The notes beneath the pieces were generated by a model, which was given only the letters and a program-made list of their open reading frames with translations, was not told the origin of the DNA and did no database searches. This document shows positions 1 through 64,000 of a DNA stretch of 64,000 nt, one piece after another; the first letter of the stretch is position 1; every line of letters starts with the position of its first letter. Origin of the DNA: Asterias amurensis (Eukaryota > Echinodermata > Asteroidea > Forcipulatida > Asteriidae); assembly GCF_032118995.1 (NCBI RefSeq), contig NC_092668.1, forward strand, positions 10,085,501 to 10,149,500, in the 5' to 3' direction. The translations under genes and the position numbers were made by a program.

Positions 1-204
1 ATTAAATTAAGTTTTATAACAAAAACCATTTATTTTCCCAAACCTTTTAAACCATCCACCAATCGATGAAAGGCTTTCTGGATCCCGCAATAAGATTAGT
101 AGTAAAATCACAATCGCCTACCCACTTGAGGATTATCTCGCATTGACCCCCCTTTTTCGGAATGGAAGTGGGTTTAAAAGAACACTATTTTGCTTGCAAA
201 TTGC

Positions 205-400
205 GGGGTCTGATCGCCCTTTGCGTTCCCACTAGACTTTTTATCGCCGATTAATCCACAAGGGCGATCAGATCCCGCTTTAATCCTCAAAATTGCACGA
301 TCAAATCTTGATCGCCCTCGCATTCCCACTAAACCTGTTTCTTGTTGATCGCCCTTTGATCATCCTTTCGGGGTCTTGATCGCCCTTTTCTCAAACTGGG
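205..400. repeat. Diverged direct and inverted repeats of TGATCGCCCT
   Basis: TGATCGCCCT or TTGATCGCCC recurs at about 211, 308, 345 and 375 and inverted (AGGGCGATCAGA) near 263. Two copies continue as TTGCGTTCCCACTA and CGCATTCCCACTA. In the antiporter copy-1 intron at the window edge. Confidence 0.6.
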
Positions 401-509
401 AGATCAATGCGGGGTCCAGTAGGAAGGGGGTCTTAGAAAACCTATGATAGCCTTCTTTCAAGTAAACTCTTAACATGAGTTCCAACCAGATAAAAGCGCT
501 AATGCTTAC

Positions 510-3388
510 CCGAGCATAAATGCCCAATCCCAGCCAAAACCCAGCAATAGATGCGCAGCCACAGCGACTGTCACTGCTTCCATTATACATGGCACCAGTG
601 CCAGACGAGCACACACTAGACTGAGTTTACGAAGAGCTCCAGCGTCTATTCCGAGCCCTGCCTTGATCAAGATAACAGCTAAGGCAATATTGCGTAGTGC
701 TGAGGCCCAGCCAGGGTCAATGTCATCAGCAATTTGTATACGAGGAACATTCTTGAGCATGAAGCCAACTATGAGCATACCTAAATGAAAAATAAGGGAA
801 GAAGAAAAGAACTGTAAAGCAATCGCACAACACAGGTAAATTGTATTGTCCAAAGGCCCACACTTCGTGTATCAAACTTATATAAAAAACAAACCTGTGA
901 AAATTTAGGCTCAATCGGTCATTGGAGTCGTGAGAAAATAACAGAAAAATCCACTCTTGTTTCCGCATGATTCGCCGTGTTATAACATGTGTTTAAAATA
1001 AATCTGTGATTCTCAATATCGAGAATTGATAATTGTTATTAATATTTTCTCAAAAAGTAATAATAGTATATCATGAAATACTATTTCAAGGGAAGTCTTT
1101 CACCAATACCTTCTGTAAACCCTGTAAGTTATATGTAAATCTGTGAAATTTTAATTTTGGTTCTGTTCAGAAAGTGTCCAATGGCTTTAATTTGACACCA
1201 AATAATAATATCAAACCACCTGTTCATTACCTATAAGCCAGCCGTCGATTTCACAAAACTCTTCCTAACTTAGGATCAATCTTAATGACTTAGGACGAGT
1301 CCCAACTCTGCACTGTAGCATGCAGACACTAAGATTAATCCTAAGTTAGGACGAGTTACTTGTCCTAACTCAAACCGACGGCAGGGCTGATACTTGCCTT
1401 TGTGCCCTTGAAATGCTCACAGTAACATTTCCATTTTGCTCATAGGGTACCAAGGAGAAAAAATGCCTTGGTGCCCATGCCCTTACAGAAATGAAGCCTG
1501 ATAAGCAAACCTCCTACTACAGGTACCTTCATGGTATGTCAGACTTGATACTTGGACCCTGGGAAAAATGGGGAATGTGCAAGGCCTGACCTTTGTACAT
1601 TTAAAGCTTTGATAGACTTTCAGACTATTTAGCAACAAAATTACTTCTTTTTTTCTGAGGGTTAAAAATTTGCCTGGTATGAAAGCACAAGGTCTTCCAT
1701 TGGTTGTCCAGTCTATACAACATTTTGCTGGCAGTGTATACCACATCTCATCCGAATCGCTTCACTGGTTGTTCCACATGAGATACTCTGGGAGCCTTTC
1801 CAACGGGAGCCTTTCCCTAATGTAAACATATTGTACTGCTGTAAAACTCCCTACCTGTATGTTGCTTTTCACCTTCTTACAATCTACATTAAACCAAAAA
1901 TTATGCGGCAGGTTTAACTTTAAAGTGTCCTTTTTGACACTTGTTATAGACACTCGACACTATTGGTAACTGCCAAAGACCAGTCTTCTCACTTGGTGTA
2001 TCTCAACATCATAAAATAACCTGTAAAAATTTGAGCTCAATCAGTTGCGAGATGATAATGAAAGAAAAAACACCCTTGTCACACAAAGTTTTGTGTTTTC
2101 AGATGCTTGATTTCGGGAACTCAAATTCTAATTCTGAGGTCTTGAATTCAAATTCGTGGAAAATTACTTCTTTCTCGAAAACTACCTCAATTCAGAGGGA
2201 GCTGTTTCTCACAATGGTTTATACTATCAACCGCTCCCCATTACTCGTCACCAAGTAAGGTTTTATGCTAATAATTATTTTGAGTAATTACCAACAGTGT
2301 CCACCATAACATTCTGGTGAAACTTTTTTATCAGGTAAAAGCCTCCATTCAGAATCGGTTCTTAAACTTAAAACATGAGGCTATGGTGGGAAGTCCCCCG
2401 GCAGTGACAGTGAAATAGGTTATTGCCTTTGTGCCCTAGTAGAATATCCAGCAGAAATGATGCCCTTTACTGAGATAAAACCGCCTTGCCTTTAATAATT
2501 TACAGGCTGTAAAAGTCTGGTTTACAGCCATACACAGCAACTTGTCAGAAAAGAGCAAAGTTCCAGGCACAGCAAGAATTTGAAATGTGTTTAACATTTT
2601 TTACTGACACAGCTGAGAGACCTAAAGAACAAGGAAATCAGCTAAAAGGTTGCATGGCTGGGTTTGTTTGAATGCATTCCAGGTAATTGTTGAAAACTTT
2701 GTAAAAACAAATTCTTTCAAGAAGAGGGAGTAAAAATATTTATTTGTTTACCTAACAAAGCTGGTAGATGAAAAAACTCAACGATCATCCCGCCGATAGC
2801 AGCAACCACCACAAGAATATAAAGGGCAAAAAGGTTCCCTCCGGGCAACGACTCCGCCCCTGTGATGGACCAAAGTATCGCCCACAACAGCAGTAAAATC
2901 ACCATAATAAGAACCACCCTAGCAAGAACTCCGTGGGGTGGGCACATGCAGGCGTATTTCACACTCGCTCGTCGTGACGGATACTCAGACAAGGGATTGT
3001 ATTTGGTGAGGCACGGCCTCCACGCCATTTTACACCGTTCGCGGAGTCCAACACAGCATTTATTGTCTTTTTCCTGCGTGGGTTTAACCGGAATGTGATT
3101 TGGATAGGAATTATTGTCAATGTTGATGACGGTGAAACTGCCATGTTCGTTTATTCCCATCGGCAGGCCATGCCAGGGCGCATTCTCTTCACAGTCACTC
3201 ATGGTATCATCTGCTCCATTCTCCTCCAAGGGAATGCTGGTGTCTGGTGAGATGATGCCAGTTGCGTTCGGAGTTTGGTCAAAGGAGCTCTTCTCGTTAC
3301 GGAGGCCGGAGTAATCTTCAGCATTGGTGACTTCAAGGTCGGATCGTTTTGCCGTCTTGTAGGATTTGGACACAATGTTGCCTCCCAT
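510..3388 (-). CDS. SLC9B2: SLC9B (NHA2-like) sodium/proton antiporter, copy 1, partial (3' end outside window)
   Basis: Cation/proton antiporter of the CPA2/NHA family, a multi-pass membrane protein exchanging Na+ or Li+ for H+. Two coding exons are visible: 3388-2752 (start ATG to donor, phase 1) and 780-510 (271 nt, donor phase 2); the rest lies left of position 1. The start is the first ATG after an acceptor (exon begins 3444, after a pyrimidine-rich tract ending TATAG); the frame stays open upstream only through intron sequence. Residues 1-148 are a hydrophilic acidic cytoplasmic tail, followed by MCPPHG, a first hydrophobic segment (about 157-176), LPGGN at 181-185 and a second segment (186-204). 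Across the junction LPALLG joins MLIVGF, then come RNIALAVILIKAGLGID and the helix ending FMLG, all typical of NHA2. The Asp-pair exon is not in view. The intron 2751-781 (2 kb) holds two MITEs. Any 5' non-coding exon is unproven; a donor-like GTAAGG near 4480 is a candidate. Family call is firm; the 1-versus-2 paralogue label is by similarity only. Confidence 0.9.
814..1190 (+). mobile_element. Family-A MITE (TTAA-ended), degraded left end
   Basis: Same interior as 23864-24230 (ACACTTCGTGTATCA, AAATTTAGGCTCAATC, GAGAATTGATAATTGTT, TGTAAACCCTGTAAGTTAT) and right end AATGGCTTTAA. The left end is decayed (GTAAAGCAATCGCACAAC). It sits about 30 bp from the acceptor of antiporter copy-1 exon 2 (780). 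Confidence 0.8.
1237..1386. mobile_element. Small foldback element
   Basis: Arms GCCGTCGATTT...TCCTAACTTAGGAT and ATCCTAAGTTAGGA...AAACCGACGGC are inverted; centre is an unpaired stretch with TGCACTGTAGCATGCA. In the intron of antiporter copy 1. Confidence 0.65.
1950..2305 (+). mobile_element. Family-B MITE, termini decayed
   Basis: Interior matches 55368-55746 (CAAAGACCAGTCTTCTCACT, GTTGCGAGATGATAATGAAA, CAGAGGGAGCTGTTTCTCAC). The outer TTAAAG ends are not recognisable. Lies in the intron of antiporter copy 1. Confidence 0.78.
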
Positions 3389-4959
3389 GATTACAGTGTT
3401 TAGTCTTGATTCAGCTTCACCGTTCAATATCCTTCCTGAGATAGCTATAAAAATGAAAAGAAAAAAGAAATTGTCAAGAGCCGTTTCTTTTTTCAATAGG
3501 ACCACAAACATTTGATGTTGTAAATGAATTGCAATGCGTCAGCAACTGCCATATTTGATGCATAAACAATGCAAATGTGCAAACGTGTGATGCTACGCAC
3601 ACCTCTTACTTAGCCAATAGCCAAATCATGTGACTGAATATTTTGCTGAGCATTCTGGAAAAAAAATACAGAGGCTTAAAGAAGCCATGTGCCTTATATC
3701 ATTTTCTAATATTTTTGGAGATTTTTCTTTTAACCCTCCGATCAATATTATTATTAATATTAAAATTTAAACAATCAGCTTGTTGATTCAATTATCACTG
3801 TTTATTTATATGCTTTATTATAAAGCCAATGATTATTCACACTTTTTATTAAATTATTATTTATTTTTGTTATTTTTGGCAAATTACCAGGGTAATTTTA
3901 AAATTTCATAAAAAAAATATTTTGAATAAAACGAAGACAACTGCTGGCTATAGAGTCAAACACAGAGTCTCAAAGAACACTTGTAGTCACTGTAGATGTT
4001 TCTTCCATGTATGGCTTCACCGGGAAACCATGCTTTCTTGTTTGCCGTGAAAACAGGAAAAACTCAAAACAAATGTGGCCAGTTGAAGTCATCGAAGATC
4101 GGTGTGTAGTCATGGTAGTGTGAACATTTCAATGTCCATCAAGATTTAATATATGTTTGAATACTTCATATTAACAAAAGAAGGTAATTAGGGCATCGGT
4201 TGATATAAGGCATTATTATTTTTTCCCGAATTCAAAGAAAAAGGCATAATAGTGTGAAAACTGGTAAGGGGAGGATACTAGTGTCAACACACAACACACA
4301 ATACAATCTCCTCACCACCTCACCTGCCAATTTTTTTTGTTTTCTTAAAAAATCAGAATAGATATTTGCCCATTCCTTTAACATTTTCAAGAGTGGAAGT
4401 GCCACAGTTTCGTCTCTACCATTCACCCAAGAACAATAACACACAGAATAGCGAGGAAAAGTCAAATCTTACCTTACCCGGTAGGCTTCGACTGATTGAT
4501 CGTGCATGCAGCAGACAGCAGTCCAACAACAACATGCATGAACCGTGGGTGAAAAATCACAGTACAATCACAAGGCCGTGTTTTTTGAATAGCGCCCTCT
4601 TTTGGTAGATATCTAATCACTTTTTGAAGAAAGTTGTGGTGTTTGGTTTTTGTTGGGATTGTAATACAACTTTGTGGTGTGATTGATGGGACATTTTGTG
4701 AACTGGTTCCCAAGTTTTTTATCAGACACAAATAGGTAATTTTTTTTTTTTATAGAAACAAAACTAAAACTTTGATGTGCTGATTTTCCCTTGGCAAGTA
4801 CATAGGCCTACCCGGGGTCATTATTTATCTCTACATTTTTATTAATTTTGTCTGCACACTTTGTGCACACTATTTGGCCGACAAAATTCGGACCCTCATC
4901 ATATTTCTGTAAAAGTCACACAACAAACAACTCATCAAACATCACTTTGAGACAGTCAA

Positions 4960-5030
4960 GTGATTAGACTGCATGACTTGCAATCACAAGGTTGTGGGTT
5001 TGAATCCCCCAGCTCAACCCCTGATTTCAC
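4960..5030 (+). mobile_element. tRNA-like SINE head
   Basis: A-box-like AGTGATTAGACTG and B-box-like GGGTTTGAATCCC about 30 bases apart. Acceptor ends do not pair, so not an intact tRNA. Confidence 0.45.
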
Positions 5031-7649
5031 AATGACTTGAATAAATATTGTCGTTTAGTTACTGAATCAAAATTTCTTGATATGTGTAGTTCATAATCAT
5101 AGATGTTAAACCAATGCTTGTATGAGAGAGATTGGCTGTTGCCAGCTTGCTGTTTATATTCCTTTGTGGGAGTTTGCCGAGTTCCATTGATGGGAAGATC
5201 ATTCGAACAAACAAACAAACAAACAATTAGTTCTCTTCAGACAGTCTGAGGGGGAAAAAAGACACTTTTATGCATTCAAAAATTTAAATATTCAATGTTT
5301 TTTATTTGCAATTGTATTATATCAACCTCTCATGAGGCTGAGCAGATGTTTCTTTTCATCAATGACATGATGAAATCTAACACCACATGAATCAATAAGA
5401 AACAATGACATTTTATTGATCACATTCATTTATAGGGAGTGTGTGTAAACTACTTAGTGGTTTGTACACAATTTCGGGGAATGAAGCCGTACATAAATTC
5501 ATTTGAAGTTTGCAGACAAAATTATTGCCTTATTTTGTATTGCTTTCGTACAACAGGCTACTAACTAATGCCAACAAAAATTCATTATTACGGATTCCTG
5601 GATGTAAATATGCTCATGGCTAAGTCAGTTTTTAAAACTTATGTTGAAATTTATATACATAATTATTATGAATACAAGGGTTTGTTTTATGCATGTAGAG
5701 TTGTTATATACCGCCCTCGTTGCTTAGTTTCTAAGTCCAATCCAAGATGTCAGATCAGTGATAATAAACAAATCATGAAAGATACAGATCAGTCTGTCCA
5801 GTGTCTCAATGGTTAAGCCTAAACACCACAACGCCCACAAAATATGCACTACGTTCGTTCCAATGTATTGATTCTATATCGCAGAGAAATGAATAACTGG
5901 CGGAAGTACAGATTTGCAAACTTTTGCATAGGTTTTTGTACACAAACAAATACGCGCCCATAATGGCTTAACACACAGGGCAATTAAGCTCTGTTTAATC
6001 AAACTTATTACCGGGTATACACTGTATGCTGCTGTGACCATACAAATGAAGGTAGGGATACTGCAACATCACTTAGTATGGCAGCTTTTTGTGATAAGCC
6101 AAAAATCATTTCTGAAGATAATAATACAGCATTGATGAATTAATTAATGTTAAACTAAAACAAACTCTAGCCTTCAACTGATGGCATATTTTAATAATTA
6201 AACTTTAAGTTAAAATTACTGCATTGTATAAGTGAATGTACAAATGATTTAAGAAAAAATAAAGCAGTATGGGAGGCTTAAACACACACATGTATTATAA
6301 TAAGGTATTATTAATAAATAAAGCTCTGAATTGTCCAAGCAAAACAAATGTACAGTTAAACAAAAATGACATATGATTTTATTTCAGTTGGCTGAAACAA
6401 TGATTACCACAATGTTGTTATGGAGTACCCGATGCATTAAATGCCTTGATTGACACAATTAGTTTAACTTTCCCCAAAAGCTTGAAAGGAAAATAAAATC
6501 TTAGTAATAAAAGTCTAATCAACGAGTCTTAAAAATTCATTTTCAAATCAATATTGATAATTAATTGAGTACCTGTTGTATTTAAAGCAAGGTTTCATTT
6601 ACATAATATTTATGTACACTTGAAAGAAAGGTAGTTATTTAAATCTGAAAAATATTTCTCTTTAAAATTTTTGTACAAATGAATACTTAACTTGTGAAAC
6701 ATTAATCCATAAGACATCTCAACGTCTTAGTTAAACAGCACTGTATCCTCAGAGCTTGTAGCATTGTGCAGACAAATCCACTGACAACTTGTGCTAAGAA
6801 TTTTAGACACACGTGTTTAGCAAGAACCAGATCATTTGGCTTGGTGAGGTAATTGTAAGCTAATTCCTTTTCATCTCATATTTTGATGAGCAGGTTTTTG
6901 TTTTGGCAGGGAGTGCTTAGTTTTGGCACAGAGCTCTTAGTTTTTACCTGATACAACAGTTGTATTATTTAAACGTTAACAAAATAGCATAACATTATTT
7001 AAAAAGTACCTTCCAAACAATTAGTGCATTTGGAAGAACATGGAAAATAACATTCATCCTAAAAATAGGGTTATGAATTGAGTACCTTTGTATCATTTAC
7101 AATGAATGTACAAGCTACATTTACATAGTACATTGAATATGTATACATGGCAAATATGATATTACGTGGAAGTCACAGAATTTATTCAAAAATAAAGAAT
7201 ACATGGGTCGGAAATCATGGTGTCTGTGAAACTTTCCAACCCTTTCATCCACCAAAAAACCCATTTATACTGGATCTTTGTTACCTTTTTTTAAAGGAAA
7301 CATTTAAGCCGATTATTAATACATTGTACACTACTACTCATGTTTATCACGCCCTGGCATCCCTGGAAATATCTCAACTCCTTAGGATTATGCAGCTCCA
7401 GTAGCTAAGTTGGCAAACATGATTTTGATGAACACTTAAAAGCGCCAGTTTAGAACTTATAAGACCCATTTTTGTAAGGATTTGCAAGGTGATTCGGGCA
7501 TTTTGCAGCCAAACTGCCAGAAAATAAAAATGACCGGGCAAACCCTTTCTCTTAACGATAAGTGTACTTGGTTCTTTTCTGTGCTTTCAACACACAGGAC
7601 CTACAGTTTTTGTTCCATCTGAAGAGCAAAGCAATAGTGGTCAAAAGGC

Positions 7650-7740
7650 TTGCTCAAGTGTCAAGACCGGGACACGACCCAAGCTCTGTTAATCACCATA
7701 ATACAAGTTCGGTGCACTAGACCACTCGTTAGTCCATAGA
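7650..7740 (-). mobile_element. tRNA-like SINE head
   Basis: On the minus strand AGTGGTCTAGTGCACCGAAC is followed by TTGGGTCGTGTCCC, decayed A and B boxes. Confidence 0.45.
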
Positions 7741-8259
7741 GTAAGGACAGACTCTATGGTTAGTCACAGTCATCAGTAGCAGTCACAGATAAACAGAAAT
7801 GAACAAGTTGTAGCCTACACTCCAAATTGGTAATGAAAGGGTTCAAAAGTGAGGTAGTTTAGAATACATGGAAAGACAATGAGATTATTGCAGGAGCATC
7901 TCAAATGGTAGGAACATGTCCAGCTGAACGTTTTTTTTGAGATGCTCCCTCGGTAGAATTTGAAACAGTAACAAATTTTGTAGGTTAGAATTAAGTGTAA
8001 GTAAGTTCCCTGGAAACTATTAGGTCTTTGTTTGATCCCAGTAAGGACGCTAATTTAGTTAATGGAAGTCTGCATCTACGACTCTTGAGTGTTATTTTTT
8101 TTTTGGACATTGAACACAAGAGTACAAGTTGTGCACAAACGACATGTTGAAATTCAAAGGCATGCAACTGCCCGTTGACAAAAAAAATAGGAAAATTTTC
8201 GAAGGCACAACGCAAGTGCGGAGCGAGGCGGCCGAAACGCCACAGGAATATCACATGAC

Positions 8260-8910
8260 TAGTGCTGGGCGAATAGTGAAATTCTGTTATTCGGATACCG
8301 CTGGCCAACTATCCGAAATTAACTGGATATTCGAATAGTTTTTTCGCCCCTAGAGAGCGCTATTAAAAAAAATAAATAAATAATAATTTTTTTTTTTTTT
8401 TTTTTGCCGCTAGAGGGCGCGGTTCGTTTGTGAATGAGACCTTATGGGCGGATTGATATTAGTTTTAGACAGTGTCACTCGGTTCATTCATAAAAATGAC
8501 CGGATCTAATTTAAAGATGGCGATTGCTTTTTCTTTTGATCGTGATTGACTCTACGTGAAGGAAAACTTTTGTAATCTTTGAACAAATTACGTCAGAAAT
8601 GTCATTGTTTTAACTCTTCACGGAGGTGAGCATAGTTAAATACTTAATTTATGCTGTTTTATGCTGTCTTAATAGAAGTTTCATAAGGATTCAGACAAAA
8701 CATTCATATCAGTTGTCGCCCGACGTCCCCGGATATTCGGATATTAAAGAATATCCGGTTACTCAGTTGTAATTACAGAAAAATCCGGTTTGTAAATAGG
8801 TATTCGCGCCCTATGCGGATATCCGGTTAAGAAAAAAAAGGCATTCGCGGTTACGGATAGGAAAACCTATTCTCCATTAACCGGATATTCGAATAATTCG
8901 CCCAGGCCTA
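8260..8910. mobile_element. hAT-like MITE, copy 1
   Basis: 651-bp element beginning TAGTGCTGGGCGAATA and ending ATTCGCCCAGGCCTA (inverted ends), flanked by a perfect 8-bp CACATGAC at 8252-8259 and 8911-8918. No transposase frame. Near both ends it has several ATCCGG/CCGGAT words, and internally an A/T homopolymer flanked by CGCTAGAGGGCGC words. It is near-identical along its length to 37442-38096. Confidence 0.9.
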
Positions 8911-9085
8911 CACATGACCAACTGGTTTTAAGTACTTTTCATAACGCAACCTCAATATAAATCTATACTTTTATATAGTATAACAAATAATGTGTCAGAT
9001 CATGGACACTATCAGCCTGGACAGGTATCTTCAACTGTACACATTGTTTGCATTTTATACTAAACCACACACTCTCTTTTTCTGG

Positions 9086-12000
9086 TTACAGCGTATCATC
9101 AGTGCTGCAAGCCTCAATACCCGTCCTCAGCAGAATGGAATGCTCCGGTCCAGGGTGAACGGGGGAAAGTTCCACAACCTCACTACTTATGGGTGACCCT
9201 ATATGATGGATCTCGATTCTGCGCTTGTTGTTGTTGACAGGTTTTTCGTTTGCGGTCTTACTGAGGAGGCGTGGACCAGTCATCGCTATGGCAATGGCCC
9301 CCAAAGGCGCAGTGATAAGGATGGATAGAACTGCAACAGTCAAAAGCTACAAACAAGCAGAGTAAGAAAAGTGATTCAAAGTTATGTATAATCAGATGTA
9401 ATCAGATGTGTAACATTGTCGATTCAAAAGAGAAGAGGCAGTGCTCAAGCTCTTTTCACTTTGTACAGTTTCTACAGCACTAATATTCAAGCACAGAGGA
9501 ATTCTGCAAAAAATGTGCGTGCCTGTTTAATGTGAAGGATCAAAGGCTACCCTAGGCTATATATGTAAAAAGTTTAGGTCTTTTAATTCCGACTTGACTT
9601 AACAGCTGTTTCCAATGCACTTCAGCTTACCGGTGACTTCCCCATAATCTTTATCCTACAGAAGTTGATTAAGTTGGTTTGAACACTGTGGGTTGTACCA
9701 TGCACTACGAGATTTTGAAAATATGATATACCGAGTGACTACTAGCATATAGTGTACACATTATCAGTCAAAATAGCACAACTCCAATTTTGAGAATTGT
9801 GAAACACACACAAGCGTGGTACCACATGAGAAATGGTGGCATAAGAGCTGCCAAAAGTATCTAAATTGGTATTGAGACCTAGCACCAATGCCACATTAAG
9901 CCACTGACTGCCACACTCAAGTTTCAGTCAAATTAACAGTTATACATACAAAGTACAGTGCGCGTGTGAACCCTGCCTAAACTGCACACTACACACTATA
10001 ATAACACAGCGACATTGACTTACGAAATGGCACAACTGAGAATATTTGGTGAATTGGGTATATGTTACTTACTTGTGTTCCAAGCTGAACAAATTCTTCT
10101 CCAGCTTGATGCTTGATAGCTGTGTCTAAAGCCACTGGCCCAATCGCTGCCTGTCAACACATAAAGAAAACAAAAACGACTCACTGTATAAGGATTTCTG
10201 CAAAAAAAACTGTTGCATACAGCCAAATCCATTAAAGCCATTGGACACTTTTGGTTAACAGTATTGCCCAAGGCCCACACTTCGTGTATCACAACTTCTA
10301 TATAAAATAACAAACCTGTGAAAATTTAGCCTCAATCGGTCATTGGAGTTGGGAGAAAATAGCGGGAAAACCCAAGCTTGTTTCCGCACGGTTCGCAGTG
10401 TCATGACATGTGTTCAAAATAAATTCGTAATTCTCGCTATCGAGAATTGATATTGTTTTAATGTTTTCTTAAAAAGCATTTCATGGAACAATATTTCAAG
10501 AGAAGTCTTTCACCATTACCTTCTGTAAACCCTGTAAGTTATTTATAAATCTGGGAACTTTTTTTTTTCTGTACCGAAAGTGTATAATGGCTTTAAGTAA
10601 CCGTTATACATAACAACAATACGGTACATTCTTTATCAACCATAACAAACCTAAATCCTTCAAAATCCACTGCATAGGGCCTTTTCCAAATCTTGACTCC
10701 AGCTCTGTTTCATGTTAAACCAATGCACTGATGATTGAACCCAAGCCGAAGCAGCAGAAGCCCAGGCCTTGGTTTTGAAAAGGCTCATAACTTGCCTTGT
10801 TTTTGATGGAAATATCCCCCCTCCCTACAGTAATCAATTTCTTAGCACTAGGCTAGCCCTTGGAGCCTTTCACTTTTGTTTTATACTACAGTGTATTTAG
10901 TACAGCACAGAGGACGAGTCCTTTTTGGGGCTAAGCATGAGGCCATGCATATCTATTTTTATCAGAGTCCATACAATTAGGCATTCAATTATCAGAGTGC
11001 ATTACTTTGGGAAACTCCTGAAACAAAAACCCAGGAAATCAAGCTTAACGATAACTTTTCTGTCACCTGTAACATGTTTTGTTTAAACAACTCACCTGTA
11101 CAGTTGCTTTAGGCAGCCAAGCGAGGGAGATAAATATCTTTTCTTTCAAGTTCATCTTGGCTCTGCAGACGGCTAGGAAGGTGGCTATTAGCCTGAAGAA
11201 CAAACCAATGAATAGTGTAGCAATTCCAAGACCTGTCACGGTAAAATCAAACCACTCTTCAAGGTGAAGTCATAAGTGTATATATCCCCTAAATGGTTGT
11301 ACTGGTACTTTTCTAATGTCCATTATCGCTTCGCCAAAGAATGGGAAACATAGTATATGGGGAAACTAGGTGGCAGCAGACTTATGGTACATCCATTTCT
11401 CATGTAAATGTGCACACTTTTTCAGAACTATTGGGTATAATGGGAATTTACCAGGTAAGTCTGCTGCTACCTAGCATTGCTAAGTCTCCCATTGGTCGAT
11501 CAAACCAAGTAGCATTGAGCATGTCATAACCTACTCTGATAGCTGATTAATGTTGACAAAAATAGATATTTCGCTTGTTACAATGAAATTTGAAAAATGC
11601 TTGTCCACAAAGGATTACCCTTTTTTATTTCCACAGCTTTATTAGGAATTGGGCACAAAGCTGTGAGAGTAAAGAACGATGGTTGCAAGCATAGAATTTC
11701 TTAGCAAGAAAGGCCCATTTACACTTCACCTACACAATCACAGTGGTTGCTTTTCCCTACAATTCAACAAATATGACTTTTGTTTTATAATGGATCCAAA
11801 CAAATTTGAAAGTTTACTCTGAAACTTGATAAACCTTTGATTGAACAGCGACATTTTTCTCACCAATAGTCGCAGGTTGAATGGAATTAATGTCCACCTC
11901 TGCACCAATTAATCCAAACAGAAGTGGTTCAAAGAGCAGCCATAACCATCCGATGTACTTCTCTACTGGCTCCTAGAAAAACCAAGTTCAATCAACATTA

Positions 12001-15000
12001 TTACACTTAACTACATTTCACAACAATCATGCTGATTATAATTTTATCTGCAGGTTCTTGCGGTCACCATTACTCAACTACAGGAAAGTTTCTGGGTATT
12101 AAGAATGTTTCAGTGACCTGAAATGAACAAACACACCAAACAATCCTATTCTGTGAAATACCCTTATACATAAGCGCAGAATAATCTGCTTACCATGAAT
12201 TTTTCGCTTACAGTCTTATAGGGAGTAGTCCTGTATATAACAGATCACTTGCACTCTCTTTAAATTCCGGTAACAAAAAACAGAAATGAAACAATATACC
12301 TTTTGCTTTTTCCATCCATGTCCAGCAACAAATGCCATAGTGAGACAGCCAAGAGCTCCAGCACCGGAAAACTTCAACGCTGAGCTCCCAAAGACTGCAA
12401 ACAGTCCGCTACCAACGAGCAAAAGAGTACGTCTCATCACAAAGGACGTCTAAAGAGATGTAAGTTTAATTTAAACAGAGTAAATTAATATGGAACCAGC
12501 CAAAACCAAAGTACGTAATATGACAATGGATTGGTACACTGCTATGTAAACATTTACTATTTTCATTAAAATTGCACGACTCGGAGCACAATTTCTCAGG
12601 CCTTTTTCAAAACCACAGCCTTGGCTTGGATTCTGGCAAAGCTGTATATCGAGAGAGTTAACTTGCGATTAGAATCAATTTTTGGTCTAAAGAACGCATG
12701 TTTGCACATTGGGTGCCAGACCAGGCTCCCCATTGGGCTGTATTGCATTTTGACAGAAAATGGCATCCAGCAACCTGGTGACTTAAGAAAACTAGTCACT
12801 CCATGTCGCAACTATCTTAATACACAGCTCTGAGTTCCAGGTTAGGTTTCCGATGTTGGTCAGTTATTTAAAAGAAATGTGCACTCTTTGAAGGGGTTTC
12901 AAAGAGGCAGACAGCCTAAAGCTGGAGCCCAAGCAAAATATTTGGATTTGAAAAGGGCCACAGAGCTTCTGCTGGCAGAACAACTGCTCAACACATTTTT
13001 TGTAAGAAAATATACAGCAGTTTCTGGTTAAAAAACTCTATGACAAAGGATCAAACTTGACACCCAATTTATGCAAAAAAAATTGTTGTTAATGATCGAC
13101 TCAAAGTTTCACAGATATGTGTTATATCATAGAAAGCATGAAATTTTAAGACAGTATATTAGGCATACAAGTGTGTTAAAAATGGACAGCAATGGAAAAC
13201 TTTGGGATGCCAGGTAGGAGCAGACAAAGCAAGTAATTTTTCCATTCAGAATGTAATCCTGAGAAGGCACACATTTCCACGAGCAATGGATTTACCTGGT
13301 AAGTCTGCTGCCGCCTAGTTCCCCTACAGTTTCCTATTGGAAATATAGAAGTTCTTGTTTCAAGCCATCACATCGTCAGACTAAATACAAAGAATCCATA
13401 ACCTACACTAAGGGTGGTTACCTGAAACCTGTCTGGTAAGTACCATAACACAACACCAGATATACAGCCAAAAGCAACACCAATTACAAGCTCCAATGGC
13501 CCACGAAATATGTTGTAGACAAGGTCACCTGGTGGAATGGAAGAAAGGACCAATCACTTAAGGAATGCATAGATAGTAACTAACACATGTTTCAGACAGG
13601 TGCCCCAGAGTCGCATAGAACCAAATTCTGAAGTACATGAAAAGTTTGACATCTATAACAGTTAGGAGGGACTGGACTTGCTAGAAGTCGAAAGATCTAC
13701 TGCTGTAGTCGTTCAGAATGACTCTGGAGCGCCTTAGCTTCAGACGTCGATCTTGTCCTGAGCCGAACCTAATGTAAATGTTATGTTAAGTTCGCCTTTC
13801 TGAAACCATAATTTATTTGGGTCGACCTAGAGTCGCTCCTTATCTATTTGGTCCGGCAAGACTCTAGCGCGCCTGTCTGAAAAGGGTGTAAGACAAGTCA
13901 ACTTGCACGTAGAACCATGCAAAAAAAAAATTTTTTTTTTATTCTTTTGAGTTTTGGCTCTGAAAAGCGCCACTCTGGTCTTGACTTTTTTTAACAGTAT
14001 ACTCTGCTGGTCTTCAGGAGAATGTTGGACTGCTGATGTTGAGTTATCAGTTCAACATTGCAACAATGTTTGTGGAAGGTCCGGCCGTTGATTAGCTTAG
14101 CCTGTTTAAAGGATGCTCTGGTCATTGACTTGAGGTGCTGAAAGCTAAAAGCCCTCCATAGAGCAAAAATGTGTACCCTCTCTTGAAATGTGAAACAGTG
14201 CTAGTACATGCACTCTCAAACCGATGTGTCTTCCGAGAGACACACTTATCACATTGACCCAACTCACCCGATGTCATCAACCAAAATCAGATCTTGGTTA
14301 TCTGATCAATCATCTTGGTTGTGCCATTCAAGTAGTCAGATCCACAATGTGTTATTACTGTGCAATACACATTTCAGGTTAGACACAAACCATTAAATAA
14401 CACATGCACACATGGTATATGCAACTTGACTCCCAAATTGACAGACCCTATGTCTGGATCTATTAAGAACAACAAATTTGACATGGGAATGGCAGATCTC
14501 TGCAGCTACGAATATATAATAATTTCTTCTCTCTTGGTGTCTATGGGGAACGCAAAATCATTGTCATTTGTTACCTGTTGCAAAAGCTGCACCAAGGATA
14601 ACCCCGAAGGCACTGATGGCCAGTACATCATCACAGGAAGCCGCAGCGATCACCAGGGTGGGGATACCCTTTGTGACACCATAACCTCTGTTCTGAAGTG
14701 ACAGCAAGGACGGGACGATCACAGCTGGAGTGACTGCTCCAAGAACAAAACTGAAAGACAGGAAAATGCAAAGGTGACTTTTTGTAATGTGTCGTGGTTG
14801 GGCGGTCTACTAGTGCATTGGAATCAAGTTCCGGTGTTGTCCAAATGTGTATGGTTCCAATTCAAGTCACTTGAATCCATGAGCAAGACACTTTGTCCTT
14901 CGGAATTTATAATGCTCTTCAAAGTCCAACCCTGTCAGTTTATAAATAAAAGGGGTTTGCCACTGTGTTTCCAGGATGGTTGACTATATATTGCACCACA

Positions 15001-17232
15001 TTGTAAACCCTTACAATGTGCTATACAACGGGTCTCATATTTCAAACACAGCTCTGCATACCAGTCATAAAAATAACATGATGCCTTTTGTGTGTGTAAA
15101 AAGCACTATTTTATAAGAACTATTAAGTTAAAACTGCCTTAATGGTCCGCTGGATAAGTTTGGGATGTCACCAAATCATCAACACATGAGGCTAACAGAC
15201 GCACTTTTGCCCATTGACACCTGACACATCTTAGTTTCACCAAGAGACCGACGAAGACGAGAGCAAGTCTTTCTGAATAGAGTGGGCGATTCAAACTGTT
15301 AAGAAGAGACCATTACTGTAATTGAAGGATTAGTGTCCAATAAAAAGTACTGTTATGGACAATTCTACATTAAATCACATAGTGATATGCCAACAAAGTA
15401 AAGCCGGTTCATACTTCCTGCGAATGCAAATGCGAAGCGAATTTGACGTGAATTTTACGTCACAACCCTCCTTTTGCAGCGATATTCGCAAGTGAGTTGA
15501 ACAAAGTTGAACTGCTGCAAATAATTCGTTGTGAGTTTGTGACGTCAACATTCGTATCGCATTCGCATTCGCAGGAAGTATGAACCGGGCTTAAATCTCA
15601 CCCCAACATAAATCCCCAGGCCCAGGGGAAGCCCAGTAGAAAATGAGACACAACGCCCACAGTACAAGCCTCAACTAAACATGGTGTGCAGCACAGCCTC
15701 AAGCACACCATGCTGAGACTCTTCAAGGCTTTGGCGTCTAGCCCAAGCCCCGCCCTTAGGAGGATCACTACCAGGGCGACGCTGCGGAGAGCTGAAGACC
15801 AGTTCTTATCGATGTGTGTTGCAACATTGATGTAGGGGATGTTTCGGAGCATGAAGCCAACAATGAGCATACCTGAGTGGAAGGAAATAAACTGCTATTG
15901 ACTATATATTACTCGAATGGGATTCGAACCCAAAACCCTTGCAATTCAAGAGTAATATGCCTGTGATATTTTTCGAACCCAAAACCCTTGCAATTCAAGA
16001 GTAATATGCCTGTGATATTTTTTCACAGGACTTGGGAAAGTACCGAGTATACAGTGCTAACACAAATCGGTGTATGGGTAAAAACCAAAATTAACATTCC
16101 TTATGCTTGAATGCAAATTTAACATCTAAAATGCTTTTGACTTGGCAACGGATGTTATTGTTGATGATTTGCAATTGGGGAGTTTTAAGAACAGGGTGGT
16201 AGCAAGAGTATTCATTATCAATGTGCACATTATCAGAACTAAAGAACAATGGAATCTTGTCTGGTAAGTCTGCTGCCACCTAGTGTTCCAAGATTCACCC
16301 ATTCACGGACATTACACCCAGATTGTTAACCTGCGACTTCTGATTAAATGTGCCAGCACTCTAACAACTGAGCTATGCAGCCGTAATGTTAGAGTCAATC
16401 TCTTTGTTTGAATGCCAATCAGAAGCCATTCAAGTGTAACTACCATTTGAAGTTTCTTTTCCAAATTTCCTAATTTTTTTCGTCAATTTTGTTTTGTTCT
16501 CTCAATTAAGTGTTATAAAATCAAGGGTTCAGTACATACTAACTACCGTTCACACATACCTAACAAAGCTGGCAATCGAACAAGCTTGATCAAAATGCCT
16601 CCAACCATGCAGCATATCACCAACACATACAATGCAAAGAAGTTCCCCCCTGGCAGAGCCGCATCCCCCGTCATACCCCACACCACACCCCATGACATCA
16701 ACACAAACAGAACCAAAGTCACATCCCGTGATACTCTCCCATGGGGTGGGCACATCAGTGAATGTTTCAACCGGGTGCACACAGATGGGTTATTGGGTAA
16801 AGGGTTATGCTCAGTCATGCACGGTCGACAGAACACCAGGCACGAGGCGGAACAGTGACTTCCACTAATCGCCTCATCTCTACCATCATCATCCGAGTCG
16901 GGATCCCGATCTTCAGAGTCCAAATCAAACTGCGGGATCTCAGGTGGGGTACGGTCCCACCGATCACTTCCCTCGGTCCCCCGAGAAACCTGGGTCTGGT
17001 AACCATCCCACTCCATGGCAGGGGAGCCTGGCTTGCTACTGTAGACGGGGCTCTGGCTTGGAGTGGCATAAACATTGCCTTTTTCAGGGGAATCGTAGAC
17101 GTTAGGTAGACCTGGTGTGGCATATATGACCTCTTGGTGAGGATCCGCATACTCAGTCCCTTGGTCGGGAGTCCCACGGTCTGGAGAGACATTCCCCTTG
17201 TGTCCAAGATTCCTCTTAACCGGTGATGACAT
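9086..17232 (-). CDS. SLC9B2: SLC9B (NHA2-like) sodium/proton antiporter, copy 2, complete
   Basis: Electroneutral or electrogenic Na+(Li+)/H+ exchanger of the NHA family in plasma or organelle membrane. Nine coding exons: 17232-16560, 15872-15602, 14750-14575, 13528-13422, 12449-12300, 11972-11864, 11232-11096, 10150-10073, 9346-9086. All have GT-AG borders, phases agree, and the sum is 1962 nt (653 residues plus TAA). The start is the first ATG after the acceptor at 17244, the same arrangement as copy 1. Residues 1-165 are a hydrophilic tail with an array of YxxP motifs (Tyr 28-55) and an acidic stretch (about 103-120). MCPPHG at 160-165 precedes the first membrane segment (~171-188); LPGGN is 193-197. 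Exon 3 carries the TP motif (322-323) and the adjacent aspartates D355-D356, matching the functionally essential Asp pair of human NHA2. Exon 7 ends with the family signature WLPKATVQ. A hydrophilic C-terminal tail of about 60 residues ends in DDTL. Human NHA2 is about 537 residues, so both tails are extended here. No canonical AATAAA is seen just downstream on this strand. Confidence 0.94.
10232..10596 (+). mobile_element. Family-A MITE (TTAA-ended)
   Basis: Starts TTAAAGCCATTGGACACTTT and ends AAAGTGTATAATGGCTTTAA, giving imperfect inverted termini bounded by TTAA on both sides. Lies in the intron between exons 7 and 8 of antiporter copy 2, about 80 bp from the exon-8 boundary. Confidence 0.85.
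11341..11492. mobile_element. Family-E MITE (CTAGGTGGCAGCAGAC ends)
   Basis: Inverted ends around ACTAGGTGGCAGCAGACTTA and AAGTCTGCTGCTACCTAGCA, bounded by ATGGGAAAC/GTCTCCCAT. In the intron between exons 6 and 7 of antiporter copy 2. Confidence 0.75.
13191..13339. mobile_element. Family-E MITE
   Basis: Left end AATGGAAAACTTTGGGATGC and right end GTAAGTCTGCTGCCGCCTAG...TTTCCTATT; ends 84 bp from exon 4 of antiporter copy 2. Confidence 0.65.
13591..13881. mobile_element. MITE with TTCAGACAGG ends
   Basis: Inverted ends TTCAGACAGG (13591-13600) and CCTGTCTGAA (13872-13881), with further matching of CAGAGTC/GACTCT and ACCAAA/TTTGGT inside. Lies in the intron between exons 3 and 4 of antiporter copy 2. 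Confidence 0.7.
14790..14870 (+). mobile_element. tRNA-like SINE head, decayed
   Basis: TCGTGGTTGGGCGGTCTACTAGTGC followed by ATGGTTCCAATTCAAG resembles A and B boxes. In intron 2 of antiporter copy 2, 40 bp from exon 3. Confidence 0.35.
15411..15592. mobile_element. Foldback MITE abutting antiporter exon-2 donor
   Basis: 182 bp with inverted ends AAGCCGGTTCATACTTCCTG and GGAAGTATGAACCGGGCTT, plus subterminal GCGAATGCAAATGCGA/TCGCATTCGCATTCGC. Its right edge is eight bases inside the intron from the splice donor at 15601-15600. A diverged relative is at 52138-52272. Confidence 0.8.
15923..16020. repeat. Perfect 49-bp tandem duplication containing a tRNA-like B box
   Basis: 49 bases from TTCGAACCCAAAACCCTTGC recur immediately (15923-15971, 15972-16020). 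With the preceding GGGA the first copy reads GGGATTCGAACCC, the complement of a pol III B box. Following sequence (AACACAAATCGGTGTATGGG) matches the tail of the SINE-like segment at 48300-48436. Confidence 0.75.
16172..16313. mobile_element. Family-E MITE
   Basis: Degraded left end (ACAGGGTGGTAGCAAGAG) and good right end GGTAAGTCTGCTGCCACCTA. In intron 1 of antiporter copy 2, directly before a tRNA-like segment. Confidence 0.65.
17035..17151 (-). repeat. Nine-residue tyrosine repeat (YxxP array) in the antiporter N-tail
   Basis: Within coding exon 1 of antiporter copy 2, tyrosines fall at residues 28, 37, 46, 55 and 64, exactly nine residues apart. The first four are in YADP, YATP, YDSP and YATP; the fifth is YSSK followed by P. 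Preceding residues often include V (VIY, NVY, NVY, PVY). At DNA level the 27-bp units are diverged, so this is an old, retained repeat rather than a fresh minisatellite. YxxP is the class of site bound, when phosphorylated, by Crk/Nck-type SH2 domains in Cas-family scaffolds; use of it here is inference. Confidence 0.8.
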
Positions 17233-17429
17233 CTTGATAATAGCTGTTGATACAATTATTTCATCTTTTATATTCTTCATTTATGTTCGTATGTTTCCAG
17301 ATAAAATGATTTATAAGACTTTTAAAACAACTCTTTTAAATAAAATACATAACAAAGTTACCTTGCAGGAATTACAATGAATCATTTAAAGGATAACCAA
17401 AAGCATTAGATACAAACTTGTTCCAAGCT

Positions 17430-17561
17430 GGAAAAGTTTCCGCATGGCGCCAACACTTTTTCATTCGATATGAAATAAAATAGTATCTCATTTACCTCAT
17501 GAGATAATCCCTTTTTGTAAAAATGAGTGAAAAAGTGGTTTCGCCATACGGAAAGTTATCC
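17430..17561 (+). mobile_element. Family-C MITE, 9-bp target duplication
   Basis: 132 bp, ends GGAAAAGTTTCCGCATGGCG and CGCCATACGGAAAGTTATCC (inverted), flanked on both sides by TTCCAAGCT (17421-17429, 17562-17570). A 9-bp duplication is typical of Mutator-like elements; assignment is inference. Confidence 0.85.
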
Positions 17562-18125
17562 TTCCAAGCTTATTCAGCATTGATTTTTTAGTGTTTCCCT
17601 CCCTCAAATCCCCAGGGCCAGGGGTCGATAACAAGGGACGGCGCGCTGATCACGGTAGCGATATTACAATAGAATTAGAAGTTCTTTTAAAGTTTTTCTT
17701 GACCTTGATATGAAGAATAATAGGGAATATTTTCATATCCTCTACTCTAGTGCTCTATCTATAAATGCAATCATCCTGCATGGTTCTTTTTCACCCATTT
17801 TTACCCATCAACAAAAGTGGAGTATATCTATTTGCAGAGTAAATTTCAAATTAGTAGTGCCAGTGGTGAAAAAGTGGCAAATATAGACGGATATTTTCCA
17901 ACCAGATGAGATACTCTGGCCTTTTTTTAATCGGATTTGTCTTCAGGCTCCGTTCTCTCGTCTCGAGCCCTGTGTGTTGTGTGAGTTCAAATGTGAGGCT
18001 GTGTGTGTGTGTGTGCACGTACGCAAAGCAAAACAACCGCGAGGCCAAGCTAGGCTGAGCGGAATCCGGAGCCGAAGCCGTGGTTTTGAAAATGGCGTAT
18101 GTATTAATCATCACATAAAATTAAA

Positions 18126-18257
18126 GGAAAAGTTTCCGTATGGCGCCACCACTTTTTCATTCGAAATAAAATAATATAGTATCTAATTTACCTGATTGAT
18201 ATATCCCTTTTTGTAAAAATGAGTGAAAAAGTAGTGGCGCCATACGGAAAGTTATCC
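18126..18257 (+). mobile_element. Family-C MITE
   Basis: Ends GGAAAAGTTTCCGTATGGCG and GCGCCATACGGAAAGTTATCC-type. Flanks share only AATTAAA. Confidence 0.85.
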
Positions 18258-18899
18258 CAATTAAATTAGTCTGAGTCCCCCAACAAGAAACACACAGTGA
18301 CACACAATGCCCACTGCACTGGCTTCTGTTCTGTCATGAGAAGTGCGAATGTTTCTGTTGATTGATTGAAATTAATGATCTTTGTTGATTGACTTTATTT
18401 TTATAAACGTTTAAATTCACCAAACAAATGTCAACACATACAATTTAAATGTGCACAATTCCTCCTCAATAACAACCACATCGTAATTTACCTCAGGCTC
18501 TTTATCTCATGCATACGCCAATAAATTGCGGGAAACCATGGACGAAAATACTGTCGGATCGTACGAGTTCAATCATAACATTGCCTTAGCGCGGGTGGAG
18601 CCAACTTGTGCTATGCATTACACAGTTACTATAACATGTACAGGATACAGGATACTGTACTATATGTTTGGATAGTCTTATATCGAGCCGTCTCACCTTT
18701 AAAAAGAGGGCGCTATAACTCCTAGGTAGTTTGTTGGAGCGCCATCATGGAGCATGCGCATAGCATGGAGGTAGAATTTACCTCCCCATGGTTGGAGATG
18801 TACTGTCTAGTTCCATTGTAATTCCTATCAAGTTTTGATATGACGAAAGCTTTTACTATAACTCTAGGATTTATTTCGAGCTACAGTGTTTAATTATAC

Positions 18900-19080
18900 T
18901 TTTGTTGATCATGGCCATCACATTAGGGTTGTTTTATAATTTCCGGTGCCCTACTGTTTTTCTTGCTTTGTATTTACTTTTGTACATGTACTTATATATT
19001 ATCTATTTGACATACTGTCTGTTTGTATTTGTAATTGTTTAATGGCCGAATAAAGAATAAGAATAAGAACAAGAATTAAG
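18900..19080 (+). mobile_element. LINE-like 3' tail
   Basis: AT-rich stretch ending with AATAAAG (19049) followed by tandem GAATAA/GAACAA units to about 19078, the layout of a non-LTR element 3' end with short terminal repeats. No coding part remains. Confidence 0.45.
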
Positions 19081-19381
19081 ACACAAAATGTCAACTTTCC
19101 CCTATATAAGACATACTTCATGACTTCCTCCATGATGGCGTGCCATGTAGTGCAGTAAACTGCCTGCCAGAACACTTATTGTAAACAAAGTTAACATGGT
19201 CTACACATTTCGCATTTGTTTTTAGATGAAACCATGGAATTGGTCTCCATAATGAAACTAAACATTTCAAAAGCTAATATTTTATGGTCACTTAGTTTTT
19301 TTTGACATCGTCGCCTTAAAGCCTACCAGCCTAGCCGCATTGAGAAGTTTGTTGACCTTGTGAAATGAAGCCTAGCCTGCG

Positions 19382-19439
19382 TATAAAAATAACGCGCGCG
19401 CGCCCCATCCCATGCACTACTTTAACTACGTCACGTGAC
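19382..19439. promoter_or_regulatory. Candidate core promoter: TATA-like box, CG-alternating tract and palindromic E-box
   Basis: TATAAAAA lies at 19382-19389, followed at once by an alternating CG tract (ACGCGCGCGCGCC). The 10-bp perfect palindrome GTCACGTGAC is at 19430-19439. It lies about 600 bp upstream of the ZFAND4 ATG, in an otherwise AT-rich region. CACGTG with flanking GT/AC is the binding class of USF, TFE3/TFEB and CLOCK-type bHLH factors. Which of the two divergent genes it serves is not shown by the sequence. Confidence 0.4.
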
Positions 19440-20040
19440 TTGGTTGCTAATGGAGATGTTCATCCGGGTACCTTTGACATTCGTCTCATATTGTTTAGCT
19501 GGTAGTGCTTCATCGCAAAACGCCCAACCAGCGCACTACCAAAGGAAAGTTGAAACGGAACCAGCGGTATATTATGAGGAAAACATTCCGCAGCTATTTT
19601 TTTCATGCATGCAAAGGATTTTAATGGTGGCTCTGCGGTTTATGAGAGTCGTGTGGTTGATCCCTGATTCTGTAAGGATAATTTGTGGAAAATGGGGCGA
19701 CTGAAAGGCGGTTGAAAACGATGGGCTGCCTCTTTACTTCCTAACAAAATACGGCAGAGGTAATATAACAAGTATGGGAGCAGAAGCTGGACGAAGACGT
19801 GAAAGAGGCGTGGGAAAATACATTTGCTCGTATTAAATCGACTGGGAATTTTGACGACATCACTGTTCAGTGCATGCAAAGTCAGTTGGCACTCATTGGA
19901 AGTTTCTTCAATGTAGACAGTACACCCACGGGCACTAGTTTCTTTGGCAGAAACAGAATCAGATTGAGAATGTCGACGTTTGGTGTGTCGCCATCAACAG
20001 TTAGTCGCATGTTCAGTGACAGTTAACGGCATCTACCGGG

Positions 20041-23000
20041 ATGGAGTATTTTGAGTACCCCGAATACGCTGACATCATGGAACTCTTTATTGAGACTCTG
20101 ACGGGTACTGTTTTCGAGCTTCGAGTGTCTCCGTTCGAAACCGTCATCTCGGTGAAAGCGAAGATTCAAAGATTGGAAGGTACGGTCATACATGTCATTA
20201 TCATTATTATGATATCAGATATGACGGTATGAACGAGTGGAGTGGATCTGAGAACACTGTCACTTCTTCCTTGCTTCTTTCAAGATAGAAACAATATTTG
20301 GGAGGCTTTGCCGTCTGCCGAGTCACATGGAAGAAAACAAAAATGAACCAACCATTCTGTGAAAGGGGTGTTGCAAAATACCTTGCCATATTTCCAACTG
20401 GCGAGCAGGCATTTAACGTAACCCTCCTCCCGATGGCCGCCAGGCCGGAGGGTTACGAGATCGGTTCGAGCGGCAACGGTTAATCTGGTCCAACATGTAC
20501 AATTTCGTACAATTTTGACAGCTAGTCACCAGATTTGCCCCATTTTTACCACTAGCCCGTCGGGCTATCAAACTGGAAAAATCAGTAGCCCGGCTGTAAA
20601 TCTGGTAGTCCCGGGCTAGCGGGCTAGTGGCAATTTCGACCCCTGTAATTGGTCTATAGATTCATTAATTCACCATAACAGCTTTTTGTTTTTTGAAAGA
20701 GTTAAGAATAATGTTCTGGTTGCAACACTACACCTAACAGTGCTAACCCCGATAAAAGTTTTAGTTTATTTGAAATATTTATTATCCATGTTTGTATTTT
20801 TTTTGTTTTTGAGATTGTGGCCCCTTGCAAATCAGTTAGATTGTTTATATTACATGAAAAGTCTATAAATGTATGTAAGTTAGGTCTACTTGTACTTCCT
20901 GTACTTGAAAACGTGTTCCTACTGGTTTTCAAAGGCTAAATATTACGGCTATGTAGTTAACTACATGTAAAGCAACACACCAATCAGCATTTCAATTTTC
21001 TTGCAGTCAACAAATGTCATGAACTGCATTTGGCGGGAAATGTGTCTGTAAATTGAAATGTGTTCATTTTGTAAGTTGTTTGTTATTTCGTTTTCACTCA
21101 TGCAGGAATTCCCATAAGTCAGCAGCATCTTATATGGCGATCTGTGGAGCTGGAGGATGACTATTGCTTACATGACTATGGGTATGGTTCTATTGTTGTT
21201 TGTTGCTTAGTTAGGCCAAGAACAAAAATGTACTAGTTGATCGTCCATGTTTTTTCCAAAAAGAGGAGGATGCGGTTTTTAAAAGTGTTTGTTACCTATT
21301 TCCTAAAGACCATCAGATTTTCCAATTGAACTGTCCTTTACAAAATGAATGAAATTCAAGGGCTGTGATTGTCTCCCTTGTTAAATTCAATGAATTAGCT
21401 GTCATTTTTCATAAACCATAAAATGTATACGCAATGTTAAGTTAAGGCATTGCCTAGCAACAACCTACACGTAGAATCTATTTACAAGTTGAAACTTATA
21501 AGTGAAAAAAACATTTACTTTGAGAGGTTTTATAGCCAAAATAGCATGTTAAGTTGGTGCATACCGTGCAATTGGTCCACAACACGCACCCTTTTATGTA
21601 AGTTTTGGCACTTTGACACAACTTCATGTAACTCAAATAAAGAGCAACTCTATGGCCCAGAGATCAAATCACTTTAGCCCTTAAGAAGAGAAAGGTCAAT
21701 TTTCCTTGTAAATCAACTCTGTGATATTTGCAATACCATTCGTACAATATGCTTTCCTAAATCAGCACTATGGTACCTTATGGGGTGTTATCTTTGTATC
21801 AAAAGTACTTGAGCCTTGCTCCACTAGTATTGTTTAGTTGATCATTTACTATTTGTCTATTATACATTTTTTTGTGCGTGTTCATTATTATTTGCCAATA
21901 CACAACAGAGATTGTTCACAGATTTTGTTGAGCTCCTTTAGTACATGTACACTGTGCACACTAAACTACAAGTGTGTGTGTGACTGTGTACATAGCTAAA
22001 AATAAAATACACGCTCACATTAATTGTATACAATTAGGACCATAATAGCTTGTAGGTGTTCATACTTGCCCTTGCGGTTCTTTGGGTGGTCCATTTGGAC
22101 AGCGAAAACATGTTAACATCTCAGAGTTTTAACTGCATGTTTTTCTACATTTTACCTTGGAAGGTACCTTCACCTTTCCTTTGTTGCATCTTCTTGCCCG
22201 TGTACCACATGACTCACTGTTGTAGAAACCCTAAAGTTGAACTGTTCTCATTCACAAAATAAGTCGTTTAAGCTGAAACAAATCAAGGTTTTGTTCAGTG
22301 AGTCTTTGGCATTTTAAGTAATGATTTGGCACCTTGTCTGATTGTCTCCCCAATTAGTAAGCTTTGTTCGTCTGATACTTCAAACTTGGAAAAACCATGG
22401 AAAAACATTGTAGAAGAAGATGGGTTTCTAGACACCAAACTTGACACACATGATTATGATGGATCAGATGCTCATATTTGGCATTGTTGGTTTGAAAAAG
22501 TCACTAAGTGCAAAATCTGACAGTGTTTTTAAAAGTTGTCATGGTTTGAGTTAATCAAAAAACAAACAAAAAATTGTGGAACATCTTACACGTATACTTA
22601 AGATGTGTTAGTGCCATGTGTGTTAGTAATTGATTATTTCCTATGCCATAAAAGAAGTTCTTTATTACATGTACCAGCCCATACTTTGGTTTGTCATGCT
22701 TGCTTAAGTTAGCTATACTGAGTTAAACATCTCATCAAAATGTGTGCCTATGTTTAAATTAAACTACCATTTGTTTCTTTCTCTTCAATTTCTTTGTTAG
22801 AATTCCGCCGAGCAGTTCTCTCAAACTGGTACTTGCCATGAGGGGTGGGCCTATCAACACCAGAAGGAGTAAGTCATCCATTGAATTAATAGTTTGATTT
22901 ATTGTACCTTATTTTGTGTACATGGATAATAACTGTGACCGAGCTAAATTTACCATATGGTACCTGAAGTGACTCAGTTAGGGAATACAAACACCTGTAG

Positions 23001-26000
23001 CACCCCTCTCCCTCCAGAACGAATTACAAATTCATGTATTCATTAGACTGTAGGCCAAACTATTCTCTGACTTAATCTAGTCCTTCATGTCAAGGAACTG
23101 TACATTCTAAGAAACACCCTACAGCAAACTTTAACTGAAACTACCTAGAGATTAGGAATGTCCTCTGAAACTGTTTTTGTGTTCTCCATGATAATTCCCG
23201 CAGACAAATCTGTGTCTAACTGTGGTGAATGCTTTTGTGTCATTGTGTGTGGTTAACTTCTTGTTGAATGTGAGACTTAAGTTACTCTCCTTTTAAGTGT
23301 GACAGTTCTTCTGTTGCCCTGTCGTTTATACTTTAGGATTATCCTCTAGAGTTTTATCTGTTGAGCTGGCTTAGCTTACTGGTCCACAACCTGGTCCAAC
23401 TCCTCAAATGATCCTTTGGGTGAATTTCGGCTGCCTGAGGGAGTGAAACTAAAGAATCTGTGGGGAAACCATTAAAAATCTGGGAAGCATTTTGGCCAGG
23501 GTGTAGACTTCTTACAGCTTGTTCTCTCTTGTTAATCTTTATTTAGTTCTATCTAAAAATCTTCCCCAAGTGCTTTAGGAGACAACAAGTGTGTAAAAGC
23601 AATTGGTCCTCCCTTGGGAAATTCAGTCAAATGGTTTCCACTTCTACTCTCCTGAATTTAATCTTACCAAGTAGGATTAAATTTCAAGTGTGCGATTGCA
23701 CAATTTGCTTATGACTGACTGGTTTTACATCAGCAAATAATATGCTGCACATTTGTTTGTTAAGTGGAGACTGTACCAAAATATTTCAATTTTAGAAAGA
23801 CATTTAAAAAAAACTTGCTTTCCAGATATAAGTTTTTAGTATTGATTGATTTTCATACTAATGTTAAAGCCATTGGACACTTTCGGTAAACAGTATTGTC
23901 CAAAGGCCCACACTTCGTGTATCACAACTGATATAAAAAATAACAAACCTGTGAAAATTTAGGCTCAATCAGGAGAAAATAACGAGGAAATCCCGCCCTT
24001 GTTTCCGTACGTTTCGCCGTGTCATGACATGTGTTTAAAATAAATCTGTAATTCTCGACAACGAGAATTGATAATTGTTTTAATGTTTTCTCAAAAAGTA
24101 AAGCATTTCATGGAATAATATTTCAAGAGAAGTCTTTCACCATTACCTTCTGTAAACCCTGTAAGTTATTTGTAAATCTTTGAACTTTTTTTGTTTTGTT
24201 TTCTGTGCCGAAAGTGTTTAATGGCTTTAAATTAATGTCAATGCAAGTTATATTGTAGATTTATTGAAGTTATTGAATAAATCTTTTAAAATTTTCTAAC
24301 ATGTTTTCTCTTTAAAGTTCCTATGGAGGACCCAGCCATACGTGAGATGGCCGAATACATGGAGGCAAACCGAGATGAAATTTGGGAGAAACTCCCCGGT
24401 AACCGGCAGGTGACATTATTAGTGTTTAGAGAGGGAGACCAGCTAAACTTCTTCAGAGTCGTAGACCGGGGAGATGGCACTCTAACACCGTTATCAGAGT
24501 CCTTGAGGTACGAAAACAAAAGCAAATTGAGTTCAGCTTTCATGGAATTTTGACAAGGTTAACCAAATTAAATGAGATGTTATGTAGTTTTCTAGTAAAA
24601 AAAACAGGGTATTGAATTTATTTGGGGGTTTGAACAGTGTGCTGCCTATATACATATATGCTTCATTTTGAAAGGGCAAGGGCACCAAGGCATTTTCTCC
24701 TTGTAGGTAAAGGGCACCCTATATGGAAATTGTGAATTTCTACTGTAGAAAGGGCACAAGGCAGTGACCAGGGGGTCATGGAGGCAATAGCCTTCGTTGT
24801 CTCCGTGTATCAGGCCTGAGTGTGTTCTACCTGCTTGAGAAATATGATGAGAAATAGATCAATGTGATTGTTTTTGAAGTCTGCAGTAGAAAAACAAATC
24901 TGAAAAGGGTGGTGTTATAGAAAACAGATATAAATGTACTTTCAGTAGTTACTTTTTTTGGTGGCTGGTTTAAGAGCAGTTTTTATTTAGGCCTATATGT
25001 GTACTTGGAATAGACCATGAAAGAAGGGTAATTGGCTTTAACCAAATTGATATGTTTAATGGTAACGCCAAAACAAGTTATCGTCCACAAGTTTTAAGAC
25101 CAAAACAGAGTCTGTTTATAAAGGCTTATTCTGCTTGATTAAACTTTTGGATTCTCAATCCTGAGATTTTGTATCCTACTGCTCCCATGTGGAAATGGTT
25201 CTGAAATGCTTGAGTCCTGCAAAACATGAATACAAAATACTGAACTTGTATTTTTATTTTGTTCATCTTCATCAGTTTTATCCCATATTCAAGGCTCGAA
25301 ATAAACACTGAACTGCATGCCCGAGGCCAGTGATCTTAGCGTTGGGCCAGTAAACTGACGACCGTACAAGTTCGATGGTCTTGTGTTTTTTAATTTGACT
25401 AGTTGGCCCTTTTTAGTACAAATATCTATTGAATGCACGTAAGAAAAAGACATCTACTTTTAGGCCTTATTCTAAAAGCATCTTCAATGTGAAACCGTGT
25501 AGATCAGTGTTCTTCTCATTTTGATTCTGGTCTTGTAAGTTGTAGGCCTAATAATCTCTCTGGTCCAGTAAACGTTTTGAGCTACAAACCCTGCAGTCTA
25601 GTGGATATTCTCCTAAAATTCTAGCCCTGATATTTGAGTATGTCCTTGATCGCCAGTCAAGGAGCTTCATACACCAGTGGAGTAACAACTTTGAAAATGA
25701 TAGATAATACCTACATTTTCTAAAAGCAAGGCCAACAATAAAACTCACTGTTAACAGTTGTCACTTTGTTTATTTACAACCAAGTCCAACCCTGACCTCT
25801 TGCTTGTCCCTTTTATTAGAGTTTGTATACTTGTGGCTGGTCAGTGGAGTCCATTTCCTTTGTGTGGTCAGTTGTGTCCTTAGTTGGTGGTGGGGGAGCA
25901 CAATGCTGGAACCAATATTGATTTTTCTTTGATCTTTCATGATTGGGGTTGGAGATTATCTCAGCTTGATCTCTGTGTGAAACTTTTGTGTGGTTACTTA

Positions 26001-29000
26001 GCAATCTGAGAACTTGTTGTGATTGTGTTGTGGTCACAGGTATTGACGTCTAGAAATAGAACACATGTGTTGTATACAGTACACATGATAGGGTACAGTG
26101 TACTGTACATTGCTTAATAAAATAGAAACAAAGACAAATTATTATAGCATGTAGTTATTACAGGCAGTTTACAAGTTTAAGACAAAAAAAACAAAACAAA
26201 TTTTCTTAGTTAAGAGCACTGGGGAGCTAATTTTTTGACAAAACTTTGCTAGAAAACGACATAGTTATTCATCCACAAGTTTGAATCTGATAAAGGTTTT
26301 GGGTATGGAGGTTCACAATTCACAAAGTATGGACCATTGTGAATTCCGAGAGATTATTTTTTGTAAACAATCCGTGTGGGGGATCGTCAAGACAAAAGGG
26401 CTTGTTGGTTATTGTGGGTACTTGAGCAGAATTCTTTTTACTATACCAAAATTAAAAGGAGAAAAAACTTCCTGACACTGTTCTTTCTAGAACAAGAAGC
26501 AATGGTTATTAAGTACACTTCATTTTCCAATAGAGTTGAAAGGTATATTTCATCAGACTCACTCAAAAGTCAACATTTGAACATAATTTTGTTTGTTCAA
26601 GGAATTATTATACACAGTGAGGTATTGAAAAACACACGACTGATGGACTTGTCCACTTATGATTTTACTAGTCCGACACTACTGGCCTCGGGCGTTTGGT
26701 CCTGTATAAAATTTGAGCCCTGCTTTATAATATGGAAACAATATCCATCCCATCACATACAAACTGCATTAACCGGTCAAATACTGTAAATATACATATT
26801 ACCTGTAAATGTTATTTCTGGTATTGTGAGTATTATATAATGGGTAACAGTGAGGATTAAGCACAAAAGCCATTTAAAGCCATTTAAAAATCTAAATCTT
26901 TGTTTACAGCTTTCTATAGCTTTACAAATAACATGCTTTCACTTGAAAGTATGCTTTTAAAGCCGATGTGCGTCATTTGTGACATTTGGTTTCCACTCAA
27001 CATGTGTAAAAATACATCTGTTTGTTCTTAAACATTCCCTTTGCTAGTTTGCTAGTATTTGTAAGGATTACCATTAAAGACTCATAAAGAGTGGGTGAAT
27101 TATTTCATTTTTAGATTATAAAAGTACAGGATTAGTAATATAACACAACAAGTTAAAATCCGAAATCCCAAAGTTTAAGATTACATACAAGTGTGGAACC
27201 ACTTACACGCTGGAGACTATTGCTTCCTGCCCGGATCTTTGCATCAAGATGAGCCAGCAACAAGTTTCATCTTCTCCAATATAAACAATAACATCATACC
27301 CCTTTCTTCAATCATAAACTTCATTTCAAACTAGTTTTTACCATTTTTGAATCATTGAACCACCAATTCTGTTTTATAAATGTTTTTTACTAGAAATCAA
27401 CAAAATAGCATAACAAGTTTTTGTGAAAGTACATGTAGTAGTCATTGCATCTATATTTATTTATGTAAGCAGGGTCCTGGGCCGATTTCACAAAGATCTA
27501 ATATTGATGGTTACTGCAAATCAATCGTAGTTGCTAAGTAAAACATGATGTCACAATACAAATCACTATGGTGATACGGAAGATTTGCGATGAATTTTAT
27601 TGCTTTGTGAAATCGGCCCCTGGTTTGATAGGCAGCATTTTCCGGCAAAGCATTTGGTAACCATAACATGTTTTAAGAATAGGTCTCAGTTCAAACATAA
27701 TCCAATGGTCCCACAAACCTTACAGGAAGTACTATGTTGCAGCGCCAGGAGCATCAGGAGTGAAGACTTATTATTATAATTATTATCTATGCTTTATTTT
27801 TTGCTGGAAATATTGTAGAGTAAGCCTAACTCTTGTATTTTGTCTCATGGGTTTGTTGCAGTGGTGCGTCAATGTACAACAACATGTATGAGGAGGAAGA
27901 AGATGAAGGAAGGCTACCCTCCGAGGAACAATCAGTGGAGAATGACGTCACAATGAGCAAGATGAAACTCCTCCGTGCCAAGATGGAGACTCTGTCCATT
28001 GGGAAAAAGGTTGGTAAATCTCTCAAAATGGCTTTTTTTACACAAGATGAATAGACCCTTCCCATGAAATATGCTTTACATTCGTGCATGCGTACAGAAC
28101 CTATTGGATGACAAACTCCATAGAGATGTGCATTAAGAGATGAATAGTAGCGCATAAAAAAACAGCACGATGTTACCTCATTTTGCCAACCAAAAGGACA
28201 AACAATTGGTTTCTGCTTCTGTACTTTAAGTCACTCTCACCAACTTCCCATTGCCTCTACTACAGCAATGATAACATTGTTTTTAATTGCTATTGCAGAA
28301 ACATAAAACACCTCATCCACCCACAACAGTACGTCCCAAAAGTACAGCGGTCCGAAGGCGTCTACCCACTACCAAGAAGAAATCACCACCTCTCCTGAAC
28401 AAGAACAATCCCCTTCCCCCAGTTGGTGCTCTTAAACCAGGAACACGTCCTGTGGAAGTAAAGACTAACTTAGATTCGACAACAGAGGCTGTAGACTGTG
28501 CTGCGGGATCTGCAAGTCGGGCTGAACGTCGTCTGCGCACGTCAGACAAATGTCACAGCCCTGTACCGCCTTCTTCTTGTCGTACTTTAGAATCGCTTAC
28601 AAGCGCTCGTCTACACCGGTCATACACAAATCTAGGAAACATGTTGCCTTCCTCAACGGCAACTGTAATGCATGAAATGCGTCCGAATACATCTTCCAAA
28701 GTTCAACAGGTGCTAACGTCATCAGCTGATGCACGGGGGAGAGAACGGAGTGGTGTGAAGGCCGAAGCCCGCCTGGTTACAGAACTCGTTAACCAGGCTA
28801 ACAGGGACGGCAAAATTAATGATATTGTTTGTGGTGCCCCAAGAGACTTACACACTGGAAAGAGTAGCGGGAGGGTGAGGGCTGGAGCGTCAGGGGCCAT
28901 GGCGCTTAGTCAGGCCCTGAATAGTACCACATCCACGGCACTAAAGAATACCAGTAATGGAGACAGGATACAAACTCCTGAGAGGAGAACAAATTTAATT

Positions 29001-31563
29001 GTAAGTACATGATTCGTTTCACGAAAGCCACCACCATTTGGTACATTTGCAAACAAAATTTCTACATACCATAATTCAAAAATTCAGCCTGAGTAGATTG
29101 AAGAAAATGTCAGTATATGTCAGTAACATGGATTTTTTGGGTCACACTTTTATCTTGTGTATGCTCTTACTGCAGTAATGACTCGTATAATTTTATTTGC
29201 AATTTAAAGAAAAGCAGTTTATGGCTGATGATCAGTTTCATTGCTATGGTTAAAACATTAGGGCTTCCCCTCCACTTCAAACATTGCACAATCATGTACG
29301 TTGCTAGAAAGTAATCCTGGTAAAACATTGCTGATAGGTACCTCTCGGTCACAGTTGACAACGCTATAAAAGAAAAAAAATGCATTTAGTTCCCACTAAA
29401 AACTTAACAGCTGTCTTTCTTTCTTTCTGCAGTCTGCACATAGTATACGAGGAAGATTATCTGGCACTCGTGATGGACGACTTTGTAAGTACTGCAAGTG
29501 AATTCCCAAATAAAAGTGATGCTAAAAGCTTTGAACAATATCCCTTAACTATTACCAGTAAGTCTTGTGGGGACAACTATGTATAAATCTCTTTTGAAAG
29601 AGTGTTGGCTTCTGAGCAAAGCTGCTGCTTCTTAGCTCCTGATGTTTTCAACAGTTTCTGTGTTCATCTTTCTTTTTCTGAAGATGAACCTTGTCACATG
29701 AAACATCAAGAGCTTAACAGCAGTTTCTCTAACCAGAACCATTAGTACCCTCATAAGAGATTCAAACCCAGCTGCAAGATTTACTGACTAGTTTTAGATT
29801 CTTTTGAAGGGTAATGTATGGTGCAGGGGCAGTTGCGGAAAGGTACCTGCCAAAATATTAAAAGCATTTCAAATCTTCCCTTATAAAGGATATTTGTTAA
29901 TGATACAAAGGTGTCCACGCAATGGAAGGTTGTATCGTGCTTCATTCACTAAGTTCCAAAGGTTTTTCTAAAGTTTTGGATGACATGATGGCCTTTGGAA
30001 AAGTGGCAAGCTTACAAGCACAGGCTTTACTACTAACATTACAAGGTTCTAAGAAATGAACAGAAACTGTCAGAATATACCCAGAGCTATTTTCAAAAGA
30101 AAAAGAAAAATCATAATTGAGAAAATATGAATTTATTATTTTGGTCTGTTTCATATTGAAATTATTGTTCGTCATTCTCACTGTAGTATCTCCAAGTCAC
30201 CGCCTTCCACCAGTCAGCAGTAGTAAACCAACTTCACTAGGAACAACAAAGAAAAAGACAAGTAAAAGGTGCTCTTTATGCAACAAGAAAACTGGACTAG
30301 CAACCAGTTATCAATGCAGGTAATTGTTAATACCATTGGTAATCATTGCATGGGGACCAGGGCTTATCGTGAGATGAGATGTCGGTATCGACATAGTGAT
30401 TTGTAATGTGACATCACACTTTACTAAGCAACTACGATTGATTTGCAGTTAAGGTCAATCAGTGGAACGTGTCCAATATAAAACCATGTGCTTCGTTTAC
30501 AAATACCTTAATGATCTGGCCCCAGCATATTTAAAATCGTGCTTGGTTTTGTACACCCCAGGAAGAGTTGGCTTTCAGTCATCAAACAAACCTACCGGTC
30601 TTGTTGAAAACAAAATAAATCACAGATCTCTTGCTTCAGCTGCTGAAAATTCCTTCTCTTTTGCCACCCCTAAAACTTGGTATAGTCTCCCCCCCATCTC
30701 TGAGCTCTACTGATTCACTTCATATTTTCAAGAAGCATCTGAAATCACACCTGCACCTGTTCCCATAATGATTGTTTGGCTGTTAATTTTCAAGCTGTTT
30801 CATCATTTCTTTGTATCATCACAAACCGCTGTGGTCTTGATGAAATGGCGGTATATAAAACATTTTTTATGATGTATGTACGAGCTCTTTGTGAAATCGG
30901 CCCCAGGGCTCGATGTCACAATAACCTAAGATTGAACTATAGATGTGTTTTACTTCTAGTTGCTAAGCAAAGTGGGATGTATATACTAAGCGCCTTGAGT
31001 ATCTTGTTGGTAGATACGTGCGCTATAAAAGACTACGATATTATTATTACGTGTATTATGTCACAGTACAAATCACTAAGGTGAGAATGACAACTCATCT
31101 GAAGCTGAATCTTAGTGCTTTGTGATTTCGAGCCCAGATTGGCCAAGTGGTATCTTGCCCTGCCTTGACACCCTTTGGACCTTGGATCGAATCCTGCCTT
31201 GGGCCAGAGTCTTTTATTTGGTTCAGTGTACATTTTAAGCTACCAGCTCTATAGTCTTGTAGAAAATTACTCCAAATTATTGCCTTGACGTGGTCAATAT
31301 GACATCATTAACTGTGCAACTAGCCCTTTACTTTGTCTATCAAACCTCAATGATGTCATTTGGGAAAAAGTGTCGCCGAAAATGCTTATAGATCCGTTGT
31401 TTATTCTTGGTTTTGTCTTACTTTCAGGTGCGGTCACAACTTCTGCGCCACCCACCGCTATGCTGAAGCCCACCACTGCGGCTACGACTATAAAACAGAG
31501 GGACGAAAGATACTCGAGCAGAGCAATCCCCTCGTCAGCGCGCCAAAGTTGCCCAAGATTTAG
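20041..31563 (+). CDS. ZFAND4: AN1-type zinc finger protein 4 (ubiquitin-like + AN1 finger)
   Basis: Nine coding exons: 20041-20179, 21106-21181, 22801-22868, 24318-24507, 27862-28009, 28299-29000, 29433-29484, 30187-30319, 31428-31563. Borders are GT-AG, phases agree, total 1644 nt, 547 residues and TAG. Residues 13-88 form a ubiquitin-like domain, starting MELFIETLTG and ending MRGG, followed by PINTRR. Next is the conserved GDQLNFF...VDRGDGTLTPL block (exon 4), then an acidic SMYNNMYEEEEDE stretch and a basic KMKLLRAKME helix (exon 5). The 702-nt exon 6 encodes a low-complexity Ser/Thr/Arg-rich linker. The AN1 finger spans residues 487-520 with all eight ligands: C487, C490, C502, C504, C509, H512, H518, C520 (CxxC-x11-CxC-x4-CxxH-x5-HxC), split between the last two exons. 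The vertebrate protein is about 700 residues, so the linker is shorter here. Biochemical role is poorly known; the domains imply ubiquitin-pathway adaptor work. The first AUG of the exon is used as start; the 5' non-coding exon is not identified. Confidence 0.95.
23864..24230 (+). mobile_element. Family-A MITE (TTAA-ended), best preserved copy
   Basis: 367 bp from TTAAAGCCATTGGACACTTT to AAAGTGTTTAATGGCTTTAA. Located in ZFAND4 intron 3, ending about 90 bp before exon 4. No coding capacity. The TTAA borders resemble piggyBac-type target sites; superfamily assignment is inference. Confidence 0.88.
27479..27619. mobile_element. MITE with GGGCCGATTTCACAAAG ends
   Basis: Perfect 17-bp inverted ends at 27479-27495 and 27603-27619 in ZFAND4 intron 4. 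Related fragments (GTGATTTG, TTGCTAAG, TGTCACA and the AAATCGGCCCC end) occur at about 30352-30460, 30888-30990 and 31050-31135 in intron 8. Confidence 0.78.
30462..30770 (+). pseudogene. Non-LTR retrotransposon C-terminal fragment in ZFAND4 intron 8
   Basis: Encodes the characteristic post-RT region of L2/CR1-type elements: MCFVYKYLNDLAPAYL, SAAENSFSFATPKTWYSLPP, then after a frameshift near 30705 a LHIFKKHLKSHL continuation ending in a stop near 30770. RT core and endonuclease are absent. A tail-like block (AAGCGCCTTGAGTATCTTG...GTGCGCTATAAAAG, 30988-31040) follows after an intervening MITE fragment. A nested dead insertion. Confidence 0.75.
31130..31215 (+). mobile_element. tRNA-like SINE head
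   Basis: AGATTGGCCAAGTGGTATC (A-box-like) and CTTGGATCGAATCCTGCC (B-box-like) in ZFAND4 intron 8. Confidence 0.5.
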
Positions 31564-31886
31564 GCTTATCTAAAAAAAGTCACACAACAAATATTATGGG
31601 AATATTGGATATCACTGAAGTAGAGATGGTTGAGAGATGAATTTGTGTCAATGTTTGTCTAGTTGCAGGTAATGTAATCTATGGTACTACATAAAAACAA
31701 TACCTTTTAAACTTGGTTTTCTTACTACATAATATCAATTGTTGAGTTATTAAACCTGTGTTTAATTTACGGGCATTTTATTCTTTCTCTTAAGTCTGAT
31801 TTCTGAGGGTTTTTGGCCATTGGAAATGTTATTTTATTTTATTAAATGGCCTTAAAAGTCTATTGAATAGGTCAGCTCTTGTACTC

Positions 31887-31892
31887 AATAAA
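31887..31892 (+). terminator. Candidate polyadenylation signal of ZFAND4
   Basis: AATAAA on the coding strand 324 bp after the ZFAND4 stop codon, in an AT-rich stretch. It is the first canonical hexamer I see after the TAG, so the 3' UTR would be about 340-350 nt. Confidence 0.5.
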
Positions 31893-33212
31893 ATATCATG
31901 CCTAATTTTAGTTTCTGCGATATATACGCACCATCATGATAAATATCAAAGCCTTTTTATGTTGTTGTATTCATAAATAACTGTTTTAAAGATTTTTTTT
32001 TTTGAAGGAACACCTTTTTCATTTTCAAATTTGCCATCAACATTTAGTACTACATATACCTGAGTAAGAATGACAGTACCTTAAAATGTATGAACGGAGG
32101 AGGCGGTAACTGAATCATCACCTACAACTGTGAGTGATTGTATTGTGTGTGAAAATGATTTAGAAACAAGTGATATAGAAATTGCAGTTCATTTCAACTT
32201 TTACCTTTTCTGGAGACAGACGGAGCAAATCGGCTTCTCCCACTATTGGCCATTGATTTCTGAAAGGGCACATCAAGCATTGAATGTGTACAGCAAGTAA
32301 ATGCATAAATACTGGATTACCATTTTCCTTTATTTCACTACTGACCAATTGCAAAAATTATGAGAGTCCGTTCTGTGTTGTCTATTTTTATTCGCAAAAT
32401 GGTAGTCAGGATAGTTGTGTGGAAGTGCGCTGTACATTGAACAAGAGGTCAGTACTCGCAAATAGTTATATTAACAGTTAGCATTCCATAATCAATTGAA
32501 ACAAGATCCACCCAGGCCTTTAAACCCTTTACCCAGGGTAAAATTTAACCAGGACACTGGGTTTTGCTTGAGTTTAAGTAACAAAATCTTACTCGGCAGA
32601 AATAGGTTACCAGCCAAATACCTTGTTGTGTATGCTGTTTGTGGCTGGTTCCCTGCAAATTGTTGGTGAGCCAAAGGCCCTGTCTGATTGAGTGGCAATG
32701 GCAGTGGCCACTGCTGGATGCCAAAAAGTCCTACTCATCAACGTTGTTGTCACAGCCAGTCGGCTGCAACTCATAGCCCAAGTTGACATGGCTTGCAGTT
32801 TAAAAAAACAAAAAAAACAGTTGAATGATGCCAAGCAGTAGAGCAAAACTTTATTAGAGACTACTCAATCAGTAGACTGGGCTCCTGTCTTTATCTGCAG
32901 GGATAAAGACAGGTCCATGCTCTCAGATCCAGTCATTATATTGGATACCATGATGTCATTGGATACGTGCAGTGACATTAGCTCTCCATGCCCAAACAAG
33001 TACACTGCTGTCACGTCCGCAATAGAATTTGACTGCATATCTCTATGTGAAATGAATGAAGGTCAAAGGTTAAAGTACACGCCGGTCTGGAGGCAGGTCT
33101 CTGGCGTAAGTGTGACGTCAGATGTTCAGGCTACTCAATTAGTTGCATTTATGGTAGTTTCAATGCTGTGTTACCCATAGGTCAAAAAAACATTTGTTAT
33201 GATTGTTGTTTG

Positions 33213-33586
33213 TTAAAGCCATTGGACCCTTTCGGTACAGGAAAAAAAAAAAAAGTTCACAGATTTACAAATAATTTACAGGGTTTACAGAAAGTAATGG
33301 TGAAAGACTTCTCTTGAAATATTAGTCCATGAAATGCTTTACTTTTTGAGAAAACGGTAAAACAATATAAATTCTCGTTAACGAGAATTACGGATTTGTT
33401 ATAAACACATGTCATGACACGGCGAAACGCGCGAAAACAGGAGTGGGTTTTCCAGTTATTTTCTCCCGACTCCGATGTCCGATTGAGCCTAAATTTCCAC
33501 AGGATCGTTATCTTATATATAAGTTGTGATACACGAAGTGTGGGACTTGGACAATACTGTTTACCGAAAGTGTATAATGGCTTTAA
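33213..33586 (-). mobile_element. Family-A MITE (TTAA-ended), inverted orientation
   Basis: Termini TTAAAGCCATTGGACCCTTT and AAAGTGTATAATGGCTTTAA, but the interior reads in reverse relative to 23864-24230 (starts with the A-rich tract and ends with the ACACGAAGTGTGG block). Confidence 0.85.
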
Positions 33587-36500
33587 GGTATTGGCTCACA
33601 TGCAGCAATATGTATAACGTAAAGCTGCATCTTCTTCTTGGAGGCTTGGTAAAACTGATCAACTAATATGCTCTTGTAAATTATAAAATTTCATGGAGAA
33701 GAAGTGAGTTCATGTGCAAGTACATGTAGGTACAAATGGATACATGAAAATTTGAAAGTTGATAGGTTTGTTACGATTCTCAACAATCTCTACTTCAGTT
33801 GATTTATATTAAAAAAATTAATGTGTTGAAATACTGTATATTGCAGTTGTACAGTGTCAATAATTATATTAAGACCATATCTTAGCCAAGTTTGAGTTTT
33901 TATTCTGTGGGTTTTCAAATCGTTTGTTCTGTATGGAAGCGAAGCTATTGGCTTTTTTATAAGTCTTATTGAAAAAAAGTACTCTAGATTATCTTTTAAT
34001 CTGTTTTTATGAGGTATGATTTTTATTTTGTGCCTCAAATGTGTGACTTCAACAACTAGCTTGACGGCATTATTAAAAACAATCGTGATTTGTAATTTTA
34101 AGCAAAGTGTTTTTGAGTAAAACATTTAAAATGAAATATTATTTATTGATTTGTCTGTATTTACCAATGTTTGAAAAAATAGTATGTGTACAGTAAGACT
34201 TGTAAAAACAAAATAAGGAAATCTTAATTATTTGGGTGAACTTTAAATCGATGCTAGTGAAAGCTTAACTGTTTGGTCAATATGCTCATATCCAACTGAA
34301 ATTATTTCAAAACTTGTTAAAGATGAAGTTAAAGATGAGTTCCAAGTTTAAATTCATTACAGAATAATGAGGATACGTAAGAGTACATGCAAAGCCCACA
34401 CTGTTATAGCTTACAGTGGGATAACGGCACAATGGTGTTTAAGCAGTTTACTGTGATATATTTCATTTTTGATTTTCACTTATGACTAGTTTATTGCTTA
34501 ACTGTGACCAGACATTAAAAACAGGTCAAAGAATGAGCAGGCAAAAGTCAAATCAAATCAGTGAAACTAAACTGAGGTTTGAGGTGTTTTATGAAGTATT
34601 TATGATTGTCAAATATGAAAAGTTGCGGGTACTTCAGGGGATGGTACTCTTCATTTTTTTAATGAGTTCATTTTTTTAATGTACATTTCTTGTTCCTTAA
34701 GTTTGGCATATACGCCTTGGCTTGTACGTTAATCTGGGCCCTCACTGTTTCCCTGCAGTTTAAACGCCTACTTAAACAACACAGTGACAGTGTAGTGCAC
34801 ATTTGAGGAAAGATAATTGATAAAATATATTAATGTGCATTATGCACTTTTTCTAACAAACATAAAAAGGAACATGCAATTAAAACAAAATGAACTGGGA
34901 ACAAATCTTCAGCATGGATGCTTGATTTGGACAAAACGCTGCATTTGGTTAAAGCTCTACCAAAAAAGTTTCCATGTTGGCCATTGCATCATTTAAATTT
35001 TCAAAAACAACAAAAATACTTCTTGTGTTCGTTTTTTAGTATCTGGTCATAATTGAGATAAATCACATGCATTTAACAGTATTCTTCGTGTTTGTGGTCA
35101 ATTTGGAAACACTTGTATATTTTCAAAATTAACTTTGCTAAATGCAAAATGATTGTTGAACTTTTTGTTGCGAGTGTCATTTCAGTACTCCACAAATTTT
35201 AAAATTTTGATTGAATCAAATAAAAGGGGAGAGCATTTTTGGGGATTTAAAAATTCAGTTAAACAGTAAGTTGCTTCTTTGGTGTTGGCACACTTTTTTA
35301 ACAATGGCTCATCATTTGGCACGTTTTGATAGAGTATTGAAAAACAGACATAGTATGATGAAACGCCTAAAAAGGTTTTCTAATTTTGTTTCTTTCCTCC
35401 CCTTTTCAAAATTAATCATGATCCATTGTTTTAAAAGTCAAGTGCCATTATGTATTATGCATTAAAACAATTTTTTCCCTCTCACTTTGAAACAATAATT
35501 GTAAGGCAAATCAATTTCAGAATATTAAAATACAAGTAGCTCATGATCTTCGTGTCTGTGTTTGTTTAACTTTTTTTACATGTTTGTAATTATGATTTAT
35601 TACAAAACTTGTTATAATATAGTGGAGCGGACCAAAGTCTGCTTCGAATTCGATCCAAGTGGTTGTTGAGTAAAATATTAGACCATAATATGGAGGTTCT
35701 ACATAGCTCTATGGTTCTACCTCAATGATTAGACCAACTGCATGAATGCTTTTAAACGGGGGAGGGGGTTGTGCTATTGAGGTTTGGCTCTTTTGGAGGA
35801 GTATTGAGGAGAGAGTTTCCTTCTTCCATGGTGCCACCAACAAGAAAAACATCATAAAGGTGACAAGCATTGTGCGCAAGATGCTTGTTAACCCGATATT
35901 GATGACAAATTTAAGTTATTTAGCAATTCTCGGTAAAAGAACTTGCACAATGGCAGAACAAACCCACTGATATTTCGTAATACAAAAGTAAGCATTTTTT
36001 TTTATCCAGACTCTTTTTCGTGACCGTGCAATGCATATGATGCAAGGGAGCAGTCTAATTACGCTGGTGTGCTTACGACTGTATGGGAATCCACATATAC
36101 CGAGTACCAGTCTCGTATGAAAAATGACATCATCGTCGACTTTTACTAACTCGTCATATATTTTCTGGCATTTGAAGTCTGTGTCTGTGTGTGTAGAACA
36201 GTGCCAGTAAGCGGCTATTTGAAGAACAGTAACCACTGTCTACATGTTATTTTTGCGGTAAACAACGGATTTCTGTGCTTTTATGTGAGTATTAAAACTA
36301 TTACTAAGGCATTAACCGTGTTAACAGCATACAGGCTTTAGTTTTGAAATTGTGTTTGTTGTGAAAAGATTGGTGTTTATTGAAAGTGTGAATTGATGTG
36401 AACATGATGATCAACATTTGCTTGGAGTTATCGTCTACTCGACGACGTCAATCAATCAAAAAAACAAGTGGTCGTGTCATGATGATCATGATGATTATAA

Positions 36501-36660
36501 TCATTCACCAACCAAATACATCTTCTTTTATTACTCATCATGCAAGCCGAGTGTGGCCCTGTATTTTCTATAGTTACTCCGCAATTTCGAAAAAGTTAGG
36601 CAAATTGGCTGAGTGATACATGTATGACACTTGACAGTTTGTTTTATATTAATTAATATT

Positions 36661-36792
36661 GGATAACTTTCCGTATAGCGCCACCACTTTTTCACTCATT
36701 TTTACAAAAAGGGATATATCAATCAGATAAATAAGTTCCTATATTATTTTATATCGAATGAAAAAGTGGTGGCGCCATACGGAAACTTTTTC
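36661..36792 (-). mobile_element. Family-C MITE, inverted orientation
   Basis: Starts GGATAACTTTCCGTATAGCG and ends GGCGCCATACGGAAACTTTT; flanks share the 8-mer TTAATATT on both sides. Confidence 0.85.
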
Positions 36793-37441
36793 TTAATATT
36801 GGTCAGCATGGTTAGATCAAGGTTTATTGTGAATTGCAAAATATCAAAAAAGGACGCTGTTGAACCCACACAAAGGTATAGGCGTTGCGTGCACACATCG
36901 TAGAAACTGCATGGAAAAAAACCTTATGGAGGTAGAAATATGGAAATAGATGAGCGCCTACATGTTGCTCTATCTTTTTCTACCTCCATGTTCTATGCTG
37001 AGACCGTGATATGACTTTCAAATCTGAAAGGCTGCGTCCATGACAGGCATGATGGATCAGATGATCAAGGTAGGCAGTTTCATCAAGTTGATTTCACGTG
37101 AACCAAAACACACACACACACAGCCCCGAAAAAAAGAACGAAATGTATTAAATCATAACTCACATTTTGTACAACTCACAACTATGAGACTTGACAGCAG
37201 GCAGGAGCATTCTCTCCTCGTGCTTACATTTCAAAAAGTTTTGAAATCGGATGAATAGTTTCGGAGATATTGTAAAAAATAGAGAGCAACGACAGAAACC
37301 GGATGCTTAGCCTCGCGTGTAGCGCCCATTCGTTTGTGCATGACGTCACCTTTGAACCCGTGGACAACGGATTTCGGAAATCTTCGGAAAGAGCCGAAGA
37401 AGCCCGAAGACGGTTTTTGCGATGAGGGAGCACATGTTTAC

Positions 37442-38096
37442 TAGTGCTGGGCGAATAGTGAATTTTTGTTATTCGGATACCGCTGGCCAACTATCCGAAA
37501 TTAACCGGATATTCGAATAGTTTTTTTTGCCGCTAGAGGGCGCTATTTAAAAAAAAAAAAAAAAAAAAAAAATTAAAAATATTTTTTTTTTGCCGCTAGA
37601 GGGCGCTGTTCGTTTGTGAATGAGATCTTATGGGCGGATTGATATTAGTTTTAGACAGTGTCACTCGGTTCATTCATAAAAATGACCGGATCTAATTTAA
37701 AGATGGCGATTTGCTTTTTCTTTTGATCGTGATTGACTCTACGTGAAGGAAAACTTTTGTAATCTTTGAACAATTACGTCAGAAATGTCATTGTTTTAAC
37801 TCTTCACGGAGGTGAGCATAGTTAAATACTTAATATATGCTGTTTTATGCTGTCTTAATAGAAGTTTCATAAGGATTCAGACAAAATATTCATATCAGTT
37901 GTCGCCCGACGTCCGCGGATATTCGGATATTAAAGAATATCCGGTTACTCGGTTGTAATTACAGAATTATCCGGTTTGTAAATAGGTATTCGCGCCCTAT
38001 GCGGATATCCGGTTAAGAAAAAAAAGGCATTCGCGGTTACGGATAGGAAAACCTATTCGCCATTAACCGGATATTCGAATAATTCGCCCAGGCCTA
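37442..38096. mobile_element. hAT-like MITE, copy 2
   Basis: 655-bp copy in the same orientation as 8260-8910 with a perfect 8-bp target duplication ATGTTTAC at 37434-37441 and 38097-38104. Differences from copy 1 are mostly single bases and the length of the central A/T homopolymer, indicating recent mobilisation by a related autonomous element elsewhere. Confidence 0.9.
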
Positions 38097-38754
38097 ATGT
38101 TTACACAAAATGAGATAATGATTACATCATCATGTAGCCGATAAAATTCTGCACATGGTACATCTAGTCGCATAGCTTTTACCATGAAAACCTATTTTTG
38201 TCGTCGTTTTTCTGTTTTTTGAATCAAGATTTCTTCCAGAGATAATTATCAAAATTGAATGCGACTCTGTCAGTGCTAATTCCCATACTTTTAAGATTAA
38301 CTTGTAAAAATTTGGTGTAATTTAATTATATATTCTTCTCCCTCCGAGAGGTTTTGTTCAACCATTTCTTGCAAAGTTGTCCTAAATACGCACGTGTACA
38401 TGTATGTCGCACAGTCTGCAAACCTCCCCATTGGTAGAGGGCGCTCGTCATATAGGGCGCCCTCTTTTGCCATAGGCTGTGCGTTAAACTTGACCGTGGC
38501 CGATATGAAGAAAAACATAACAAATTGAACTTGAACACAGGTACGTTTTTTGCACGATCCACGCTCATTAAAAACGTAATTTTTATTTTTACTCCTTATA
38601 ATACACCTTAACAGACCACATCTTGTCAGAGAAAAAAATCACCTGCATTTAATTTCACTGAAACTGCCTAATCAAGGAACTCATCATCATGACTGGATCT
38701 GACAAGTTAGTTTGGTTGTCTTTTGTTTTTCAACTACGTAACACCAGTGTGTAT

Positions 38755-38860
38755 TATAAAAAATAACAAACCTGTGAAAATTTAGGCTCAATCGGTCATC
38801 GGAGTCGGGAGAAAATAACGGGGAAAACCCTACCTTGTTTCCGCACATTTCGCCGTCATA
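38755..38860 (+). mobile_element. Family-A MITE fragment
   Basis: Internal piece only (AACAAACCTGTGAAAATTTA, CTCAATCGGTCATCGGAGTC, GTTTCCGCACATTTCGCCGT); both termini are absent. Confidence 0.7.
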
Positions 38861-39630
38861 ACTTTTGGCTTTGAAGTTTTGCTTGGCTTTGCTTGCGGGG
38901 TATAGGCCTTTACATGCACCAGAAGTAATTAATGGAAACAATTTGGAGCAGACAGTTCTTTTTTAGCACAGACAGTTGCTGTTTCCATTTACAGCACCCA
39001 CAGCAATCTTGATTTCAAAATTGTATGCATCTTGGGTTAATTTAATCAAAATACTCTTTCAGGATGTGAAATCATCCGAGACCAAGTGAGGCCAGGAATT
39101 TTCAGTGGGCTAATACGTATCAATGAGAAGGATCTACATAATTTGCATACAACTGTATTTTAAGGACATTCAAGAGCCTTGACATGAATGATCAATGTCA
39201 AAATACTTAAATATACGCAAATAGTTTGTACACTGATAAGATGAGTTGTCGTATCCCAACAACTCACACTTAGTGCCACTGGTTTTTCTAATTACTACTT
39301 GTATTGCTAAGCTTTTCGATTGACATTTTTTTTTTACTCTAATGAAAGTTATGGCATAAACCACTGAAGGAAAGTAACAAGCTACACGTAATATTTAAAG
39401 TCAATTTTGTATGATCAACTAGGCAAAGCATGGGGCAGTGCATCTGTAAGGAATGCAGATTATTATGTTCGTCTAGACAAATTAATATCCCTCGCATGGC
39501 TTTTGTGAGCATCAGGAATTGGGGACCTTAGAGGAGAAATTTACAATCAAAGTCCATACCTTTCTTAAGGGATTTCATGTGTCATTGTCTGTTAAAACAC
39601 TGTATTTTAAGTTTTATTTTAAGTTTGTTT

Positions 39631-39748
39631 TTTAAATGCTTTGTTTTTTAAATGCTTTGTTTTTTAAATGAGATGGGCCCTTGACCTATTTTAAATGCTT
39701 TGTTTGTTAAATGCTTTGTTTTTTAAATGAGATGGGCCCTTGACCTAT
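39631..39748. repeat. 59-bp tandem duplication
   Basis: Two adjacent 59-bp copies (39631-39689, 39690-39748) differing by one base; each contains two TTTAAATGCTTTGTT subunits and GAGATGGGCCCTTGACC. Confidence 0.85.
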
Positions 39749-42700
39749 CAGACTTAAAAGTTGAAATTCTTGAAACAGTTTTAATCAAACCTCAAATACT
39801 GCTATCAGTTCGTCATATTTGTTATTGTTGTGTTATGTTTGTTCTTTGATTGGGAGATAACCGACTTTAAATCCTGTCCGGTATGGGCATTGTTTAAGCC
39901 ATGAAGTTATTATCCTCTTCATGGAATTTGCAAAAGATTGTGTTGCGTTCAATTTTGTTGAGTTAATTCTGTCAGTTTTTGTGGAATCATTTGCTCTTGA
40001 AGTGTCATCTTTATGTGGTATTTGGACACTGCCTTTGAATATTCATCTCTAAATCACAATTTGACCGTTTTAAGCACAACTTTCAAGTTGGTCTTGAAGG
40101 TGCTCTTTCATTCATCTTAGTTTGTCTTTGTATACATTTTGAAGACACAAGATCGCATTACTTGTACATTTTATGTTCCAAACAAAGTACTGACTCAACA
40201 CTAAAATCACTGGCCTCTTGTCTGGTCCAGTGTTAATTTGGATCCCTGATTTGCCAGTCAAAAGTCATGCAATCTGTTACCCTACATTTTGCTTAGAGCG
40301 AGAAATTCTAAAACCAATATTTTGTACCGCAAGGAGATAAATTTGGCCTCTGCTGTATAATGACAAGAGCTTTGCATGCGAGATGAATTTCCATTTTTAT
40401 TTTACCAGCAGAATTTGTGAATTTGGAGCAAGATTTTATTAAACAAATACAAATTTGATGCAAAGGGTTCAAAGACCAATGGGACCCAGAGTATGGCACT
40501 GTTTGAAGTACTGCAATCAGAAATCATTGTACATTGAAGGTGCTGGTACAATTTTACACAACATATGACAGCTGCATTCTTCTCACAAAGATCCTTTGCC
40601 CACGTATTCCACAGTCAATATGCAAATCAGCTGGCCTGGGGGTCCCTTAATTATGCCCACATCATGCATTATTGACTTAATGTCTGACGTCACAATAGAT
40701 GTTTACAGTAAACAAGTCCAATGTTCAAGAGGGCTGTGTAAAGACTCATTGGTTACTCTAAATCTCAGGAACTCGGCTGTCACTGCTCAAGGGAATACTT
40801 TGACATGAACTACGTGTTTGTAAGAATCATTTGGAATAGATCTCATTAACATCTCATCAAATTAGTAGGGCAGATTGATAAAGGAAGGAAGTAGAGCACA
40901 GTAATAACAAACAGCCTGGCCGAACAAAGCTCATGTTGGTTTAAGCAAAGGTAAGTGTCATGTCAATTCATCAGTTTTTCATTTGGATAAATCATGGAGG
41001 TAGGATAAATCAGGCAGGTAGGGTTGGTAACTCATTGATGGTTTTTTTTTTCTATATGAGCGTATTTTAATTTTGTTTGATTAATTGTTTACCCAACTCA
41101 TAACATACATGTTTACCGGCTTAGTGTAAAATTCCTGATGCATTGGTTGAACAAAATTATGATCCTTTGATAGGCTGAAACTCCATAGTCGGATCTTTGT
41201 TATAATGTTTTCATATTTTGTTCATACTAAAGCTACTCCTCGCATACAATGAAACAAAACAAAAAACTTGCTGTAGGAACAGTAGGTTTGTATTTTGTAC
41301 AAATTTCTAAATGCACTGTATGATTTTTGTGCGGAGCAATTACAGGCAGTAGGCAGCAAATTTCGGACTTTCAGTTTTACTCTCAGTTGAAAAACGTGAC
41401 ATGCAGTCATACGCTATGCTTGAGTAACTTCAACAACAGGAACAATAATGCAAAGAATGCTTTTCTTTTTTTAGACGTACAGTTCTTCATGATGCATGTA
41501 GTAATAAAGCAAAACCTGTCAGGCAGTCATGGGACGACAATCAGAAAAGTCATTGGGTTTTTCCCCTGAAATTGTAGGTGGGTGAAAAGAAATAACTGAA
41601 AATCAAATTTCAGCTTTTATTAAAAAAAAACGCAACATATTAACAAGCGAAAATGACAAGAAAAAAATACCCAGTTTAACCTAAAATATCTGGTTCATGT
41701 GCAGTGTACATGGTGTACAGAAAATATTATGAAGCTATTCAATATTAAAAGTTTGGTATGATTGGTTGGGTCAAAACTATTTTGAGAAGAAAAAAAATCC
41801 CCTGAAATCCCTTATCAGAATAAAATTGTCACATGCGGATATGGCAAATGACAAACACAATTTTCACGTATACAATGTAATGTTAATACATTATATTCTG
41901 ACTGTTACTTTGCATGACAAAGAAAAGTCTGCCACTACAATGTAATGATCATTGTATGACAGTTGACTTCTGGTGTAAACAACTATTGTTTAGTGTTTGA
42001 CTCATGATTGGATGACAATTGCTAATAATTTGAAAGCTTGTTCTTTAAATCAAAAAGGGAATTTCCTGAAAAGTATTTCTGTGTAAAACCTGCCTTTCTA
42101 TTAAGCATGTTAATTAAGGAAGCACAAGTACCATGTACTTAGTTTTATGGTGTGTAACCTGATAGGCGTGATACTTTATTCTTGCAATGGCAAGGCAGTT
42201 TCTCATTGATAAAGGGCACCGAGCGATGACAAGAGGGATTACATGTTTACACAAGTCACCTGCTGATCCAATGCTAAATGTAGATCTATCAGTTTTACTT
42301 TTATTGTCTATTTCCTTAGAGCATTATCTGGCTCATTTTGTCCTGGTTGACTTGCATGGTCATCCCAACTTAAAAACTGTCCCAACTAAAGTTGGGACCG
42401 GTCGGGATGGTCAAGCTAGTGTTTGTCATGTATGTGATTGCCTAAATGATTGATAGTGATCGAAGGTGATTGTGATCTATGTAGATGACCACAGCAATAA
42501 GTGGGCCTCTTAAATTTATCGAGTTTGATACTTTTAGGCTTTTCTCAGCTCTCAATCAGGCTCACGCATGATACACAATAGGGAGGTTAAGCAGCACATT
42601 ACCCGAGCAATATGTGAACGTGAACGTCAGAAAATTATGTCGTTTCTAGGTGATGTCACAATTTTGGGCTTATTGTATGCTCATGTGTGGCATCTAAATG

Positions 42701-44644
42701 TACGTACATGTACCTGACGTGAAAGTGGTAACTTCACGTGTGCTTAAAATGTAAGATTTACAACACAATTTTCTCACGATCACATTCACATTTTTTGCTC
42801 GCGTAACATGCAGCGAAACCTACCTAATACATGTAGTTCTAACATGGCAAAACTTGAGAAGAATCAGTCCAATGGTCCAATGCAGTGTATAACAGCCACT
42901 GGTTCCCTGCATGTTTGGTGACTGATCGATCTCTGGATACCAGCTATACAGTTTGCGCATCCCATTGGTTACATCCATCTCAAGTTGGGGACTGGTCCCA
43001 ACTGTAGTTGGTACATGTACAATTTTAAAGTTAGACAAAACATTGGCCAATAGGCAGTAACTTAATAGGCAGGGTGTCCATCAGGCAATTGCTTCAATTT
43101 CTGCTCTTAAGTCTCAGGCTAAATGTGATGTTCCTGAAGGAATTTATTTTGTCAAAATTCAATACATAACTATGTGCTTAAAATCACAGCAATCTTGGAT
43201 CCTTTTTTTTATATTCTTTTCTGCAAAAGTGTAACTAGCAGTACCATATAATTTAGGTTAGTTGTGTTCTAAAACGCTGCCTGTTTAATTGCGTAAAATT
43301 CATAGTAGGATGAAACTGAATACTCTCTTCCAAAATCCAATGATGTACATTGTGTTAATGTATTGTAAGCTTCATTTTACATAATATGTAGAGCGCAAGA
43401 CATTATCATAATTGAACAAAACAAATAAAATTTATTCAAAATATTTCACTTTCATATTGTTTGCACAGATCGCTCCCCTAATGTAGGTCCATCAGTTTCG
43501 CTTTTATTGTCTTTTTCCTGCTGCATTGTCTAGTTCATATTTGTAGCGTAGGTAACGCAATTTCAATGGAACATTTGTATAGTGTTCGATAGTGTATCAT
43601 TGGCATTTGCACTTAAAGTACAAAAATACATATGCCAGACTACCTTGCTCCATGGAAAGATGTTTAGTTCATTTTCATCATTTACACAATATACACATTT
43701 AATGTTAAAGTTATCAAGTGTAACAATAATTCCACTTATAAGGAATGTTATCAACAAATGAAACTTGCACTACAATTACTTTTAACGGAAAGTGATTGCA
43801 TGGAATTTTTTTACAAAATGCTATAAAATAAATGCCGTCCATGTAGGCTTACAGGTTTTTGTCAGGTCTGACTTTATCAAACGTTTTCTTTCTTTGATTA
43901 TTATTATACTCGTACCATTAATCAATTTCTCATGTAGTCAAATAGGAAACATTCATTTATTTTGAAAATGATGAATCACTTTGGGAAAAATTTCAGTTAA
44001 AAATGTGTGATAATTTGTTTCAGTGGGCGTGTGGGTACAGTGATTTTAAAGCGAGACCTTCAATAGGATTTCAATCATGCCTTCTGAATAGTGCTGTCGA
44101 CTGCCTTGTTTGAAAATGACCTCTTGTGGCTTTTCCTCTTGTTGGTTTACTGTATTGTGCATCACCCATATTGTGTTGTTTTTCCTTTGAATATTTGTCA
44201 TTGTACAGTGTACACAAAGACCCAAGGAGGCTATATGGTAGAAGCATTGGACCCCATTGCCTGCCTCTGGGTCCCTGGTGCCTCTTGAATGGTTCCAATT
44301 GAAGTGTACAATACTCCAAGAATGGCTTCAGCCTGTGGTGCATGGTTTGTTACAGTACACTATCACAAGCGACAGAGAAATATCAAATTATTCTGAGTTA
44401 TGTTGAATGTACTTGACAGGTTGACACTATGGCATACAATAGTAGGTCTCTGCTGAAAAAGGCTGGATGATTGATTTCTGGGAAATCTAATATTATTCCA
44501 TTGATTTTCAAGCACAGTAGGATAAAAGATTATCACAAGTATGTATAACTGTATAGATATGTTTATTGCAAACAGATTTGTAACTTCCTTTGAGTCCAAT
44601 ATCAAGTCATTCAACATTATTTTAATATCAAGTCAAAATTGTCC

Positions 44645-44825
44645 TGTTTGTTGAGTCGGGTCTGTCTGTTGGGTTAATCAAGTAGTAGTCAAGTCAAGTG
44701 AAGACTGTCTGTTGGTTGAGTCAAGTCAAGTGAAGACTGTCTGTTGGTTGAGTCAATCAAGTAAAGACTGTCTGTTGGTTGAGTCAAGTCAAGTCTGCCC
44801 TGTTGGTCGAGTTGAGTCCGTTCAA
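44645..44825. repeat. Minisatellite, unit about 33-36 bp
   Basis: Repeated GACTGTCTGTTGGTTGAGTC with variable AAGTCAAGTGA spacers, about four units. Confidence 0.75.
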
Positions 44826-45247
44826 ATGCCACATTAATGTTGGCTACGGTAATAATAAATAATTCACGAAATCTCAACTGATATTTTAAGCCATTATTTT
44901 GTGGCACTGACAGATGGTTGCGCAGCCTCCTTACAATCTCACAGTGATTCTTTTTTTTTGCTGACTTTACCTGCAGTTGTTCCAGTGTTGTATAATGGGC
45001 TGGATGAGAGGCAGGCACACGCCTATTTGCTTTTTCTCTATATATTGTTTATAACTTTCTTTCTGAACTTTTTGTTTGTCATTGCAGTTTTTGTCTGTAC
45101 CCATCATTGTATCAGTCCGTAAAGTTGTCTTAGTTGACCGGTACAACACAGCGTGAACAATCACTCAAGGAGCTGAACGATCATAGTGTCTGAAAAGAGT
45201 GGAAGACTTTTTTTTTATTGAAGCATCACTTCATGACATCTGGAAAC

Positions 45248-48200
45248 ATGGGCCAGAGGAGATCTAGGGGAGAGCTGGTTGCTTTGTGCTGGTGCTTTCT
45301 GTTTGCAACAAGTAAGTGTAATTCAGTCTATAGGGTTATAGAAATAACATTGAAAGAGTTTTGGAAAACTGGGGATTAAGTTGCAAAGCATTTTTGGTTT
45401 TGCAACAGGAGGCTTGTTTAGTAGTTGAAATGGTTTCCATGTCAGGGAAGAAAATTTCATTTTAGAAGTGCATCGGCGTAACAGAGTGCATCTTAAATAG
45501 GAAGTTCATTTCTGTTGTAGTTAATTATAAAACCCAATGTATTTGTTTTTAAAGCAATGATGCCTAGACACTCAGAACTATTCTTTTTTTGTAATTTTAT
45601 TGCAGTTGCTTCTGTTGGAGCAGGCGATGGTGATGCGACATCAACATCTACAACCACAACAGTAGCACCTGAGCAGATGAAAACTACAGTGTCAGGAGCT
45701 GGACCATCATTAGTAGCAACACCGCTAGCTACAATATCACTAACAACAGCAGCACCTACAACAGGGCCTGTAACAACAGGACCCACAGTAGCACCTACAA
45801 CAGGACCTACTACAGGACCTACAGCAGCACCCACAACAGGACCTACTACAGGACCTACAGCAGCACCCGCAAAAGGACCTACTGCAGGACCTGCAGCAGC
45901 ATCCGCAACAGGACCTACTTTAGAACCTACAGCAGCACCCGCAGCAGGTCCTACAACAGCACCTACAACAGGACCTACAAAAGGACTTACAGCAGCACCT
46001 ACAGCGGGACCTACAGCGGGACCTACAGCGGGACCTACAGCGGGACCTACAGCGGGACCTACAGCAGCACCCACATCGGAACCTTCAGCGGGACCTACAG
46101 CAGGACCTACAGCAGCACCTGCAACAGATCCTACAAAAGGACTTACAGCAGCACCTACTGCAGGTCCTACAACAGGAACTACAGCAGCACCCACAGCGGA
46201 ACCTACAGCGGGACCTACAGCGGGACCTACAGCAGCACCCACAGCGGAACCTACAGCGGGACCTACAGCAGGACCTACAGCAGCACCCACAGCGGGACCT
46301 ACAGCGGGACCTACCGCGGGACCTACAGCGAGACCTACAGCGGGACCTACAGCGGGACCTACAGCGGGACCTACAGTGGGACCTACAGCGGGACCTACAG
46401 CGGGACCTACAGCGAGACCTACAGCGAGACCTACAGCGAGACCTACAGCGAGACCTACAGCGAGACCTACAGCGAGACATACAGCGGAACCAACAGCGAG
46501 ACCTACAGCGGGATCTACAGCGGGACCTACAACAAAAGCACCAGAGAGTCCAGGTACAACAAAGGAGCCTTCTACGTCAACCCCAGGAAAGCAAACAACA
46601 AAAGATACTGATAAGGAACCCGACAAGAATGCTGTCGGCGGCGGTTCCACAGGAGTCATTGCAGCAGTTATTGTGTCTGTTGTTGTTGTTCTTGGTCTCA
46701 TCGGAGCTTTCTTTGTTTACAGACAGTAAGTAACAGTCAAGCTCCTTTATCAATTGGGCAGTTGGCTAGGAACTGGCTCCTCACAAAGCCCTGACAAAGT
46801 ATGCATTCCATTGTTCAAACTGCATTTGAAAAATAGCATTTAACCAATTGTTGTTCAAGAATTGATGTTTTATGTACATAAGTCATACCTGGAAAGGTGG
46901 GAGTGAGTTGGGTAAGGGTAGTTGATGTGTTTTGTTCTTGTTAGGAGCACATTTTACACACAGTGGATCCTTTGTAGTGACATTCCATGCGTCGCCTGTT
47001 TGCCTTTGGTCTGCCCTGTCGGGAGTCATATTGCATGTATGAATATGGTGCGCATAAAATTGTCCATGTTGGCTGAAATGTGCACTAAACTTGGGCGATA
47101 TCGATTTATTTTATTCACGATATATTGCCGAAAATATATCGCGATATTCGATATAATCGCGATTAATTAAATTTGACATCATCAGTCTTCAAACTCAAAG
47201 TGAAAGTTGTAGGAGAGACAGTCATAGCATAAGAGAGGTGTTCTAATGACCTATTCTTCTGGTTTTACTCCAAACCTATGGGGTGCAAGATGTCTCAGCT
47301 AGCAAATACGTTACGATATTTAATCGATAATCGCGATATATCGCGATTATCGCGATATAATCGCGATATATCGATATTTCGATTAAAACCAAATCCATCC
47401 GATATCGAAATCGTTTCCAAATTAATATCGCGATATTGCGATATTCGATAATATCGTGATATCGCCCAAGCTTATTGTGCACTGCTCAGTTACACAGTGG
47501 GAATCTGACTTCCAAAGTGGCATAGAAAACATATTTCCTCATTAAATAATATTTTAAGGGAAGCTTTCTACTGTCATTATCGTCAAACTGTGTAAGTTAA
47601 ATTGAAATCTGTGGACATTGTGTTTTGTTTTATGAAAGGTACCCAGACCCTTTAAATGATAAATAAAACAAATCAAATTGGCTCTTTGCGAATCAAGAAA
47701 ACTAATTCATAGTATTTTTGTTTTCTCTTGTGTCTTCAGACGAAAGTTGAGGAATAACTACGGCCGTTTGAATGAGGATACAGAAGAGAGTGGATGGTCG
47801 GCCTTCTCCAAGAATCCTATCTACAGAGGAGACAGGGTAAGCTTTGTCAAACCTGCATGGATGTGAATTCTCTGTTTTTAACCAGAAATCTGTTTTTCTG
47901 ACCCCCCCCACTATTTTGTTTAACTAAGATCAAGTCAAAAAACAACCCCATGAAGATGAAACCATATAGAATGCTCCTGATTACAGAGTAGGTCTAAAAA
48001 AAGAGATTAATGTTTGTGAAATAAGCAGGGTTCGCACTCACAAGCTTTTAGCCTATGACAGCCCTAGCCAGTAAATTTTCTCAACGGGACAATGGGATAA
48101 ACAATAAATCAATCAAAATGTATAAAGTGCCTGAATCAAAAGGCGCTGAGGCTCAGAAGGAATTTATAATGAAATAACAGTAGGCAGCCTAAAACAAGTG

Positions 48201-49093
48201 GGCTGTCAGGAGTGTCTTAAATGTGTTGAAGCACATAGTATATTTCGATATTTGGAGATAAAATACAGGATTCGAACTGTCACTTGTCTGCCTTTTGGTA
48301 TGATCTAGAATAGCAGGGGCTGTGAGTTCGAATCCCACTTAAAGTACATGTAGTATGCCTGTGGATTTGATAGCACTGAGTATACTATGCCCTACTGCGA
48401 CACAAATCAGTGTAAGGGTAAAAAAAAACGAAAGTATTTTTTTATAGGTCTAAGGTCTGTGTACCTGCAGCAAACTATGCACTTTGCACATAGCAGCCTG
48501 TGTACTATATCCGTAGCACCCCGTGTACTATACCATAGCAACTAATGTACTAACCCATAGCAACCAATGTAGATGTACTTTACACATAGCAACAGCAGCT
48601 GCTTGGTACACTGTACTTTGATGTCTAGGCACAATTAATTAAGTGGTGTCATAAACCAAATATTGACTACTTTTACTTGTGCTATCATATGGTTTGAATG
48701 ACTTCCTCGGTGATCCCCGGATTACCTCGGGAGTCTTTGTTTTAACCTTAGCAATATTTATTGTCATGCATCACTGAGCTCCATTTCCCGCCTCTATTTC
48801 CCACCTTCGTGCATCACCAAGCTAATCTGCATCCACACCACTTAATGCAGCATCAGAGTCCAGCTTTCTCTAGAACCTCGAGTTGAAACCAACGGTTCCT
48901 TTTGAGAACCACCCCAACTCATTTAGAGATAGTCATTTCATTGTGTTACTGCAAACCTTTCCATATCGTATTTCCACCATGCAAAGCTTTCAAATCCTAC
49001 AGTCAATATTTGCTGTATATTTCGTAAACTCCAAAGCTACTGTTTTCATAACTTTTTCCTCTGATTATATTTCAGGACTACTCACCACTGTGA
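45248..49093 (+). CDS. Mucin-like single-pass membrane protein with Thr-Ala-Gly-Pro repeats
   Basis: Four coding exons: 45248-45311, 45606-46725, 47740-47836, 49076-49093; GT-AG borders, phases 1, 2, 0, total 1299 nt, 432 residues, TGA. The chosen ATG has a strong context (AACATGG); an in-frame ATG at 45233 in weaker context would add five residues. Residues 1-27 look like a signal peptide (basic start, then LVALCWCFLFAT). Residues ~28-365 are a Thr/Pro/Ala/Gly-rich ectodomain, mostly TAGP/TAAP/TTGP/TARP tetrapeptides, expected to be heavily O-glycosylated. A hydrophobic segment GVIAAVIVSVVVVLGLIGAF (~371-391) is followed by a 38-residue cytoplasmic tail starting RKLR. The tail contains YGRL (402-405, YxxPhi type) and NPIY (420-423, NPxY type), both classes of clathrin/PTB sorting signal. 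No named family is recognised; the repeats are unalignable and only the tail is informative. The 5' leader and polyA site are not located. Confidence 0.78.
45769..46527 (+). repeat. Coding minisatellite, 12-bp unit encoding TAGP and variants
   Basis: Tandem array based on ACAGCGGGACCT or ACAGCAGGACCT with unit variants ACAGCAGCACCC (TAAP), ACAACAGGACCT (TTGP) and ACAGCGAGACCT (TARP). The 5' half is heterogeneous (ACA/ACT codons, Thr-Thr units). The 3' half is homogeneous GCG-containing units, including a run of six consecutive 12-mers at 46409-46480 encoding TARP x5 and TARH. The unit is a multiple of three without stops, so it stays open in several frames on both strands. Expansion or contraction by whole units would keep the reading frame. 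Confidence 0.92.
47087..47475. mobile_element. hAT-like non-autonomous element in mucin-gene intron 2, 8-bp target duplication
   Basis: A 389-bp element with ends AACTTGGGCGATATCG and CGATATCGCCCAAGCTT (inverted), flanked by identical 8-bp TGTGCACT at 47079-47086 and 47476-47483. The interior is exceptionally rich in CGATA/TATCG words and can fold on itself. An 8-bp duplication fits the hAT superfamily. It has no coding capacity. Confidence 0.8.
48257..48436 (+). mobile_element. tRNA-derived SINE-like segment
   Basis: Contains GTGAGTTCGAATCCCAC (B-box-like) on the plus strand, a reversed GGATTCGAAC piece before it, a GAGTATACTATGCC...CACAAATCAGTGTAAGGG tail and a terminal A run. In intron 3 of the mucin-like gene. 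Confidence 0.55.
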
Positions 49094-50667
49094 AAGACTC
49101 ACATGAACTATTGAGGTAGACAAGAAGCTTTTAGAGTTGTAGCAACTGGAAACCATCAGAAGTGTCAAAACGTCGGGACAGAAAATCATCCAGCAAATCT
49201 CGGCATCACATATTTCTTGGGAAAAAAAGTGTTTTGTGACCTGGAAGTTGGTTTTGTCCTGTCTTTAAAAAGAATGCAATACAGTGCCTTGTGGGTAGAC
49301 AGTGAGAGGCCAAATTAGAAATTTTACGATTTACTAAAAATTACCTTGTTTATCCCCATTTTGTTAATTTTGTTTCTGCCTTTCAATTCTGCAGTTCAAT
49401 GAGCACTCTGTTTTACTCCAATTTTGTTTCCTAATTCTGTTTGGGATGCACACTTAACGCTTTTTTCTCGGCAGGTTTTAGCCCACTTCTCTCAGGGGGT
49501 GTCACAACTATTGCCAAATGTTATTGCTAATACAAAGACAATTTTGACGTAGACCATTTTTCAGTGTTTGTTTTTGCACATCATCAAAATCAGTGTTCAA
49601 TCCCTGTGATCAGCTGGCCAAATGGCACTTAAAATACCTGAAGACCAGTCATAAATCTGTACCACTGGAGCTACTGGCTAGAGTCCCATTTACAAATCAC
49701 ATGCTAATGACAATTCAAAAGAAAACATTACAATATGGACCAGGGTAAAGCTGGTGAACGAGTGAAGTGACAAGCTAACAAGGTCTTGCTGGCGTGTCAC
49801 TGAACAAGTTAAGGGAAAACGCTGAAAATTGTTTGTCTTTTCTGGGGGGGGGGTATGACTTTGGCTTGAAGTTTCTTTTATTTTTATGATGGTTGGGGTA
49901 ACACTCCGTAGGAGTATTTCGACAACTCCAGACTTGTAGAATTTAATATTGCATTTTGTTTTTCTTTTATTGACTGTATTGATAAATACAGAAACCAATC
50001 TTTGTAAAGACCAAGATACATGTAGATGGCTCAGTTCATGCACATGTATTTTGCTCGTCATTCTATTTTTTAAAAAAATGATAAGAGTTTGTATATTTGT
50101 ACACTTGTACATTGCAAGCATGACAAACATGCACCATACATGTACATGTATACATGTGTACATGTACTAAACAGAACATGTGCAAAGATGTGCATGTACG
50201 TACATTTATAAAAAATGTGTTCATTCATTATTAGAACTTTTACACAGAGTTGTAGGGACTTGCTATTGTTGTTCTATTATTCCTTTTTCTAAAGAATCCC
50301 CTTGTGGGGACCGAGTTTAATTAAGAAAAACTAGGTGGGGACCTTTGTTCCATTGTGTAAAAGTAACATAGTTCTTTAGAGATTTTGATTATTTTTCCAG
50401 TTTTGCTTTTTTTGTCATGCACTTAAGTTCCTTTGCCAGTGTGAGGCATTACAACTTGTAATCTGTGATCTGTTGTTAGATTGTGCATGTTGCTAAACAA
50501 AAACTAAGTTCTCAAGAAAATCAGGAGTCTTCATTTGACCATAGGAAGTGTATGCCATCTTTTCGTGTGTTTGAGAGTGCAGCAACCCTTAAGATACCAC
50601 AGAGACTGGAAGTGTCTTCCTTGTACCAAAATGTCTTTTGTGGCCACAAATGGCTGCAAGATCCACC

Positions 50668-50949
50668 CATAGAGTTATATTTAAGAACTAGAGGGCGCAC
50701 TGGCCTCTATATGCGGCCGGTATGTGCGCATACGGCCATTTTGTAAAACAACAAAACAACATCGCAGAGCGTGTGTTTACGCGGCCTGGTGTGTGGCCAT
50801 TTTCATAAGTTGACAAAACAGCATCGCGTGTAGCGTTATAAACACAAACTCCAACGTGTAGTTCATATTCAACGCACGAACAAAATGGCGCGCTTGCGGT
50901 GCCGTCAAGTTTGTGCAAGCAGCATCTAGTTCTTAAATATAACTCTATG
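50668..50949. mobile_element. Element with perfect 25-bp terminal inverted repeats
   Basis: The 25 bases at 50668-50692 (CATAGAGTTATATTTAAG...) recur exactly inverted at 50925-50949. Just outside are ATCCACCC and TTCCACCC, a near-perfect 8-bp duplication. The interior is CG-rich relative to the surroundings (GCGGCC, GCGCGC, CGCATACGG) and has no coding capacity. Confidence 0.8.
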
Positions 50950-51669
50950 CTTCCACCCAAACAAAAAGTTCAAAGTGAAGAGCGTGTCCTGATTTGACAT
51001 TTTCCACTGTTTTCCATATTAATATAGTATCTATGATTCAAAACAAAACTGATTTTTTTGTTGCAAGTAAAAATTGTGTCATGAACTCAATTAGCCTATA
51101 TTAGTCAAGTCTGTGCAGATGGTGATGTTTATACAGAAATTAATGGTCTCGATGGGGGTTAAGTTCAACAGTAGATATCTTCTTCTTTTTTTTCCCTTCT
51201 TTTTTACAGTTTCTGTTGAGAGTTTAGAAAGATTCACACTAATGTAACTCTGGGTTTTTTTATGGTGAGATTACCACTAAAACGTTGTGCAAAAATGTAG
51301 ACAGTGTGTAAGTTAGTTGTGCAAGGTGTTTTTCACCATTAACATCATAAAGCAGGGTTCTAAAGATCTTTGGGTTTTGGAGCGTGTAATTTTTATGAAA
51401 AGTCTAAAGACATTACTGCAAGGCTTTTGTGTAAATATTTCTTTGAATGCAGGAATGCTATAATTATGGATGGTTTGGGTTGTTTTCCTGGGGTTTTTTT
51501 CTGGAAAGAATTCTTTGGGGTTTTTAGTCAAAATGTAGGTCTCATCTTTTTAACAAAAAAAATAAAATACAGAAAAATGAATTGAATGTAGATTTGCTGC
51601 AAAAAAATATAATCTATTATTTGTGAAAGTTCCACTAACACAAACTGTTGTGTCTACAATTGTGTCTAA

Positions 51670-51815
51670 ATGGGAGACTTTTTCAGACGCTGGGTGGCAG
51701 CAGACTTACCAGGTAAAATCCGTTGTTCTCAGTAATTCGGCATGCTCAGAACTATGTACACAATGGAAATTTACCTGGTAATTCTGCTGCCACCTAGCGT
51801 TCCAAAGTCTCCCAT
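51670..51815. mobile_element. Family-E MITE, best preserved copy
   Basis: 146 bp with ends ATGGGAGACTTTTTCAGACG and CGTTCCAAAGTCTCCCAT, and the GGTGGCAGCAGACTTACCAG / CTGCTGCCACCTAGCG block. Confidence 0.8.
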
Positions 51816-52137
51816 TGATTGTCGTCATTACTTAAATGAAGCTATATACCCATGTACATAATTTCAAACTGTCTGCTCCTGGTGGGCCATTTTTTTAAAA
51901 GTCTAGTTGAATGTAAAGTTAAGGTGAGGATTTAAACATGTCAGTGTCGCCTTAACAAAGTTGCCAACTCCTCCTGATTCTGAAACCAATGTTTCTCTGT
52001 TCCGAATGAACAAATTTGAAAATCTCTCTGATTATGGAAACTTTACCAATAATGTTGAAAGTAATTCTAAAAATCTTTCTGATTGTTTAAATCTCCCTGA
52101 TTGCAAGATGCAAATGTTGACAGCTCTGCCTTAGGTC

Positions 52138-52272
52138 CGGCTCATACTTCTTGAGAAAGCAAATGCGGAGCAAATTTTGTTGATGCAACAATTGGTACAC
52201 ACCGTATTTCAAATTGTAATGCAAGAAAGTTTGCTGTGCTTTCACTTTCACGTAAAGTGTTAACCGGGCTTA
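52138..52272. mobile_element. Diverged relative of the 15411 foldback MITE
   Basis: Begins CCGGCTCATACTTCTTGAGA with AAGCAAATGCGGAGCAAATT and ends GTGTTAACCGGGCTT. Confidence 0.55.
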
Positions 52273-54205
52273 AAAATTGATACACACTGCATGACACAGT
52301 CGCACAGTATGAATCTAACTACCAAAATGGTGCATCAAGATTTTCAGTGAGTGATGAAATAGGTGATAGTTTTGTAGGTGATAGTCCCTAACCAGTATCC
52401 AAAACAAGCGAGGAAAATGAAATTGATTGTATTCATAGAGCTGTTGTATACACACAAATTTGCTTAGAAAAACTGTTGCTAAGCAGAAAAACTGTTGCTA
52501 AGTAGAAATGGTTCACCAACCAGAATGTATTGCGATGTACACATGTGTGTTGTTTGTGAATGGCCCCATGCAAATAATTGCTTATAAGACCAATTTACTA
52601 AGCATTATTCTGTCCATAGCAGCCCTTTGACATTTGGCCGAGACAAACAAAATGTTCAGTAGAGAGCCGCAATATTAATTTTTCCATGTTTTGTATGGAA
52701 GCTCTTTTTATACACTTCTGAATTAACAAAAACCGTCAGATCATTGTATTCACTATGTTTATTATTTCTTGCCTTTAGTAGATTTAGAAACACTTTACAC
52801 TTCAATTCAAGTAATGCTGCGTTGCTGCTTACATATTTATGCAATATTTTGGATGGTGGAGGGGTGGGCTGGCCATTCGTTGAAAGAATTAATGCTGTTT
52901 TTTCTCTCTTAGCTTCTATGTGTAATTTTGCTCTGCACGTTTTATTTGTGGTTGCCATTGGTGTAAGTGAACATAACTGTATTGGTTGTTAAGAGTAGTT
53001 GTAATGATAAACATTAAAAAGTGTTTGGGTATTTTTAAAATATTCTTGCAAGTTGGTGTCATTTTGAAAATGTAAACAATTTTTAAATTCGGTTGCTGGG
53101 TGATGATTCTTTACTTAGCCGTATAGCACAAGTTGATTTTGCAGTGTACAGTCAGCAAGATTATGGCGCGCACAATGTGAACTGGAGTTATTTCAGAACA
53201 GAATGATTCAAAAACCTTAGATGGGATGTTTTCAAATTGTGCCCTTAAGAAGGAGAGACTGGTGGTAACTCTATTTTCGCACTCTGCTCTGTGATACTTG
53301 CTCATAGACTTGTGTAGTCCTCTGAACATAAAGTGAATGTAGTTAATTTTAGATGCAAAACCTTAAATGTGTTAGCAAATTAAAATGGCATGGTAACAGG
53401 CTGGTGTTGCATAAGCCAGTCACTTTGTGCATGACATAACAATATTGCAAACTGTCGTTGGGCATCATGGAACAGTCTGATTCAACCACACAGTTTATGG
53501 CTCATAATCACAGGCATGATGTTGTAATGTAAAGGTCTGGTAACCTATCTCATCTAACTTGCTTTTAATACTGATAACTATGGATCAGACGGTGCATGTG
53601 AAAGTCGCAGTACACATTTAATGCATGTACTTTGTATAGAATTAACGCTAATAGAGGCTTTATGCTTTAAAAATCATACATGTTTGTACATATTTTTATA
53701 TTATCGGATGTAAATGTGATGAAGATCATGGTAACCTTTTATTCCATTCCAAAAAACAAGTCATGATTTTTCAGTTAAGTATCCAAGATCTTTTTAGTGC
53801 ACAATATTTTGCGCATTATTTGTGTATTATTTCAGTTACCTTTTATTTATATTATTAGCGTCGAGAGAGCATTTGTTTGTTACAGTGAAGGAAAGGGCCA
53901 TCAGAGTTTCTTTAAGAAATAAAAAATGTTTTGATACCAAGAGTTGTTTAGTCCAAAAGGGGACGATAAAGAGTTTTATAAAACTTGATAAGTATGCAAA
54001 TTTAGTTAGATAATTAACATTGAAAAACCGATGAGGAAATTGTCAATTTTCACAACCATGTTTAATAAGCTGTTGTTTAGAAACGTTTATCAACAATTTT
54101 CTGTTAACAATGGAAAATTTATTTGGAAATTTAACTAGTTGTTGCAAACTGCTTACCAACTACAAGGACTTGTGGTTTAAATGCAAACAAAAAGTAAAAT
54201 GCATG

Positions 54206-54308
54206 ACTGTCACTGGGTCGCAACATCAGGCCATAAACTCTCTTTTTTGCAATGGATTTTACACGGTCTGACTGCTGCCTCCTAATGCTTCAAGGTTTCC
54301 CATTGTTA
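54206..54308. mobile_element. Family-E MITE, decayed
   Basis: Right end GACTGCTGCCTCCTAATGCT...GGTTTCCCATTG resembles family E; left end is barely recognisable. Confidence 0.45.
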
Positions 54309-54522
54309 CTAGTCTGGTTGTCTATTCTCAATGAACGAATGCTCTCTAAGACCTTTTTAAGTGCTGTATTCATAGCATTGTTTTCAAACCTTTATGTCTA
54401 CCAGTTATTTAAGTTGTAAAACAATTAACATTGTCCCTTGTTTCTGGGGAAGGTACAACTTTTGTAATTCTTTAAAGTAGTGTTATTTAAAAAACTCTAT
54501 TTAGTAAAGGTGAGATCATGAA

Positions 54523-54907
54523 TTTAAAAGCAGTGGACACTATTGGTAATTATTCAAAGTAATTAGTATCATAAAACATTACTTGGTGACAAGTAATGGG
54601 GAGAGGTTGACAGTATAAAATATTGTTGGAAACAGCTCCCTCTGGAGTGACGTAGTTTTCGCAAAAGAAGTAATTTTCAAAAATTTGATTTTGAGACCTC
54701 AGAATGAGATTTTGAGATCTCGAAATTAAGCATCTGAAAGCACACAACTCCGTGTGACAATGGTGTTTTTTCTTCCTTTATTATCTTGTAACTTTATGAC
54801 CAATTGAGCTAAACCTTTCACAGGTTTGTTATTGTATGCACATGTTGAGATACACCAAGTGAGAAGACTTTTCTTTGACAATTACCAATTGTGTCCAGCG
54901 TCTTTAA
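54523..54907 (-). mobile_element. Family-B MITE (TTAA-ended), minus orientation
   Basis: Ends TTAAAAGCAGTGGACACTAT and ATTGTGTCCAGCGTCTTTAA. The interior is the reverse complement of the 55368 copy, lying only 460 bp away, so the two are inverted neighbours. Confidence 0.85.
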
Positions 54908-55367
54908 GTTAATTTGCAAACTTTTCATGTTAAACCAGTTCAAGTCAAGTAATGTGATTCAATCCCATCTCGGCAATTGTGGTTTGGGTTTGTGTTTTGT
55001 TTGTTTTTCCTTTGGTTTTCTTTTTAAAAAAATGTTTATGTTTGTTTGATACACAATTTTTCAGATAATTTCAAGTATTTTCCCTGTAGTAAGATTATTA
55101 TTATCATTTGTAACATCCTATGCCAAATCGGGTGCTTCTAAGGAATAGTCATGTGGTATAAACGTTGAGACAGTTTTCATACAGTTTTCATGTTGTCATC
55201 ATCAGTTTACCAGACCCATATATCGGTTTTTGAAGGGAGTACCTGGTTTGTACTGGGAAAGTAATTTTTTCCTGTTATTTAACTTATCTTATAAAGTTGG
55301 ATCTTCAAAGTAGCTTGATATTTATTGTTTCATGTTTCGTGTTTTTTCTGCATTCTTACAAGTATGT

Positions 55368-55746
55368 TTAAAGACAGTGGACACTATTGGTAAATGTCAA
55401 AGACCAGTCTTCTCACTTGGTGTATCTCAACATATGCATAAAATAACAAACATGTAAAATTTGAGCTCAATCGGTCATAGAAGTTGCGAGATAATAATTA
55501 AAGAAAAAACACCCTTGTCACACGAAGTTTTGTGCTTTCTGATGCTTGATTTCGAGACCTCAAGTTCTAAACTTGAGGTCTCGAAATCAATTCGTGGAAA
55601 ATTACTTCTCTCTCGAAAACTACGTCACTTCAGAGGGAGCTGTTTCTCACAATGTTATATCAACCTCTCCCCATTACTCGTAACCAAGAAAGGTTTTATG
55701 ATGATAATTATTTTGAGTAATTACCCATAGTGTCCACTGCCTTTAA
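55368..55746 (+). mobile_element. Family-B MITE (TTAA-ended), best preserved copy
   Basis: 379 bp from TTAAAGACAGTGGACACTAT to ATAGTGTCCACTGCCTTTAA, an imperfect inverted terminal pair. Contains a short internal inverted pair around GAGACCTCAAGTT/AACTTGAGGTCTC. Confidence 0.88.
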
Positions 55747-56270
55747 AGGATAGTTTCAAACCAAGATACAATTCAAGTGTTTTTTAAAAAGTGCAAAATG
55801 TTTATATTCATAGAATGTAACAACCTTTAAAACAACTAATCAAAAGCGATGATTTGAAGAATTTGTAGCTATATTTAAGTGTCACTAAAGTTAAACTGTA
55901 TTTTGGTAAAGTAAGATTATGCATGTTATTGCTCATGTTCCTATTTTGTAAAAAATATGTAAATGTAGAATATGATTTTAATAATAACATGGAAGGATGA
56001 TTAATATTCATAAAATAAAATAAATGCTAGCTTGATTGAAGTAATAAATATCATTTTTCCTTTGTATGGGTAACACACAGCATTGTGTAGTAAAACAGCT
56101 TGTATGCCCGCGTTTTAAAGTCACCTGGAAATATAATTTTTTTTCTTTCAAACATAAGAGTATATGCTTACGAACAATAAAACAATTTTTTTAGTAATTG
56201 TTTGTCACGATTTATATGTTTAAAAAATATATAAAGTTGTTTGGGGGGCTGACTCCGCCTACCCCTTTTG

Positions 56271-56531
56271 TGACGTCAATCGAGGCAGACTTTGCCTGCA
56301 ATGCGTATAGTAAACACACGTGCAAAGTACATGTACGTCCAAGTCTTGAGTTGGTACATTTCAAAAAGTGTTTTTCTGCATTCAGCAGCAATACACCTGG
56401 TCGGCACTGCCGGAAAAAAAAAAAAACTTTATTTTTTTGAAACGTACAAACTCACGACTTGGTCCGTACATGTACTTTGCAATTGTGTTTACTCTACACG
56501 TTACAGGCAAAGTCTGCCTCGATTGACGTCA
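56271..56531. mobile_element. Foldback with perfect 28-bp arms
   Basis: 28 bases at 56271-56298 (TGACGTCAATCGAGGCAGAC...) recur exactly inverted at 56504-56531. Additional inner matches (GTACATGTACG, AAACACA/TGTGTTT) pair too. Homopolymer A near the centre. Confidence 0.78.
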
Positions 56532-58129
56532 CGAACAGCGCCCTCTCGGGTCGGGGTCTACTCTTAAATTTGTAAATAACATAAGAACTGATTTTTTAAA
56601 ACCTTAGTTAACTGTTTATTCACATTCAACTCATCAAAACACATATATTAGTGACAAAAGCTTTATTTTGAAAAAATACCACTTCCAGGTTACTTTAAGT
56701 ATAACGAACTTCTAAAATGTAAATAGAAAACAAAACAAAAAACAGAAAAAGGGAGGATCAGCAAAACATTAAAATAGGTGTAACTAAAACAAGGGTCATT
56801 AAAACTTTCCAAAATTGAGAGCGAAACAATTCTCCTGAACTCCCTTGATGGCACTGTGATAATACCTTTTGATTTGATAAAGTGATTCTGCCGGCTCCCC
56901 TGCTCCCCCCCCCCCCCCCCCTTTTTGGAGAGCTGTTGTGACGTAGAGGTACCCGATTAGTGTGGTCGATCTGTCTGTGGACGCCATTTTTGGTCCAAAA
57001 TGTAGCACACTGTATGGTGCACCCCACGAAAATAATGAGGAAACGGAGCTATGCCCTCAAAATGTTCTGTATTAGACGATCTGAGAACCCCCACAAAAAG
57101 GGTTTTGGTGTTGAACTTCCCGACGGTGACACCTGGGCAACTGTTGTTGACTGCAATCTTCATGCATTTTGGATGACCCAGGCCCTAGAAAATTTGTCCT
57201 TTTTACTGAGAGGTGTAGGGATATTGTTCAAGATTTGTGCTTGGACGTTTGGAAAAATTACACTGGGGGGTACTGGGGGGTGCAGGGGTGTTTGGAGGGG
57301 AATAACTCGACGGGCCTAAGGACCTTCCATTATACAATTTGAGCAGAGGCTGGATTTAAAATCAAGAGTCAACGAATAATTTTCCTTTTTTTAATAATAC
57401 TGTAAACAGCTGTGAGGCTTCCTGTTTTGTTTTTTTCGTGTTTTTTTAAATAATAATTATTAGCCTTTTTACACTGTGTGCCCGTGGGTTTAGGGGGTGC
57501 ACCCACAACCCTATGTACAGCCTAGTCTGGCACCCTTTGTGCGTGGATATGCGCTAGGAATCAAACTCCCAAAATGGCGCGTGCATTTTGTGATGACGTC
57601 ATCAGGTAAATTGGGTTAATGCACATAAATAGGGCAACCAAAGGGACCCAAGTGTTTCCTGCCAGGTGGACATGGATGACTTGTTGATGTCCTCCATGGG
57701 AGGTCAGGGTACCAAGTAGGGCTGTGTCATTGGCCCCAAACGAGCCAGACTTTAAAATAGTTAGAGAAGAGTATTCGTTCAACAAGGCATCAATCTTGGT
57801 ATTAGGAGGCCCACACATTACATTGTGGTTGCTTTGACCCGGCAATTACAAATAGAGCAAAATCATACCATGCTCTCTTTTTTACCAAAATGAATACCAT
57901 TTTGTTTACAGGCCGTCTCCGGAAAATCTATTAAAATTTAGCGAGAACTGTCCTTGATCTTGAGGTCACGGTTGTTTCTCGGACCAGATAACAAGTTTTC
58001 TGATATTATTACAGGTAAATTATCAAAACTGCCGGGGTCGAGGTTGGACTGCTCTGTGACATTGACTAGATAACAACTGATAACTACATGAGTAATGTCA
58101 ATTTTGCCTTGTGGTGCTAGACTAGAGAG

Positions 58130-58130
58130 C

Positions 58131-58210
<80 letters not shown>

Positions 58211-58211
58211 A
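58130..58211. repeat. CAA trinucleotide microsatellite
   Basis: About 27 uninterrupted CAA units. The opposite strand reads as poly-leucine, which is a by-product. Confidence 0.95.
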
Positions 58212-59262
58212 AAACCATTCGCCTTGAAATGTATTGGAGGTAACTAAACAACTCGTGATTTTTAGTCAATAATTGATAGATAAACCGATGATTAGAGTTG
58301 CATCAATTCAAACAAATAATAAAAATATCAACATAAGTTTTATTGAGCTATGATTTCAATATCTCAATCTTGCCGCTATTTTACACAATGCATGTGTAGT
58401 AGTTGGATTGGCTCTGCTGTGCAACCAGGTTGAAAACAGAAAGAAAATCTGGCTCCAAAAAGCTTCTGCTATGAATAATTGTGGATTGTATACTCTGAAT
58501 GCTTAAAGCGCAATACGTTCTATAAACTAATAAACGTCACGCTTTCAGCTGTACAAAATACTGACGTCGGCGCGTTAGTATTCTCAACACTGTTTTTATC
58601 TGCAGTATTGTTTTACTTTTTATTATTTTTATTTAATGATTTGCATATTTATTTACTAAGTGCAGCTCAATTACATGACCAAGGTAAACATCCAATCTAT
58701 CTGACGAGTAGGCCCACCTTTGATGTTTGTAAAAAAATGCTTTTATCTGGAGTCAGATTAAAGTTCATCAGATCGAACACTATGGAGGATTGACGACATC
58801 GTGTAACTTTTTTTCACACAATAAGTTGTCTTCATAGTCCGAAGTATAATATGAGACTGTTCCATTCTTAAAGAGGTTGAGCCAGTACTACCTTTGCAAC
58901 AAAGAATTGAAAAGGAAATAAATAGAAACATTTGAGAAGGTATATTTCTGTGTAATTGGTAATCACAAAAATAAGTACAGTAGGCTTGCAGAAAAATCTG
59001 CCTTTTGGAAAAAAGTTTTATCATACCGTCCTTTCTACGACACCCCTCCAACAAAATTGACTAGTCCTGAAACTAGACTATAAACAATAATGATTAATAT
59101 AAAAAGGTCCACCAGCGAACCTTGGTTTAGTGGACCAGAATATTGTTTTGGAAAAGTAACCGCCGGAATTGCAGTTGTTGTAGCCGGTTACAAAAGACGC
59201 AACATTATTCAGAAAGGTAGGTTTACATTTTGTTATTAGTTGTAATAAGTCGTGACGTTTAT

Positions 59263-59628
59263 TAATGGGAAGGTACACGTTTGGTATTTTTATACTCAAA
59301 ACAAATATTAACTTAAAAACTGATTTGGTCTTGAGCATTGGAGAGCTGTTGATAGTATAAAACATTGTGAGAAACGGCTCCCTCTGAAGTAGCATAAATT
59401 TTTAGAAAGAGGTAATTTCTCAAGTCAATAATAAAAGACTTCTAGCCAGAAGTCTTTTAATTCCTATCTGAAAACACAAAACATTGTCCAACAAGGGTAT
59501 TTTTTCTCTCATCGTTTTCTCGTAACTTCGATGACCTCTTTAAGTTTGTTATTTTATACATGTGTTGAGATACATCAAGTGAGCAAGACTGATCTTTGAC
59601 AATTACCAAACGTGTACCTTCCCTTTAA
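59263..59628 (-). mobile_element. Family-B related MITE
   Basis: Perfect 20-bp inverted ends, GGGAAGGTACACGTTTGGTA at 59267-59286 and its complement near 59604-59623, followed by CTTTAA. The interior shares the GAGAAACGGCTCCCTCTGAAG and GTTGAGATACATCAAGTGAG blocks of family B in minus orientation, so it is a subfamily with different tips. Confidence 0.8.
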
Positions 59629-60469
59629 GGCAAGATTTTGTACCGTTAATATTATTTGTAATTTCTAAATTTGAAACAGGATTCGTGTGCGACAGATCAA
59701 GAACTTTTCTTGTTCAATTTTGTAAACAAAACTATCAATGGGGGGGGGGGGGGGTGAGGGGGGGGCGTCAAAACAGTGGGCAAATAAATAGAAGTCCTTC
59801 ATTGATTTACCGAATCGACTTATGGGGCGGGAGAGGGGGCGGGGAGGCACAGCCTGATGAGGGCCACTTTAGGAAACCATTTCTTTTGCAGTTGGGGCAG
59901 CTAAAACTTAGAGTCACACCTACACAAATCTTTAGAGTGTTGCACGTAAAAACAGGTGCTGGGAGTCGAGATTATTGTTTTATGACTGTAAAATACCCGC
60001 TGTTTAGAAACAGATCCCTCGTAGGCCGGGGTCCCGAGGTCCCGGCTGTAGGTTACACCTCTGGAAAGCCTCCCTCCGTGGGTGCGACGCAGAGACCTGG
60101 CAGGCCTGCATGCTCCTAAAGGTTCTGCCAAGTTGTTCCTACCTCCATTGGAACACCATGGATATCCTTCCTCCTTGGTCTCAAGAGTCAGAAAGACATG
60201 GAACGGTGGTTCCAGGAACTCCCGGGGACGTCCAAGGAATTAAGTCCAGTCCTGGGGTTTATTTTGAGAGTTTTTCAAAACTTGTTTTTGTATGCACTCA
60301 TCCTGACGTGACGCTCTTGAATGAACTATAAACGACTTTTGGTTAATTATTGCCGCTCACTATTTGACTGAAAGTCGCTTTTAATAGTAGCATACAGGAT
60401 AAAAATATTGATTAGCAGAGCATCAGCACACTTTGTGCTGCTGTAGTCAATCATGGCAGACAATCCACC

Positions 60470-60535
60470 ACTACGCTTTGGTGGGATTCGAACCCAGCGT
60501 TTGCATTCAAGGCCAGCAGTTTGGCTGCCATAATA
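60470..60535 (-). mobile_element. tRNA-like segment
   Basis: Minus strand reads AACGCTGGGTTCGAATCCCACC, a strong B box, preceded by GGCCTTGAATGCA; the 5' half is not tRNA-like. Confidence 0.4.
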
Positions 60536-60654
60536 GTTTCAAACAGAGTAATTGTGAAGATGGTTTGAAATAAATTATATTATGAACCAAATAATAGCAA
60601 TGCATGAAGCAAGTCCGTTTTTCCTCCATTGTTATAGGGTGACTTTGAGTGAAA

Positions 60655-60870
60655 GAGTGACTGTATTGGTAGTTACTGAATTTGTTTTATTAGCACGGGG
60701 AGAGGTTGATATAGTATAAAACACTGTGAGAAATGTCTCCTTTGAAGTGATGTAAAGTTATCGAGAAAGAAGTTATTTTCAACGAAATTGGTTTCGAGGC
60801 CTCGGATTTAGAATTTGAGGTCACGAAATGTATCAGAAGCACACAACTTGTGACCAGGGTGTTTTTGATC
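60655..60870 (-). mobile_element. Family-B MITE fragment
   Basis: Contains GGGGAGAGGTTGATATAGTA, GAGAAATGTCTCC and a decayed GAGGCCTCG/GAGGTCACG pair. Truncated on the right. Confidence 0.65.
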
Positions 60871-61507
60871 CTCAACATTCTTGATACTCGATCTTTGAGC
60901 GTAACCGATACTTCGGGTGTCTGTTTCCCTCCTTCAGTTGTGGTAATCCACAATTATAAGAACAATCGGTAAATGTTACCCTAAGGGTACACTTTCAGCC
61001 TTGGGCACCATGCCACTATTGTGTCATCGTGTCGTGTGGTTATCGCATAAAAAATAACGGCAGCTGGCAACCCTAGCGACCCCTCTGACGTGTTTGGGGG
61101 TAAAAGGGCAAATTTGAGCCTGGTTATCGACAAAAACAACAATAGGCCGTGAGAGAAAAACATTTTGGGGAAAAACTAATACAAAAATGCCAAACTAATA
61201 CAATGCATAAGCTGCCTCATCAATTTCTGAACTGAAAAAAAAAAAATCTTGCATAATTTTATTAAAATAGTTTCAAAAATAAAGGCAATCAAGAACACTT
61301 TTTAGGGGGATTAATAGGCAAACCTATTTGAATTTAATAAAAAAAAAGTTAACGTTGTCTTTCGGGTTCAAGATGATGTGAACTGCTTGCGACGTGAATA
61401 AAACAGGCCCAGCAGCAAAGCAAAGGACGTTTTGAACTATCAGGTTATTTCGCTTTTGTTTTACAGCGCCATATTGCTTCAACTTGAGTCCGGGCTCTTC
61501 CAGCACA

Positions 61508-61576
61508 ATGAAGCTGTTGTGTTTGTTGATGCTTGCAGGGGTAACGTGTGGATCGATTATTCGTAAACTACAGCAG
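61508..61576 (+). CDS. Possible signal-peptide first coding exon
   Basis: ATG with A at -3 begins 23 codons: basic start, hydrophobic LLCLLMLAGVTCG, then SIIRKLQQ, ending at CAG followed by GTAAGA, a good donor (phase 0). This is the layout of a secretory-protein first exon. Reading past the donor gives low-complexity residues, supporting an intron. No downstream exon can be recognised before the retrotransposon at 62650, so the gene would have to continue beyond the window. Some secreted aspartic proteases have first exons of this shape, but that is only a weak resemblance. Confidence 0.35.
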
Positions 61577-62277
61577 GTAAGAAGAACTTCAACCCACGCT
61601 CGACACCTTACCACCCCCCTAAAAAAAGAGCAACAACCAAACGACACCCCATCCCCAAGCGCACACAAAATACAAACCTCACTTTTATTTAATAAAAGCT
61701 TCTCCGAGTTATTTTCTTCAATGTTTACTATGTGTAGCCCCGTACAAAGAGTGGCTTTAAGCCTTAATGTAGGCGAACTTGCTTAAACAATTAATATTAG
61801 TGTTCTCGCTTGTTTGTAGAGAACAATATTTTTTGACAAACCGACTGCAAAAGTCGACGCCCGTAAAGCTGAAAATAGTTTTTGTACACCGATTGGTGGC
61901 GCTCTTTGACAAGCACGTGCGCGCGCTGCTGAAACAAATATTATCGTCTTGAGAGTGTCACTGATGCTCTGTAAACAGATCAACTGTGCCCTCGATCCTC
62001 TCACACACTGCGGCGCCGTATCGTCCCGTCCGTAAACTACAGCAGGTAAAAACCACTTCTTACAATCTAAAATCGGTTGTTTTCTTAATGAAAATTCTAT
62101 CATTTGTATCAACAAAGCAAGGTAAGGAAGTAAGTATAGATGAACATGTCTTTCTTCTCGGCCTGGGCCGATGAAGGAAATTGTGTTTACTGTTTGTTGT
62201 TGGGATGAGTATGGTCGTGGAGATAGACGCACGTACTTTTTTAGAATACATTCGTATTTGAATTTTTTAAAGCACTG

Positions 62278-62403
62278 GGAAAAGTTTCTGTACGGCGCCA
62301 CCACTTTTTCATTCGATATGAAATAATATAGTTAGTATCTAATTTACTTCAATGAGATATCCCTTTTTGTAAAAAAGTGGTGGCGCCATACGGAAAGTTA
62401 TCC
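62278..62403 (+). mobile_element. Family-C MITE
   Basis: Ends GGAAAAGTTTCTGTACGGCG and CGCCATACGGAAAGTTATCC. No clear target duplication. Lies between the candidate signal-peptide exon and the retrotransposon. Confidence 0.82.
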
Positions 62404-62534
62404 ATCCACACCACCAATCCATGATATGAGTTAGAGTTAGTTGCGATAACGTTTTATTTTAATGTAAGGTATCAGTTAGTAGAGTTAGCCCACCTTGTTA
62501 AGTTGTTGAGCTGTTATATAAAGTGTTAACTTAA

Positions 62535-62605
62535 GTTAATGGCTCTGCTTTTATCATCGGTCTCGGGACAGTGATGAGACTGATGTTAAAAGCGGAGCCA
62601 TTAAC
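62535..62605. other. Short near-perfect stem-loop
   Basis: 30-nt arms at 62535-62564 and 62576-62605 pair with two wobbles and one mismatch around an 11-nt loop (GGGACAGTGAT). Outside, GTTGAGCTGTTA on the left and TAACAGCTCAAC on the right also pair, separated on the left by about 20 extra bases. Could be a tiny foldback element or a pre-miRNA-like hairpin. Confidence 0.7.
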
Positions 62606-62649
62606 AGCTCAACACAGTACACTTATGACTTACACTTACTTTTATAGTA

Positions 62650-64000
62650 TACAAAGGTTTGATGGGATTTTAATATTGTAGGCTTATTTTTATGCCTTTT
62701 AACATCCCATATGCATTTTCATTCAGGTATTTGTCGAAGCTGTTTTTGAACTGATTGGTTGTCATGGCTTTGACCACTTTGGCTGGGAGTTTATTATCTA
62801 CAACTCATTGTGTGAAGAAGTGTTTTCTGAGATTGAGCCCTTTGTTTAGCCTTTTTTTTGAAGAGCTTCATGTCATGGCCTCTTGCGTTGCTAGTTTGAG
62901 AGAGTGTTAATAGACTGCTGGCATCTATATCCACGAGCCCCGTAAGAATCTTGAAGGTTCCTATGAGGTCCCCTCGCAATCTTCTTACTTCCAGGGGACA
63001 GAGGTCAAGTTCCCTCAGTCTTTCCTCGTATGTCTTCTCTCTCAGACTAGGAACTAGCTTGGTGGCTCTTCTCTGCACTTTCTCCAGACACTTTATATCT
63101 TTCTTTAGGTATGGGCACCATGCTTGAACGCAATACTCAAGGTGTGGTCTAATGTAGGCTTTGTACAGGATAGCAAAACTTTCCCTATCAATGTACTTGA
63201 AGGTCCTTCTGAAGATCCTAAGGCTCTGCATTGCTATACTGGCAGCTTTTGTACACTGTAGGGTGGGTTTACAGTCTCATGTAAGGTACACACCAAGATC
63301 CTTCTCTTCACTTTGCTTGGATTTCAACCCCGTTTAAGATGTAGCTTCTGAGTGGGTTATCCTTGCCCATGTGCATACACTTACACTTTGACGCATTGAA
63401 CCTCAGCAACCAGGTATCGGACCACTTCTCCAGGGTATGCAGATCTTGCTGTAGCATGTTTCCTCTATTACTTTCCTTCAAGACTTTATTGTAGAGTTTT
63501 GTGTCATCAGCAAATAATTAGGATGTCGATGTAACAATATCCGGCTGGTCGTTGGTATAGAGAACGAATAGTATTGGACCTAGCACAGACCCTTGTGGTA
63601 CGCCACTCAATACGTCTGCCCAGTTGGATAGCTTGCCTCTTACTCCTACTTGTAAGTTGTTGCTTCCTGTTACTCAGGAATTCCTGGATCCATTTGATTA
63701 TCCTTCCTTCAAGGCCATAGGCTTTCAGTTTGGAAATGAGGCGCTTGTGGGGCACAGTGTCAAAAGCCTAGGAGTAGTCCAAATAGATGACATCCACTCC
63801 AGACCCATTGTCCAGGTTCATTGTAATATCCTCCAGGGTGACTAGAAGGTTGGACAATGACATGCAGGATCTTCTTGGGATAAAGCCATGTTGTTCTGTT
63901 GATAGTAGGTCCTTGTCTGTGACGTGACTAGGAACATTGTCTCTGATAAGTGATTCCTCGCCTTGCAGGGCACGCTGGTTAGACTAATGGGTCTGTGATT
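62650..64000 (-). pseudogene. Non-LTR retrotransposon reverse transcriptase, broken and cut by window edge
   Basis: Read from the right edge leftwards, reverse-transcriptase blocks appear in order: HRPISL at the window edge, a GFIPRRSC block near 63880, VPHKRLISKLKAYGLEG with WIQEFLSNRKQQ (63755 leftwards), PQGSVLGP near 63580, the catalytic FADD box at 63503-63514, then IRPHLEYCVQAWCPYLKKDI and CLEKVQRRATKLVP (within 63231-62794), and a C-terminal FDKYLN block near 62730. The frame changes several times (for example between the RKQQ block and PQGS, and just before FADD) and stops interrupt it, so it is inactive. Endonuclease and ORF1 would lie right of the window. Jockey/CR1-like superclade by motif order; the clade is not resolved. 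Confidence 0.88.

Follow-up and report, generated by a model that had tools for sequence, protein, structure and literature searches.

A regularly spaced YxxP tyrosine array in the N-terminal tail of a sea star SLC9B antiporter, a candidate Abl-type multisite kinase substrate

Arrays of YxxP motifs have been described in the substrate domain of BCAR1/p130Cas, a disordered and proline-rich region in which multiple motifs keep a conserved spacing with variable stretches between them (PMC3983058, PMC2689226), this spacing being absolutely kept in 11 placental mammals (PMC3983058). The human protein has 15 such motifs, and the count ranges over 6-25 among species (PMC5043372). With its tyrosine phosphorylated, YxxP is the consensus of Crk-type SH2 domains (PMC5043372, PMC2689226). 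Choanoflagellates, too, have membrane proteins whose cytosolic portion bears YxxP repeats (PTSG_05573 and others), and some of the five proteins described have SH2-like or receptor-like extracellular domains, with no antiporter mentioned in the passages on them (PMC5043372). On the side of the transporters, the closest described system is SLC9B2/NHA2 (PDB 7b4l and 7p1i), which still transports when its first 69 residues are removed (PMC8850199), so that in that relative the tail is dispensable for transport itself. A term search of the main text of a review on SLC9B (PMC9174904) showed that the word tyrosine is absent from it.

The window analysed here, a whole stretch of 64,000 nucleotides from Asterias amurensis (contig NC_092668.1, positions 10,085,501 to 10,149,500), holds on its minus strand an antiporter gene of this kind, modelled as follows:

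9086..17232, minus strand: complete SLC9B/NHA2-like antiporter gene, 9 exons, 653 aa and stop
16560-17232, 15602-15872, 14575-14750, 13422-13528 and 12300-12449, minus strand: exons 1-5
11864-11972, 11096-11232, 10073-10150 and 9086-9346, minus strand: exons 6-9
16560..17232, minus strand: exon 1, with the N-terminal tail (about 165 residues), the first hydrophobic segment and a GT donor at its end

All introns of the model are GT-AG, and exon 1 is an open frame throughout from the ATG at 17232, which has A at -3 and is taken as the start for residue numbering (an in-frame ATG at 17280 adds 16 residues). The Pfam search (E up to 0.01) gave PF00999 (Na_H_Exchanger) alone, at residues 209-587 (5.7e-30), with neither an SH3 nor a FAT-like domain. 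Among PDB sequences the closest is NHA2 (7b4l, E 8e-157), homologous over residues 145-601, where D355-D356 align with the Asp-Asp pair (DD) to which ion binding is ascribed in NHA2 (PMC8850199). Judged by its sequence, the gene product is an SLC9B (NHA2-like) Na+/H+ antiporter (CPA2), for which electroneutral Na+(Li+)/H+ exchange is predicted. The NHA2 alignment begins ahead of a hydrophobic stretch that may be compared with the dimer-mediating helix TM -1 of that protein, and residues 1-144, with the whole array described below, lie outside every PDB match. By the charge-hydropathy rule this N-tail is predicted to be disordered, and it contains the following elements:

17155..17186, minus strand: 15-nt repeat, 2.1 copies, coding for SPDRG/TPDQG, just upstream of the array and out of register with it
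17017..17151, minus strand: five 9-residue units with Tyr at 28, 37, 46, 55 and 64 (YADPHQEVI YATPGLPNV YDSPEKGNV YATPSQSPV YSSKPGSPA)
17110..17133, minus strand: EVIYATPG, codons 34-41, identical to the core of the peptide AblTide 2014
16933..16953, minus strand: RTPPEIP, codons 94-100, a class I SH3-ligand pattern that is not significant

The first-pass annotation had placed Tyr at these five positions of a complete antiporter, four of them in YxxP, at an exact 9-residue spacing, and the minus-strand nine-exon model bears this out. Within the span 17035-17151 (codons 28-66) the successive motifs are YADP, YATP, YDSP, YATP and YSSK, so that YxxP, the ligand sequence of the Crk SH2 domain, is present at Y28, Y37, Y46 and Y55 and not at Y64, with all four copies inside 31 residues; the next Tyr is residue 78, and 6 more follow downstream. 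The array is real and non-random. With the number of Tyr fixed and progression steps of 2-30 allowed, at least five Tyr fell in one arithmetic progression in 22 of 200,000 random placements when the first 80 residues were considered, in 4 of 200,000 for 133 and in 5 of 200,000 for 160. Shuffling the first 80 residues 200,000 times gave at least four YxxP in 481 cases. Identity at lag 9 within the core (residues 27-67) amounts to 11/32, reached by none of 100,000 shuffles (1 of 50,000 in a repeat run), and it falls to 7 without Tyr (64 of 50,000 shuffles reach it), to 4 without Tyr and Pro (1,973 of 50,000) and to 2, the chance level, once Val is also left out (16,034 of 50,000). Pairwise identities between units are 24/50 in the motif columns (-1 to +3) and 4/40 in the linker columns (+4 to +7), the linker length being constant despite the diverged linker residues. 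In these traits, and in being proline-rich and predicted to be disordered, the tail is like the Cas substrate domain, with 4 YxxP against the 15 of human BCAR1 and the 6-25 of its orthologues.

Close by lies a tandem paralogue, whose tail could not be aligned with the one carrying the array:

2752..3388, minus strand: exon 1 of the paralogue, with a tail without YxxP
510..780, minus strand: exon 2 of the paralogue, its end read from a GT donor, the remainder of the gene lying beyond the window

As had been noticed at first pass, YxxP is missing from this paralogue: its first 153 residues hold 6 Tyr and no such motif, and its tail has 2 [ST]P. Over residues 131-315 the two proteins share 99/185 identities; between their tails no homology was detected, the best local score (28) being reached by 188 of 300 shuffles. 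In the paralogue, likewise, the tail sits in the same exon as the first hydrophobic segment.

Selection on the protein, which had been suggested from the exact spacing with diverged codons, finds supporting signs. Where core residues are identical at lag 9, the codon differs in 10 of 11 cases (in 13 of 15 when residues 19-72 are taken), from which we infer that the array is old or convergent and probably maintained at the protein level. Matches at a lag of 27 nt over codons 19-72 stand at 22/45 and 20/45 for the first and second codon positions and at 13/45, with no excess, for the third. A recent 27-nt tandem duplication was rejected, given these codon differences, units that share pairwise 3-17 of 27 nt, and a TRF run (lowest score 30) that listed no 27-nt array. 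An older 54-nt duplication is a possible origin: at this distance (18 residues) third positions match in 15/36 cases, the highest value among lags 3-19, and the codon is common to 6 of the 11 identical residues, where re-dealt codons give a mean of 3.4 and 1,631 of 20,000 trials reach 6. Both values count against full saturation of the units, and a common origin of alternate units is weakly hinted at.

Such a slight excess of shared codons would also suit a decayed tandem repeat with no present role, left behind when 27 or 54 nt were duplicated long ago in a disordered tail that tolerates change, and so would the small 15-nt repeat beside the array, the unalignable tail of the paralogue and the N-tail of NHA2, which has been called poorly conserved (PMC8850199). 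This account seems improbable, as unselected decay is not expected to leave a lag-9 echo at codon positions 1 and 2 but not 3, nor to spare Tyr and Pro as the linkers diverge. That the array goes untranslated, with transcripts that have a different first exon or start internally, is very improbable: candidate acceptors do exist inside exon 1, like the one before 16929 with 0.67 pyrimidine (0.61-0.83 in the eight model acceptors), but the codon-position pattern itself suggests that residues 19-72 are translated, the A at -3 favours the ATG at 17232, and the paralogue has tail and first hydrophobic segment in one exon as well.

The residues around the array tyrosines follow the preference of c-Abl (I/L/V at -1, Ala at +1 and Pro at +3, as taken from PMC10065799) with a score of 11/15, for a shuffle mean of 1.6 and 0 of 200,000 shuffles reaching 11, the five scores not being independent if the units arose by duplication. 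Y37 and Y55 score 3/3, Y28 and Y46 2/3 and Y64 1/3; for the 7 other Tyr of the antiporter model and the 6 Tyr in the first 153 residues of the paralogue the score is 0-1 of 3. An aliphatic -1 residue occurs in 4/5 units and Ala at +1 in 3/5, the imperfect units being the first, without the aliphatic residue, the third, with Asp at +1, and the fifth (YSSK), without Ala at +1 and Pro at +3. AblTide 2014, printed as GAPEVIYATPGAKKKG (PMC10065799), and the antiporter share EVIYATPG, 8 consecutive letters at residues 34-41, and the fourth unit, VYATP, has Y-A-T-P too. When Tyr37 was compared with six consensus peptides tabulated in that paper, AblTide 2014 was the best (8/11), followed by the Abl consensus (5/11), SrcTide 2014 (4/11) and the remaining three (3/11). 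For a single random Tyr of the tail, an Abl score of 3/3 has a probability of ~7e-4, and at least 7/10 AblTide flanks one of ~4e-7. The Abl hypothesis had been formulated ahead of this comparison. AblTide 2014 and the c-Abl consensus peptides are designed and single-site, whereas the antiporter array is natural and multisite.

The analogy with Cas-type substrate domains, drawn in the first-pass annotation, stands as far as YxxP is the consensus of Crk-type SH2 domains, but fails at the flanks, which are Abl-like and not Src-like (5/15, a score reached by 15,245 of 200,000 shuffles). A Cas-like substrate array of Src-family kinases that docks Crk/Nck SH2 domains is in our opinion unlikely, even if YxxP at 4/5 sites would agree with it and YDSP has the Asp+1 of the Src consensus peptide (PMC10065799): against the three Src peptides no array Tyr exceeds 4/11 identity, whereas AblTide 2014 gives 8/11. 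It could also invoke the choanoflagellate transmembrane proteins, from whose cytosolic YxxP repeats phosphopeptides bind the crka SH2 domain (PMC5043372), the peptides tested being YDVP where the antiporter has YADP, YATP and YDSP. Unlike BCAR1/Cas, the antiporter combines Abl-like flanks with an array attached to a transporter, and no SH3 or FAT-like domain was found in it.

With flanks of Abl rather than Src character, the array is more aptly called an Abl-type multisite substrate than a Src substrate domain of the Cas kind, and we give a probability of roughly one half to the reading that it serves as an Abl-type multisite tyrosine-kinase substrate on the disordered N-tail of this SLC9B antiporter. 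In the best reading the mechanism would be Cas-like, without the antiporter being a Cas protein. The tail would face the cytosol if the 14-helix plan of NHA2 applies, and the preferred targets of an Abl-family kinase would be Tyr37 and Tyr55, with Tyr28 and Tyr46 next. Once phosphorylated, the YxxP sites could dock Crk/CrkL-type adaptors and the SH2 domain of Abl itself, docking of the latter promoting processive phosphorylation along the evenly spaced units, and the loaded tail may anchor, sort or tune the antiporter, in such a way that a tyrosine-kinase signal is coupled to local pH or Na+ exchange. As the array and the first helix (TM -1, which in NHA2 acts as the dimerisation switch) lie about 100 residues apart, recruitment or trafficking would be likelier than direct allostery. 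Other short motifs were also considered. YxxPhi sorting signals have a bulky hydrophobic residue at +3 and NPxY is the alternative sorting signal; by these and the usual ITIM/ITSM definitions such signals were rejected, the +3 residue being P or K and no NPxY ending in an array Tyr. SH3 docking through R94TPPEIP100 ([RKY]xxPxxP) was dropped, this pattern turning up in 21,625 of 100,000 shuffles.

Infertility is seen in male mice lacking both NHA1 and NHA2, whose sperm move poorly and show reduced sAC-cAMP signalling, and the way in which the exchangers regulate this is stated as unclear (PMC4823964); for capacitating mouse sperm, PKA-dependent activation of c-Abl has been reported (PMC3503396). 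As a tentative extension, the antiporter might be a direct, processive effector of an Abl kinase through the evenly spaced, near-optimal Abl sites that occur naturally in one member of the tandem NHA pair, which would link tyrosine-kinase signalling to pH (for example in sperm activation or fertilisation) and recruit Crk-type adaptors. Should this hold, the tail of one of two neighbouring paralogues would connect a transporter that regulates pH directly to a cytosolic tyrosine kinase, a further transmembrane setting for YxxP arrays beside the choanoflagellate proteins, and Abl sites built into the tail would make the link from kinase to antiporter directly testable. Searches of the open-access PMC literature found neither YxxP together with an antiporter nor Abl kinase, Na+ H+ exchanger, tyrosine phosphorylation and Crk together, and NHA2 with Abl as whole words matched two papers, a yeast SLC-expression review and a vitamin D expression study. 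In the available text of the SLC9B family-distribution paper (PMC6660944) 'N-terminal' and 'tyrosine' are absent, as are 'SLC9', 'exchanger' and 'antiporter' from the main text of a sea star phosphoproteomics study (PMC8370769). A scan of prokaryotic and viral contig collections with the exon-1 protein gave 10 and 4 pattern matches with no relative confirmed, which says nothing on animals.

A proline-directed Ser/Thr code could be a rival or a partner of the Abl-type reading. As a rival, it would make the tail mainly a region of CDK/MAPK type, where the +3 Pro is the P of TP/SP and phosphotyrosine is incidental or absent. Nine [ST]P account for 9 of the 14 Pro among residues 1-100, a number that 2 of 100,000 shuffles attain, and 6/9 are at places other than +2/+3 of an array unit, in a gene whose paralogue has 2 [ST]P in a tail with no YxxP. 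As a rival we regard it as rather unlikely, as it leaves unexplained the exact Tyr period, the aliphatic -1 residue (4/5), Ala at +1 (3/5) and YADP, which has no S/T before its P. The nine [ST]P sites of the tail are an observation additional to those of the first-pass annotation.

The array-bearing gene lies on the minus strand, where nine exons joined into a gene model, from 17232 down to 9086, give one open frame of 653 residues plus stop, with GT-AG introns in 8/8 cases. The product matches the Pfam family Na_H_Exchanger (5.7e-30, residues 209-587), whereas residues 1-144 are covered by no match in the PDB sequences searched; the nearest solved structure by sequence in that set is NHA2 (7b4l, 8e-157, residues 145-601), whose ion-binding Asp pair is aligned in the antiporter. 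Because of this open frame, the Pfam match and the NHA2 match with its Asp pair, the gene is classed by sequence as an SLC9B/NHA2-like antiporter and looks intact. A second antiporter copy occurs downstream on the same strand, and the features concerned are:

17017-17151, minus strand: array of five 9-residue units in the antiporter N-tail, at Tyr 28 (YADP), Tyr 37 (YATP), Tyr 46 (YDSP), Tyr 55 (YATP) and Tyr 64 (YSSK)
2752-3388, minus strand: exon 1 of the tandem paralogue
510-780, minus strand: exon 2 of the tandem paralogue, the remainder of the gene lying past the window edge

Antiporter and paralogue are identical at 99/185 positions over residues 131-315, and their tails are not alignable (188/300 shuffles score equally well).

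The regular tyrosine array with four YxxP motifs, proposed for this tail by the first-pass annotation, is borne out. Five Tyr fell into a single arithmetic progression in 22/200,000 random placements over 80 residues, 4/200,000 over 133 and 5/200,000 over 160, and shuffling the first 80 residues gave at least four YxxP in 481/200,000 cases. Within the core (residues 27-67), identity at a lag of one unit (lag 9) was 11/32, a value reached in 0/100,000 shuffles and in 1/50,000 in a repeat run. This identity rests on Tyr first, Pro second and Val third; core lag-9 identity without these three residues is not above chance (16,034/50,000). A second echo in the tail, out of register, is the KGNV of residues 12-15 (17188-17199), followed there by SP; KGNV appears again at 51-54 (17071-17082), directly preceding the YATP of the fourth Tyr.

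Residues identical at lag 9 differ in codon in 10/11 cases within the core and in 13/15 over residues 19-72. Nucleotide matches between codons at this lag, over codons 19-72, amount to 22/45, 20/45 and 13/45 at positions 1, 2 and 3 respectively, the last being background because other lags (3-19 tested) span 5/35 (lag 19) to 15/36 (lag 18, the highest). At lag 18, or two units, the same codon is found in 6/11 identical residues, versus 2/15 at lag 9 and a mean of 3.4 on re-dealing codons among positions with the same residue, a difference that is not significant (1,631/20,000 reach 6); units two and four, both YATP, share 17/27 nt. These figures hint weakly that alternate units may derive from an older 54-nt duplication, and they temper the notion of full silent-site saturation. 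A relic repeat, with which such a duplication would be compatible, is nevertheless disfavoured by the codon-position pattern, which also argues for translation of codons 19-72. Transcripts could possibly use an alternative start, candidate acceptors being present within exon 1. With or without an old duplication, Tyr and Pro were kept while linkers of constant length diverged (pairwise identities among units of 24/50 in columns -1 to +3 and 4/40 in columns +4 to +7), this evidence for constraint coming from one sequence and being no substitute for a between-species comparison.

The likeness of (I/V)YAxP to the Abl consensus was noted ahead of any comparison with published preferences. In a published screen, c-Abl was reported to prefer a bulky aliphatic residue at -1, as Src does, and, unlike Src, Ala at +1 and, strongly, Pro at +3 (PMC10065799). 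The same source gives the designed c-Abl substrate peptide AblTide 2014 as GAPEVIYATPGAKKKG, and tail residues 34-41, EVIYATPG, are identical to it over eight consecutive letters. Scored at -1, +1 and +3, the five units reach 11/15 for Abl (shuffle mean 1.6; reached in 0/200,000) and 5/15 for Src (reached in 15,245/200,000), the unit scores being non-independent if all units share one ancestor. Elsewhere, Abl scores are 0 or 1 of 3, both for the antiporter's remaining 7 Tyr and for the paralogue's 6 Tyr within its first 153 residues. For a single random Tyr of the tail, the probability of an Abl score of 3/3 is ~7e-4, and that of at least 7/10 AblTide flanks ~4e-7. The first-pass annotation had suggested, by analogy with Cas-type substrate domains, an SH2 docking tail. 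This interpretation is partly supported, in that the array and its YxxP motifs stand; a Cas/Src-type array matches less well than an Abl-type one, and the interpretation is narrowed accordingly to an Abl-like array.

The +2 residue of AblTide 2014 is Thr, the same residue that forms the TP sites of the array. A proline-directed Ser/Thr kinase may well act on the tail too, as its main function or as a second input, because Ser/Thr precedes 9/14 Pro in the first 100 residues (nine reached in 2/100,000 shuffles), which make up a likely region of proline-directed phosphorylation. Of these sites (exon 1, 16560-17232), 6/9 lie outside +2/+3 of the Tyr units. Such a kinase leaves the Tyr period unexplained.

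In the Abl-like reading, the tail would be cytosolic, an Abl-family kinase would phosphorylate several of its sites, and Crk- or Abl-type SH2 domains would dock on the phosphorylated tail. Through its SH2 domain, Abl could phosphorylate the units processively. For Cas, a review describes phosphorylation as stochastic, without obligatory order (PMC2689226). Phosphorylated YxxP is reported as the Crk-type SH2 consensus, a specificity older than animals (PMC5043372); the same work describes choanoflagellate transmembrane proteins with cytosolic YxxP repeats, phosphopeptides of one of which bind the crka SH2 domain. Among 11 placental mammals, p130Cas is reported to vary at inter-motif positions but never in its YxxP spacing (PMC3983058), much as in the antiporter array. 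In NHA2, the helix following the tail, TM -1, is described as forming a dimer interface that responds to lipids, and transport was retained in a construct lacking the first 69 residues (PMC8850199). Recruitment, anchoring or trafficking is favoured over direct gating, because ~100 residues lie between Tyr64 and the helix that would correspond to TM -1. The antiporter is of a known kind; no YxxP array on an antiporter was found in the open-access papers searched.

By analogy with mouse, sperm might be a place to look for a link between kinase and antiporter, since NHA1 and NHA2 are located on the sperm flagellum, the double knockout being reported as infertile (PMC4823964), and PKA-dependent c-Abl activation is reported at capacitation (PMC3503396).

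Other features of the window include:

20041-31560, plus strand: neighbour divergent to the antiporter, with a ubiquitin-like exon (PF00240, E 0.0023) and, further along, a zinc finger of the AN1 type (PF01428, E 2.2e-5), each under its own cut-off; presumably a ZFAND4-like gene
45521-46726, plus strand: 402-residue open frame with a long Thr/Pro/Ala/Gly repeat (Pfam PT repeat, 9.3e-39) and, by eye, a C-terminal hydrophobic segment; putative mucin-like membrane protein
62797-63276, minus strand: open frame similar, by eye, to a LINE-type reverse transcriptase C-terminus, with no Pfam match at 0.01
841-1190, 10230-10600 and 23860-23990: copies of a dispersed repeat, intronic and intergenic, recognized by eye and containing aaagccattggacact or aggcccacacttcgtgtatca
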